From Branchiostoma floridae (lineage: Eukaryota > Chordata > Leptocardii > Amphioxiformes > Branchiostomatidae): 64,000 nt of DNA. The stretch spans positions 29,789,897-29,853,896 of the forward strand of contig NC_049979.1 in assembly GCF_000003815.2 (NCBI RefSeq), written 5' to 3'. Numbering within the stretch: position 1 is the first letter of the stretch; each line of letters opens with the position of its first letter. The notes beneath the pieces are model-generated. The model saw only the letters and a list, made by a program, of their open reading frames with translations, ran no database searches and was not told the origin of the DNA. This document shows, in pieces, positions 1-64,000 of the stretch. The position numbers and the translations under genes are program-made.

Positions 1-905
1 AAGAATGATTTTACTACTATACCACCGAAGGGACGACCTGTAAGACTCCAGTTTCAGTATCAACACTCGAGTTGCCCCAAGCCATAAAGTCATCACTTAT
101 AGGTAGGACAGGTCATTTGGAAGTAGCTATATAGCCAGCGTCCCAACACAATATCAGACACATTGCACAAGACCATATATGTATATTTTTCGAACAGCTA
201 GGAGGCAATTTTGAACCATACAGTGAACCCCGGACCAAACAGGATAATCCTCGATGTAGACTGATTTGTTTAGATCATGGAAACTAATAACATTGCAATT
301 TAAAAAATATAATAATTGATTTATTGAGTCCATGCAAGAACACTAGAATACATTGTAGCGTCTTCTGTTGTGCGTAAGTTAAGTTGCGTAAATATGGGAG
401 GGGGCTGTTTTTTTTGGCGGTTTAGTTTATGCCAATGAAATACAAAGTTAGTTCGCCCATTTTAGGTTTCTAGCATGGATTTCCAAACGGGAAGGGGTAA
501 CTAGCTTCTAAAGATAGGAGAACTAAGTAAAGTTTTGGCAAACTTAAGGCTAAGGTTTTTCCTCCTGTTTTCTACGGAGGGGAGACATAAGTATGTTAGG
601 GCTTCGTTATAACACTTATATTGCGGTCCAAAAATGATTCTTGCACTAGCTCGATCTTTGATTGCTTTAAAACAAAATGATCGGTTATGGAAACCTTTCT
701 GGGTTTGTTTTGCTTTCATTTGAAATTTTCATTCCTCGAGAAAGGGAACTGGGAAGGGCCTTTGGAAGGGCCTTTGGAAGGGCTGGGTTAACATTGCTTG
801 AACCATTGAACCATTGAACCATTGAACCAACCAAGAAAATAGTGGGCACATGGCCATGCCGCGCCATGCGCGGCAAGGCAAAAAATTTACTTGGCAAGTG
901 AATAG
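1..905. other. No gene seen; short tandem repeats
   Basis: AT-rich sequence without a convincing exon. It holds two small direct repeats: a GGGCCTTTGGAA motif repeated near 755-783, and an 11-bp ACCATTGAACC-type motif repeated about four times near 800-828. Open frames of 72-103 codons on the minus strand overlap these repeats and show no protein-like composition. Confidence 0.5.
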
Positions 906-1048
906 AGGTTGGGAAGACAAAGACAATTTTTGGCTCCGTCGTATGTGACTTTGGTACTGCAGCAGAAATGGTAAAGAAGTGTGTAGGTTTGGGCAACCTA
1001 GCAGCTTGCTCTGCAACTGCAGCTGCTCTTTTGAGAGAATCTTTAGAG
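906..1048 (+). CDS. Possible internal exon, unknown protein
   Basis: The stretch is open for 47 codons, preceded by an AG (904-905) and followed by a good donor, GAG|GTGAGT at 1048/1049. The reading frame enters with two bases (AG) and leaves in phase 0. The peptide is compositionally ordinary, containing FGSVVCDFGTAAEMVKKC followed by an Ala-rich ATAAALLRESLE end. Unlike most open frames in this window it is not repeat-derived. The acceptor is weak because there is little pyrimidine tract before it. No neighbouring exon could be paired with it and I do not recognise the protein. It could be a decayed exon or chance. Confidence 0.3.
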
Positions 1049-1801
1049 GTGAGTTAAGTTTATCGATTTTAGTAAGTTGAACAACTTAACAAAAGTAACA
1101 ACGGGTTGCCATAAATTAGTTTGTAGTTTGCTTAGACAGAGATGTCCAGACTAAAGTGCTACTTATGGAAATCAGCCGTCAATTTACATCATTAATCACT
1201 AATATTTGTATTGCTTTCCTTTATAGGACTCAGATACATGTAACGTTTAGTTTAAGGCAGATGGAACATAAACAGATACTTTCTATAAAGAATAGTTGCC
1301 TAATTCTTCTCATATTGAACAGCTGTTTTATAGCTTTATAAAGATATATAAGAGCAATGTGAGTCTATTCCTGGTAACGGCCTACCTCTCCCACTCCCTG
1401 TGTACTTTGACAAAGTCGTGAAATTGATATTTTTGTTATTAGCACGACTATACTGTCAATAAAAGCATACTAGATGACAACGCAGAAAGGTTAAACAAAT
1501 CGTTTTCATACCCAAAAGGCTAAATTCACATATGACAACACGCTGTCTACCGGATGTTCACTATAAAGCATGGCATGATACAGCACTGCATTCTCACGGT
1601 ATTTCTTTGTTGATATAAGAAATATAACGTTAAGATACTTATCGCATGCTTTTGATATGATTCGTATGGTTCTTCCTACACGTGGAGGGTTGTGTGAATT
1701 CAGTAAATTCGCGTGTTTCTAAATAGTGAGTTGTATAAATTTCGGAACATACCCATAAATCCCTTGGCATCATTGCAGTAATGAAAAAGGTCAGCACAGA
1801 T
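1049..1801. other. No gene seen
   Basis: AT-rich non-coding sequence between the possible exon and the LINE insertion. The one open frame (1156-1341, plus, 61 codons) has no recognisable features. Confidence 0.5.
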
Positions 1802-3540
1802 ATGTAACCAAATTCTCACTCACTCACTCTCACTCATCCTCGCCGCATATCAGACTTCGCTAAGGCGGGCCGTCATCGTTCTCCAAGTCTTCCTGTCTGA
1901 AGCTGCTCTCTGCACTCTCTCCCAAGTGCATCCCATCTCTGCCAGGTCACGCTCTACTGTTCGCCTCCACGTCATGGCTTGCCCTCCACCCTTTCTCCTT
2001 CCAGCTGGACACCAGCTCAGCACTACTCTGGGGAGTCGCTGTCTTGGCATTCTGACAACATGCCCCAGCCACCGTAACCTTGCTTTCTGGATAAGTGTGG
2101 AGAGTCTACGAGTACGATTTCTGACAGTGTTGTTACTGATGTGCTGTTGCCACCTGATCCTTAGGATGGCCCTAAGCCATCTCTGGTCTGCAGCATCTAA
2201 CCTCTTTTCCTGGTTGGAAGTTAGTTGCCAGGTTTCGGCCCCGTACATGACCGTAGTGAGTACACAGGCATTGTAGATGCGAATCTTTGTTGCAATCCTT
2301 ATGTGCTTGTCTTTCCAAAATCTTTGTTGCAATCCTTATGTGCTTGTCTTTCCAAACCTTCTTCAATCTTCTAAATGCTGTTGATCCAAGTCCTATTCTG
2401 TTTCTAATTTCAATGTTAATGTCATTTTCCTTATGTGCTGTGCTACCTAGGTAGGTGAAATGAGATACTTCTTCTAGGTTTTCCCCATTCAACTTTATGG
2501 CCACTGCTGTTTCCTGTTTGACCGTCATCACTTTGGTCTTCTTTTCATTGATACAAAGTCCAACTGAGGAACCAGTAGTGTCTAGCTTGTTGTTTTTTTC
2601 CTGCATGTGTGCCCTTTCCTCACTTAGCAGTGCCAAGTCGTCCGCGAACTCTAGGTCTTCCAGCTGACCGTGTCTTGTCCATGGTATACTCAGTTTGCTG
2701 TCTTTCGTCACAGTTTTCATCACCCAGTCAATCACCAAACCAAACAGTAATGGCGATAGCACACACCCCTGTCGCACACCTGTGACAACACTGAACCATG
2801 ACGAGACATCTCCGCTGTCCAACCTCACAGCACATTCACACCCGTTGTACAATTCCTTGATGACCCTTGTGAATTTTTCCGGTATTCCATAGTGCCTCAA
2901 TATTGCCCATAATGATGGTCTGTACACACTGTCGAAGGCCTTCTGAAAATCCACGAAGTTGATGGTAAGTGGTTTGTCTCTGGCTACGTACTTCTCCTGG
3001 ATCTGTCTGAGGACAAAGATTTGGTCGATGCATGACCTCCCACTCCTGAACCCTGCTTGTTCTTCTCTCATGTGAACATCAACAACCCTTCTAATTCTAT
3101 TCAGCAACAGCGAAGACAGCACTTTACCTGGCACGGAAAGCAGAGCAATTCCTTTCCAGTTATCGCAGCATGTTGGGTCCCCTTTCTTTGGTAGTTTAAC
3201 AATTACCGCACGTTTCCAGTCTTTGGGTACTTTTCCTGTTGCTAGGACTGTGTTGCTGATTAAATGTAGCCATTCTGTGGATGCTGACCCTCCTGCTTTA
3301 ATTTTCTCTGCTGTTATGTTGTCAATTCCAGGAGTTTTCCTTATCTTCAATTTCCCAATTGCCTCCTCAGTCTCTTCCATTGTGAAGGGATCAACATTAA
3401 TTGGCAAGTCTATATCTGCTGGCATTATAACTGGAGGGTTTGCAGGAATAGGCCTATTAAGCACCGAGGAAAAGTGTTCGGCCCACCTCTTTTCCTGGCT
3501 GTGTTCATCTGTGAGAAGATTGTAATAATGTAACCAAATT
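1802..3540 (-). mobile_element. 5'-truncated non-LTR retrotransposon (LINE) with target-site duplication
   Basis: A minus-strand LINE fragment is bracketed by an identical 13-bp direct repeat, ATGTAACCAAATT, at 1802-1814 and 3528-3540. This is the target duplication expected of target-primed reverse transcription. The 3' end (low coordinates) is a short tandem tail of TGAG units (CTCACTCA on plus), as many non-LTR clades have instead of poly(A). The 5' side is truncated inside the open frame, upstream of the reverse transcriptase core. The C-terminal region with an LYGAETW-like motif (MYGAETWQLT here) is typical of RTE/CR1-like animal elements; the exact clade is not assigned. Confidence 0.88.
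1850..3525 (-). pseudogene. LINE ORF2 reverse transcriptase, frameshifted
   Basis: Two overlapping minus frames (about 3525-2172 and 2332-1850) together encode the reverse transcriptase and C-terminal region of a LINE ORF2. Visible RT motifs in order are EEQAGFRSGRSCIDQIF, the motif A aspartate in NFVDFQKAFDS, motif B VRQGCVLSPLLF, and the catalytic FADD (LEFADDLALL). A YLGS motif and then the MYGAETW and RLRWLGHVVRM C-terminal motifs follow. The N-terminal endonuclease is missing. The frame is broken near 2282-2356 by a tandem duplication of a 37-bp segment, which shifts the frame by one. Family knowledge: this enzyme copies element RNA into the nick site. This copy is dead. Confidence 0.9.
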
Positions 3541-4463
3541 ACAGCGTTTAGTACTAGATGTTGACTGATTTTGTTTTTAGAAAATTACGTTATTTTGCTC
3601 CTTTAATTTATTCCACACATCCCCTCTTTCCCCTAACTGTAATATTTACAGCAATCATGGAGGACAATCGTCAATCGTTACGCGTCATTGAGGACCCCTA
3701 TTGAGTAATATCATTTTTGCAGCTATTAGTCATTTTTTTTCAATAATCTTTTGAACTGCTGGGAGTAATTTTGATGCATGCAACGAACTCTAATACTCTA
3801 TTGTAGGTTTTTGGAATTCAAACAATCTACAGCTGAAAACATACGAGCTTTAACTGATACATATGAGTTTTACGTTATGTGTACAGTCATTGCTCTGAGT
3901 AAACCTTGACTAAATTCAGTATGAAATCGTAAAAAGTAAATGTAATAAACCATTACTGAATTCTCTAAAATTTGTATGAAGACCTACCATACCATAGTTA
4001 TTAAGCACCCCTGTCATTTACAGTCAGTGACATATGGCCAATCTCATGTGTCATTGATGCCTCTTAGCGATTCATATCATATTTGCAGCCATTAGGTGTT
4101 TTTCTGCGATAGTTTCTCGAGCTGCTAGGGGGCAATTTTAATCCATGCAACTGTCTGCGATGCTCGCTTGTATGGGAACGTAGTATAAAAAGACTGTTTT
4201 TCTTTTTTTTTTTCCTTCCCGTTTTCATACTTTAATCTATATATACATTTCTTTTCATAGTATCAGCTGCTTTATAAAGGCGTATAACCTGCATATGAGT
4301 ATATNNNNNNNNNNNNNNNNNNNNNNNNNNNNNNNNNNNNNNNNNNNNNNNNNNNNNNNNNNNNNNNNNNNNNNNNNNNNNNNNNNNNNNNNNNNNNNNN
4401 NNNNTTATTCTGAAGTTTTACAATAACTTCATATAGTTTCCTAATATGTTCGGTTCTTTTCAT
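3541..4463. other. No gene seen; includes a 100-base assembly gap
   Basis: AT-rich sequence with no supported gene. Positions 4305-4404 are N (a 100-base placeholder gap). Confidence 0.6.
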
Positions 4464-5053
4464 TTAACCCTATTCAGACCGGGCTTTTTTGTTCATCCCT
4501 GGACGGGGGGGTGGGGGTGTGCTTTTAGGGCCCTCCACATCTAAGTCCTATAACTCTTGAACGACGTGTCGTATGGCCACAAAATTTTTAGGATATGATA
4601 TAGACGTAATATCTGACAAGTATAAGACTTTGACGTTACGATGACGTAATATGACATTTCAAATAACATATGATTTAATGAATGTAACAAAATAGCAGTA
4701 ATATAGCAAATAAACGTGAAAAATACATTGTTAAAACCGAAATTAGCGATTTTTGGCAAAACTGCCTTTCAACAAATGGTTGCCATGCCAACACGAGAAA
4801 CATGAAAATTTGTCAAACTTCGCGAAATTGTTGTCAACAATATTTTAGGCAAACTCACTAACTTTTGTGGCTTTAGCATAAGCCATTCTGGACTTATAGG
4901 ACATCAAAGTGGGCGCAGGCCTCAAAAGCCTCCCCCCACTCTGAATAGGGTTAGCTACGGCACGTCGTTGAAGAGTTATAGGACTTAGAAGTAGAGGGCC
5001 TCAACCCCCCCCCTCCAGGGATGACCAAAAAAGCCCGGTCTGAATATGGTCAA
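4464..5053. mobile_element. TTAA-type miniature element with long terminal inverted repeats
   Basis: The left end is TTAA followed by CCCTATTCAGACCGGGC; the right end (to 5049) is its inverse, GCCCGGTCTGAATATGG, followed by TCAA. The inverted repeats extend roughly 100 bp inward, sharing TCATCCCTGGA and a TAAGTCCTATAACTCTT segment. A second inward-facing terminus, CTGAATAGGG at 4941-4950 followed by TTAG, suggests either a nested copy or an internal duplication of the end. There is no coding capacity. The TTAA target and CCC start fit a piggyBac-like non-autonomous element (inference). Confidence 0.75.
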
Positions 5054-8000
5054 AAGTGTTATGTTTGGATAACCTTTTTTTTTTCGAAAACTGTGTGTTT
5101 GTCAAAACCGAAGTAAAATGTTAAGTTTGGAGAAACTCCTGTGATTGTTTGAAGTCATGACTGTAAGATGTAAAGTTGAAGGTTTGTAGAAAATCTTGTC
5201 TTTTAAGAGACTGTGTATTTGTAATAGAAGTGTCTCTGAAGTGAAGTGTTTGAAGAAAATCCTGTTTCTTTTTCTCGGAACATGTGTGTTTGTAAAAGCC
5301 ATGACTGTAAGATAAAAATATGTAAGATTCGAAGAAAACCCTTTTTTTGTTTCTTTGTAAAAGACGTGTCTAAAAGAAAAAAAAAAATTGTTCTCTCTTA
5401 GAACCTGTGTGTTTGTAAGAGCCGTGTCTGTGAGATGTAAAATGTCAGGTTTGAAGAAATTCCCCCTTTTTCCTTACGTAACCTGTGTATTTTTAAAAGC
5501 CGTCAGTAAGGCGTTAAGTTAAAGGGTTGGTAAAAATTCTCCTTTTTTTCCCGGAAGCTGTGTGTTTGTAAAAGCCATGTCTGTAAAATGTAAAGTGCAT
5601 GGTTTAGAGAAAATTGTTTGTTTTTTTCTCAAACCATGTGTGTTTGTAAAAGCCGTGTCTGTAAAGTTTAAAGTTAGAAAAAAATCTTTCTTTCTTGTAG
5701 CCGGTGTGTTTGCAATAGCCGGTGTGTTTGCAATAGCCGGTGTGTTTGAAATAGCCGTGTATGTAAGATGTAAGGTGCAATGTTTCGAGAAATTCCTCTT
5801 TTTTTCTTCTTTCGGAACCTGTGATTAGTAAAAGCCGTGACTTGGAACCTATGTGTTTGTAATAGCTGTGTCAGTAAGATGTAAATTGTAAGGTTTGCAT
5901 AGAATTCATAGAATTTTTTTTCTCGGAACCTGTTTGTTTGTAAAAGCCGTTGCTGTTAGATGAAAAGTGTAAGGTTCAGTGAAAATTATCTGTTCTCTCT
6001 CAGATCCTGTGTGTTTGTAATAGCCGTGTCTGTAAGATGTAAAGAGTAAGGTTCGAAGTAAATTCTCTTTTTTGCTCCTTCGGAATCTGTTTGTAAAAGC
6101 CGTGTCATTAAGATGAAAAATGTAACGTTAGGAGAAAATCCTCCGTTTCTATCTCGGAACCTGTTTGTTTTTAATAACATTGACTGTAAGATAGAAAGTG
6201 TATTGTTTGGAGGAAATCCTCTGTTTTTCTCATGGAACCTATGTGTTTGCATTAGCTGTGTCTGAAAGATAGAAAGTGTAGGGTTTCGAGAAAATCCTCT
6301 GTTCTTTTTTCAGAACCTGTGTGTTTGTAATATCCGTGTCTGTAAGATGTTAAGTGTAAGGTTTGGAGAAAATCATCTGTTCTATTTTCTCGCAACCTGT
6401 GTATAAGTCAAATGTAAAGTGTGAGGTTTTGGAGAAAGCTCTTCAATCTTCTTTCAGAACCTGTGTATTTGTATAAGCCATGTCTGTAAGATGTGAGGTT
6501 TGGAGAAAATCCTCTGTTTTATTTTTTTGCAACCTGTGTGTATGTCAGATGTAAATTGTAAGGTTTTGGAGAAAGCCCTTCTAATTTTCTTTCAGAACCT
6601 GTGTGTTTGTAAAAGCCGTGACTGTAAAATGTAAAATGTAAGGTCTGGGTCAACTCCTTTTTATCTTCTAACTTGTGATTTTGTAATAGACGTGTCTGTA
6701 AGATTTAAAAGTGCCATGTTTGGATAAAATTCTTTGTTTTTTTGCCAAATTGTGTGATTTTGTAAAATCCCTGTCTGTAAGATGTGAAGTGTGAGGTTGT
6801 TTCTTCTCTTGAAACATGTGACCTTGTTATAGCAGTGTCAGAAAGAGAAAAAGTGTAAGGTTTCGGAAAAATTGTCCGTTTTTTAACTTGCAGTTTGTAA
6901 TAGCCGTGACTGTAAGATAAAAAGAGATAATGTGTAAATAAAATCCTCCTTTATTGTGGGAACCTATGTGTTTGTAAAATCCGTGTTTGTAAGATTTAAA
7001 AGTGCAATGATTGAAAAAAATCCTTCGTTATTTTTTCGGAACCTGTGTGTACGTATGCGAAAGATGCGTCTGTGAGATGTAAAGTTTGGAAAAATTCCCC
7101 TTTTTTTTCTCCCGGAACCTGTGTATTTGTGAAAAGGGTGACTTAAGGGCGTTAAGTGTAAGGTTTTAAGAAAATCATCTGTTTTTCTCTTGGAACCTGT
7201 GTGTTTGTAATAGCGGTGTGTGTATGATGTAAAGTGTAGGGTTTAACGATAATCCTCGTTGTTTTTTTCTTCTCAGAACCTGTGTGTTTGCAAAAGCCGT
7301 GTCTGCAAATGTTAAGTGTAGGGTTCAAAGAAAACCCTCCGTTTTTTTTTCTCAGAATCTGTGTGTTTGCAATAGTTGTGTCTGTAAGATGCAAATTGTG
7401 GGGTTTGGATAAAATCCTCCGTTTTTTTCTTTGAACCTGTGTGTAATAGCTTTGTCTGTTAGATGTCAAATCTAAGATTTTCAGTACCTCCTCTGTTTTT
7501 TCTCTCTGAATCTGTGTTTGTTAAAGCCGTGTCTGTAGGATGTAAAGTGTAAGGTTTTGAAAAACTTATCGGTTTTTTTTCGGAACCTGTTTGTCTGTAA
7601 GAGCCGTGTCTGTAAGTTTAAAAGTGCAATGTTTAAAAAAAATTCTTTGTTATTTTGGAACCCATTTGTTTTTAAAAGCCGTGTCTGTATGATTAAATAA
7701 AAGTCTAATGTTTGGATTAAATCCTCCGTTTTTTTCTCCGAACCTGTTTGTTTGTAAACGTTGTGTCTAAAAGATGTATGATGCAAGGTTGGGAGAAAAT
7801 CTTCCGATTTTTTCTCTCGGAACATCTGAGCTTGTAATAGCTGTGACTGTAAAATGTAAATTGTAAAGATCGGAGAAAATCTCCCGTTTTTTTCTCTCGT
7901 AACCTTTGTGCTAGTAATAGCTGTGTCTGTAAAATGTAAATTGTAAAGTTTTGAGAAAAGCTCCCGATTTTTTTCTCTCGAACCTTTGTTCTTGTAATAG

Positions 8001-9289
8001 CTGTGTCTATAAAATGTAAAATCCTCTTTTTTTAAAACCTGTTGGCTTGTATAGTCGTGACTGTGAAATTGAAAGCGTGAATAAAATCCTTTTTTTGGGG
8101 GGGGACATGTGTGTTTGTAAAATTCGTGTTAGTAATATTTAAAAGTACAATGTTTGGATAAAATCCTTTGTTTTTCTCTGATCCTATGAGCTTGCAAAGC
8201 CGTGTTTGTAAGATGTTAAGTGTAAGATTTGGAGAAAATCCTCCGTTTTTTTCTCTCCGAGCCTTTATGTTTGTTAATGCCGTGTCTGGTGTCTGGCGTA
8301 GGGTTTGGAAAAATGTTCCTTGTTTTCTCTCTCGAAACAAGTGTGTTTATATTAGCTGTGTCCGTAAATTGTAAAGTATAAGGTTTGGACTTTGGAGTAA
8401 TTTTTTTGTTCTTCTATCGGAACCTGTGTGTTTGTAAAAGCCATGTCTGTAAATAAGTGAAGTGTGAGGTTGTTTCTTCTCTTGAAACATGTGTCCTTCT
8501 TATAGCAGTGTCAGAAAGAGAAAAAAGTTCTATTTTTTTTTCATATAGCCGGTGTGTTGGTAATATTTAATCTGTCTGTGAGATGTAAATTGTAAGGTTT
8601 CCATTTTTTTCTCAGAACCTGTTTGTTAAAAGCCGTGTCTGTTAGAGCAAAATTGCAAGGTTTAGAGAAAATCGTTTGTTCTCTCTCAGATCCTGTGTGT
8701 TAAGAAGAGCCGTGTCTGTAAGATGTTAAGTGTAAGGCTTGGAGAAAAAAAGACTGTTTTCCTTTTTAGAACTTGTTGGTTTGTAGAAGCCGTGTCTCTA
8801 AATGTTAAATGTAGGATTTGAAGAAAACCCTCCGTTTTTTTCTCAGAATCTGTTTGTAATAGCTGTGTGTGTGAGATGTGAGGTGTAAGATTTTTAGTAC
8901 ATCCTATTATTTTTTTCTCTCGGAATCGGGGTGTTTGTTAAAGCCGTGTTTGTAGGACGTAAAGTGTAATGTTTGGATTTTTTTCGGAACCTGTGTGTTT
9001 GTACGAACAGCGTCTGTAGGTTTAATAGTGTAATGTTTAAAATAATCCTTGGTAATTTGGGAACCGGTCGGGGTTTTATTTTTTATTTTTAAACCCCTTT
9101 TTTTCTCTTTGAACCAGTGTGCTTGTAAAAGCCGTGACTGTGAGAAGTAAAGTTAATGGTTTTGGAAAACCCTCCCTTTTTTTTCGGAAGCCTCTGTGTT
9201 TGTAAAATCCGTGTATGTAAGATGTTAAGTGTACTATTTTGAGAAAATCCACATTATTTCTCTCTCCGAGCCTGTGTGTTTGTTACCCC

Positions 9290-10775
9290 CCCCCCCCATT
9301 ATCCAGCCTGGGGGGGGGGCGGGGGGATAAAAGTGCCCGCGACAACATTGACCTCCTATAGCTCCCAAAAGACTTATGCTAGAACAATAAAACTTGGTGA
9401 GATTTCCTAAGATATTGTTGGCAACAATTAAAAAAAAAAGATTGGGTTTATGATTATGATTTTTCGTGTTGCCATCGCAACGGGTTTCTGAAAGGCAAAT
9501 TTGACAAAAATCACTAATTTTGGTTTAACCCTCAAACAACCGTTTGGGGTCAAAACTGACCCCAAACGTATAGTGATGTGTGCCATTATGACATTTCTGG
9601 TTGAAAGCAAATTTCCTCTCATGGGTTTATTTGTATTATTATATATCATTTTATATGACGACGCCATGACGTCATTTAGCGCAAATTGGTCGCCATCTTG
9701 AATTGTGACAGATGAGGTCATCAAATTAGCATAAATTATGAATATTGAATCTTGAAATTTACGTTGAATTTAAAAGATAACAAGGTTTGCCAAGAAAACC
9801 TTAAAACTTAAATGTTTAAGCCAAAAGTAGAAAATTGCGTCATAAATATGCCTGTCAGAATTCCGTTGCCATGGCAACATGAAAATTGATGAACCTTTTT
9901 ATGCACTTAAATTGCTTGCTACAACATTTTCTCAATAGGGACCAAGTTTGGTGGCCCTAGCATAAGCTATTCAGGGACTGTGTGACATTGAATTTGGTGT
10001 GGGAATAAAAAAAAAACTTACCCGGTCTCAATAGCGTTATTGCAAAATGTGGTCCTCATGATCATTTGCATAAATTATGATAATGAATTAGAACCATTAT
10101 TACCAAATCATGTCAAAATGTCGCAAATAGATTGTTGAAGCTATACATATATAAAAATCACAAAAAGAGTGACAAAAAATTGTATTTGTACAAAACGCTA
10201 TGGGGTCAGTTTTGACCCCATACAGTAATCTACGTTACAAAAAAAGGTACGGAGGTTTGAGGGTTAAACAAAGGGATTTTAAGATTTTCCTGCTAAATTA
10301 AACTTCTTTTCATATATCTTTAATATCTAACAAATCTAGGATGAACATTTATAATTAAATTTTCGTAAATTATGCTAATAATGGTCAAAATCCAAGATGG
10401 CCGACAATATCATGATGAAAAGTATAACAAGCTTATTTTCACTCAGATTTCATCACTAATTGGTATTTTCTTACAGAAAACATTCATATGAACGTTTTTA
10501 ATCCATTTTCATGAGGTTTTAGCGTTATATGTTGAAAAAAAATGAGAAAAAAAATCTTTAAAAAATTTAAATTGAAAAAATTTAAGGTTGATAATCCAAG
10601 ATGTCGGATAGGTAAACTTTAGATGACGTCATTCTATGACGTCATTTTGACCTCGTTGCGTTGGCTTTTGACAACAGAAGTCTTATTACACTTAAATATT
10701 ATTAAAAAAAAACTTTATTTGTAACTTTTTGAGTGAGATATTTAGGTATTCTCGGAATTAATGGTAATTAGGAAT
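9290..10775. mobile_element. Composite insertion in the satellite
   Basis: The satellite phase stops at a C-run and G-run (9290-9336) and resumes near 10775. The inserted sequence contains a TTAA element (9529-10263) and AT-rich flanks with TGACGTCAT motifs. Parts of it (GACGTCATTT, CCATCTTG, GCATAAATTATGATAATG) recur in the elements at 11.6-12.6 and 54.6-55.5 kb, so the insertion is a mosaic of one element family. Outer boundaries are approximate. Confidence 0.55.
9525..10267. mobile_element. TTAA-flanked miniature element, copy 1
   Basis: TTAA at 9525-9528 is followed by CCCTCAAACAACC; the right end GGAGGTTTGAGGG is followed by TTAA at 10264-10267. Just inside each end sits a palindrome of the form GGGGTCAAAACTGACCCC (left) and GGGGTCAGTTTTGACCCC (right). 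The element is 735 bp between the TTAA copies and carries no transposase. Confidence 0.8.
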
Positions 10776-11637
10776 CATGGTGTCTGGTTTAGGGTTTGGA
10801 AAAAATATACCTCTGTTTTTTTCTCTCTCGAAACAAGTGTTTTTGTATAAGCTGTGTCTGTAAGATTTGCGATGTTTAAAGTGTAAGGTTTGGAGTAAAC
10901 TCACTGTTCTTCTCCCGGAACCTGTGTGTTTGTAAACCGTGTCCCTAAGGTGTCAAGTGCATGGTTCTCTCTGTTTTTCTTTCCGAGCCTGTGTGTTTAT
11001 AAAAGACGTGTCTGTTATATGTAAATCGTAAGGTTTGGAAAAATCCTACATTTTCTATCCAAGCCTGTGTGTTTGCAATAGCCGTGTCTGTAAAATAATA
11101 AGTGTAGTGTTTGCAGAAAATCCTCTGTTTTTATCGCGGAAGTTGTATGTTTGTAAAAGCCATGTCTGTAAGAGTTGAAGTGTAAGGTTTGGAAAAAGTC
11201 CTCTGTTTCTCTCAGAACATGTGTGTTGGTAATAGCCATTTCTGTAAGGTGTAAAGTGTAAGGTTTTAAGTTATGTTTTACTTCTAGAACTTGACAGTGT
11301 GTGACTATAACATGTAAACTGTAGGGTTTGAAGAAAATCCTCTTTTTTTCTCATAACTGTTGTGTTTGTAAAAACCCTGTCCGTAAGATGTAAAATGTAA
11401 TGTTTGGAGAAAATCCTCCGTTCTTTCACGGAACCTGCGTATTTCTACAAGCCGTGACTGTAAGATTAGCAGAGTAATGTATGAAAAAAAATCCTTTGTT
11501 TTTCTTTCGGAACGTGTGTGTAGGTAATAGCCGTGTCTCTGAGATTCAAAGAGTAAGTTTTTGAGAACATTATCTGTTTTTCTCTTGAAGCCTGTCTGTA
11601 GTTAATAGCCGTGTTTGTGATATTAAAAGTGCAATGT

Positions 11638-12586
11638 TTAACCCTCATCCGACCGTATGGGGTCATTTTTGACCCCAGGCGTATATTTTTGTCTATCATA
11701 GCAACATTTTTCATCGTAGAAAAATTTCCTTCCATGAATTTGTTTGTATACATGTCTTACAACATCTACCAATTTTTCACCGAGTTTTGTCCATTATTAT
11801 ATAAGCTATACTTGAAAGTTTGTGTCTGGTTCGGTGGGGTCAAAAATGACCCCAGCCAATTATGAATCATTAATTACATAAATATCAAGACATTTCAATA
11901 AAATAACAGGCATTCCTCACCATTGCTATTACAGTAATAAGTTATAGTTGCTTAGATGACTAAACACCGAATATTTTGAAAGAAATGTAGTATTTTAGTG
12001 TAAAACACAGTTTTTCGACATTCTGCATAAATTATGATAATACGCACTAATTACCTTTGCTAATGAAAGTGAAAATGTTTCTAATTAATTAACAAACAAT
12101 ATTTGGGCAGAATGTGCAGAAGAAACCTACAAGAAAGATCTTTGCGGGAAAATAGACAAGAGTTATTGTATGTATGTGTTTAAATGGCAGAATATGGTGC
12201 ATAATTAAGTAATAAATTTGTTACTTTTCACAAATATTGTATTTTTTCTTGTTGAATAGCATTATTATGCTATAGGTATTATTGCAGCATCAAAACTTTT
12301 GTTTAGAAATCGATAAGACAAAACATTGTTTAAGTAGGTTGAGTACGGTAGATTTTCAGAGCAAATGTGGTTTCTCCTCATTTTCTGCATAAATTATGAT
12401 AATGAGTAATAACTACTGACACCAAAACTTGTCAAAATATTTTTCAAAGATTGGTGAAACAGTAAATACATAGAAATGACAAAATAAGCCAGCAGAAATA
12501 TGTCTATGAGCAAAACAAAATGGGGTCAAAAATGACCCCATACGGTCAGATTCGTCGTAAAAATGTAACGGTCGGATGAGGGTTAA
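11638..12586. mobile_element. TTAA-flanked miniature element, copy 2
   Basis: TTAA (11638-11641) precedes CCCTCATCCGACCGT, and its exact 15-bp inverse ACGGTCGGATGAGGG ends at 12582 before TTAA (12583-12586). Subterminal palindromes GGGGTCATTTTTGACCCC (left) and GGGGTCAAAAATGACCCC (right) lie at equivalent positions. The element is 941 bp long, AT-rich inside, and has no transposase frame. Confidence 0.88.
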
Positions 12587-13778
12587 CCCGATTTGTGTTT
12601 TTGTAATAGCCGTCTCTGTAAGATGTTAAGTGCAAGGTTTGAAGAAAATCCACCGTTTTTTTTCTCGGTGTTTTTGTAATAACTGTATCTGTAAGATGTA
12701 AATTAAAAGGTTTGGATTTTTTCTCGGAACCTGTGTTTAGGTTATAGCCGTGTCTGTGAGATGTAAAGTGCAAGGTTCTAAGAAAATCTTTGTTTTTCTC
12801 TCCAAATCTGTGTGCTTGTAATAGCCGTGTCTGTAAGATGTAAAGTTAAAGCTTTGGAGAAAATCCCCCTTTTTTTCTCTCGGAACCTGTTTGTAAAAGT
12901 CGTGTCCTTTAGATGTAAAGTGTAAGGTTTGGAAATAATCCTCTGTTTTTTTTTGGAACCTGTGTGTTTGTAATAGCCCTGTCTGTATAATGTAAATTGT
13001 ACGGTTTGGAGAAAACCCTCTTTTTTTTCTCGTATTCTATATGTTTGCATTTGCCGTGTCTGTAAGATGTGAAGTGTAAGGTTTGGAGAAAATCTTTTTT
13101 TTTTTTACTTTGGAACCTGTATGCTTGTAAAGTAGTGTTTGTAAAATGTAAAGCTTAAGCTTTGTAGGATATTCTTTTTTTTCTCTCGGAACCTGTATGT
13201 TTGAAAAGCCGTGTCTGTAAGATGCAAAGTGTAAAGTTTTGAAATAATCCTCTGTGGGTTTTTTTTTCCGAACCTGTGTGTTTGTAATAGCCGTGTCTGG
13301 AAATGTAAATTGTAAGGTTTGCAGAAAACCCTATGTTAGTGTTTTCTCGGATTCTATATGTTTATAATAGCCACGTCTGTAAGATGTAAAGTGTAAGGTT
13401 TGGATTACATCCTCTTTTTTTCTATTTCGGAACCTGTGTGTTTATAATATCAGTGTTGATAAGACTTAAAGTGTAAGGTTTAAAAAAAAAAGCTGTATGT
13501 ATAAGCCGTGTCCGTAAGTTGTACGTGCATGGTTCGGAGAAAATGTCCGTTTTTTTTTCTCCAAGCCTATGTGTTTGTAAAAGCGGTGTCTGTAAAGTTT
13601 GNNNNNNNNNNNNNNNNNNNNNNNNNNNNNNNNNNNNNNNNNNNNNNNNNNNNNNNNNNNNNNNNNNNNNNNNNNNNNNNNNNNNNNNNNNNNNNNNNNN
13701 NGTACAGGTGGATGGTCTTGAAGACATTTATCAACAGTTTGGATGTCAAGTGTTGTGATAACAAGTAAGTGTGCTTAC

Positions 13779-13907
13779 CTTTTGTGACAGGTAGGTTTGC
13801 CCAGCCTTGATGTCTGGAGGCAGTCTGGTCTGCATGATTCAATGTGTGGTCTGCATGTGTATAGTTGGTCCGGCCTGCATGTCTCGAGGCGGACCAGTCT
13901 GCATGTT
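13779..13907 (-). other. P-type exon-like module with lost acceptor
   Basis: The donor (GTAAGC after 13779) is intact. The acceptor position reads TTTTAA instead of TTCTAG, so this copy could not be spliced normally. Confidence 0.45.
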
Positions 13908-13989
13908 TAAAAGGAAGGAGTAACAGGTGGATGGTTTTGAAGACATTTATCCACAGTTGGGATTTGTTATAACAAGTAAGTGTGCTTAC

Positions 13990-14752
13990 CTTTTTTGTGA
14001 GGAAGCGTTGTCTCTGCATGTGTCAAGGTGGTCCGGTTTTTGTGTCTCGGGGTGGTCCGGCCTGGATGTCTCGAGGTTGTCCAGCCTGCATGTCTCGATG
14101 TGGTCCGGCCTGCATGTCTCGAGGTTCTTCGGCCTACATGTTTCAATGTGTGGTCTGCATGTGTACAGGTGGTCCGGCCTGCATGTCTCCGAGGTGGTCC
14201 GGCCTGGATGTCTTGAGGTGGTCCGGCCTGCACGTCTGGAGGTGGTCTGGCCTGCATGTCTCAATGTGTGGTCTGCATGTGTAAAGGTGGTCTGGCCTGC
14301 ATGTCTCGAGGTGGTCCGGCCTGCACGTCTGGAGGTGGTCGGCCTCGATGTGTCGAGCTGGTCCGGCCTGCATGTCTAGAGTTGGTCTGGCCTGCATGTC
14401 TCAATGTGTGGTCAGCATGTGTACAGGTGGTCGAGCCTGGATGTCTCGAAGTGGTCCGGCCTGGATGTCTTGAGGTGGTTCAGCCTAGATGTCTCGAGGT
14501 GGTCTGGTCTGCATGTCTGGAGCTGGTCTGGCCTGCATGTCTCAATGTGTGGTCTGCATGTGTAAAGGTGGTCCGGCCTGCATGTCTCGAGGTGGTCCGG
14601 CCTGGATGTCTTGAGGTGGTCCGGCCTGCACGTCTGGAGGTGGTCGGCCTGGATGTGTTGAGGTGGTCCGGCCTGCATGTCTAGAGGTGGTCCAGCCTGG
14701 ATTTCTCGAGGTGGTGCGGCCTGCATGTGTCGAGGCAGTCCAGTCTGGATGT
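13990..14752 (-). other. Q-type exon-like module (763 nt)
   Basis: About thirty 23- or 24-bp units between TTCTAG (acceptor) and AAAAAAG|GTAAGC (donor). Single-base-short units (the GGTGGTCGGCC variant) shift the frame, and the entry frame that follows a phase-1 donor stops at 14412. Confidence 0.5.
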
Positions 14753-14843
14753 CTAGAAGGAAGGAGTAACAGGTGGATGGTTTTGAAGACATTTATCAAC
14801 AGTTTGGAGGTCAAGTGTTGTGATAACAAGTAAGTGTGCTTAC

Positions 14844-14971
14844 CTTTTGTGTCTGGTAACTTTGTTTGGCCTTGATGTCTGGAGGCAGTCTGGTCTGCAT
14901 GTTTCAATGTGTGGTCTGCATGTGTATATCCGGTCCGGCCTGCATGTCTCGAGGCGGTCCAGTGTGCATGT
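14844..14971 (-). other. P-type exon-like module (128 nt)
   Basis: Perfect acceptor and donor context. It is open when entered in phase 2, leaving in phase 1 with a final KLPDTK motif; the frame entered in phase 1 stops at the ACACATTGA unit. Confidence 0.5.
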
Positions 14972-17900
14972 CTAGAAGGAAGGAGTGAATAGTAGGTGTT
15001 TGGTTTTGAAGTCATTTATAAACAGTTTGGATGTCAAGTGTTGTTATAACAAGTAAGTNNNNNNNNNNNNNNNNNNNNNNNNNNNNNNNNNNNNNNNNNN
15101 NNNNNNNNNNNNNNNNNNNNNNNNNNNNNNNNNNNNNNNNNNNNNNNNNNNNNNNNNNNNNNNNNNNNNNNNNNNNNNNNNNNNNNNNNNNNNNNNNNNN
15201 NNNNNNNNNNNNNNNNNNNNNNNNNNNNNNNNNNNNNNNNNNNNNNNNNNNNNNNNNNNNNNNNNNNNNNNNNNNNNNNNNNNNNNNNNNNNNNNNNNNN
15301 NNNNNNNNNNNNNNNNNNNNNNNNNNNNNNNNNNNNNNNNNNNNNNNNNNNNNNNNNNNNNNNNNNNNNNNNNNNNNNNNNNNNNNNNNNNNNNNNNNNN
15401 NNNNNNNNNNNNNNNNNNNNNNNNNNNNNNNNNNNNNNNNNNNNNNNNNNNNNNNNNNNNNNNNNNNNNNNNNNNNNNNNNNNNNNNNNNNNNNNNNNNN
15501 NNNNNNNNNNNNNNNNNNNNNNNNNNNNNNNNNNNNNNNNNNNNNNNNNNNNNNNNNNNNNNNNNNNNNNNNNNNNNNNNNNNNNNNNNNNNNNNNNNNN
15601 NNNNNNNNNNNNNNNNNNNNNNNNNNNNNNNNNNNNNNNNNNNNNNNNNNNNNNNNNNNNNNNNNNNNNNNNNNNNNNNNNNNNNNNNNNNNNNNNNNNN
15701 NNNNNNNNNNNNNNNNNNNNNNNNNNNNNNNNNNNNNNNNNNNNNNNNNNNNNNNNNNNNNNNNNNNNNNAGCCTGGATTTCTCGAGGTGGTGCGGCCCT
15801 GCATGTGTCGAGGCAGTCCAGTCTGGATGTCTAGAAGGAAGGAGTAACAGGTGGATGGTTTTGAAGACATTTATCAACAGTTTGGAGGTCAAGTGTTGTG
15901 ATAAGAAGTAAGTGTGCTTACCTTTTGTGTCTGGTAACTTTGTTTGGCCTTGATGTCTGGAGGCAGNNNNNNNNNNNNNNNNNNNNNNNNNNNNNNNNNN
16001 NNNNNNNNNNNNNNNNNNNNNNNNNNNNNNNNNNNNNNNNNNNNNNNNNNNNNNNNNNNNNNNNNNNNNNNNNNNNNNNNNNNNNNNNNNNNNNNNNNNN
16101 NNNNNNNNNNNNNNNNNNNNNNNNNNNNNNNNNNNNNNNNNNNNNNNNNNNNNNNNNNNNNNNNNNNNNNNNNNNNNNNNNNNNNNNNNNNNNNNNNNNN
16201 NNNNNNNNNNNNNNNNNNNNNNNNNNNNNNNNNNNNNNNNNNNNNNNNNNNNNNNNNNNNNNNNNNNNNNNNNNNNNNNNNNNNNNNNNNNNNNNNNNNN
16301 NNNNNNNNNNNNNNNNNNNNNNNNNNNNNNNNNNNNNNNNNNNNNNNNNNNNNNNNNNNNNNNNNNNNNNNNNNNNNNNNNNNNNNNNNNNNNNNNNNNN
16401 NNNNNNNNNNNNNNNNNNNNNNNNNNNNNNNNNNNNNNNNNNNNNNNNNNNNNNNNNNNNNNNNNNNNNNNNNNNNNNNNNNNNNNNNNNNNNNNNNNNN
16501 NNNNNNNNNNNNNNNNNNNNNNNNNNNNNNNNNNNNNNNGAGGCGGTCCCCGTGCTCCTCTTGACTGAGGTCGACTTGTACTTGACACGGTCTGCCCTGG
16601 CGGGATGCAGGCGGTCCAGCCTGCTCATCTTGACGCTGTTCGACCTGCATGTCTTGACACGGTCCGGCCTCCATGAATGCAGGCGGTCCAGCGCGCTCAT
16701 CTTGACCCTGTTTGACCTGCATGTCTTGACACGGTCCGGCCTGCAGGGATGCATGCGGTCCAGCATGTTCATCTTGACGCTGTTCGACCTGCATGTCTTG
16801 ACACGGTCCGGCCTGCAGGGATGGAGGCGGTCCAGCGTGCTCATCTTGACCCTGTTCCACCTGCATGTCTTGACTCTGTCCGGCCTGCAGGGATGGAGGC
16901 GGTCCAGTGTGGTCATCTTGACGTTGTTTGGCCTTGATGTCTGGAGGCTGTCTGGTCTGCATGTTTCAATGTGTGGTCTGCATGTGTATAGTCGGTCCGG
17001 TCTGCATGTTTGAGGCGGTCAATTCTGCATGTCTAGAACGAAGGAGTGAATAGTAGGTCTTTGGTTTTGAAGTTATTTATCAACAGTTTGGAGGTGAAGT
17101 GTTGTTATAAGAAGTAAGTGTGCTTATCTTTTGTGTGAGGAAGTTTTATCTCTTCATAAGCCAACACACTTTTCTTCTGTGAAATTTGCATGTGTCAAGG
17201 TGGGGTGGCCTGCATTTTTCAANNNNNNNNNNNNNNNNNNNNNNNNNNNNNNNNNNNNNNNNNNNNNNNNNNNNNNNNNNNNNNNNNNNNNNNNNNNNNN
17301 NNNNNNNNNNNNNNNNNNNNNNNNNNNNNNNNNNNNNNNNNNNNNNNNNNNNNNNNNNNNNNNNNNNNNNNNNNNNNNNNNNNNNNNNNNNNNNNNNNNN
17401 NNNNNNNNNNNNNNNNNNNNNNNNNNNNNNNNNNNNNNNNNNNNNNNNNNNNNNNNNNNNNNNNNNNNNNNNNNNNNNNNNNNNNNNNNNNNNNNNNNNN
17501 NNNNNNNNNNNNNNNNNNNNNNNNNNNNNNNNNNNNNNNNNNNNNNNNNNNNNNNNNNNNNNNNNNNNNNNNNNNNNNNNNNNNNNNNNNNNNNNNNNNN
17601 NNNNNNTGTGAGGAAGCGTTGTCTCTGCATGTGTCGAGGTGGTCCGGTTTCTGTGTCTCGGGGTGGTCCGGCCTGGATGTCTCGAGGTTGTCCAGCCTGC
17701 ATGTGTCGATGTGGTCGTGACTGCTTGTCTCGAAGTGGTCCGGCCTGGATGTCTCCAGGTGGTCCGGCCTGCACGTCTGGAGGTGGTCTGGGCTGCATGT
17801 CTCAATGTGTGGTCTGCATGTGTAAAGGTGGTCCGGCCTGCATGTGTCGAGGTGGTCCGGCCTGCATGTCTCGAGGTGGTCCGGCCTGCACGTCTGGAGG

Positions 17901-18877
17901 TGGTCGGCCTCGATGTGTCGAGGTGGTCCGGCCTGCATGTCTAGAGGTGGTCTGGCCTGCATGTCTCAATGTGTGGTCTGCATGTGTACAGGTGGTCGAG
18001 CCTGGATGTCTCGAAGTGGTCCGGCCTGGATGTCTTGAGGTGGTTCAGCCTGGATGTCTCGAGGTGGTCTGGTCTGCATGTCTGGATGTGGTCTGGCCTG
18101 CATGTCTCAATGTGTGGTCTGCATGTGTAAAGGTGGTCCAGCCTGCATGTCTCGAGGTGGTCCGGCCTGGATGTCTTGAGGTGGTCCGGCCTGCACGTCT
18201 GGAGGTGGTCGGCCTGGATGTGTTGAGGTGGTCCGGCCTGCATGTCTAGAGGTGGTCCAGGCTGGATTTCTCGAGGTGGTGCGGGCTGCATGTGTCGAGG
18301 CAGTCCAGTCTGGATGTCTAGAAGGAAGGAGNNNNNNNNNNNNNNNNNNNNNNNNNNNNNNNNNNNNNNNNNNNNNNNNNNNNNNNNNNNNNNNNNNNNN
18401 NNNNNNNNNNNNNNNNNNNNNNNNNNNNNNNNNNNNNNNNNNNNNNNNNNNNNNNNNNNNNNNNNNNNNNNNNNNNNNNNNNNNNNNNNNNNNNNNNNNN
18501 NNNNNNNNNNNNNNNNNNNNNNNNNNNNNNNNNNNNNNNNNNNNAGGAGTGAATAGTAGGTCTTTGGTCTTGAAGTTATTTTCAACAGTTTGGAGGTGAA
18601 GTGTTGTTATAAGAAGTAAGTGTGCTTACCTTTTGTGTGAGGAAGTTTTATCTCTACATAAGCAACACACTTTCTTCTGTGAGATTTGCATGTGTCAAGG
18701 TGGTGTGGCCTGCATATTTCAATGTGTGGTCTGCATGTGTATAGGCGGTCCGGCCTGCATGTCTTGTGGCGGTCCAGTGTGCATGTTTAGAAGGAAGGAG
18801 TAACAGGTTGGTGGTTTTGAAGACATTTATCAAGAGTTTGGAGGTCAAGTGTTGTGATAACAAGTAAGTGTGCTTAC

Positions 18878-19005
18878 CTTTTGTGTCTGGTAACTTTGTT
18901 TGGCCTTGATGTCTGGAGGCAGTCTGGTCTGCATGTTTCAATGTGTGGTCTGCATGTGTATATCCGGTCCGGCCTGCATGTCTCGAGGTGGTCCAGTGTG
19001 CATGT
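18878..19005 (-). other. P-type exon-like module (128 nt)
   Basis: Same boundaries and length as the copy at 14844-14971; open in phase 2 to phase 1, ending KLPDTK before GTAAGC. Confidence 0.5.
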
Positions 19006-19100
19006 CTAGAAGGAAGGAGTGAATAGTAGGTGTTTGGTTTTGAAGTCATTTATAAACAGTTTGGATGTCAAGTGTTGTTATAACAAGTAAGTGTGCTTAC

Positions 19101-19817
19101 CTTTTTTGTGAGGAAGCGTTGTCTCTGCATGTGTCGAGGTGGTCCGGTTTCTGTGTCTCGGGGTGGTCCGGCCTGGATGTCTCGAGGTTGTCCAGCCTGC
19201 ATGTGTCGATGTGGTCCGGACTGCTTGTCTCGAAGTGGTCCGGCCTGGATGTCTCCAGGTGGTCCGGCCTGCACGTCTGGAGGTGGTCTGGCCTGCATGT
19301 CTCAATGTGTTGTCTGCATGTGTAAAGGTGGTCCGGCCTGCATGTCTCGAGGTGGTCCGGCCTGCACGTCTCGAGGTGGTCCGGCCTGCACGTCTGGAGG
19401 TGGTCGGCCTCGATGTGTCGAGGTGGTCCGGCCTGCATGTCTAGAGGTGGTCTGGCCTGCATGTCTCAATGTGTGGTCTGCATGTGTACAGGTGGTCGAG
19501 CCTGGATGTCTCGAAGTGGTCCGGCCTGGACGTCTTGAGGTGGTTCAGCCTGGATGTCTCGAGGTGGTCTGGTCTGCATGTCTGGATGTGGTCTGGCCTG
19601 CATGTCTCAATGTGTGGTCTGCATGTGTAAAGGTGGTCCGGCCTGCATGTCTCGAGGTGGTCCGGCCTGGATGTCTTGAGGTGGTCCGGCCTGCACGTCT
19701 GGAGGTGGTCGGCCTGGATGTGTTGAGGTGGTCCGGCCTGCATGTCTAGAGGTGGTCCAGCCTGGATTTCTCGAGGTGGTGCGGCCTGCATGTGTCGAGG
19801 CAGTCCAGTCTGCATGT
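19101..19817 (-). other. Q-type exon-like module (717 nt)
   Basis: Full splice-site context. The frame entered in phase 1 starts with MQTGLPRHMQAAPP octads and stops at 19441, where a unit junction reads CTCTAGAC instead of CTCGAGAC. Confidence 0.5.
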
Positions 19818-19908
19818 CTAGAAGGAAGGAGTAACAGGTGGATGGTTTTGAAGACATTTATCAACAGTTTGGAGGTCAAGTGTTGTGATAAGAAGTAAGT
19901 GTGCTTAC

Positions 19909-20035
19909 CTTTTGTGTCTGGTAACTTTGTTTGGCCTTGATGTCTGGAGGCTGTCTGGTCTGCATGTTTCAATGTGTGGTCTGCATGTGTATAGCCGGTC
20001 CGGTCTGCATGTTTGAGGCGGTCAAGTCTGCATGT
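19909..20035 (-). other. P'-type exon-like module (127 nt)
   Basis: One base shorter than P; open only in phase 0 to phase 1. A second copy is at 21691-21817. Confidence 0.45.
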
Positions 20036-20130
20036 CTAGAAGGAAGGAGTGAATAGTAGGTGTTTGGTTTTGAAGTTATTTATCAACAGTTTGGAGGTGA
20101 AGTGTTGTTATAAGAAGTAAGTGTGCTTAC

Positions 20131-20287
20131 CTTTTGTGTGAGGAAGTTTTATCTCTACATAAGCAACACACTTTCTTCTGTGAGATTTGCATGTGTCAAG
20201 GTGGTGTGGCCTGCATATTTCAATGTGTGGTCTGCATGTGTATAGGGGGTCCGGCCTGCATGTCTTGTGGCGGTCCAGTGTGCATGT
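20131..20287 (-). other. P2-type exon-like module (157 nt)
   Basis: It begins like P but ends in a distinct non-repeat tail (SHRRKCVAYVEIKLPHTK in the phase 0 to phase 1 frame). A second copy is at 21913-22069 and an acceptor-less one at about 18630-18788. Confidence 0.45.
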
Positions 20288-20388
20288 CTAGAAGGAAGGA
20301 GTAACAGGTTGATGGTTTTGAAGACATTTATCAACAGTTTGGAGGTCAAGTCTTGTGATAACAAGTAAGTGTGCTTACCTTTTGTGTC

Positions 20389-20951
20389 TGGTAACTTTGT
20401 TTGGCCTTGATGTCTGGAGGCAGTCTGGTCTGCATGTTTCAATGTGTGGTCTGCATGTGTATATCCGGTCCGGCCTGCATGTCTCGAGGTGGTCCAGCAC
20501 TTGACACGGTCCGGCCTGCAGGGATGGAGGCGGTCCAGCGTGCTCATCTTGACGCTGTTCGACCTGCATGTCTTGACACGGTCCGGCCTGCAGGGATGGA
20601 GGCGGTCCAGCGTGCTCATCTTGACCCTGTTCGACCTGCATGTCTTGACACGGTCCGGCCTGCAGGGATGCAGGCGGTCCAGCATGTTCATCTTGACGCT
20701 GTTCGACCTGCATGTCTTGACACGGTCTGGCCTGCAGGGATGGAGGCGGTCCAGCGTGCTCATCTTGACGCTGTTCCACGTGCATGTCTTGACACGGTCC
20801 GGCCTGCAGGGATGGAGGCGGTCCAGCGTGGTCATCTTGACGTTGTTTGGCCTTGATGTCTGGAGGCTGTCTGGTCTGCATGTTTCAATGTGTGGTCTGC
20901 ATGTGTATAGCCGGTCCGGTCTGCATGTTTGAGGCGGTCAAGTCTGCATGT
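20389..20951 (-). other. R-type module: P interrupted by 72-bp repeats
   Basis: A P-type module into which about five 72-bp units (20494-20850) have been inserted, the same units that fill the long exons at 33-40 kb. All three entry frames meet a TGA early. A related, gap-broken copy lies at about 15922-17032. This links the two repeat types in one exon-like block. Confidence 0.5.
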
Positions 20952-21046
20952 CTAGAAGGAAGGAGTGAATAGTAAGTCTTTGGTTTTGAAGTTATTTATC
21001 AACAGTTTGGAGGTGAAGTGTTGTTATAAGAAGTAAGTGTGCTTAC

Positions 21047-21599
21047 CTTTTTTGTGAGGAAGCGTTGTCTCTGCATGTGTCGAGGTGGTCCGGTTTCTGT
21101 GTCTCGGGGTGGTCCGGCCTGGATGTCTCGAGGTTGTCCAGCCTGCATGTGTCGATGTGGTCCAGACTGCTTGTCTCGAAGTGGTCCGGCCTGGATGTCT
21201 CCAGGTGGTCCGGCCTGCACGTCTGGAGGTGGTCTGGCCTGCATGTCTCAATGTGTGGTCTGCATGTGTAAAGGTGGTCCGGCCTGCATGTCTCGAGGTG
21301 GTCCGGCCTGGATGTCTTGAGGTGGTTCAGCCTGGATGTCTCGAGGTGGTCTGGTCTGCATGTCTGGATGTGGTCTGGCCTGCATGTCTCAATGTGTGGT
21401 CTGCATGTGTAAAGGTGGTCCGGCCTGCATGTCTCGAGGTGGTCCGGCCTGGATGTCTTGAGGTGGTCCGGCCTGCACGTCTGGAGGTGGTCGGCCTGGA
21501 TGTGTTGAGGTGGTCCGGCCTGCATGTCTAGAGGTGGTCCAGCCTGGATTTCTCGAGGTGGTGCGGCCTGCATGTGTCGAGGCAGTCCAGTCTGCATGT
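21047..21599 (-). other. Q'-type module, fully open (553 nt)
   Basis: The only complete Q module that stays open from acceptor to donor: entered in phase 1 (G|AC ATG) and left in phase 2. It lacks the ~240-bp internal part that holds the stop in its sister at 19101-19817. Its phase class (1 to 2) complements the P class (2 to 1). Confidence 0.5.
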
Positions 21600-22160
21600 C
21601 TAGAAGGAAGGAGTAACAGGTGGATGGTTTTGAAGACATTTATCAACAGTTTGGAGGTCAAGTGTTGTGATAAGAAGTAAGTGTGCTTACCTTTTGTGTC
21701 TGGTAACTTTGTTTGGCCTTGATGTCTGGAGGCTGTCTGGTCTGCATGTTTCAATGTGTGGTCTGCATGTGTATAGCCGGTCCGGTCTGCATGTTTGAGG
21801 CGGTCAAGTCTGCATGTCTAGAAGGAAGGAGTGAATAGTAGGTCTTTGGTTTTGAAGTTATTTATCAACAGTTTGGACGTGAAGTGTTGTTATAAGAAGT
21901 AAGTGTGCTTACCTTTTGTGTGAGGAAGTTTTATCTCTACATAAGCAACACACTTTCTTCTGTGAGATTTGCATGTGTCAAGGTGGTGTGGCCTGCATAT
22001 TTCAATGTGTGGTCTGCATGTGTATAGGCGGTCCGGCCTGCATGTCTTGTGGCGGTCCAGTGTGCATTTCTAGAAAGAAGGAGTAACAGGTTGATGGTTT
22101 TGAAGACATTTATCAACAGTTTGGAGGTCAAGTGTTGTGATAACAAGTAAGTGTGCTTAC

Positions 22161-22288
22161 CTTTTGTGTCTGGTAACTTTGTTTGGCCTTGATGTCTGGA
22201 GGCAGTCTGGTCTGCATGTTTCAATGTGTGGTCTGCATGTGTATATCCGGTCCGGCCTGCATGTCTCGAGGTGGTCCAGTGTGCATGT
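22161..22288 (-). other. P-type exon-like module (128 nt)
   Basis: Intact splice context, phase 2 to phase 1, ending KLPDTK. Confidence 0.5.
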
Positions 22289-22383
22289 CTAGAAGGAAGG
22301 AGTGAATAGTAGGTGTTTGGTTTTGAAGTCATGTATAAACAGTTTGGATGTCAAGTGTTGTTATAACAAGTAAGTGTGCTTAC

Positions 22384-23050
22384 CTTTTTTGTGAGGAAGC
22401 GTTGTCTCTGCATGTGTCGAGGTGGTCCGGTCTTTGTGCGTCGGGGTGGTCCAGCCTGGATGTCTCGAGGTTGTCCAGCCTGCATGTCTCGATGTGGTCC
22501 GGCGTGCATGTCTCGAGGTTCTTCGGCCTGCATGTTTCAATGTGTGGTCTGCATGTGTAAAGGTGGTCCGGCCTGCATGTCTCGAAGTGGTCCGGCCTGG
22601 ATGTCTCCAGGTGGTCTGGCCTGCACGTCTGGAGGTGGTCTGGCCTTGATGTGTCGAGGTGGTCCGGTCTGCATGTGTAGAGGTGGTCCAGCCTGGATTT
22701 CTCGAGGTGGTCCGGCCTGCATGTCTTGAGGTCGTCCGCCCTGCATTTCTCGAGGTGGTCTGGCCTGTATGTCTCAATGTGTGGTCTTCATGTGTAAAGG
22801 TGGTGTGGCCTGCATGTCTCAATGTGTGGTCTTCATGTGTAGAGGTGGTCCGGCCTGCATGTCTCGAGCTGGTCCGGCCTGCATGTCTGGAGGTGGTCGG
22901 GCTGGATGTGTTGAGGTGGTCCGGCCTGCATGTCTAGAGGTGGTCCAGCTTGGATTTCTCGAGGTGGTCCGGCCTGCATGTGTCGACGTTGTGCAGTCTG
23001 TTTGTGTCGACCTGTGGTCTGCATGTGTATGGGTGGTCTGGTATGCATGT
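22384..23050 (-). other. Q-type exon-like module (667 nt)
   Basis: The acceptor CACCTTTTCTAG differs slightly from the usual CCTTCCTTCTAG. Entered in phase 1 it reads octads for about 70 codons and stops at 22833. Confidence 0.45.
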
Positions 23051-23145
23051 CTAGAAAAGGTGAGTCAATAAAAGGTGGTAGGTTTTATAGTCATTTAACA
23101 ATAGTTTGGATGTCAACTGTTGTTGTAACAAGTAAATATGCTCAC

Positions 23146-23273
23146 CTTTTGTGTGAGGTAGCTTTGTCCGGCTTTTATGTCTGGAGGCAGTCTGGCCTGC
23201 ATGTATCAATGTGTGGTCTGCATGTGTATAGGCGGTCCGGCCTGCATGTCTCGAGGTGGTCCAGTGTGCATGT
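23146..23273 (-). other. P-type exon-like module (128 nt), diverged
   Basis: Donor is GTGAGC instead of GTAAGC; open phase 2 to phase 1 and ending KLPHTK. A last partial module lies upstream at about 23365-23470, where homology to the array ends. Confidence 0.45.
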
Positions 23274-23480
23274 CTAGAAGGAAGGAGTAACAGGTGGATG
23301 GTTTTGAAGGCATTTATCAACAGTTTGGAGGTCAAGTGTTGTGATAACAAGTAAGTGTGCTTACCTTTTGTGTCTGGTAGCTTTGGCCTTGATATCTGGA
23401 GGCAGTCTGGTCTGCATGTTTAAATGTGTGGTCTGCATGTGTATAGTTGGTCCGGTCTGCATTACAGTAGTTCAAGGTTA

Positions 23481-24640
23481 TAAGATAGTATTGATATAGA
23501 GGGGTTTGAGTTTTTACAAGTGTTTTGCTAGTTTTCATACAATGTCACCTGATAAGGATGACTAAAGTGAAGTGACATGCAATGTTGATTGTCAATGAAA
23601 GTGGGAAGTTGTACACAAAACAGAAATTAAAGCAGTTGAAATGTTACTACATGGAGACATGTTTTGTATCTTGGGACAGCAAGAAATGTTCAGTGGTATA
23701 TTCAATGAGAAGTGTATTTGCAACAGGGCTCTAGCCAGCGTCCGTTTTTCCGTCAATGGACGGAAATTTGCTGCGTCTGACGGGAAAATTTTCAAACCAA
23801 TCGGTCATCCTTGACGAACAAAAATCCTTGGTGGAAGCTATAGGCGGTTTGCGGACGCCGTCCATGGCCATAAAAAAAGCCACACACTTTTTGTTTTGCT
23901 ATATTTTTGATTGCTGACAATGTGTGTCGGCGCCCGTTTCGCATACTATAATCTTATTAAAACCCATTTTTCATGGTCTCAGTTGAGTGCTTCTAATCAA
24001 TTTTCGTGGTTTTTGCGACAACTGGAATTGGCGGAGGGGAAAAATTCCGAGCTGGCGAAAGCCCTGATTTGCATGTTCTTGCCGAGGGCTGATTGCAACA
24101 TGAAGTATACAGAAGATATAGTAAACATACATAAAATTACTTAGTAAGTAATTTGGTATAGATAACAATGTTGACAAGTGTAAACAAGTAGTTATTCTAT
24201 CAATGATGTTGACTGTTGAGAGCCACTTGTCTAGCGTTTATTCGCGATTTCCAGCATATCGAGAGCAGGTTCTTACGCTGAAAAAATTATGGTCACACCG
24301 CATATTAGGACCTGATCCGATCATATCGCAAATCAGCACTCTCCCCTCAACAATACAACTCTCCACTCAGAAAAATGTTTGTACCCAGTTTTTTTAACTG
24401 ATCTTCGGTAGGTATCAGCTGTCTTATTGTGAAAGTTGTCAGACGCCGCTAAACAAACGTACTGTAGATCTGCACTGAAAACAAACATGACCGTCGGCGG
24501 CCCGGCCCGTCTCAGGCATTTTCTGACGTTGTCTTCATTCCAAGGCCATTTGTAGATTATTCTACGGCAGAATACAACATTAACGACCTGCCATGTTTAC
24601 TCATCAAAACATACTGTATTTCAGTATATTATAGACTCCT
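23481..24640. other. No gene seen; one element end
   Basis: Unique-looking sequence. A CAGGGCTCTAGCCAG motif at about 23726 matches the terminus of the hAT-like element at 56929-57259, but no matching right end was found, so it is probably a truncated copy. Short open frames (23911-24144 plus, 23971-24177 minus) lack recognisable features. Confidence 0.5.
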
Positions 24641-24645
24641 TCATG

Positions 24646-25674
24646 TGGTTTCCTGTGGTTTCCGTGTAAGGCTGACTTGTCCGTTATAATACAAAAAAGG
24701 AGATGGTCTTATGAGGACCGTACGTAGACGACAGAGTTTTTGTTACCGTAGGCTGGGCCTATGATTAACTTTCATGGATATGTCTTTTTTAAAGATTACC
24801 AGGAAATAGCAATACACTATTAGGAATTTTTAATCAGCACAAAATGAACTCCAAAAGGAACAAAAATATTAGATGATGGGTACTAACCTGTTCTGCAGGA
24901 GTTGTTTCACAAGAGTGTTCTCGACGAACAAGGGAGAAATAGAGGTATACCGTTACACCTCGATGTACGGATACTTGTTGTAGAACAGAGTGGAGTGGAG
25001 TGGATTAACGTCAGAGTTGAGTAGAGTAGACTTTTTGGTAGGAGTGTCGCTGCTGTAAACCAGGCCGTAAACTGCGAAGGGAAAGAAGTCGTATTTCCGT
25101 TGTAGCAAAGCACAAAAGGTACAGGATGATCGTAAAAAATTTTGACAACGAGATAAGATGGGTCTTGGGTGGAAACACTCGGAAGAACAACCGAGCAAGG
25201 TCTTAAAGAGGATACGAATCGAACTGCGTCATAAACTGAAGTGAAGACCCGACTTGGCATGAACAACTGACGTCATGCAGTTAGAGTCGTAGCTGGTACT
25301 TCCAGGTACAGTATCCCATAGGCCACTAAGAATTTTGCATGATGAGAACTTTTGTGTACAGTACGTTTTAGAAAAGAAGTGCAATTTTGTGCGTTTTTGC
25401 TTGCGTTGTTGTCTTTTTTCTTCTTGCTGTTTAGTCAGGATCTAATTATAGCTTTTTGTTTAGAACTGCAGTGAATGTATGATTGACCAAACGAGGGAGC
25501 TATGTGGTCGTGAAATTTGGGTTGTGTTATTTGCATATTGGATAAACACGAGACAAATAAAGCAGATGTAGGGTGGCCTTGCTTTTTTCACTTGCACAAA
25601 ATATGGAAGTATTAATTAAAGAGGCTAATCGGAAGATATTGGAACGACAATTACGCAACTATGAATGATTAGTC
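24646..25674. repeat. Direct duplication, copy 1 (~1.03 kb)
   Basis: Nearly identical to 25849-26872, beginning at GTTTCCTGTGG and ending at ATGAATGATTAGT. Differences are few (single substitutions, a 2-bp and an 8-bp indel), implying a recent event or an assembly artefact. No coding frame is convincing; minus frames of 68-119 codons (such as 24907-25266) are duplicated passively. Confidence 0.85.
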
Positions 25675-25848
25675 TAATGTGCACTCTATCATATTTTTTG
25701 TGGGTCGAAGGCAGCCACCATGAGAGATCACGAGAGGCCGAAAGCTGTGCTCTGCTAACGTTACCTATTATGGCCATATGGCTAATCCTTGTTCTTGCCC
25801 GGGAGCCGCTGTACTCACGCTGTTTACAGTCGAACCGAAGCTTAAATG

Positions 25849-26872
25849 GGGTTTCCTGTGGTTTCCGTGTAAGGCTGACTTGTCCGTTATAATACAAAAA
25901 AGGAGATGGCCTTATGAGGACCGTACGTAGACGACAGAATTTTTGTTACCGTAGGCTGGGCCTATGATTAACTTTCATGGATATGTCTTTTTTAAAGATT
26001 ACCAGGAAATAGCAATACACTATTAGGAATTTTTAATCAGCACAAAATGAACTCCAAAAGGAACAAAAATATTAGATGATGGGTACTAACCTGTTCTGCA
26101 GGAGTTGTTTCACAAGAGTGTTCTCGACGAACAAGGGAGAAATAGAGGTATACCGTTACACCTCGATGTACGGATACTTGTTGTAGAACAGAGTGGAGTG
26201 GAGTGGATTAACGTCAGAGTTGAGTAGAGTAGACTTTTTGGTAGGAGTGTCGCTGCTGTAAACCAGGCCGTAAACTGCGAAGGGAAAGAAGTCGTATTTC
26301 CGTTGTAGCAAAGCACAAAAGGTACAGGATGATCGTAAAAAATTTTGACAACGAGATAAGATGGGTCTTGGGTGGAAACACTCGGAAGAACAGCCGAGCA
26401 AGGTCTTAAAGGGATACGAATCGAACTGCGTCATAAACTGAAGTGAAGACCCGACTTGGCATGAAGAACTAACGTCATGCAGTTAGAGTCGTGGCTGGTA
26501 CTTCCAGGTACAGTATGCCATAGACCACGAAGAATTTTGCATGATGAGAACTTTTGTGTACAGTACGTTTTAGAAAAGAAGTGCAATTTTGGGTGTTTTT
26601 GCTTGGGTTGTTTTCTTTTTTCTTCTTGCTGTTTAGTCAGGATTTAATTATAGCTTTTTGTTCAGAACTGCAGTGAATGTATGATTGACCAAACGAGGGA
26701 GCTATGTGGTCGTGAAATTGGGGTTGTGTTATTTGCATATTGGATAAACACGAGCTAAATAAAGCAGATGTAGGGTGGCCTTGCTTTTTTTCACTTGCAC
26801 AAAATATGGAAGTATTAATTAAAGAGGCTAATCGGAAGATATTGGAACGCAACTATGAATGATTAGTATAAG
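25849..26872. repeat. Direct duplication, copy 2 (~1.02 kb)
   Basis: Second copy of 24646-25674, offset by about 1,203 bases, with 174 bp of unrelated sequence between copies. The ends do not have the TG...CA form or target duplications of LTRs. Confidence 0.85.
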
Positions 26873-28066
26873 GATGTCTTGGAGTAATTAGTTTGTAATT
26901 AACTGCATAATTTTTTCTGGAACTAGCGGATTTTTTTGTGGGTTCCAGCTTTGGTTCCAGACACGTCATGGCGTGTTATTTATTACATAGGAACTTTTTC
27001 TAGACGCGGCCATATTTTTTTAGACGCGAGGAATATGCATGGATTTTTGGCATGAAAAGTGCGCCTGAACTGTCTGTCCCATGGGGGCCTGGCATGTTAT
27101 TGCATGGCCTAAAGTTTTTGAAATAAGGCCTATTTCTAGACGCAGAAGCTTAAATAGCAGAAATGATCATTGTCTTAGTATAGCTTATATGCGTGCATAG
27201 CATTATGATTGGCATGCTCTGAAGACATGAAAACTTTCTTAGCCAGGAAAGCTGCAAGTGATAAATAAATGTATATAGACCTTATCAAGTAACAAGTAAG
27301 TAGTATATAGAGGAAAGGAGACTGACAGGGCTGATAAATATGCTCTAAATAAAAGAATGTGTGTTCAGGTCAAAAATTGTCCTTTGTCCTAGGGTACTGA
27401 AACTTATATCATATCATAGAGCCAGATCTGACAATTACAATGGTTTTTATTTCATCTTTCTATGACGTCACTGTCACTGTATAGGTGATTTTAACCAAAG
27501 GAAAGAACTGAAGAGTTTTGCATCTTGTTTGATTATTAATAAGATTAATAATATCAATAATATATATATATATGTTTTTTTTAATTCATCATGTATTCAT
27601 CTCGGCAAATGTTCAGTTCCCTCACGGTTCTGTGTTAGTTATTCTGCTGATTTCCATGAAAGACTGAAGACTATATAGCCTCATCCCATTCTACATAGTA
27701 ACGTTATGTGTATAATATGTAATAGCTTCCTTGAATTGTAGAAGTTGCCACGTATTTTTAGAATACTGTTTTGAGCAGTAGATTAATCATTCTTTTTGTC
27801 ATCCTGGCAGGACTCCCAAGAGCAGCTGAAAGTTGAAGAGAACTGGGAACTGGCTGGCCCCTAGTACTAGTAGTAGTACCATGCCTGCTGTAGCATCCTC
27901 TCAGTCTACCTGACCACTGCATGAGGGTTCTGTTGTTGAGCCAAAAAACTATGTGGCTTAACTGAACAAAGTTCAACAGTTTCAAAATATGTTATTAAAT
28001 GATATATCATAATTTATAGGCCACATTTGTGCAGCATTTGTAAGATAACTTAAGAACATATAGTCT
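26873..28066. other. No gene seen
   Basis: AT-rich sequence with a short TA microsatellite near 27560. Nothing coding supported. Confidence 0.5.
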
Positions 28067-28281
28067 ACCTCTGATTAGTCTCCTTGGTCTCTACCAGACT
28101 CCGGATCGCTGGAAAATCGTAGAAATGGAACAAATAGGAATATAACCGGCCAGGGAACAGCTCGCGGTCGCGTTACTGTTGCTTAGCCGGCTATATTCGT
28201 CTGGCCGGCATACTCCTCTATTTGTACCATTTCTACGATTTTTTCCAGCGACTTGGAGTTTGGTAGAGACTAACCTCTGAT
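28067..28281. mobile_element. Mutator-like miniature element with 9-bp target duplication
   Basis: A 197-bp near-palindrome (28076-28272) starts TAGTCTC and ends GAGACTA, and is flanked by the 9-bp direct repeat ACCTCTGAT (28067-28075 and 28273-28281). The arms share CTACCA, ACTCC and CGCTGGAAAA-type segments plus GTAGAAATGG over more than 60 bp; the left arm carries a short insertion (CTTGG) after TAGTCTC. The 9-bp duplication and long inverted repeats fit a MULE-derived MITE. Confidence 0.85.
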
Positions 28282-28837
28282 GCTTGTAGCCTTTTCCCCT
28301 TTGATAAGGGAAATACACCATAAAATGTTATTGTATACAATTTATTACAATATTATTTCAATGGCCACCAAATTAGCAACCCGAAACAATTCATTACTGA
28401 TTGTTAGATATGTTTTCACGATTATCAATTTGTTTTATTGTTTTTATTGTGTAACTGTTGGTGTACAAAGACTATTTTATAGTGACTTTTATTATGATCA
28501 CATGGATAGGACCACCATGAAGTAGACAATAGGTTCAATAACTTAAACTAAAGTATCTAAAGTCATACTTTTTAAATGAAAGGTCTGTACAGTGTTTTTA
28601 TTCATGTCATAATAAATATATTTGACAAAATATTTAATGTCTCAATTATTGTTGCACTTTCTACTTAACTATATATAATACAGTCAGTTCTCAGTCAGTG
28701 GTCCGAACATTTTCACTTTTTTTTTGGAATTTAGTAGACAAAAAATGTCAAATTAACAAGGAAACCATTTTCAAATGTATTTTTACGCAAAAAGACTACC
28801 CTATTCTAAACAAAACTTTATTCAGGTGCGTATGTAA
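28282..28837. other. No gene seen
   Basis: AT-rich sequence; an 81-codon plus frame (28280-28525) is hydrophobic and tyrosine-rich but has no supporting splice sites or start context. Confidence 0.4.
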
Positions 28838-28869
28838 TGGTTGCTACCATGCATCTGCTTGAATCTCGG

Positions 28870-29420
28870 GGCTAAAATTGCGAGATCTCGCGTGATCTCG
28901 TGAAGTTTGACTAAATGTCGCGGCTAAAATCGCGAGATCTCGCGAGATCTCTTGAGGTTTGCCTGAATTCAAGATGGCCGCCATTTGTCTATAGGTGAGA
29001 TGCCGCAAGTTTCTATGTGTATCCAAGCTATGTTTCCTCGTTCAAGATGGTCGGTGCCGGAAGAATGACTCGTCCGGCGGCGAGATATTATCAGTGGGGC
29101 GGAGTATGTTCTCCCAAGAGCGAATCGGCCGGAACAACCGACAACGACGACAGCAACACCGACTCGTACTCGTTTACCTTCGTCTACGCCGAAAACTCGA
29201 ATGGAGACCGAATTGGAAGCAGAGATTTTGAGCGTGTCTCGCGACTTGGAGCTGTTGCAGGCCGACTTAGATGTACTGGGATTGAACAGCGGCCAGCGCG
29301 AAAACACCCGAAGAGCACTTCTTCTCCCTAACCTGGCGTGACCCAAGATGGCGGCGCTAAGAGTCCAGCTTGCCGCTGGATTTGTCCCAGGAGCCTTTGC
29401 GGTCCAAGATGGCGGCGCCC
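28870..29420 (+). promoter_or_regulatory. CpG-rich promoter-like region
   Basis: This is the only markedly CpG-rich patch in the window. It holds a perfect TCTCGCGAGA palindrome (28938-28947), with a diverged ~55-bp tandem duplicate upstream (around 28876), and three CAAGATGGCSGC motifs (28970-28982, 29344-29355, 29405-29416). TCTCGCGAGA and the YY1-type AAGATGGCGGC are established promoter-proximal motifs of TATA-less animal genes. YY1-type sites usually lie just downstream of the start and point with transcription, here plus. No TATA box is visible. Confidence 0.55.
29047..29331 (+). CDS. Possible small protein or first exon, unknown
   Basis: The ATG (29047) lies within a CAAGATGG context 100 bp downstream of the TCTCGCGAGA motif, and the frame runs 94 codons to a stop, beginning MVGAGRMTRPAARYYQWG and containing an acidic Ser/Asp-rich segment (SAGTTDNDDSNTDSY). 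A competing plus frame over the same bases gives a coiled-coil-like stretch (ELEAEILSVSRDLELLQADL) ending near 29333, so the true frame is uncertain, and a donor inside the region could join either to downstream exons. GC content and CpG are far above the neighbourhood. Not recognised. Confidence 0.35.
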   Translation: MVGAGRMTRPAARYYQWGGVCSPKSESAGTTDNDDSNTDSYSFTFVYAENSNGDRIGSRDFERVSRLGAVAGRLRCTGIEQRPARKHPKSTSSP

Positions 29421-29435
29421 ACATTGTAAACAATG

Positions 29436-30034
29436 GAGGACGGTGTGACTAGGCCTTTGTAACAGGACAGATTTACCGCACTTGACAAACGCGACTAAGA
29501 ATCATCTTTGTCGCTTTGTTTACAGGCACGGACGCATAGAGCCGTCACATCGAAGGAACGTAACTCTTCATCCGCTTGGACTCTCTGATGTTTAACAAGT
29601 TCTACAAAATGTTGCGAGTTCTTCACGTGATGGATATGCTGGGTATGTTCCAGCAGCGCTGACAAAATCTCAACAAGATGTTTAGCACATAGACTTTCTG
29701 ATATTTATGACCTCCTCCTGCAAAAAAGTGGTGTGTTCCTGACATAACTGATGGAGATCGATCGAAAATGTAGGGGTAAGTCCCTACATTATATTAGTGT
29801 TGGAAAGGAAATTTAGCATTTCCCTATAATGTATTCTAGCAACACAGATGAAGTTTCATCCAATGCGTCAAAATGTATTTGGCCTGTGCAGGAATGGGTG
29901 TGTGGCAATGGAATGCAACGTGATTTCTAAGAAACGTACTATTGTTGGTGTTTGTCGGGGGTTGGCTGGAGACTCTTATTGTGTGAAACAAATTCTGATG
30001 ATGTAGTCAACATGGTTTGAATTGTTTAGCAACT
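29436..30034. other. No gene seen
   Basis: Non-coding. A segment near 29915-29960 (GCAACGTGATTTCTAAG) is a diverged copy of sequence at 46535-46585, which belongs to the intron repeat of the octapeptide gene. Confidence 0.4.
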
Positions 30035-30410
30035 ATCAAGAATAGGGCTGTGTACCTAAATACCTGTACCTGTATCGTACCTAAAAAATTGTTTAGGTAC
30101 AGGTCCGGACCTAAGCATCTGTGTACCTGTACGTAAACACACTAAATCACTATTAAACACTACTTTTTAACACTGCTGGACAAGATATCCCGAATCAACA
30201 ATGACGATGGTGATAATTTTGGAAAAAAAACTTAAGAAAACTTGCAAAGAAATTGTTTTGAGATTGAAATATGTAATTCTTCATACATAGATGACAATTT
30301 GTCACAAGAAAAGACAGTTAGCTACATGTTTAACTTACATATACTTGGTTAAACTTTTTTAGGTACAGGTGTACCTCAAATTTGTTTAGGTACACAGCCC
30401 AAATCAAGAA
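30035..30410. mobile_element. hAT-like miniature element with 8-bp target duplication
   Basis: A 360-bp element (30043-30402) has termini TAGGGCTGTGTACCTAAA and, inverted, TTGGGCTGTGTACCTAAA. It is flanked by perfect 8-bp direct repeats ATCAAGAA (30035-30042 and 30403-30410). An inner TTTAGGTACAGGT motif repeats in both orientations. The 8-bp duplication and short terminal repeats are diagnostic of hAT-type non-autonomous elements. No transposase. Confidence 0.9.
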
Positions 30411-32529
30411 CCTTAATGTCACATACATCCACTCATATCAGAATGAAAGCTGAGATATTCTGTTGAGTCATCCACTCATAAACGATAGGCAGACTCAGCA
30501 AAACACAAGTACAGGCTGTGTAAATTGCCAGCATCATTTTACTCACTTCATGTACTGTGAGGTCAATGGATGGAATGCTGTATGAATGTAAATGAGAATG
30601 CAACAGAATAATGCAACAAACGTATGGAATATGTAACTGGTTCAGAAGTTTTAAATAGTTAAAGGAGGAATGTTGTATGAGTAATTGCACTTGTTCATGG
30701 CATAATAATGTTTTTTGATAAGTGAATGTTCTCCTTGTCGAAAGATATTGCTTTGTTAAATGAACGGACCTATGTTGTACAGAAACAGAAAGTAAAACTA
30801 CAGTGAGCCGAACAGTTGACTTGTCTTTGCTACATTTCCATCTTGAACTTTCTCGTTACATGTTTGACTAAATCGGTAATGGATAAATACTAGTATGTAG
30901 AAGTACAAAAATAACTTTAACAACAAAAATAGTTGAAACAAGTATCAAACTACTGCATGGCTTTGTACAGCACCACTGAGCAGTGTGCTATAGTGGCCAA
31001 CTTTTATATAATGTAGAAATCCTCTTTCTGGTTTGTTTTCAAAATATAAACTCTTTGATATAGTATATCTCTATCTTCACAACAGTTTTACTTTTGAATG
31101 AAGTAACATGTACAGAGTAATATAAGCTTCCCTCTCCGTGTTATGATTTGGAAAACCTATTAGGAACATCACAAGCTGGAATCGTCTTGCACATGATAAT
31201 TTCCATTTGATGTAGTCGAATAATGTTTTTTGAAAGCTTTTTTTTGATAATGGAGTAAAAAAGGTTAACCTGAACATGTGAAATATGCACAAGAAGGTTT
31301 TTCTCATGATTTTGCAATTTTTTCAACAAAGGCCCAATATGTATGAACGGTAACAATAAGAATAACAACATAACAAAAGGGAAAATATACAATTTTGGTG
31401 GAAATATCCCAACTTTAACAATTTTAAGTGATTTACACCATAGACAGGAATGCCTATGGGCACAATTTGCATATGCAGCATCATACTAAATTTCAGATCA
31501 TGTACTATGCAGGCAAAGGCATAAGAGGTAAAGCTTTAGATTTGCAGTGTATAAATGTCAAAAGATCCCAAAGTTGAACAATTTAAAGCAATGTGTACCA
31601 GAAGTGAAGATGAAGTATTGTGGGCAGTTGTTTTACATACTTTCATGCCAAATTTAAGGTTGTTACTTGCTTTCAGTACATGGGCATATGAGCCAAAAGA
31701 TATATATTTTTAGTCAAAAAAGGCTCAGGCTGGAAACCTTAAAATAACTTATGTGTAATATGATCTATGTAGAAAGTATTAATGGCGTCCTGTGGGCATA
31801 CACGTCGCATGCATCTCTGTATCAAATGGCAATAGGTTGTAATACCGTGGCAGATTGGCTCGGAACATATACATTTGGTGTAAAAATATCCAAAAATGCT
31901 AAATATAATAATTTCTAAGGCCTCTATTAAAAAAGGATGGGAATGAAACGCTTGGGGCTATTTGGTATGTGTATCTTCATATTAAATTTCAGCTCATTTG
32001 GCACAAAAATAAAATATATGTACTTGAAGATTTCACAGGAGAAAGAGAAGAGTCAGAATGAAGGGCAATATATTGTAATTTATACTGTAAATTTAAAATG
32101 AAGGTATGTTTAGTCAATGTTTATGTACTGAAACAAATCAGGAAAGAGGTCTTCTGGTTCTAGAATGGGAGACGGCCAGGCAGATATGGTAGTCATGATG
32201 CTTTCAAGAGTTTCCTGGAGGGATGGAGATGTGCCTGTAGAGATGAAGATGTGGAAATATTATGTCACATTGTGAAGGATGCATCATGACACATAAGAAA
32301 GGTGAGTAGAAGGTACAACATGAGATGGGTTCTGAAGATGGGTTTGACTACTGCAGAAGGAAATGGTGCTTTTTGGAGTTTCCAGCTGGATAGAGCTACA
32401 TGGATGATTTCTTCTTTTCATTTGTCATCATGAGTCACTCTGGAAGGAGTCCAATAACAGGTTGTAGGTTTTTAATGGCTTAAGAATAGTTTGGATATCA
32501 AGTTTTTTATAACAAGTAAGTGTCCTTAC
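30411..32529. other. No gene seen; probable downstream side of the octapeptide gene
   Basis: AT-rich sequence. The segment 32260-32460 resembles parts of the introns at 33000-33130 and 37105-37215 (shared ATGATGACAAA and TCTATCCAGCTGGA motifs), so the gene's repeat family extends to about 32.2 kb. Farther left nothing is recognised. Confidence 0.5.
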
Positions 32530-32915
32530 TTTTTTTGTCTGGTAGCTCTGGCACATCATCATCAGCACGGTGTGAGGTCTGCATATCTGGAGGCGGTTCA
32601 GGCAGCATGTCACGAGACGGACTGGTCTGCATGTCTATGGGTGGTCCAGCGTGTATGTCTCGAGGTGGTTCAACCTGTATGTATCGAGGTGGTCTGGTCT
32701 CTATGTCTATGGGTGCTCTGGCCTCTGTAGGTGGTTGGCCTGCACATCTGGAGGCAGTCCAGACTGCAGGTCTCGGAGCGGTGTGGTCTGCATGTGTATG
32801 GGTAGTACGTCGTGGACGTCTTGAGGCGTTGCGGTCTGCAGATCTTGAGGCGGTCTGGTCTGCACGTGTTGAGGCGGCTGGGTGTACATGTCTCGAAGTG
32901 GTGTTGTCTGCATGT
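32530..32915 (-). CDS. Octapeptide-repeat gene, exon 10 (terminal or alternative)
   Basis: Acceptor CTTACTTCTAG lies before 32915 and donor AAA|GTAAGG after 32530. Joined to the phase-1 donor of exon 9 (33182), it reads MQTTPLRD-type octads and ends at a TAG (32707-32709), giving a 69-residue tail. Entered instead in phase 2, as from exon 8, all 386 bases are open and leave in phase 1 with a VPELPDKK ending like other modules. Both uses are compatible with the sequence. The second preserves the shared exon-end motif, so mutually exclusive use of exons 9 and 10 is possible. Low-complexity, Arg/His- and Pro-rich; function unknown. Confidence 0.5.
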
Positions 32916-33181
32916 CTAGAAGTAAGGAGTTCAATAATGGGTGGTAAGTTTTGAAGTCATTTAATAATAGTGTGGAAAGTACATCATTTTACAAAAACTA
33001 CATGACTTTTGTCCAGTGTAGGAGAATTGTGAACATTCCAGCTGAATAGAGCTGCATGGGTGAATTCTGCTTTGTCATCATCAGTCTGTCTCAAAGGAGT
33101 CTAATAACAAGTTGTAGTTTTTAGAGTCATTTAACAATAGTTTGGATGTCAAGTGTTCTCATAACAAGTAAGTGTCTTTAC

Positions 33182-35103
33182 CTTTTGTGTGAGGTAGCTC
33201 TGTGACATCATCATCATATTGTGTGGTCTGTTTATTTGGAGGTAGTTTGGTGTGCATGTCTCGTGGTGCTCCGATCTGCATGTCTCGAGGCGGTGCAGGC
33301 TGCATGTGTATGGATCCTCCAGCCTGTACGTCTGTCGGTAGTGTGGCCTGCATGTCTCGAGGTGTTTCACTCTGCGTGTCTCGAGGTGGTCCGGTGTGCA
33401 TGTTTCGACCCTTTCCACTCTGCATGTATTGAGATGGTTTAGCATGCATGTCTCCAGGTGGTTTGCTCTGCATGTCTCCAGGTGGTGTGGTCTGCATGTC
33501 TCCAGGTGGTTTGCTCTGCATGTCTCCAGGTGGTGTGGTCTGGATGTCTCCAGGTGGTGTGCTCTGCATGTCTCCAGGTGGTATGGTCTGCAGCACTCTT
33601 ATAGCCTGCAGGGATGGAGGCGGTCCAGCGTGCTCATCTTGACCCTGTTCGACCTGCATGTCTTGACACGGTCTGGGCTGCAGGGATGGAGGCGGTCCAG
33701 CGTGCTCATCTTGACCCTGTTCGACCTGCATGTCTTGACACGGTCCGGCCTGCAGGGATGGAGGTGGTCCAGTGTGCTCATCTTGACGCTGTTCGACCTG
33801 CATGTCTTGACACGGTCCGGCCTGCAGGGATGGAGGCGGTCCAGCGTGCTCATCTTCAGGCTGTTCGACCTGCATGTCTTGACAGGGTCCGGTCTGCAGG
33901 GATGGAGGCGGTCCAGCGTGCTCATCTTGACCCTGTTCGACCTGCATGTCTTGACACGGTCCAGGCTGCAGGGATGGAGGCGGTCCAGCGTGTTCATCTT
34001 GACCCTGTTCGACCTGCATGTCTTGACACGGTCCAGGCTGCAGGGATGGAGGCGGTCCAGCGTGCTCATCTTGACACTGTTCGACCTGCATGTCTTGACA
34101 CGGTCCGGGCTGCAGGGATGGAGGCGGTCCAGCGTGCTCATCTTGACCCTGTTCGACCTGCACTTGACACGGTCCGCCCTGCAGGGATGCAGGCGGTCCA
34201 GCGTGCTCATCTTGACGCTGTTCGACCTGCACTTGACACGGTCCGGCCTGCAGGGATGGAGGCGGTCTAGCGTGCTCATCTTGACGCTGTTCGACCTGCA
34301 CTTGACACGGTCCGGGCTGCAGGGATGGAGGTGGTCCAGCGTGCTCATCTTGACGCTGTTCGACCTGCATGTCTTGACACGGTCCGGGCTGCAGGGATGG
34401 AGGCGTTCCAGCGTGCTCATCTTGACGCTGTTCGACCTGCATGTCTTGACACGGTCCGGCCTGCAGGGATGGAGGCGGTCCAGCGTGCTCATCTTGACGC
34501 TGTTCGACCTGCACTTGACACGGTCCGGGCTGCAGGGATGGAGGTGGTCCAGCGTGCTCATCTTGACGCTGTTCGACCTGCATGTCTTGACACGGTCCGG
34601 GCTGCAGGGATGGAGGCGGTCCAGCGTGCTCATCTTGACGCTGTTCGACCTGCATGTCTTGACACGGTCCGGCCTGCAGGGATGCAGGCGGTCCAGCGTG
34701 GTCATCTTGACCCTGTTCGACCTGCATATCTTGACACGGTCCGGTCTGCAGGGATGGAGGCGGTCCAGTGTGCTCATCTTGACCCTGTTCGACCTGCATG
34801 TCTTGACACGGTCCGGCCTGCAGGGATGGAGGCGGTCCAGCGTGCTCATCTTGACGCTGTTCGACCTGCATGTCTTGACACGGTCCGGCCTGCAAGGATG
34901 GAGGCGGCCCGGCGTGCTCATCTTCAGGCTGTTCGACCTGCATGTCTCGACACGGTCCGGGCTTCTGGGATAGAGGCGGTCCAGCCTGCATGTCTTGAGG
35001 CTGTTCGACCTGCATGTCTTGACGCAGTCCAGCCTGCAGATGTAGAGGCGGTCCGGCCTGTACATCACATGGCGGACTGACCTGGATGTTTAGAAGTGCA
35101 TTT
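33182..35103 (-). CDS. Octapeptide-repeat gene, exon 9 (long 24-mer exon)
   Basis: Acceptor TTCATTCTTCACACAG precedes 35103 and donor AAAAG|GTAAAG follows 33182. The 1,922-nt exon enters in phase 2 and leaves in phase 1 with no stop. It begins NALLNIQVSPPCD, then has about 20 units of a 23-24-residue repeat made of three octads (starts MQVEQ, EHAGPP and LQAGPC). It then turns into PPGDMQTT-type octads and a unique end with DDD and ELPHTK. Each long unit has one cysteine (GPC). All 69/72-bp length changes keep the frame. Rich in Gln, Pro, Glu, Asp; no membrane segment. The minus frame is preferred because only it runs cleanly into the splice sites. Not recognised; possibly structural or secreted (inference). 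Confidence 0.6.
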
Positions 35104-35962
35104 CTGTGTGAAGAATGAAAAGATACATGGTTAAGGTTAATTGAGGTAAATGGTACCATAGACCATGTAATGTTTGCAAAATTCACAGGTCTATGTGTTA
35201 GTAAGTTTGCACCGTATGTGGCAAACAAAAGTTGGTATATAACTAGCCTTATATGTCGGACTGTGTCTGAACATGATGTATAATATTTATCATATTTGGA
35301 AATATCATGAATCAGAAATTGTTTTGTTGTGTGTTCAGAGAAGTAAGGTTTCCCTTTTTTTTAAGATATGCAATATTCACGGTTTTTGCTTCCGAATACA
35401 TCATATGTCATGTCCAAGGTCCATATATTCCAAGGAGGAATATCCGGATTAAAAGAAAAAGGTTTCATGAAGCAGGATTGTATCATTTCTGGACCATTGT
35501 CAGACGAGATTTTGATGTATCAGAATATCATGAATCAGGAAATTTTATGGGTGATTTCTTGACAAGAATTTTTTGTTCTCCCGAATACATGTCATTGATG
35601 TTTCCTGTTTCTAATTGGACTGAAAGCAGGCTTTTACCTATCTTGAAGTATTTTTTGGCTGTGTGAGAAGTTTAACTTTCTTTTAAGTGTGTTTGGTGCA
35701 TGCTTGATTTTTGAATTGTTTGATAAGGCACAGAAATTGCAACGTATGCTGTAAAGGTTGGGAAATGCAGGGAGTATATTGTACAATGTCCTCTATCAAC
35801 TGTGTTAGAATTGCTAGGATATGGAAGAAAGGGCACCAATAGCAAGTTGTTGAAAATTTATAATAATGGTTAAGTATTTTGTGGTTGTCAGAAGTTTGAT
35901 CTGCCTCTATATGTGTTTGGCTGTGTGATGATGCAATGCAATTTGATGTGTAAGGAATGTAC

Positions 35963-36415
35963 CTTTGCTGGTGTACGGATGGTTTGGCCTGCATGTCTCG
36001 AGGCGGTCTGGCCTGGAAGTCTCGAGGTGGGCTGGCCTGCGTGTCTCGAGGCGGTATGCACTGTATGTCTAGAGTTGGTCTGGTGGTCTGCTGGGAATGT
36101 CTCGAGCCGGTGCGGCCTGTGTGTGTCGAGGCGGTGCGGCTTGCGTGTGTCGACGAGGTGCGGCCTGCGTGTCTCGAGGCGGTGCGGCCTGCGTGTCTCG
36201 AGGCGGTCCTGGCTGCATGTCTATGGGTGGTCCGGCCTGAGTGTCTCGACGTGGTTTGGTCTGCATGTGCGGTCTGCATGTGTTGAGGCGGTCCGGCCTG
36301 CATGTCACGAGGCGATTCAGCCTGGATGTGTTGAGGCGGTCCGTCCTGTAGGTGTTGAGGCGGTCCAGTCTGCACGTCTCGAGACACTCTGGCCTGGATG
36401 TTTAGAAGTGCATTT
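35963..36415 (-). CDS. Octapeptide-repeat gene, exon 8 (cassette, phase 2-2)
   Basis: 453 nt (151 codons), acceptor CATTCTGCACTCAG before 36415 and donor AAAG|GTACAT after 35963. It enters and leaves in phase 2, so it can be added or skipped without a frame change. It starts NALLNIQARVSRD, reads MQ-PP octads, switches by a short unit into SRHAGRTA-type octads (Arg/His/Thr-rich), then returns to PPRDMQ and ends KPSVHQQ. It is a close copy of exons 1-3; the following 859-nt intron is also homologous to theirs. Confidence 0.6.
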
Positions 36416-36884
36416 CTGAGTGCAGAATGAAAAGATACATGGTAAGGTTAATTGAGGTAAATGGTACCAAAGACAATGTAATGTTTGGAAAATTCACAGG
36501 TCTATGTGTAAGTTTGCACTGCATGTGGCAGACAAAAGTTGGTATATAACTAGCCTTATATGTCCGACTGTGTCTGAACACGATGTATAATATTTATCAT
36601 ATTCGGAAATATCATGAATCAGAGATTGTGTTGTTGTGTGTTCAGACAAGTAAGACTTTCCTTTTTTTTCAAGATATGCATTATTCACGGTTTATGCTTC
36701 CGAATACATCATATGTCATTTTACACATGTCCAAGGTCCATATATTCCGAGGAGGAATATCCTGACTAAAATGAAAAGGTTCTACAAAGCAGGATTGTAT
36801 AATTTCTGGACCATTGTCAAACAAGATTTTGATGTATCAGAATATCATGAATCAGGAAATCTTATGGGTGATTTCTGGATGTAC

Positions 36885-37038
36885 CTTTGTTGCTGTACGG
36901 ATGGTTTGGCCTGCATGTCTCCAGGTGGTGTGGTCTGCATGCCTCCAGGTGGTGTGCTCTGCATGTCTTGAGGTTGTCCAGTGTGCATGTCTTGACGTGG
37001 TCTGGTCTGTATGTCTCTAGGTAAACTGGACAGCATGT
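36885..37038 (-). CDS. Octapeptide-repeat gene, exon 7
   Basis: 154 nt with acceptor TCCTTTCTTCTAG (before 37038) and donor CAAAG|GTACAT (after 36885). Enters in phase 1, leaves in phase 2. It reads DMLSSLPRD then DIQTRPRQ, DMHTGQPQ and PPGD octads and ends KPSVQQQ, the same end as the cassette exons. It bridges the phase-1 exit of exon 6 and the phase-2 entry of exon 8. Confidence 0.58.
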
Positions 37039-37288
37039 CTAGAAGAAAGGAGTCCAATAATGGGTGGTAGGTTTTGAAGTCATTTAGCAATAGTTTGCAA
37101 AGTACATCATTTTGCAAAAACTATATGACTCTTGTTCAGTAGCAGAATTGTGAACAGTCCAGCTGAATAGAGCTGCATAGATGAATTCTCCTTCTGCTTT
37201 GTTGTCATCAGTTTCTCTGGATGGAGTCCAATAACAGGTTTTAGGTTTTGAAGTAATTTAACAATATGTTGCATGTACATGGTGTTAC

Positions 37289-37400
37289 CTTTTCTGTCAG
37301 GTAGCTGTGTCACATCATGATGGGCACACTGTGAGGACTGCATGTCTCGAGACGGTCTGGCCAGGATGATTCGAGGTCGTCCAGTCTTGTTGTCTTGTGG
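37289..37400 (-). CDS. Octapeptide-repeat gene, exon 6
   Basis: 112 nt, acceptor CACCTTTTTGACAG before 37400 and donor AAAAG|GTAACA after 37289. Phase 0 in, phase 1 out. Mostly non-repeat: PQDNKTGRPR, ILARPSRDMQ, then QCAHHDVTQLPDRK. The end motif LPDRK is the counterpart of ELPHTK in exon 9. The intron after it (37039-37288) retains a copy of a segment also found at 32.4 and 33.0 kb. Confidence 0.55.
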
Positions 37401-37909
37401 CTGTCAAAAAGGTGTTGGAGAAGACATGTGTTCGAAGGAGGTGGAAATAGCAAGAGGTAGCGCTTTATTTAGAATTACTGTAATGATTGTTTCTGTCAAT
37501 GTACTTTTATGTTAAGGTTTGCAAGGTGATGACTGTAACGTAAACTTGTCATTTACCTTTAACAAATAATACAAGAGACTTTTTGTACCCACATGTGAGG
37601 CCACTGTGAATGTTTAGTTTTGACGACAAGTTACATCTTTTCAAGAATGTGAAAGGTGGCTATTGAGGAGACAAAGTGAATTACATTAGTACAAGGCTAC
37701 AAGAGTATTGAGAGTAACTAACCTTGAGTTAATATGTGGTGGAAGGAATGAGTTAGAATATGGGTGGCAAAGGTGTGCCAAATGACACAATGGATATGAT
37801 GCATTGTTGTAGGATGGTGAATAGTGTGAAATGGTGAAGAAATCTTTGTAGGGAGGCAATATGAATGTCTTAGATGCAGGGAAAAGGAGAGGATGCATTT
37901 GGTACACAC

Positions 37910-37987
37910 CTTCCTACAGTAGTGAGTGGTGTCGAAGTTACTCTTGCATCTGTAGCAGAAGTTTCTTACGATTGGTTTAAGCACCAT
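37910..37987 (-). CDS. Octapeptide-repeat gene, exon 5 (26-codon Cys-rich)
   Basis: 78 nt, exactly 26 codons, between a strong acceptor (TGCCTATTTCTCCTCAG) and donor AGGAAG|GTGTGT. Phase 0 on both sides, matching the phase-0 exit of exon 4 and phase-0 entry of exon 6. The peptide contains FCYRCKSN and HYC, three cysteines in a short span, unlike the repeat domains. The CxxC is suggestive of metal or disulfide binding, but the domain is too short to assign. It might be alternatively used because skipping it keeps the frame. Confidence 0.5.
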
Positions 37988-38185
37988 CTGAGGAGAAATA
38001 GGCAGAAGTGAAAGGTTTGGCTGTAGCATATAGTGCAGGGGCTAGCTATAGCTAGTTGTGAGGTGTTAGCTGTACTAGGTAGCAGTTTGAAATCAGAGAG
38101 GCATCCGAGGAGATAACTGATTGTTGTATTTTTCCAAAGTGATTCATAGTAGTGGAAGGCTATAAGAGTATGAAAAGTAACTAAC

Positions 38186-40475
38186 CTTGAATTTTAGTTT
38201 CATTCTCGATGTTGTCATGCCTTGAGATGGTCTAACATGCATGTCTCGAGATGGTCCAGCCTGTACGTCTAGAGGCGGTTCAGTCTGCATGTGTATGGGT
38301 GCTCTGACCTGCACGTCTGGAGGTACTCCTGTCTGGACATCTGGAGGTACTCCTGTCTGGACGTCTGGAGGACGTCCGGCCTGCACGTCTGGAGATGGCA
38401 CAGCCTGCAGGGATGGAGACGGCATGGCATGTAGGGATGCAGGCGGCACGGTGTGCACATCTTCAGGCTGTTCAACCTCCATGTCTTGACACGGTCCAGT
38501 CTGCAGGGATGGAGGCAATGGAAAAGGTACGGTCTGCAGAGCTGGAGGCGGTCCGGCCTGCAGGGATGGAGGCAGCCCGGCGTGCACATCTTCATGCTGT
38601 TCAACCTGCATGTCTTGACACGGTCCGGGCTGCAGGGATGGAGGCGGTCCAGTGTGCTCATCTTGACGCTGTTCGACCTGCATGTATTGACACGGTCCGG
38701 CCTGCAGGGATGGAGGCGGTCCAGTGTGCTCATCTTGACCCTGTTCCACCTGCATGTCTTGACACGGTCCGGCCTGCAGGGATGGAGGCGGTCCAGCGTG
38801 CTCATCTTGACCCTGTTCGACCTGCACTTGACACGGTCTGGCCTGCAGGGATGGAGGCTGTCCAGCGTGCTCATCTTGACCCTGTTCGACCTGCATGTCT
38901 TGACACGGTCCGGGCTGCAGGGATGGAGGCGGTCCAGCGTGCTCATGTTGACCCTGTTCGACCTGCACTTGACACGGTCCGGCCTGCAGGGATGGAGGCG
39001 GTCCAGCGTGCTCATCTTGACGCTGTTCGACCTGCACTTGACACGGTCTGCCCTGCAGGGATGCAGGCTGTCCAGCGTGCTCATCTTGACGCTGTTCGAC
39101 CTGCATGTCTTGACACGGTCCGGCCTGCAGGGATGGAGGCGGTCCAGCGTGCTCATCTTGACCCTGTTCGACCTGCATGTCTTGACACGGTCCGGCCTGC
39201 AGGGATGCAGGCGGTCCAGCATGTTCATCTTGACGCTGTTCGACCTGCATGTCTTGACACGGTCCGGCCTGCAGGGATGGAGGCGGTCCAGTGTGCTCAT
39301 CTTGACCCTGTTCCACCTGCATGTCTTGACACGGTCCGGCCTGCAGGGATGGAGGCGGTCCAGCGTGGTCATCTTGACGTTGTTCGACCTGCATGTCTTG
39401 ACACGGTCCGGCCTGCAGGGATGCAGGCTGTCCAGCGTGCTCATCTTGACCCTGTTCGACCTGCATGTCTTGACACTGTCTGGCCTGCAGGGATGGAGGC
39501 GGTCCAGTGTGCTCATCTTGACCCTGTTCGACCTGGATGTCTTGACACGGTCCGGTCTGCAGGGATGCAGGCGGTCCACCGTGTTCATCTTGACGCTGTT
39601 TGACCTGCATGTCTTGACACGGTCCGGCCTGCAGGGATGGAGGCAGTCCAGCTTGCTCATCTTGACCCTGTTCAACCTGCATTTGACACGGTCCGGCCTG
39701 CAGGGATGCAGGCGGTCCAGCGTGCTCATCTTGACCCTGTTCGACCTGCATGTCTTGACACGGTCCAGTCTGCAGGGATGCAGGCGGTCCACCGTGCTCA
39801 TCTTGACGCTGTTTGACCTGCATGTCTTGACACGGTCCGGCCTGCAGGGATGGAGGCGGTCCAGTGTGCTCATCTTGACCCTGTTCGACCTGCATTTGAC
39901 ACGGTCCGGCCTGCAGGGATGGAGGCGGTCCAGCGTGCTCATCTTGACGCTGTTCGACCTGCACTTGACACGGTCCGGCCTGCAGGGATGGAGGCGGTCC
40001 AGCGTGCTCATCTTGACCCTGTTCGACCTGCATGTCTTGACACGGTCCGGCCTGCAGGGATGCAGGCGGTCCAGCATGCTCATCTTGACGCTGTTCGATC
40101 TGCACTTGACACGGTCCGGCCTGCAGGGATGGAGGCGGTCCAGCGTGCTCATCTTGACCCTGTTCGACCTGCATGTCTTGACACGGTCCGGTCTGCAGGG
40201 ATGCAGGCGGTCCAGCGTGCTCATCTTGACGCTGTTCGACCTGTATGTCTTGACACGGTCCATCCTGCAGGGATGGAGGCGGTCCAGCGTGCTCATCTTG
40301 ACGCTGTTCGACCTGCATGTCTTGACACGGTCCGGGCTGCAGGGATGGAGGCGTTCCAGCATGCTCATCTTGACCCTGTTCGACCTGCACTTGACACGGT
40401 CCGGTCTGCAGGGATGGAGGCGGTCCGGCCTGCTCATCACGTGGCGGTCTGACCTGGATGTTTCGAAGTGCATTT
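38186..40475 (-). CDS. Octapeptide-repeat gene, exon 4 (longest 24-mer exon)
   Basis: 2,290 nt, acceptor TTCATTCTTCACACAG before 40475, donor TTCAAG|GTTAGT after 38186; phase 2 in, phase 0 out, no stop. It begins NALRNIQVRPPRD and holds about 26 repeats of 23 or 24 residues with consensus octads MQVEQGQD, EHAGPPPS and LQAGPCQD. Variation is concentrated at a few positions (G/R after VEQ, P/A after GPP, A/P/T before GPC). The 3' part degenerates through VPPASL and PPDVQ units and ends in a basic tail, TSRMKLKFK. One cysteine per unit. It is a sister of exon 9 and of the decayed plus-strand copy at 50560-52007. Confidence 0.62.
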
Positions 40476-41152
40476 CTGTGTGAAGAATGAAAAGATACAT
40501 GGTAAGGTTAATTGAGGTAAATGTAATGTTTGCAAAATTCACAGGTTTATATGTTACTTTGCACGGCATGTGGCAAACAAAAGTTGGTATTTTAACTAGC
40601 CTTATATGTAGGACTGTGTCTGAACATGATGTATAATATTTATCATATTTGGAAATATATAAAAGTTTATCATTTCTGGACCATTGTCAGACGAGATTTT
40701 GATGTATCAGAATATTATGAATCAGGAAGTTTTATTGGTGATCTCTGGACGAAAAGAATTTTTTGTTCTCCCGAATACATGTCATCCATGTTTGCTGTTT
40801 CTAATTGCACTGAAAGCAGGCTTTTACCTATCTTGAAGTATTTTTTAGCTGTGTGAGAAGTTTAACTTTCCTTTAAGTGTGTTTGGTGCATGCTTGATTT
40901 TTGAATTGTTTGATAAGGCACAGAAATTGCAACATAGGTTGTAAAGGTTGGGAAATGCAGGGAGTATATTGTACAATGTCCTCTATCAACTGTGTTAGAA
41001 TTGCTAGGATATGGAAGAAAGGGCACCAATAGCAAGTTGTTGAAGATTTATAATAATGGATAAGTATTTTGTGGTTCTCAGAAGTTTCATCTGCCTCTAT
41101 ATGTGTTTGGCTGTGTGATGATGCAATGCAATTTGATGTGTAAGGAATGTAC

Positions 41153-41677
41153 CTTTGTTGGTGTACGGATGGTTTGGCCTGCATGTCTCGAGGCGGTCTG
41201 GCGTGGAAGTGTCGAGGTGGGGTGGCCTGCGTGTCTCGACGCCGTGCGGACTGTATGTCTAGAGTTGCTCTGGTGGTCTGGTGGGAATGTCTCGAGGCGG
41301 TGCGGCCTGCGTGTGTCGAGGCGGTGCGGCCTGCGTGTGTCGAGGCGGTGCGGCCTGCGTGTGTCGAGGCGGTGCGGCCTGCGTGTGTCGAGGAGGTGCG
41401 GCCTGCGTGTCTCGAGGCGGTGTGACCAGCGTGTCTCGAGGCGGTGCGGCCTGCGTGTCTCGACGCGGTCCTGGATGCATGTCTATGGGTGGTCCGGCCT
41501 GAGTGTCTCGACGTGGTTTGGTCTGCATGTGCGGGCTGCATGTGTTGAGGCAGTCCGGCCTGCATGTTACGAGGCGGTTCAGCCTGGATGTGTTGAGGCG
41601 GTCCGTCCTGTAGGTGTTGAGGCGGTCCAGTGTGCACGTCTCGAGACATTCTGGCCTGGATGTTTAGAAGTGCATTT
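41153..41677 (-). CDS. Octapeptide-repeat gene, exon 3 (cassette, phase 2-2)
   Basis: 525 nt (175 codons), acceptor CATTCTGCACTCAG and donor AAAG|GTACAT; phase 2 in and out. Same architecture as exon 8 but with three more 24-bp units in the Arg/His-rich part (RTASTHAG octads, near-identical copies). Leaves through PPRDMQAKPSVHQQ. The downstream intron (40476-41152) is a shortened copy of its sisters. Confidence 0.6.
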
Positions 41678-42542
41678 CTGAGTGCAGAATGAAAAGATAC
41701 ATGGTAAGGTTAATTGAGGTAAATGGTACCAAAGACAATGTAATGTCTGCAAAATTCACAGGTCTATGTGTTAGTAAGTTTGCACCGCATGTGGCAGACA
41801 AAAGTTGGTATTTTAACTAGCCTTATATGTCCGACTGTGTCTGAACATGATGTATCATATTTATCATATTCGGAAATATCATGAATCAGAAATTGTGTTG
41901 TTGTGTGTTCAGGCAAGTAAGACTTCCCTTTTTTCCAAGATATGCATTATTCACGGTTTTTGCTTCCGAATACATCATATGTCATTTTACACATGTCCAA
42001 GGTCCATATATTCCGAGGAGGAATATCCTGATTAAAAGGAAAAGGTTCCATGAAGCAGGATCATTTCTGGACCATTGTCAGACGAGATTTTGATGTATCA
42101 GAATATCATGAATCAGGAAATCTTATGGGTGATTTGTGGATGTAAAGAATTTTTTGTTCTCCCGAATTCATGTCATTGATGTTTGCTGTTTCTAATTGGA
42201 GTGAAAGCAGTCTTTTACCTATCTTGAAGTAATTTTGGCTGTGTGAGAAGTTTAACTTTTCTTTAAGTGTGTTTGGTGCATGCTTAATTTTTGAATTGTT
42301 TGATAAGGCACAGAAATTGCAACGTATGCTGTAAAGGTTGGGAAATGCAGGGAGTATATTGTACTATGTCCTCTATCAACTGTGTTAGAATTGGTAGGAT
42401 ATGGAAGAAAGGGCACCAAGAGCAAGTTGTTGAAGATTTATAATAATGGTTAAGTATTTTGTGGTTGTCAGAAGTTTTATCTGCCTCTATATGTGTTTGG
42501 CTGTGTGGTGATGCAATCCAATTTGATGTGTAAGGAATGTAC

Positions 42543-42995
42543 CTTTGTTGGTGTACGGATGGTTTGGCCTGCATGTCTCGAGGCGGTCTGGCCTGGAAGT
42601 GTCGAGGTGGGGTGGCCTGCGTGTCTCGAGGCGGTATGCACTGTATGTCTAGAGTTGGTCTGGTGGTCTGCTGGGAATGTCTCGAGCCGGTGCGGCCTGT
42701 GTGTGTCGAGGCGGTGCGGCTTGCGTGTGTCGACGAGGTGCGGCCTGCGTGTCTCGAGGCGGTGCGGCCTGCGTGTCTCGACGCGGTCCTGGATGCATGT
42801 CTATGGGTTGTCCGGCCTGAGTGTCTCGACGTGGTTTGGTCTGCATTTGCGGCCTGCATGTGTTGAGGCGGTCCGGCCTGCATGTCACAAGGCGGTTCAG
42901 CCTGGATGTGTTGAGGCGGTCCGTCCTGTAGGTGTTGAGGCGGTCCAGTCTGCACGTTTCGAGGCACTCTGGTCTGGATGTTTAAAAGTGCATTT
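42543..42995 (-). CDS. Octapeptide-repeat gene, exon 2 (cassette, phase 2-2)
   Basis: 453 nt, same splice contexts and phases as exon 3, matching exon 8 in length and unit number. Internal frame change and return are conserved, with SRHAGRTA octads in the middle and PPRDMQ octads at both ends. No stop. Confidence 0.6.
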
Positions 42996-43865
42996 CTGAG
43001 TGCAGAATGAAAAGATACATGGTAAGGTTAATTGAGGTAAATGGTACCATAGACCATGTAATGTCTGCAAAATTCACAGGTCTATGTGTTAGTAAGTTTG
43101 CACCGCATGTGGCAGACAAAAGTTGGTAATATAACTAGTCTTATATGTCAGACTGTGTCTGAACACGATGTATAAGATTTATCATATTCGGAAATATCAT
43201 GAATCAGAGATGGTGTTGTTGTGTGTTCAGGCAACTAAGACTTCCCTTTTTTTCAAGATATGCAGTTCACGGTTTTTGCTTTCGAATACATCATATGTCA
43301 TTTTACACATGTCCAAGGTCCATATATTCCGAGGAGGAATATCCTGATTAAAAGAAAAAGGTTCCACGAAACAGGATTGTATCATTTTTGTACCATTGTC
43401 AGACGAGATTTTGATGTATCAGAATATCATGAATCAGGAAATCTTATGGGTGATTTCTGGATGTAAAGAATTTTTTGTTCTCCCAAATACATGTCATTGA
43501 TGTTTGTGTTGTTTCTAATTGGAGTGAAAGCAGGCTTTTACCTATCTTGAAGTATTTTTGGCTGTGTGAGAAGTTTAACTTTCTTTTAAGTGTGTTTGAT
43601 GCATGCTTAATTTTTGAATTGTTTGATAAGGCACAGAAATTGCAACGTATGCTGTAAAGGTTGGGAAATGGAGGGAGCACAATGTACTATGTCCTCTATC
43701 AACTGTGTTAGAATTGGTAGGATATGGAAGAAAGGGCACCAAGAGCAAGTTGTTGAAGATTTATAATAATGGTTATGTATTTTGTGGTTGTCAGAAGTTT
43801 TATCTGCCTCTATATGTGTTTGGCTGTGTGGTGATGCAATGCAATTTGATGTGTAAGGAATGTAC

Positions 43866-44390
43866 CTTTGTTGGTGTACGGATGGTTTGGCCTGCATGTC
43901 TCGAGGCGGTCTGGCGTGGAAGTGTCGAGGTGGGCTGGCCTGCGTGTCTCGACGCCGTGCGGACTGTATGTCTAGAGTTGCTCTGGTGGTCTGGTGGGAA
44001 TGTCTCGAGGCGGTGCGGCCTGCGTGTGTCGAGGCGGTGCGGCCTGCGTGTGTCGAGGCGGTGCGGCCTGCGTGTGTCGAGGCGGTGCGGCCTGCGTGTG
44101 TCGAGGAGGTGCGGCCTGCGTGTCTCGAGGCGGTGTGACCAGTGTGTCTCGAGGCGGTGCGGCCTGCGTGTCTCGACGCGGTCCTGGATGCATGTCTATG
44201 GGTGGTCCGGCCTGAGTGTCTCGACGTGGTTTGGTCTGCATGTGCGGGCTGCATGTGTTGAGGCAGTCCGGCCTGCATGTCACGAGGTGGTTCAGCCTGG
44301 ATGTGTTGAGGCGGTCCGCGCTGTAGGTGTTGAGGCGCTCCAGTGTGCACGTCTCGAGGCACTCTGGCCTGGATGTTTAGAAGTGCATTT
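43866..44390 (-). CDS. Octapeptide-repeat gene, exon 1 of the model (5' end not found)
   Basis: 525 nt, acceptor CATTCTGCACTCAG before 44390, donor AAAG|GTACAT after 43866; phase 2 in and out. Almost identical to exon 3. Because it has an acceptor it is not the true first exon; upstream homology to the intron repeat ends near 44525, and no exon with a signal peptide or start codon could be joined in phase 2. The start may lie in the diverged copies at 45.7-46.6 kb, beyond them, or be lost. Confidence 0.58.
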
Positions 44391-44525
44391 CTGAGTGCAG
44401 AATGAAAAGATATATGGTAAGGTTAATTGAGGTAAATGATGTGATGATGTGATATTTGCAGAATTCACAGGTCTATGTGATAGTAAATTTGTACTACATG
44501 TGGCAAATAAAAATTGGTATTATAC

Positions 44526-44831
44526 GTAAGGCCTTTATCTCTTTCAACGGATGTAAATTCCATTTGGAAGTAGACAAAAGTTAGCATCATATTTCATCTC
44601 CATATTATAGGTTTTAAACTTGATACAAATAACACAATAATTATTAATCTATAGAAAAGTTTAACGAGAGAGGTCCATTTTTCTAATGGGGTCCAAATTT
44701 CGTCAGGTTTTAAAAATCATTGTTAAAAATGCATACATGCATGTACATGAGAAATACAATTAGGTATAGACTAAACCTTGTCGCAAATACGACATGTGAA
44801 AAAATACCACCACGCATAGGAATTAAGTTTA
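44526..44831. other. No gene seen
   Basis: Non-coding sequence where homology to the cassette introns stops. Confidence 0.4.
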
Positions 44832-44975
44832 TCAGACCTCCGAAAAATAATATCTGTGTATTGTTTTGCCTTTAACTCGTCTTCCGGGTGGAAGGTAAAA
44901 CGGGGGTCCTATGCTCGAGGAGGTGCCTCGACCACGATAAACAGCCTGATTACTCTCATTTTGGGTACCTACTGG
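44832..44975 (-). CDS. Possible terminal exon, unknown protein
   Basis: An acceptor-like GGTGTATTTTGCAG precedes an open frame of 47 codons and a TGA (44832-44834): PVGTQNESNQAVYRGRG, SSIGPPFYLPPGRR, then KTIHRYYFSEV. The composition looks like real protein and not repeat. The frame is also open upstream to an ATG at 45050, preceding an AAT-repeat, so it could be a 72-residue single-exon frame. No partner exon found; not recognised. Confidence 0.3.
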   Translation of the reverse strand, partial: PVGTQNESNQAVYRGRGTSSSIGPPFYLPPGRRVKGKTIHRYYFSEV

Positions 44976-45700
44976 CTGCAAAATACACCCGATATTATTA
45001 TTATTATTATCATTAACTGGATTGAATAAACAGAGCAAAAATGATGCCACAAATTATGTGCACCCATTCGGGGCCCCGTCATTTTACTATCACGCACGCT
45101 GGCGGGCAAGCGATGCTCAAGTCGATGAACTTAGTTATCCCATTGGTAGAGCGACGACCATTTAAGAAAAATCGATCCCTACGTAGTAAAAAATGCTGTA
45201 GCCATTGTTGCTGCGTAAAAGGCAAGATAAAATGGCAATCAAGGAAGTCGAAAAGCGAACATGCCGTACAGTTCGACGTAAACAAGGTGTTGCCGTTTTG
45301 CGGCAAGTTGGTCTCACCGTCAGAGGTAAACTTTTGAACACACCGTATTTGAACAAGTCATGTAGTACAAAATATGACTGATATTTGATAGTGAAAAATA
45401 GTAATAAAAACTTTTAGTGCGTTTCTATTTACATAGGATGTTTTGAAATGCACAGCGATTGTCTGGTTGTTATCATGTCGGCATATGGACCCCTTTTTTG
45501 TGTTGGAACGTTCTGGCACGAAAGTTGAAAACCTGGGCTTCTTGCTCCAACTTTCTCCGGAAATCACACTCTTTCGGACAGTGATATGTGAAAAATCATA
45601 AGGTATAACAATCGTATGTTACCTGTGGTCTTCTGGCAACGCATCTGTCCAATGTCGGTCCATGCCGTTAATACTACAGACTACAGTTGAGTAGAGTCAA
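44976..45700. other. Unassigned, with overlapping short frames
   Basis: A plus frame (45041-45337) is basic and cysteine-rich (SKKCCSHCCCVKGK) and is followed by a donor-like GAG|GTAAAC. A minus frame overlaps it. Neither can be supported further. Confidence 0.25.
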
Positions 45701-45819
45701 AAGTTGAAGTACTGTTTCCAAGTGGTACCAGTTAGTTGTTGCAAGGAGCTCGAGGTTAAACATTTAACCAATGAGGTTCTTGCTGATGAAACCATTCTAT
45801 CTAAGGGGTGGGTAGTTTG

Positions 45820-46600
45820 CATAAACCTGAATGTGAGGGGTAAAGGTTGGGTAAGGCAGGAAGTAAATGGCTTTTCCTACTGTAGCAGTCTTAAAATTGC
45901 AAGGATAGAGCAAAAATGGCATCAAAAAAAGGCTTTTATCTATGTCGAAGTACTTTTTGGCAGTGCGAAAAGTTTAACTTTCCCCTGAATGTGTTTGGGG
46001 CGTGTTGTTTACAAGTTCTGCGTTCAGGCTGGCGGGATGATGTAATGCGAGGTGTAAGGAATGTACCATTGTAGGTGATTGTGGGTGGTGAAAAGGAAAT
46101 AGATACAGAATTAGTGAATAATAATATCTAGATGGCAATACAGGAATGTATAGGATGTTGTTGTATCTACTTAATGTATTTAAACAGGTTTGTGATTTCA
46201 ACCAAATATTGCAATACGTTTTGTACGTTCTAAACTTGCTTCCAAAGTTTTCTCAATACGAATGGAAGAATCCAAATTGGCGATTAAACCATTTATTTTA
46301 GCGGGAGGGGGGGGCAGCTTCAGAAATTGCAACATGAGTTGTAAAGATTGGGAAAGGCAAGGGTTATGTACAATTATCTCTATCGATTGTATTCGACTTG
46401 GTAGGATATAGAATAAAGTGCACCAAGAGTGGGTTCTTGAAAACTTATAATTATGTTTAAGTCTGTTGTGGTTGCGAGAGGTTTTATCTTCCCCTAAATA
46501 TGTTTGGGGTGTGCTGGACTGGGCTGCTTGGTGATGCAATGCAACGTGATCTCTAAGGAACGTACCATTGTAGGTGATTGTTGGGGGGGATAACTAGAAA
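45820..46600 (-). repeat. Diverged copies of the octapeptide-gene intron
   Basis: Segments around 45830-46075 and 46315-46580 match the cassette introns: a GCTTTTATCTATGTCGAAGTA-type segment, AGTTTAACTTTC, and GGAATGTACCATTG. On minus they end in CTACAATG|GTAC, in the position of the CAAAG|GTACAT donor. They are older, more degraded duplicates, indicating that the cassette expansion has a long history to the right of exon 1. Confidence 0.6.
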
Positions 46601-47025
46601 TAAATCCAATGAACAAGAGTATGTAGGTGAAATTGAAGCAGTACATGTGATGTATCGGTATATTTCAACGAGATATCCCTATGCCGAGTTGAGGCATGCA
46701 AACCTTCAGTTCTAAAAATGTGATGTGTTGTATTGTAAACCTACTGTGAAGAACTGCAAAATCTTTTTTGTATGTAGTAATTAAGAGTAAAGTTTGGCTA
46801 CTTTCTCATCTATTGATTTTCTATTTTGCATATAAAGGTACTGTAAATAGTCATTAAGAAAGCATGAAATACCCAGTGGAAGTGAGGAAATGATCAGTGT
46901 ACATTTAACATGCACATATGATTACCACACTGCAGATGTAACCAAGTTTAACGTACACATATAATTGTCACACTGTATAATAGTGAAACAACCAGAGGGG
47001 CGAGTAAGAACAGAAAGAAACAACA
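46601..47025. other. No gene seen
   Basis: AT-rich sequence leading into the SINE pair. Confidence 0.4.
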
Positions 47026-47313
47026 GCCCGACTCCCGGGATTCGAACCCGCGCCAAACCCGGGCAGCTGGATCACAAATCGAACTTGCAAACCGTTCGGC
47101 CATAAAGGCTTAAGCCGTTAGGCGTCTTCGGTTTAGCAGTCCTTGAACACCACTGTTACACTACTCCCCCTTTTCTTTTCAAGATTCCCGGGATTCGAAC
47201 CCGCGCCGAACCCGGGCAGCCGGATCACAAATCGAACTTGCAAACCGTTTGGCCATAAAGGCTTAAGCCGTTAGGTGTCTTCGGTTTAGCAGTCCTTGAA
47301 CACCACTGTTACA
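47026..47313 (-). mobile_element. tRNA-derived SINE, two tandem copies
   Basis: On minus, both copies carry an RNA polymerase III B box (GGTTCGAATCCC at about 47033-47045 and 47188-47200) preceded at tRNA-like distance by an A-box-like TGGCCGAACGG (copy 1, about 47092-47103) or TGGCCAAACGG (copy 2). The A-box resembles that of Ser/Leu tRNAs. The anticodon arm does not pair, so these are not functional tRNAs. A shared 5' region (GTGTAACAGTGGTGTTCAAGG) belongs to the repeated unit. The copies are ~155 bp apart. Confidence 0.7.
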
Positions 47314-47892
47314 CTAGCACCAGTATTTATACAAATGTCAGATTTACCACTATCACTCTGTAGATGTCACACTTTTACCATGGAGAATTGATTACCTTCA
47401 GACTGTAAATATCAGCACATTAACACTGCAGATTTAATTACCTTCAAACTGGACAAATCACTAACCACCGTCCTCATGCAGATATGATTACCTATAGACT
47501 GTAGATTCAACACCTTCACACTGCAGCCGTCATCATGTTTACCATGCACATTTGAGCACCTTCACACAGTTGTCAGCAAGTTTCCACGTAGACGGATCAC
47601 CTTCACATTGCAAATGTCACCACCTTAACCGTACAATTTTGATTATCTTTATCCTGCACGTGTTATTGGAACCTTTATCATGTTGATTTGTTCATATTTA
47701 CACTGCAGATGTGATGACCTTCACACTGCAGATGTCACCAGGTTTACTATTGCATATCAGTGTTTATGTTCGCATGTAATCAACGTGCAAATTTGATGAC
47801 AATCACACTGATACCATCCAGACTTGATGGCCATCGCACTGCAGATGACATCACGTTAACTATGCAGATTTGATCACTTCACATTGCAAATC
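47314..47892. repeat. 46-bp satellite block (2 x 23 bp)
   Basis: Diverged units built from two ~23-bp halves of type GATTTGATCACCTTCACACTGCA and GATGTCACCACCTTTACCATGCA. Position 47420-47423 (TTAA) is the empty counterpart of the insertion site of the element at 54571-55535. Confidence 0.75.
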
Positions 47893-48120
47893 CCTTGGGA
47901 AACCACCAGTACTGAAAATCTACTTTTAAGTACTGGCCGACTACTGTTTAGTACTGAAAAATCTACTGTCTATCTACTGAATAGTAACTATCTAGTACTG
48001 TCAATATCTACTAATTATTCACACTTTATGGAAATTTCCAGTACTGACGTAGGAGAAAAACAGTAAATACTCAGTGGAAAATCAGTAAATGATCAGTAGA
48101 CACTTATTGAGGAAACAGCA

Positions 48121-48345
48121 GATGACTACTAAATATCTACTGACACACAGTAGATGACTATCAAATATCTACTGACACACAGTAGATGACTATCAAATAT
48201 CTACTGACACACAGTAGATGACTATCAAATATCTACTGACACACAGTAGATGACTACTAAATATCTACTGACACATAGTAGATGACTACTAAATATCTAC
48301 TGACACACAGTAGATGTCTACTAAATATCCACTGACACATAGTAA
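48121..48345. repeat. 32-bp minisatellite, seven copies
   Basis: GATGACTA units start at 48121, 48153, 48185, 48217, 48249, 48281 and 48313: an exact 32-bp period, with two substitution types (ACTACT / ACTATC) marking sub-families. Confidence 0.9.
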
Positions 48346-48800
48346 ATATCTACTGACACTGACTACGAAATATCTAATGACACACAGTAAATCCAAGAAT
48401 TGTAAACAATATGACCCTCAAGCATTCATGGAGAACACAGAACATGTGCAACTACTCAGCACAAAAGCAGAAAATGGACATTAGCAGTAATTACATCATT
48501 TAACTTAAGAAGTCATTTCTTATCAAGTGATACATGTTACGCACATTGATAAGATTCTAAGTTTAATGTTCAAATAATCCATGCTTGATACAATATCAAA
48601 TTGACTTTGGCTTAGAGAATGGGGGGTAAACACTCAGTCAATCATTGTACTCTCTCTGATACATGCTGTTGCATTTACTATTCACATTTAACTTACCGTT
48701 TCACTCAGTATGCTGTGCCTTGTTCAAGTTTTAACCTCCTTGGTTCAATGTATAAATTTGTCTAAATAACTGCGCAGTTACAGTATATGAACAACGAAGG

Positions 48801-49330
48801 TCATTCTGGGGGGAGGGGGACAGAAGTGGACTCATAAATTGTTGCAGCCGGTAATTGGACAATGATACATGTAATTATAAATTTGTTGAAACAATCAATG
48901 TCTGATTCAATTAACACTGGCTGGGGAGGGGGTATGAACTTTGAACTGGTGAAACTGAACCTGGGCACAAACCAGGTGCAGAAGCTCAGCATGCCTGTCA
49001 CATCCAACAATTCTCACCAACCTGGAGATACTCTCTGCAACAACCTGCTCAAGGTCAGGCATGCATGGGGGAGGGGGGCAGAAGTGGACTCATTGTTACA
49101 GTATATGGACTTCAAAGTCATTCTGGGGGGAGGGGGGCAGAAGTGGACTCATTGTTACTGTGTATGAACTTCAAGGTCACTCTGAGGGGAGGGGGTGGGT
49201 TGTTCAGAAGTAGTCTCATTGTTACAGTATATGTTACATGTCATGTATCAATTTGTCCAAACAATCATTAATTAATGTCTGATTTCAATTGACACTGGCT
49301 GGGGAGAGGGGGGGATATTAAACATTGAAG
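48801..49330. repeat. G-rich repeats
   Basis: Four copies of a GGGGGGAGGGGG..CAGAAGTGG segment, three of them in close tandem at 49063-49200 (period about 58-60 bp). The G-runs could form quadruplexes (inference). Confidence 0.6.
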
Positions 49331-49837
49331 TAACTTACTTTGTTGCTAAATTTTACTACCTTTATGTTTTGCTATAATCTTCACAGCATCTCCTTTTCTT
49401 CATTACCATTAACTTCAAAACTGTCTTGGAGTTTTTATAGATAAACTTGTAACACACAGAGAGACAAACAGACATCTTATCCTGGCTGGCTTCATCTCCA
49501 AAATGGAGCCAAATGCAACTGACATTTGAAGTACAAATGGACCAATCACAGATTGACAATTTAAAGCCTGTGATTGGTCAAAAGATATCAGTAGATATCC
49601 AGTAGTGATCTGATTGGTCGATAACTCAGTAGATCGCCAGTAGTTGAACAGTAGATGCCAGTAGTGATCTGATTGGTCAAACTATTCAGTAGATGGCAAG
49701 TAGTAGAACAGTTCAATTTTAGTACTGTTCTGACAGTAAAAGAATAGTAGATATAGGCGTAGTACTTGTCAGTAGTGGTTCAGTAGGACAGTAGTAGACG
49801 ATTTACTGAAAATCTACTAAAATTCTACTGTTAGTAA

Positions 49838-50402
49838 TGCAAATTTGATAACAATCACACTGATATCATACAGACTTGATGTCCATCGCACTGCAGATAG
49901 CACCACGTTAACTATGCAGATTTGATCACTTCACATTGCAAATGTCATTATCTTTACCATGCACATTTGATGATCTTCAAATGTCGCAACTTTTGAGATG
50001 CAGATGTTACCACCTTCAGACTGCAGATGTCACAAAATTACACATCCAAGTCTGATTATCTTCACACTGGACATTTGACAACCTCTACTGCCACACAGTA
50101 GATGTATTTGAGATATTTGCTGCCATAGTACATATCTACTGACACAACAGTTTTTATGTAGATTTGATCATCTTTACATGCAAATGTCACCACCTTTACC
50201 ATGTAGATTTGACAACTTTCTGACACTGCAGATGTCAGCTCCTTTACCCTGCAGATTTCACCGCAATCACACTATTGATGTCATCACGTTTAGCATGTAG
50301 ATTTGATCATCTTCACATTGCAAATGTCACAACCTCTACCGTACAATTTTGATTATCTTTATTCTGCACGTGTTGCAACCTTTATGATGTACATTTGTTC
50401 AT
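49838..50402. repeat. 46-bp satellite block, segmental copy
   Basis: Nearly identical over its whole length to 55889-56464. It stops abruptly at 50402 (TTCATATTTACA), where the plus-strand gene copy begins. Confidence 0.8.
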
Positions 50403-52007
50403 ATTTACATATAAGCCTAGTTAAAATATCAACTTTTGTTTGCCACATGCCGTGCAAACTTACTAACATATAAACCTGTGAATTTTGCAAATATTACATG
50501 GTCTATGGTAGCATTTACCTCAATTAACCTTACCATGTATCTTTTCATTCTTCACACAGAAATGCACTTCGAAACATCCAGGTCAGACCGCCACGTGATG
50601 TGCAGGCCGGACCGCCTCCATCCCTGCAGCCCGGACCGTGTCAAGTGCAGGTCGAACAGCGTCAAGATGAGCACGCTGGAACGCCTCCATCCCTGCAGTC
50701 CGGACCGTGTCAAGACATGCAGGTCGAACAGTGTCAAGATGAGCACGCTGGACCGCCTCCATCCCTGCAGGCCGGACTGTGTCAAGTGCAGGTCGAACAG
50801 CGTCAAGATGAGCACGCTGGACCGCCTCCATCCCTGCAGTCTGGACCGTGTCAAGACATGCAGGTCGAACAGGGTCAAGATGAGCACGCTGGACCGCCTC
50901 CATCCCTGCATGCCGGACCGTGTCAAGACATGCAGGTCGAACAGGGTCAAGATGAGCACGCTGGACCGCCTCCATCCCTGCAGGCCGGACCGTGTCAAGA
51001 CATGCAGGTCGAACAGGGTCAAGATGAGCACGCTGGACCGCCTCCATCCCTGCATGCCGGACCGTGTCAAGACATGCAGGTCGAACAGGGTCAAGATGAG
51101 CACGCTGGACCGCCTCCATCCCTGCAGGCCGGACCGTGTCAAGACATGCAGGTCGAACAGGGTCAAGATGAGCACGCTGGACCGCCTCCATCCCTGCAGG
51201 CGAGACCGTGTCAAGACATGCAGATCGAACAGGGTCAAGATGAGCACGCTGGACCGCCTCCATCCCTGCAGGCCGGACCGTGTCAAGACATGCAGGTCGA
51301 ACAGGGTCAAGATGAGCACGCTGGACCGCCTCCATCCCTGCAGCCCGGACCGTGTCAAGACATGCAGGTCGAACAGGGTCAAGATGAGCACGCTGGACCG
51401 CCTCCATCCCTGCAGGCCGGACCGTGTCAAGACATGCAGGTCGAACAGTGTCAAGATGAGCTCCCTGCAGACCGGACCGTGTCAAGACATGCAGGTCGAA
51501 CAGGGTCAAGATGAGCACGCTGGACCGCCTCCATCCCTGCAGACCGGACCGTGTCAAGTGCAGGTCGAACAACGTCAAGATGAGCACGCTGGACCGCCTC
51601 CATCCCAGAAGCCGGGACCGTGTCAAGACATGCAGGTCAAACAGGGTCAAGATGAGCACACTGGACCGCCTGCATCCCTGCAGGCCGGACCGTGTCAAAT
51701 GTAGGTCGAACAGGGTCAAGATGAGCACGCTGGACCGCCTCCATCCCTGCAGCCCGGACCGTGTCAAGACATGCAGGTCGAACAGCGTCAAGATGAACAT
51801 GCTGGACCGCCTGCATCCCTGCAGGCCGGACCGTGTCAAGACATCCAGGTCCAACAAGGTCAAGATGAGCACGCTGGACCGCCTCCATCCCTGCAGGATG
51901 GACCGTGTCAAGACATGCAGGTCGAACAGCGTCAAGATGAGCACACTGGACCGCCTGCATCCCTGCAGGCCGGACCGTGTCAAGACATGCAGGTCGAACA
52001 GGGTCAT
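50403..52007 (+). pseudogene. Inverted, decayed copy of the long 24-mer exon and its upstream intron
   Basis: From 50403 the plus strand matches the reverse complement of 40.6-38.9 kb: the intron end, acceptor TTCATTCTTCACACAG and exon starting at 50560 (NALRNIQVRPPRD). About 20 repeat units follow, up to a donor-like CAT|GTAAGT at 52007/52008. The reading frame used by exons 4 and 9 is broken by a 19-bp deletion inside a unit near 51462, and the frame that results meets TAG at 51702-51704 (CAAATGTAG where other units have CAAGTGCAG). The copy sits inside the satellite, opposite in strand to the gene. It is probably a dead transposed or inverted segment. Confidence 0.75.
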
Positions 52008-52560
52008 GTAAGTATCCTGTATGTTATAAACGGGAACTGCTTGGTTAACTCGCAAACTCATCAATGGATATCTATACTATTTGGCATCTATTGTGTAACT
52101 CCAAGCAGAGGTTACGGTGGAGCGGGGGTGTAGTAGTGGCCGCAACATGAAATCGCAGTCACTACTATCCCTTGACAAAACTGCTTTGAAAATAGGTTTG
52201 CTTATCAATTATTGTTGAATCTGCCTGCTGCGCATTTACCTCATGTGTACTACATTTTCTTCTAGCAACCAAAACAATCTAGTACATTTCTTGCTAAATT
52301 TTAACGCATTCCGCTATCACAACAAATCGGTTTAAATGGACAAACCACAAACGTGTATTAGCACAGAGGTCCCTTATTCTGGATGAAACTAAATGATCAA
52401 AATAAAACAGTGTGTGATAGAAAGGTGTTTCTACAGTCTACTTCCCCTTTGCTGCAAATATCCTCCAGAATCACCCCATTCTCTCCCTCGGCCAAGGAGA
52501 AAATAATGCAAGAGATAGTAACGAGTAGATGAAAATAAAATAGCAATAAGTAGTTGTTTA
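52008..52560. other. No gene seen
   Basis: Unique-looking sequence after the exon copy, without matches to the gene's introns. Confidence 0.45.
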
Positions 52561-52569
52561 AGAGTCATT

Positions 52570-52825
52570 TTCCGGCTGTTTTGGAGTTCTGATCGGTTGC
52601 TCATGCGTGTTTTAGGAGGTTTCGAGTTGTTTTCGGTATTTATTGAGTTGTGTCGGTATTTATTAAGGTGTTTTCGGTATTTATGGAGTTGTTTCGGTAG
52701 ACATCAAATTGTTTTCATTGTTTTCCGTATTTTACGGGTTGTTTTCGGTTGTTTTCGGTAGATGTCAAGTTGTTTTCGGTTGTTTTCGGTTGTTTTTGGT
52801 TGTTTTCGGTATTTAGTGAGACCGG
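52570..52825. repeat. TTGTTTTCGGT-type simple repeat
   Basis: Irregular repeats of TTGTTTTCGGT and TTTCGGTATTTA, densest at 52735-52810. Confidence 0.8.
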
Positions 52826-52828
52826 AAA

Positions 52829-54427
52829 TGGTGATATCTGCAATGTGAAGCAATCAAATGTATATGGAAAACCTGGTGATTATGATCTGCAGTGTGAAGG
52901 TCATCACATCTGCAGTGTGAATATGAACAGATCTACATTATAAAGGTGGTAAGATCTCCAGTGCGATGTAAACAAATCTGTATGGTAAAGGTTATGATAT
53001 CAGCAGTGTGATGAGAATCAACCTTCTATTTTAAAGGTTATGACTCCAGTGTGTAGGTAATGGAATCTGTAGGGTTAATGTGGTGAAATCTGTAGTGTCG
53101 TGGTGATTAAAGTTCCATGTTATATATGATGTGCTGTTTCCACACTCAATTAAATCATCTGCAGTGTGATGGTGATCAAATGTGTATTGCAAAAGTTGTG
53201 AGAACTGCAGTGTGAAGGTGGTGTAAACTGCATGGTAAAGGTGATGACATCTGCAGTGTGAAAGTGGTGAAATCTGCATGGTAAAGGTAGTGAAATATCC
53301 AGTGTGAAGTAATGAAGTCTGCACAGTGAAGGTCATGGCATCTGCAGTGTGAAAGTGGTGAAATCTGCATGGTAAAGGTAGTGAAATATCCAGTGTGAAG
53401 TAATGAAGTCTGCACAGTGAAGGTGATGGCATCTGCAGTGTGAAATTGGTGAAATCTGCATGGTAAAGGTAGTGAAATATCCAGTGTGAAGTAATGAAGT
53501 CTGCACAGTGAAGGTGATGGCATCTGCAGTGTGAAAGTTGTGAAATCTGCATGGTAAAGGTAGTGAAATATCCAGTATGAAGTAATGAAGTCTGCACAGT
53601 GAAGGTGATGGCATCTGCAGTGTGAAGGTAATCACATCTGCATGGTAAACATGGTGTCATCCGCAGTGTGTTGATAATCAAGTTTTTATGTTAAAGGTTT
53701 TGACATCTGCAATGTGATAGAAATCTAATTTGCATGGTAATGGTGATGATATCTGCAGTATAAAGGTGATGATATCTGCAGTATCACATTTGCACGGTAA
53801 AGGTGGCATCAAACATGCATGTTAAGCATGCAGATTTGAATACTTAACACTGGAGATGTGAGACACTTGAACATGCAGATTTGATGACCATCACACTCCA
53901 GATGTCACCACCTTTGGCATGTAGATTTAATCACCTTCGCATTGCAAATATCACCACCGTTACCATACAGATTTGATTACCTTTATCCTGCATGTGTCAC
54001 AACCTGTAAAGATGGTGAGATCTGCAGTATAAAGGTAATCACATTTGCAGGATAAAAGTGTTGGTATCTGCAGTGTGATGGTAACCAAGTTTGTATGTCA
54101 AAGTTATGACATCTTCAGTGTGTACTTGATGAAATCTACATGGTATTATAATATTTACAGTGTCATAGTTACTGTAATAATAATTCCATGTTAAAGGCTG
54201 CGACATCTTAAGTGTGATGGTAATAAGACCTGCATGCCTAAGGTTGTGACATCGCAGTGTAAAGGCGGTCATATATGCATGTTAAAGGTTGTCAGATTTG
54301 CGGGGTATACTTTTGAAACGTAAAGGTTGTTGCTTGTTCAGGATAAAGGTAATACAATTTGCATGGTAAAGGATAACCTTTAATATAGAAACTTGATTCT
54401 CATCACACTGCTGATATCACCGCCTTT
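52829..54427. repeat. Segmental duplication A, satellite in inverse orientation
   Basis: Nearly identical to 57710-59473, apart from the copy number of the 91-bp array and small indels. Up to about 53810 the 46-bp satellite runs in the opposite orientation (GGTAAAGGTGGTGACATCTGCAG); it flips at GCATGTTAAGCATGC near 53817-53833. Confidence 0.85.
53260..53623. repeat. 91-bp higher-order array, four copies
   Basis: Copies begin at 53260, 53351, 53442 and 53533. Each 91-bp unit contains about four 23-bp satellite half-units. Because 91 is 1 mod 3, the open minus frame cycles through all three frames and repeats every 91 codons. Confidence 0.92.
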
Positions 54428-54566
54428 AACGTACAAATTTGATTATCGTCACACTGTATAGTAGCACCAGTATTTAAACAAATGTCAGATTTACCACTAT
54501 CACTCTGCAGATGTCACTCTTTTACCATGGAGAATCGATTACCTTCAGACTGTAAATGTCAGCATA

Positions 54567-55539
54567 TTAACCCTCAAACACCCGAGTGGGATCCATTTGG
54601 ACCCCAGGCGTACATTTTGAAGTGCCATGTGAACATTTTTGATCTGAAAACAAAAACGTTCCACGACTTTGTCAGTCAATATGTCTTTTACCTTCTCCTT
54701 AGTTTTCGCAAAGATTGGTACAATAATGTGGAAATTATAAAGAAAGTTTGTGTTCAGTCCTTCTGGGGTCCGTTTGGCAAAAATGTGCAGATTTTAAAAC
54801 AAGCTTAGGAGGCTAACTCTCTTACCACTTACAGTATGACTACCAAACTTCCAGACAATAGAAGGAATGTAAATTTAAATGATGACAAAAATTTCTGTGT
54901 CATCAACGTGTAATATGACGACATTATGACGTCATTTGCCTAATCACGGCGGCCATCTTGGATTTTGACCAATGACGGCATGAAATTAGCATACATTATA
55001 AATTTTAAGTCATGAAAATTACACTGAATTTCATAGAATTTAATTGTTGTCAGAAAACAGGTGTAGTTTACCAAGAAAACGTTGTTTAAATTAAAATTGT
55101 GAAATTTTGGCAAAAATATGCTTGTTAGAACATGGTTGCCATGGTAACCCCCAAAAATGATAAACTTACTTTATTGACCAAAAACTTTTGCAAACAATAT
55201 TTTGTGATAAATTACCAAGTTTCGTAGCTTTAGCTCTAGCCGTTCATGAGATATGCGACATAAATGTTGCTGAAGGCCTCAAAATTCCCCTATCTGGTCG
55301 GAATAGGTTTAGTGCAAAACGTGGTCCATCTGACCTTTTGCATAAATTATGATAATGAGTTTGAATTAGCAACACTTTAACATCTCAAAAGCTTCCTCTT
55401 ACATTGACTAAGCAATGTATATACAATGATCGCCGATAAGAAATTGTACTGAGATTTTATGAACAAAACATTTTGGGGTCCGTTTGGACCCCACTCGGTC
55501 ATTTTAGTTGCAAATAAAGGTCGGGTGCTTGAGGGTTAA
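54567..55539. mobile_element. TTAA-flanked miniature element, copy 3, with an empty paralogous site
   Basis: TTAA (54567-54570), CCCTCAAACACCCGA ... TCGGGTGCTTGAGGG, TTAA (55536-55539). The 965-bp element sits in a satellite copy whose paralogue at 47405-47435 has a single TTAA and no insert, proving the boundaries and the TTAA duplication. Subterminal GGATCCATTTGGACCCC and GGGGTCCGTTTGGACCCC palindromes correspond to those of copies 1 and 2. Interior motifs (GACGTCATTTGC, GCATAAATTATGATAATGAG) match copy 1. Confidence 0.93.
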
Positions 55540-56928
55540 CACTGCAGATTTAATTACCTTGAAACTTGACAAGTCACCAAGGACCTTCCCCATGCAGATA
55601 TGATTACCTACAGACTAGATTTCAAGACCTTCACACTGCAGCCTTCATCACGTTTACCATGCACATTTCAGCACCTTCACACAGTTGTCAGCAAGTTTCC
55701 ACGTAGACGGATCACCTTCACATTGCAAATGTCACCACCTTTACCGTACACTTTTGATTATCTTTATCCTGCACGTGTTCCAACCTTTATCATGTTGATT
55801 TGTTCATATTTACGCTACAGATGTGATGACCTTCACAGTGCAGATGTCACTAGGTTTACTATTGCATATTTGTTTATCTTCACATGCAATCAACATGCAA
55901 ATTTGATAACAATCACACTGATATCATACAGACTTGATGTCCATCGCACTGCAGATAACACCACGTTAACTATGCAGATTTGATCACTTCACATTGCAAA
56001 TGTCATTATCTTTACCATGCACATTTGATGATCTTCAAATGTCGCAACTTTTGAGATGCAGATGTTACCACCTTCAGACTGCAGATGTCACAAAATTACA
56101 CATCCAAGTCTGATTATCTTATCACTGGACATTTGACAACCTCTACTGCCACACAGTAGATGTATTTGAGATATTTGCTGCCATAGTACATATCTACTGA
56201 CACAACAGTTTTTATGTAGATTTGATCATCTTCACATGTAAATGTCACCACCTTTATCATGTAGATTTGACAACTTTCGGACATTGCAGATGTCAGCTCC
56301 TTTACCATGCAGATTTCACCGCAAGCACACTATTGATGTCATCACGTTTAGCATGTAGATTTGATCATCTTCACATTGCAAATGTCACCACCTCTACCGT
56401 ACAATTTTGATTATCTTTATTCTGCACGTGTTGCAACCTTTATCATGTACATTAGTTCATATTTACAGTGCAGATGTGATGACCTTCACACTGCAGATGT
56501 CACCAGGTTTACTATAGCATATCTGTTTATTTTCGCATGTAATCAACGTGCAAATTTGATGACACTGATCCATTGATACCATGCCGATTTGATGGCTATT
56601 GCACTGCAGATGTCACCACATTTACCATGCAGATTTGATTATCTTCACATGTCACAACTTTTGAGATGCAGATGTCACCACCTTCACACTGCAGATGTCC
56701 GAAAATTACACATGCAACTCTCATTATCTTCACATGGAAATTTCACAACCGCTACTGCCACACAGTAAATGTCTTCGAGATATTTACTGACATAGTACAT
56801 ATCTACTGACACAGCAGTTTATAACTATTGAATATCCACTGACACAAGGTGAATATCTACTGACACAATCATGAAATATCTACTGACACAAAGTAGATAT
56901 GCAATATATTCAAGAATTGTAAAGAACA
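55540..56928. repeat. 46-bp satellite block
   Basis: Forward-orientation 23/46-bp units; 55889-56464 is the segmental copy of 49838-50402. Confidence 0.8.
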
Positions 56929-57259
56929 CAGGGTTCTAGCCAGTGCATTTTAGTGTAGTGGGCCCCTACGCTAAAATTTGTGACCACTACACTAAAATAA
57001 GGGCCACTACGCTAATTTTAAACTAGTGTAGTGGTGTTTTGGTATCATTTGCTTGTTCAACAATGTCTTATCAATGTCTGCACAATGAAAAATGGTGATA
57101 TGACCCTTAAAACTGACCAGAAAATCCTACAATTTACATGTGATGTTAACAAAGTGCCAACTTTTAACTCTACATTTTCAAAGTCTCATCGTGGAAGGGC
57201 CAAGACCCCCCTTCCACACCATTCCCACTACGTTAAATGAAATCCTGGCTAGAACCCTG
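56929..57259. mobile_element. hAT-like miniature element
   Basis: A 331-bp element with perfect terminal inverted repeats CAGGGTTCTAGCCAG and CTGGCTAGAACCCTG. Inside are inverted CACTAC/GTAGTG and ACGCTAA motifs. The flanks GAACAC and GAACAT suggest an imperfect 8-bp duplication. The reverse complement of 60068-60130 resembles the uninterrupted site. Confidence 0.75.
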
Positions 57260-57709
57260 GAACATTACATTCTTGCATAAGAGAGACAGCACATTCCCAA
57301 CCATTTAACACACAAACAAAATGTCCAGCAAGTGCACACTGACAATAATTGTACCATCAAACAGGTCATAGACAACATAGATGTCTTATCAAGTGTGTGA
57401 AGATAGATGTCTAGTAATAAAACAGTACATGTCAGTAGTGATCTGGTTTGTATAAGTTAAATATCAGTAGTTCAGCAGTTGAATTTTAGACGAAGTATTC
57501 TTCTAATAACAAACAGTTCAATTTCTGACGACAAAAACAGGTTAGTAGTTCAAGAGCTGTTTGTATTTACAGGAAATTTGCATCAACGTGACAGTGTGTT
57601 ATGTCTTGTGTTGTACTCAAGAGGTTGTGACATCTGCAGTGTGATATAATCAAATCTGTATGGTAAAGTTGACGACATCTGCAATTCAAAGGTCACATTT
57701 ACATGGTAA
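57260..57709. other. No gene seen; satellite-derived
   Basis: Satellite-related and CAGTAG-type sequence whose inverse-orientation counterpart is around 59750-60060 (shared AATTTGCATCAACGTGACAG-like and TTGTCGTCAGAAATTGAACTG-like segments). Confidence 0.5.
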
Positions 57710-59473
57710 TGGTGATATCTGCAGTGTGAAGCAATCAAATGTATATGGAAAACCTGGTGATTATGATCTGCAGTGTGAAGGTCATCACATCTGCAGTGTG
57801 AATATGAACAGATCTACATTATAAAGGTGGTAAGATCTCCAGTGCGATGTAAACAAATCTGTATGGTAAAGGTTATGATATCAGCAGTGTGATGAGAATC
57901 GACCTTCTATTTTAAAGGTTATAACTCCAGTGTGTAGGTAATGAAATCTGTAGGGTTAATGTGGTGAAATCTGTAGTGTCGTGGTGATTAAAGTTCCATG
58001 TAATATATGATGTGCTGTTTCCACAGTCAATTAAATCATCTGCAGTGTGATGGTGATCAAATGTGTATTGCAAAAGTTGTGAGAACTGCAGTGTGAAGGT
58101 GGTGTAAACTGCATGGTAAAGGTGATGACATCTGCAGTGTGAAAGTGGTGAAATCTGCATGGTAAAGGTAGTGAAATATCCAGTGTGAAGTAATGAAGTC
58201 TGCACAGTGAAGGTGATGGCATCTGCAGTGTGAAAGTGGTGAAATCTGCATGGTAAAGGTAGTGAAATATCCAGTGTGAAGTAATGAAGTCTGCACAGTG
58301 AAGGTGATGGCATCTGCAGTGTGAAAGTGGTGAAATCTGCATGGTAAAGGTAGTGAAATATCCAGTGTGAAGTAATGAAGTCTGCACAGTGAAGGTGATG
58401 GCATCTGCAGTGTGAAAGTGGTGAAATCTGCATGGTAAAGGTAGTGAAATATCCAGTGTGAAATAATGAAGTCTGCACAGTGAAGGTGATGGCATCTGCA
58501 GTGTGAAAGTGGTGAAATCTGCATGGTAAAGGTAGTGAAATATCCAGTGTGAAGTAATGAAGTCTGCACAGTGAAGGTGATGGCATCTGCAGTGTGAAAG
58601 TGGTGAAATCTGCATGGTAAAGGTAGTGAAATATCCAGTGTGAAGTAATGAAGTCTGCACAGTGAAGGTCATGGCATCAGCGGTGTGAATCACATCTGCA
58701 TGGTAAACATGGTGTCATCGGCAGTGTGTTGATAATCAAGTTTTTATGTTAAAAGTTTTGACATGTGCAATGTGATAGAAATCTAATTTGCATGGTAAAG
58801 GTGGTGATATCTGCAGTATAAAGGTAATCACATTTGCACGGTAAAGGTGGCATCAAACATGCATGTTAAGCATGCAGATTTGAATACTTAACACTGGAGA
58901 TGTGAGACACTTGAACATGCAGATTTGATGACCATCACACTCCAGATGTCACCACCTTTGGCATGTAGATTTAATCACCTTCGCATTGCAAATATCACCA
59001 CCGTTACCATACAGATTTGATTACCTTTATCCTGCATGTGTCACAACCTGTAAAGATGGTGAGATCTGCAGTATAAAGGTAATCACATTAGCAGGATAAA
59101 AGTGTTGGTATCTGCAGTGTGATGGTAACCAAGTTTGTATGTCAAAGTTATGACATCTTCATTGTGTACTTGATGAAATCTACATGGTATTATAACATTT
59201 ACAGTGTCATAGTAATAATAATTTCATGTTAAAGGTTGCGACATCTTAAGTGTGATGGTAATAAGACCTGCATGCCTAAGGTTGTGACATCGCAGTGTAA
59301 AGGGGGTGATATATGCATGTTAAAGGTTGTCAGATTTGCGGGGTATAAGTAATAAAATTTGAAACGTAAAGGTTGTTGCTTGTTCAGGATAAAGGTAATA
59401 CAATTTGCATGGTAAAGGATAACCTTTAATATAGAAACTTGATTCTCATCACACTGCTGATATCACCGCCTTT
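57710..59473. repeat. Segmental duplication B, satellite in inverse orientation
   Basis: Partner of 52829-54427. The same orientation flip occurs near 58858-58875. Confidence 0.85.
58141..58686. repeat. 91-bp higher-order array, six copies
   Basis: Copies begin at 58141, 58232, 58323, 58414, 58505 and 58596, two more than in the sister array. Confidence 0.92.
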
Positions 59474-61700
59474 GTCATCCAGTACCTTCATACTGTAGAG
59501 GTCACCAGTGACTCACCACCTTTACCATACAAGTTTGTTTACATCGCACTGGAGATGTCACACCTTTCTCATGTACATTTGTTCATATTGACACTGCAGA
59601 TGTGATTACCTTCACACTGCAGATATCACCAGGTTTACTATATAAATTTGATTGCTTCACACTGCAGATATCATCATTAACGTGCAGATGTGACTTTTAC
59701 ATTGCAGATGTTATCAACTTTATCATACAGATTTGATTTCATCACAGTGTACATGTTACAACCTCTTGAGTACAACACAAGACATAGCACACTGTCACCT
59801 TGATGCAAATTTCCGGTAGATACAAGCAGGTCTAACTACTAGTCTGTTTTTGTCGTCAGAAATTGAACTGTTTGTTATGAGAAGAATACTTCGTTTAAAA
59901 TGCAACTGCTGAACTATTACTGACATGTACTATTCTATTACTAGACATCTTTTTTTTTACAGATTTGATAAGACATCTATGATGTCTATAACCTGTTTCA
60001 TGTTGCAATCATTGTCAGTGTGCACTTTCTGTACATTTTGTTTGTGTGTTAAGTGGTTGGGTTTCTGCTGTCTCTCTTATGCAAGAAATTGATGTGCTTT
60101 ACAATTCTTGAATGTTCTGGATGTCTACTTTGTATCAGTAGATATTTCGTGATTGTGTCAATAGATATTCCTCTTGTGTCGGTGAATATTCAGTACTTAT
60201 TAACTGTTGTGTCAGTAGATATGTACTATGTCAGTAAATATCTCGAAGACATTTACTGTGTGGCAGTAGAGGTTGTGAATTGTCTAGTGTGAAAATAATC
60301 AGACTTGAATGTGTACTTTTGTGACATCTGCAGTGTGAACGTGGTGACATCTGCATCTCAAAAGTTATGACATTTGAAGATAATCAAAAAGTGCATGGTA
60401 AAGGTGCAATGTGAAGTGATCAAATTTGCATGGTTAAGCTGGTGTTATCTGCAGTACGATGACCATAAAATCTACATGGAGACTTGGTGACAACTGTAGT
60501 GTGAAGGTGCTGAAATGTGCATGGTTAACATGGTGACGGCTGCAGTGTGAAGGTGGTGAAATGTACAGTCTGTAGGTAATCAAATCTGCATGATGAAGGT
60601 GGTCACTGTGCAGTGTCAAGGTAATAAATCTGCAGTGTTAATGTGCTGACATTTACATAGTAGTCAAATATGCAGTGTGAAGTAATGAAGACTGCACGGT
60701 AAAGGTGATGACATCTGCAGTGTGAAGGTAATCACATCTGGATGACAATCATTCTGACATCTGCAGTGTGATGATAATGAAGTTTTTATGTTAAAAGTTT
60801 TACATCTGCAGTGTGATAGATATCTAATTTGCACGGTAAAGATGGTGACATCTGCAGTATAAAGGTAATCGGATTTGCACGGTAAAGGTGCCATTAAATA
60901 TACATGTTAAAGGTTGGCATACATGCAGTATAAATCTGCATGGTTAAGGTGGTGATATTGCATGCGCAATGGGGTGTGATGGTCATCAAATCTGCATCTT
61001 TCAGTTTCTGACATCTTCAGTGTAGTGATCAATTCTGTATGGTAAAGATGTTGACATCTGCAGAGTAAAAGTGATGATATCTGCAGTGTAATGGTAATCA
61101 AGTTTTTATGTCAAATTTATGATAGAGTCGATTCCGAGTCACCGAGAGGTTTTTTAAACAATATTTGTCATAAGTTTCAACTTTTCTGAGTAAAACAATA
61201 TCTGAGTCACTGAAGTTCTAAATTGTTCAAACAATTGAAAATGAAAGTTTGAACATGTTCGAACCTAGCTACTAGTATATGTGTTGCACACATTGAGAAA
61301 GTAATAATAGAAATATCTCCTTATTTAGAATATAGTTTAGAAACATTTATGTGTTATTAGATATTTCATAATTGTGTGAGTTGATATTCCCCTTGTGTCG
61401 ATGGATATTCTGTAGACTGTTGTGGCAGTACATATGTACTATGTCAGTAAATATTTCGAAGACATCTATCGTGTAGAGGTTTGATATCTCCAGTGTGAAT
61501 ATAATCAGACATGGATGTGTAATGTTGTGACATCTGCAGTGTCCTCCTCCCTCACCTAGTCCCATCCTCAGGAGGGTCGGGGACTATGGTTGTCTCCAGC
61601 ACAAGTCTTCGCCATTCTGCAGTGTGAAGGTGGTGAAATCTGCATGTTTAAGATTGTGACATGTGAAGACAATTAAATCTGCATGGTAAAGGTGGTGACA
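59474..61700. repeat. Degenerate 46-bp satellite, mixed orientation
   Basis: Diverged units of both orientations. A foreign, higher-GC insert (61543-61620, CCTCCCTCACCTAGTCCCAT to TCTTCGCCATTCTGC) resembles a retrotransposon 3' fragment. Frames on the minus strand (60434-60619, 60664-60894) are satellite by-products. Confidence 0.65.
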
Positions 61701-62196
61701 TCTCCAGTGTGAAGATAATTATATCTGTAAGAGAAAGTGTGTCATTGTGTTTTGTCGAAAATGTTATTTATCCACTTCACATCTGTGTTTTCAAAATTTC
61801 TGATGTTTGGTCTTGCCAGTCGCTGTCCTGCTTTTTCTTAGTACATCTTCTCCAGTTTGAAGATGTAATGTCATGGGGTTATTCGATGTACATCTTACGT
61901 TTGTAACATCTGTTAACACTAAGGCTATTCCGTACGTCTCAGGAAGAGGACTTCATAGGACCAATCGATGTCTATATCAATAGATTTTTTGAATGTGAAC
62001 TGTAGTATTTCACTATAGCACATCAAACAAAAACGGTGTTCTACCTTTAACGGTATGTATTTATGCTACATTATTACAAACGAGACATAAAAGTCGAGTA
62101 AGGATAGCTTTATTCATGATCTTTGAAACTTTTATGAACAAACGGTTAAACGGGAAATGATTACCTATTACAAAGAGGTTACATGCTGTTTGTCAT
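61701..62196. other. No gene seen; probable 3' region of the Helentron
   Basis: Non-coding sequence downstream, in the sense of transcription, of the endonuclease frame. I could not define the element terminus. Confidence 0.4.
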
Positions 62197-62814
62197 TTAA
62201 CTGCTTATCATACAATATGTCGCATCGTGATAACTATAGAAAGTTTGTATGACGCCAGAACTAGTATAGCTAGTATATGATGAAATATACATGTGATCTA
62301 TAAGAGTTTCTTGTCTTGTTGTGCTCTTGTGGATTACCTGAGTAAAGTTTTCTCCTTTCATAAAATGAGATATGTCTTTATTTCCTGATGTTGACAAAAC
62401 ATCCTCATTGAAATCACCCACAATAACAGTGAAGTGTCTTTCTATACCAGATATATACTCCAAGATGTTACTTAAGCATGTGATAAAGATACGTTTTGAA
62501 ACATTGGGTGGTCTATAAATATTTATAAGTAAAATATTTTTTAGCTTGATGCTGAGTTTCAGCACTATGATATCTATGTTTGATGTACTGAATGTTTTAC
62601 AAAATGCACAGCTGTAGTCATTACGGACATAAACACACACACCTCCGTAACCTCCTGTTATTGTGTCATCTCTAAACGCAGATATTCTGTCACAACGATG
62701 TACAGAAAAATGTTCTAACCAAATAGATGATGACTGAATATTTTCGAACAACCATGTTTCAGTTAAACATAGCACATCAGCGTCTATAAGACATGTTCCT
62801 TGTAAACAATTCAA
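62197..62814 (-). pseudogene. Helentron C-terminal endonuclease domain (EEP type)
   Basis: This frame continues the helicase frame after a one-base shift: the helicase frame ends NVQGLCNH then TGA (62811-62813) and the next frame starts at 62814. It shows the hallmarks of an apurinic-type endonuclease (exonuclease-endonuclease-phosphatase fold): LCLTETWL with the metal-binding Glu, YGGVCVYVRND, INIYRPP, VIVGDFNED, and TLIDHMY. The final motif is SYHD where SDHD is usual, a possible loss of a catalytic Asp. About 205 codons, full length for the domain. Helicase followed by such an endonuclease is characteristic of Helentron (Helitron2) transposons, a subgroup of rolling-circle elements. Confidence 0.85.
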
Positions 62815-64000
62815 TGATTACATAACCCCTGCACATTATGGTGTACAATTTTTATTTGGTTTCCCATATTGAGAAATGGATTGTACTGAAAATGAAACGT
62901 TTTCATTTCCCTAATGGCTTCTCTTATCTCATGATCACAATAGATACCATTTTCATTAAAATCAGTTATATGTAAACCCCCCAAGTTGCGTACTCTGCTT
63001 AACGCCACGTATGACATTCCAGCAGCAAAAACGTCTTTCATTGAGACAACTATTTCATCCTTTGACATACCCTGAACCTTATGTATTGTTGTCCCATACG
63101 CTAATTTGATAGGAATTTGATACCTTATTATTCTTCTATTACTTTTCAATGTATCTTCGTAACGGTAAATAGCTATGGACCCTGGGGTTACATCTTTTGG
63201 TAGTGATTGCTCAGTTTTTTGCGACATACCGACTTTTGGATCATCAAACAAGACATAGACAATGTCTTTCTTGGCTGCGACATTTAAACTGCCCATGGCA
63301 TGAGTAACATCTATAACCTCAGTATCAATGGCATCACCTCTAGTATTTCTTATCCCAGTAATAGTACCGAATGCACCGTTCACTAAACCCGATTCCACAC
63401 TAATATTCCTGCATAACATTATCCTAGCTCCAATTCCAAGACACACGTTTTTAGGTAAATCCTCGTTGTGATCAATTTTGACAAATGTTCTTGTCAACTT
63501 TCCACTGATAGCATTTTTTTCAAAATCATAAGCTACAAACTCTCTAACATGTGAACACTGAAGATTTAACATTTTCTCATTGTGATCTCTAACTGAACTG
63601 TTTTTTGCAAAAATATGTAGAGCATTTTTTGGATATTTCTCTGATGAAAACTCCACTGATAAAATCCTTGACAACAGTACTTTTTTGTCTTCATCGTTTA
63701 ATGGGATACCTTTTGGTTTCACTCTTAAACGATTAAGCATACATGCAAATGGTATATCCGATTTTTGGCGCATAATTTCCTCAAGTTCAATTACATGAAA
63801 TAACTCATTCCACAATCCTGAAAAGTCTGTTCTCCTACTTTTGTATAAACCAAGTCCTCTGACAGGAGGAAGCTGGTACATGTCCCCAACAGCCAAAACA
63901 CTTTTATTGCCAAATGGGATATCGGTTTGTGTCAGCTGTCTTAATCTGCTATCAATATATGTCATCATTCTCTTATCAATCATAGAAATTTCATCTATAA
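62811..64000 (-). CDS. Helentron Rep/helicase protein, Pif1-like helicase C-terminal part (partial)
   Basis: The minus frame enters from beyond the right edge; the first bases read DEISMIDK, the Walker B motif of superfamily 1B helicases. Then come VLAVGDMYQLPPV (motif III of Pif1), ELEEIMRQ (Pif1-type), GARIMLCRN, the TTIHKVQGMSKDEIVV motif and VALSRVRNLGGLHI (motif VI arginine). The N-terminal Walker A and the Rep (HUH) domain must lie to the right, outside the window. The frame ends at TGA 62811-62813, just after the first residues (HHNVQGL) of a fused endonuclease, so this copy appears to have lost one base at the junction. Role in the family: unwinding DNA during rolling-circle transposition. 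Host or element activity is not shown. Confidence 0.9.
   Translation of the reverse strand, partial: IDEISMIDKRMMTYIDSRLRQLTQTDIPFGNKSVLAVGDMYQLPPVRGLGLYKSRRTDFSGLWNELFHVIELEEIMRQKSDIPFACMLNRLRVKPKGIPLNDEDKKVLLSRILSVEFSSEKYPKNALHIFAKNSSVRDHNEKMLNLQCSHVREFVAYDFEKNAISGKLTRTFVKIDHNEDLPKNVCLGIGARIMLCRNISVESGLVNGAFGTITGIRNTRGDAIDTEVIDVTHAMGSLNVAAKKDIVYVLFDDPKVGMSQKTEQSLPKDVTPGSIAIYRYEDTLKSNRRIIRYQIPIKLAYGTTIHKVQGMSKDEIVVSMKDVFAAGMSYVALSRVRNLGGLHITDFNENGIYCDHEIREAIREMKTFHFQYNPFLNMGNQIKIVHHNVQGLCNH

What the first reader, a model, noticed from the sequence alone, without database searches (positions are those of the whole stretch)
32530..44390. Ten-exon gene for a giant octapeptide/24-mer repeat protein on the minus strand
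Ten blocks flanked by good acceptors (CACACAG, CACTCAG, TTCTAG, CTCCTCAG, TTTGACAG) and donors (GTACAT, GTTAGT, GTGTGT, GTAACA, GTAAAG) have phases 2-2, 2-2, 2-2, 2-0, 0-0, 0-1, 1-2, 2-2, 2-1, 1-stop. Every junction matches and no internal stop occurs over at least 2,239 codons. Four of the junctions are between non-homologous exons, so the match is not only a result of exon duplication. I do not recognise the protein (Gln/Pro-rich with one Cys per 24-mer).
Basis: partly seen in the sequence, partly recalled or inferred. Interest (0 to 1): 0.88.

Follow-up and report, generated by a model that had tools for sequence, protein, structure and literature searches.

The report
Twelve-exon octapeptide repeat gene model
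The window holds what looks like a complete 12-exon gene, seen at one place in its genome, for a roughly 2,200-residue glutamine- and proline-rich repeat protein that grew from a 24-base DNA repeat; its reading frame seems to have been kept, but no constraint on its amino acids and no evidence of expression could be shown.

Summary
The chain can be completed: an ATG exon fits upstream (45663-45623) and a terminal exon with a stop fits downstream (32234-32110). Eight exons are open in exactly one frame, each time the required one. In four paralogous cassettes the exons differ by one 72-base gap block, the introns by 11 blocks, 8 of them not multiples of three. Thirteen sibling exon pairs nearby are all unusable and an inverted copy is broken. 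All 43 reported genome matches lie in this cluster. Against: replacements look neutral, a spacing test against siblings is not significant, no AATAAA/ATTAAA lies within 1.3 kb, and no RNA or second species was available. No Pfam cut-off was reached. Most likely a young, lineage-restricted gene for a disordered, multivalent Gln/Pro repeat protein; its function is inferred only.

The parts
45623..45663 (-). exon 1, proposed start (MDRHWTDALPEDHR), phase 0-2
   Evidence: ATG in GGCATGG context, in-frame TGA 11 codons upstream at 45699 with no ATG between; donor CAG|GTAACA at the 97.9th percentile; region found once in the genome
43866..44390 (-). exon 2, cassette type I (2-2), 525 bases
42543..42995 (-). 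exon 3, cassette type I (2-2), 453 bases
41153..41677 (-). exon 4, cassette type I (2-2), 525 bases
38186..40475 (-). exon 5, first large 72-base (24-residue) array (2-0)
   Evidence: 18 spacings of 72, 8 of 69, one 57, one 96; one frame open over the whole exon
37910..37987 (-). exon 6, Cys/His-containing 26-residue exon (0-0), skippable in frame
   Evidence: one other genome copy at C6 with intron flanks, 82% over 215 bases
37289..37400 (-). exon 7 (0-1)
36885..37038 (-). exon 8 (1-2)
   Evidence: two of three frames open, one of them required
35963..36415 (-). exon 9, cassette type I (2-2), 453 bases
33182..35103 (-). exon 10, second large 72-base array plus octapeptide tail (2-1)
   Evidence: 14 spacings of 72 and 4 of 69; one frame open over the whole exon
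32530..32915 (-). exon 11, type II cassette; frame broken inside (65-base spacing where 72 would keep frame), so exon 10 to exon 11 gives a stop after 2,253 codons
   Evidence: the exon is open when entered in phase 2
32110..32234 (-). exon 12, terminal exon ending TAA (TSPSLQETLESIMTTISAWPSPILEPEDLFPDLFQYINID)
   Evidence: acceptor CTCTACAG at the 99.8th percentile; found once in the genome; joins exon 10 or exon 7 in phase
13990..23365 (-). decayed sibling array of type II exons (negative control)
   Evidence: 13 acceptor-donor pairs, 0 of 13 both a multiple of three and stop-free
50560..52006 (+). inverted partial copy of the exon 5/10 array, frame-broken
   Evidence: spacing 55 instead of 72; reading ends in a stop at 51512-51514

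Best explanation
A real, single-locus, probably lineage-restricted protein-coding gene. Shown from sequence: 12 exons with matching phases from ATG to TAA, built largely by duplication of two kinds of exon cassette that carry arrays of one 24-base unit. Inferred: the transcript is spliced with exon 11 skipped (2,225 residues, 241 kDa), or with exon 11 included and the protein cut short at 2,253 residues. The product has no signal peptide or membrane segment that I could see (highest 19-residue hydropathy mean 0.46), so it should be intracellular: a disordered chain of Pro-Pro/Gln octapeptides with one Cys per 24 residues in its two long arrays, changing length by in-frame gain and loss of units. 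Its most likely role is as a multivalent scaffold or crosslinking substrate in which length and spacing matter more than exact residues. That last step is a guess (about one in four).
For: Phases and splice-site ranks. Eight of eight exons with a unique open frame use the required one. Exons of four cassettes differ by one 72-base gap block while their introns hold 11, 8 of them not multiples of three; chance of none in the exons 0.008-0.016. All array length variants in exons 5 and 10 are multiples of three: 72, 69, 57, 96. Related DNA nearby is broken: 0 of 13 sibling pairs usable, inverted copy frame-shifted. ATG and terminal exons complete the chain and each was found once in the genome. 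Composition and hydropathy.
Against: No amino-acid constraint: pN/pS in the gene frame is 0.85-2.86 over six cassette pairs; array variant types are 12 silent and 28 replacement against 9.2 and 29.2 expected, with 0 stops against 1.6 expected. Comparing unit spacings between gene and siblings gives Fisher p 0.089, and the share of odd spacings that are not multiples of three is no lower in the gene (9 of 23) than in the siblings (10 of 35). Exon 11 is frame-broken. No AATAAA or ATTAAA between 32109 and 30800, and no TATA[AT]A between 46400 and 45664. No RNA, second individual or second species was available. No homologue found.
Confidence: 0.6

Rival explanations
1. A young minisatellite cluster that once carried, or happens to carry, spliceable exons but makes no functional protein: a transcribed non-coding or recently dead gene whose frame has not yet decayed.
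For: Neutral replacement pattern; frame break in exon 11; most of the cluster around it is plainly decayed; the 72-base arrays are open in several frames on both strands anyway; spacing test not significant; no canonical polyadenylation signal found nearby.
Against: Non-multiple-of-three indels in cassette introns but none left unbalanced in cassette exons; unique open frames always agree with the phases; siblings of similar DNA broke while this one did not.
Confidence: 0.3
2. The gene is real but the true product differs: exon 6 and exon 11 are alternative or spurious, and the arrays are joined differently (for example exon 9 to exon 11 to exon 12, leaving out exon 10).
For: Exon 6 is a 78-base 0-0 block that can be left out in frame, and its other genome copy reads on through the donor; exon 11 is open throughout when entered in phase 2; exons 7 and 10 can both join exon 12.
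Against: Exon 6 has the best donor in the model (99.8th percentile) and a strong acceptor (99.2nd).
Confidence: 0.4
3. Exon 11's frame break, or the number of units, is an assembly error or a private allele of the sequenced individual, and the common allele reads from exon 10 through exon 11 into exon 12.
For: Repeat arrays are hard to assemble and this window holds six runs of N; both halves of exon 11 are in the octapeptide frame that the neighbouring junctions need.
Against: None tested; no reads or other individuals were available.
Confidence: 0.25

Closest known systems
Involucrin and small proline-rich proteins of the vertebrate epidermis (recalled; only a search listing seen)
   Same: Gln- and Pro-rich short tandem repeats (octapeptide-like in the small proline-rich proteins), Cys and Gln at fixed places, fast change in repeat number, no signal peptide
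   Different: No sequence relation was found or sought beyond Pfam and PDB; this model has 12 exons rather than a compact gene, little Lys (1.0%), and a lancelet-like source
Lineage-restricted orphan genes with coding minisatellites (recalled as a class; PMC1273636 and PMC6162428 seen as search listings)
   Same: Coding tandem repeats with unit lengths divisible by three, variable in copy number, restricted to one locus here
   Different: Here the repeat sits in several duplicated exon cassettes with introns and in two large arrays; no named family matches
WHIM1 (PF15612), weak Pfam hit on the arrays
   Same: 18.9 bits against a cut-off of 19.1 on exon 5 and 18.1 on exon 10
   Different: Below cut-off, about 20 residues, no stretch significant on its own; taken as a compositional chance match

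Membership tests
spliced protein-coding gene | GT-AG introns with matching phases from a start to a stop | tested here: met
   met with exon 11 skipped, while with exon 11 the chain ends at an early stop
spliced protein-coding gene | frame-keeping indels in exons but not in introns | tested here: met
   exon gap blocks 1 (72 bases), intron gap blocks 11, 8 not multiples of three; P 0.008-0.016. The spacing comparison with siblings (p 0.089) does not add support
spliced protein-coding gene | purifying selection on amino acids | tested here: not met
   replacements at or above neutral expectation
spliced protein-coding gene | transcription and translation | not testable with these tools
   No RNA or peptide data on hand
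involucrin / small proline-rich cornified-envelope proteins | sequence homology to these proteins | not tested
   Only Pfam and PDB scans were run; no cut-off reached. No claim of membership
involucrin / small proline-rich cornified-envelope proteins | crosslinking by transglutaminase | not testable with these tools
   Analogy from Gln/Pro/Cys composition only
zinc-finger protein (exon 6) | match to a curated zinc-finger family | tested here: not met
   Best Pfam hit IBR_1, 14.5 bits against a cut-off of 27; PDB best E 1.1

The most novel reading that the evidence does not exclude
An orphan animal gene whose coding sequence, apart from its first, sixth and last exons and a few edges, grew out of a single 24-base unit: the unit was amplified into arrays, packaged into two symmetric exon cassettes with their own splice sites, duplicated, and joined to a captured exon with a relative on another chromosome, giving a protein of more than 2,200 residues in which only frame and periodicity, not residue identity, are selected.
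Probability: 0.35. Interest if true: 0.62.

Novelty: new member of a known kind. Interest (0 to 1): 0.42.

Why it matters
If expressed, it is a clear case for asking how a large new protein can be assembled from a minisatellite by exon-cassette duplication, with decayed siblings beside it as built-in controls. It would also be a test of whether selection can hold frame and repeat spacing while leaving residues nearly free. If not expressed, it is a warning that open frames over repeat units divisible by three, with copied splice sites, can look like a giant gene.

Tried and rejected
Structure of the array: AlphaFold2 on exon 10 gave mean pLDDT 54.5, pTM 0.45, a beta-rich repeat. The control, the same DNA read in a different (nonsense) frame, gave 53.5 and 0.43, also beta-rich. 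The model therefore says nothing and no fold search was run on it.

Sequence relatives: Pfam on nine peptides in two calls gave nothing at cut-off; of the cassette exons only exon 2 was sent, and exons 8 and 11 were not sent. PDB by sequence: exon 6+7 peptide best E 1.1; four 24-mers, none at E up to 1. Viral contigs: 3 stretches matched a pattern, none confirmed. Papers: octapeptide repeat + amphioxus, 0 papers; three further lancelet searches with looser terms showed no paper on this gene among the 10, 12 and 8 listed of 106, 59 and 19. This is not proof that it is unpublished.

Rejected: the 14-23 kb array as a second working gene; of the pattern-found sites, acceptors 18317 and 15830 and donors 23365, 18630, 15922 and 13779 were left out of that count because they border runs of N or had no partner. 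Superseded: one search had off-by-one exon ends (mended); one search placed the three-base gap wrongly in 69-base units (redone).

Not resolved: whether the ORF1-like reading next to the exon 6 relative on C6 is a repeat family; that genome search did not complete.

Full report
What is there. The window is C1:29789897-29853896 of a held genome of 513,431,437 bases in 431 contigs, a size that fits a lancelet, probably Branchiostoma floridae (my recollection; not tested). I completed the chain at both ends. Upstream, 45663-45623 is an ATG exon (MDRHWTDALPEDHR) ending in phase 2, as the next acceptor needs; an in-frame stop lies 11 codons upstream with no ATG between. Downstream, 32234-32110 is a terminal exon that opens in phase 1 and ends TAA. 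Each was found once in the genome, its own place.

The break. Exon 11 (32915-32530) holds a 65-base spacing in its repeat where 72 would keep frame. Read from exon 10 it stops after 2,253 codons of the whole chain; with exon 11 left out, exon 10 joins exon 12 in phase and the chain is 2,225 codons long. Exon 11 is open throughout if entered in phase 2, for example from exon 9.

Tests for coding that favour it. Splice sites rank high among all GT and AG of the stretch (matrix recalled). Exons 2-7, 9 and 10 have one open frame each, the required one in 8 of 8; exons 2, 3, 4 and 9 are copies, so this is about five independent agreements. Among the four type I cassettes, exons show one gap block (72 bases) and introns 11, of which 8 are not multiples of three; none in the exons has probability 0.008-0.016 under the intron rate. 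Arrays in exons 5 and 10 vary only by multiples of three: 32 spacings of 72, 12 of 69, one 57, one 96. Neighbouring related DNA did break: 0 of 13 sibling pairs at 14-23 kb are both a multiple of three and stop-free (two are multiples of three, one is stop-free), and the inverted copy at 50560-52006 has a 55-base unit and then stops.

Tests that do not favour it. pN/pS between cassettes in the gene frame is 1.98, 2.86, 1.90, 2.51, 0.85 and 2.41, from few differences. Variant types in 44 array units are 12 silent and 28 replacement against 9.2 and 29.2 expected from the spectrum, and 0 stops against 1.6; in cassettes 6 and 31 against 9.3 and 27.1, and 0 stops against 0.7. This is what free amino-acid change would give. 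In the cassettes the changes even look more silent in the frame one base over (13 silent, 24 replacement), which I cannot explain beyond the frame change inside the cassettes. Comparing unit spacings, gene 9 of 248 and siblings 10 of 129 are not multiples of three (Fisher p 0.089); 8 of the gene's 9 are a pair of 37 and 56 repeated in four cassettes, which together restore frame, the ninth is exon 11. Over the 72-base arrays a second minus frame and plus-strand frames are open too, so absence of stops alone is weak. No AATAAA/ATTAAA was found in 32109-30800 and no TATA[AT]A in 46400-45664.

Architecture and origin. Introns 7 and 10 are alike (83% over 240 bases), introns 10 and 11 share 153 bases (80%), and intron 8 matches the cassette introns (93% over 473 bases). 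So the gene is a mosaic of two cassette types: type I (2-2; exons 2, 3, 4, 9 and the 5' ends of 5 and 10) and type II (ends of 7 and 10, starts of 8 and 11, and the siblings). All 43 genome matches to the 24-mer peptide reported are in this cluster, C1:29803907-29841825 (150 of 159 candidates scored). Exon 6 with its intron flanks has one other copy, at C6 about 3949897-3950103, 82% over 215 bases; there the reading runs through what is the donor here, and its frames are broken. In the window a 59-base direct repeat (38193-38135 and 37730-37672, 81%) flanks that segment, which suggests insertion or local duplication.

The protein. The 2,225-residue form is 241 kDa, pI 5.8, 15.6% Gln, 14.2% Pro, 55 Cys with 30 spacings of 24 and 12 of 23, 1.0% Lys, highest 19-residue hydropathy mean 0.46. 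Autocorrelation peaks at 8, 16 and 24. No Pfam cut-off was reached (nearest WHIM1, 18.9 against 19.1 bits, on the repeats). AlphaFold2 was uninformative: the real frame scored 54.5 and a nonsense frame 53.5.

How it most likely works. Inferred: an intracellular, disordered, multivalent chain whose repeat number and spacing matter more than residue identity, by analogy (recalled) with Gln/Pro repeat proteins used as scaffolds or transglutaminase substrates. The acidic-hydrophobic end (EPEDLFPDLFQYINID) could be a docking motif; untested.

Verdict. I put 0.6 on a working coding gene, 0.3 on a gene-like but non-functional repeat cluster. Kind: a new member of a known kind (lineage-restricted coding-minisatellite gene).

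Noticed in passing
window 13990-23365, minus strand: A decayed tandem array of type II exons with conserved acceptors and donors but broken frames (13 pairs); interrupted by four of the window's runs of N.
   Followed up: yes
window 50560-52006, plus strand: Inverted partial copy of the exon 5/10 array, about 91% identical, frame-broken by a short unit.
   Followed up: yes
L013 1898-2104 (C6 about 3949897-3950103): The only other genome copy of the exon 6 segment; next to it is an open stretch (EDAEKVFGRFMAERLGL...) that by eye recalls an ORF1-type RNA-binding domain of a retroelement. Pfam found no family and the genome search for it did not complete.
   Followed up: partly
window 38193-38135 and 37730-37672, minus strand: A 59-base direct repeat (81%) flanks the exon 6 segment and duplicates the exon 5 donor region.
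   Followed up: no
window 37987-37722, minus strand: Exon 6 stays open past its donor for about 89 codons up to a copy of the exon 5 donor sequence, including a second Cys pair (VCTKC).
   Followed up: no
window 46600-45901, minus strand: Old, about 74-82% copies of cassette intron pieces lie upstream of exon 1, as if further cassettes once stood there.
   Followed up: no
window 47033-47316: A 153-base unit in 1.9 copies with a tRNA-like GGTTCGAATCC stretch by eye; ARAGORN reports no tRNA in the window, run with the bacterial code.
   Followed up: partly
window 2172-3584 and 62197-62817, minus strand: Open frames that by eye look like a reverse transcriptase and an endonuclease part of retroelements; not scanned.
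   Followed up: no
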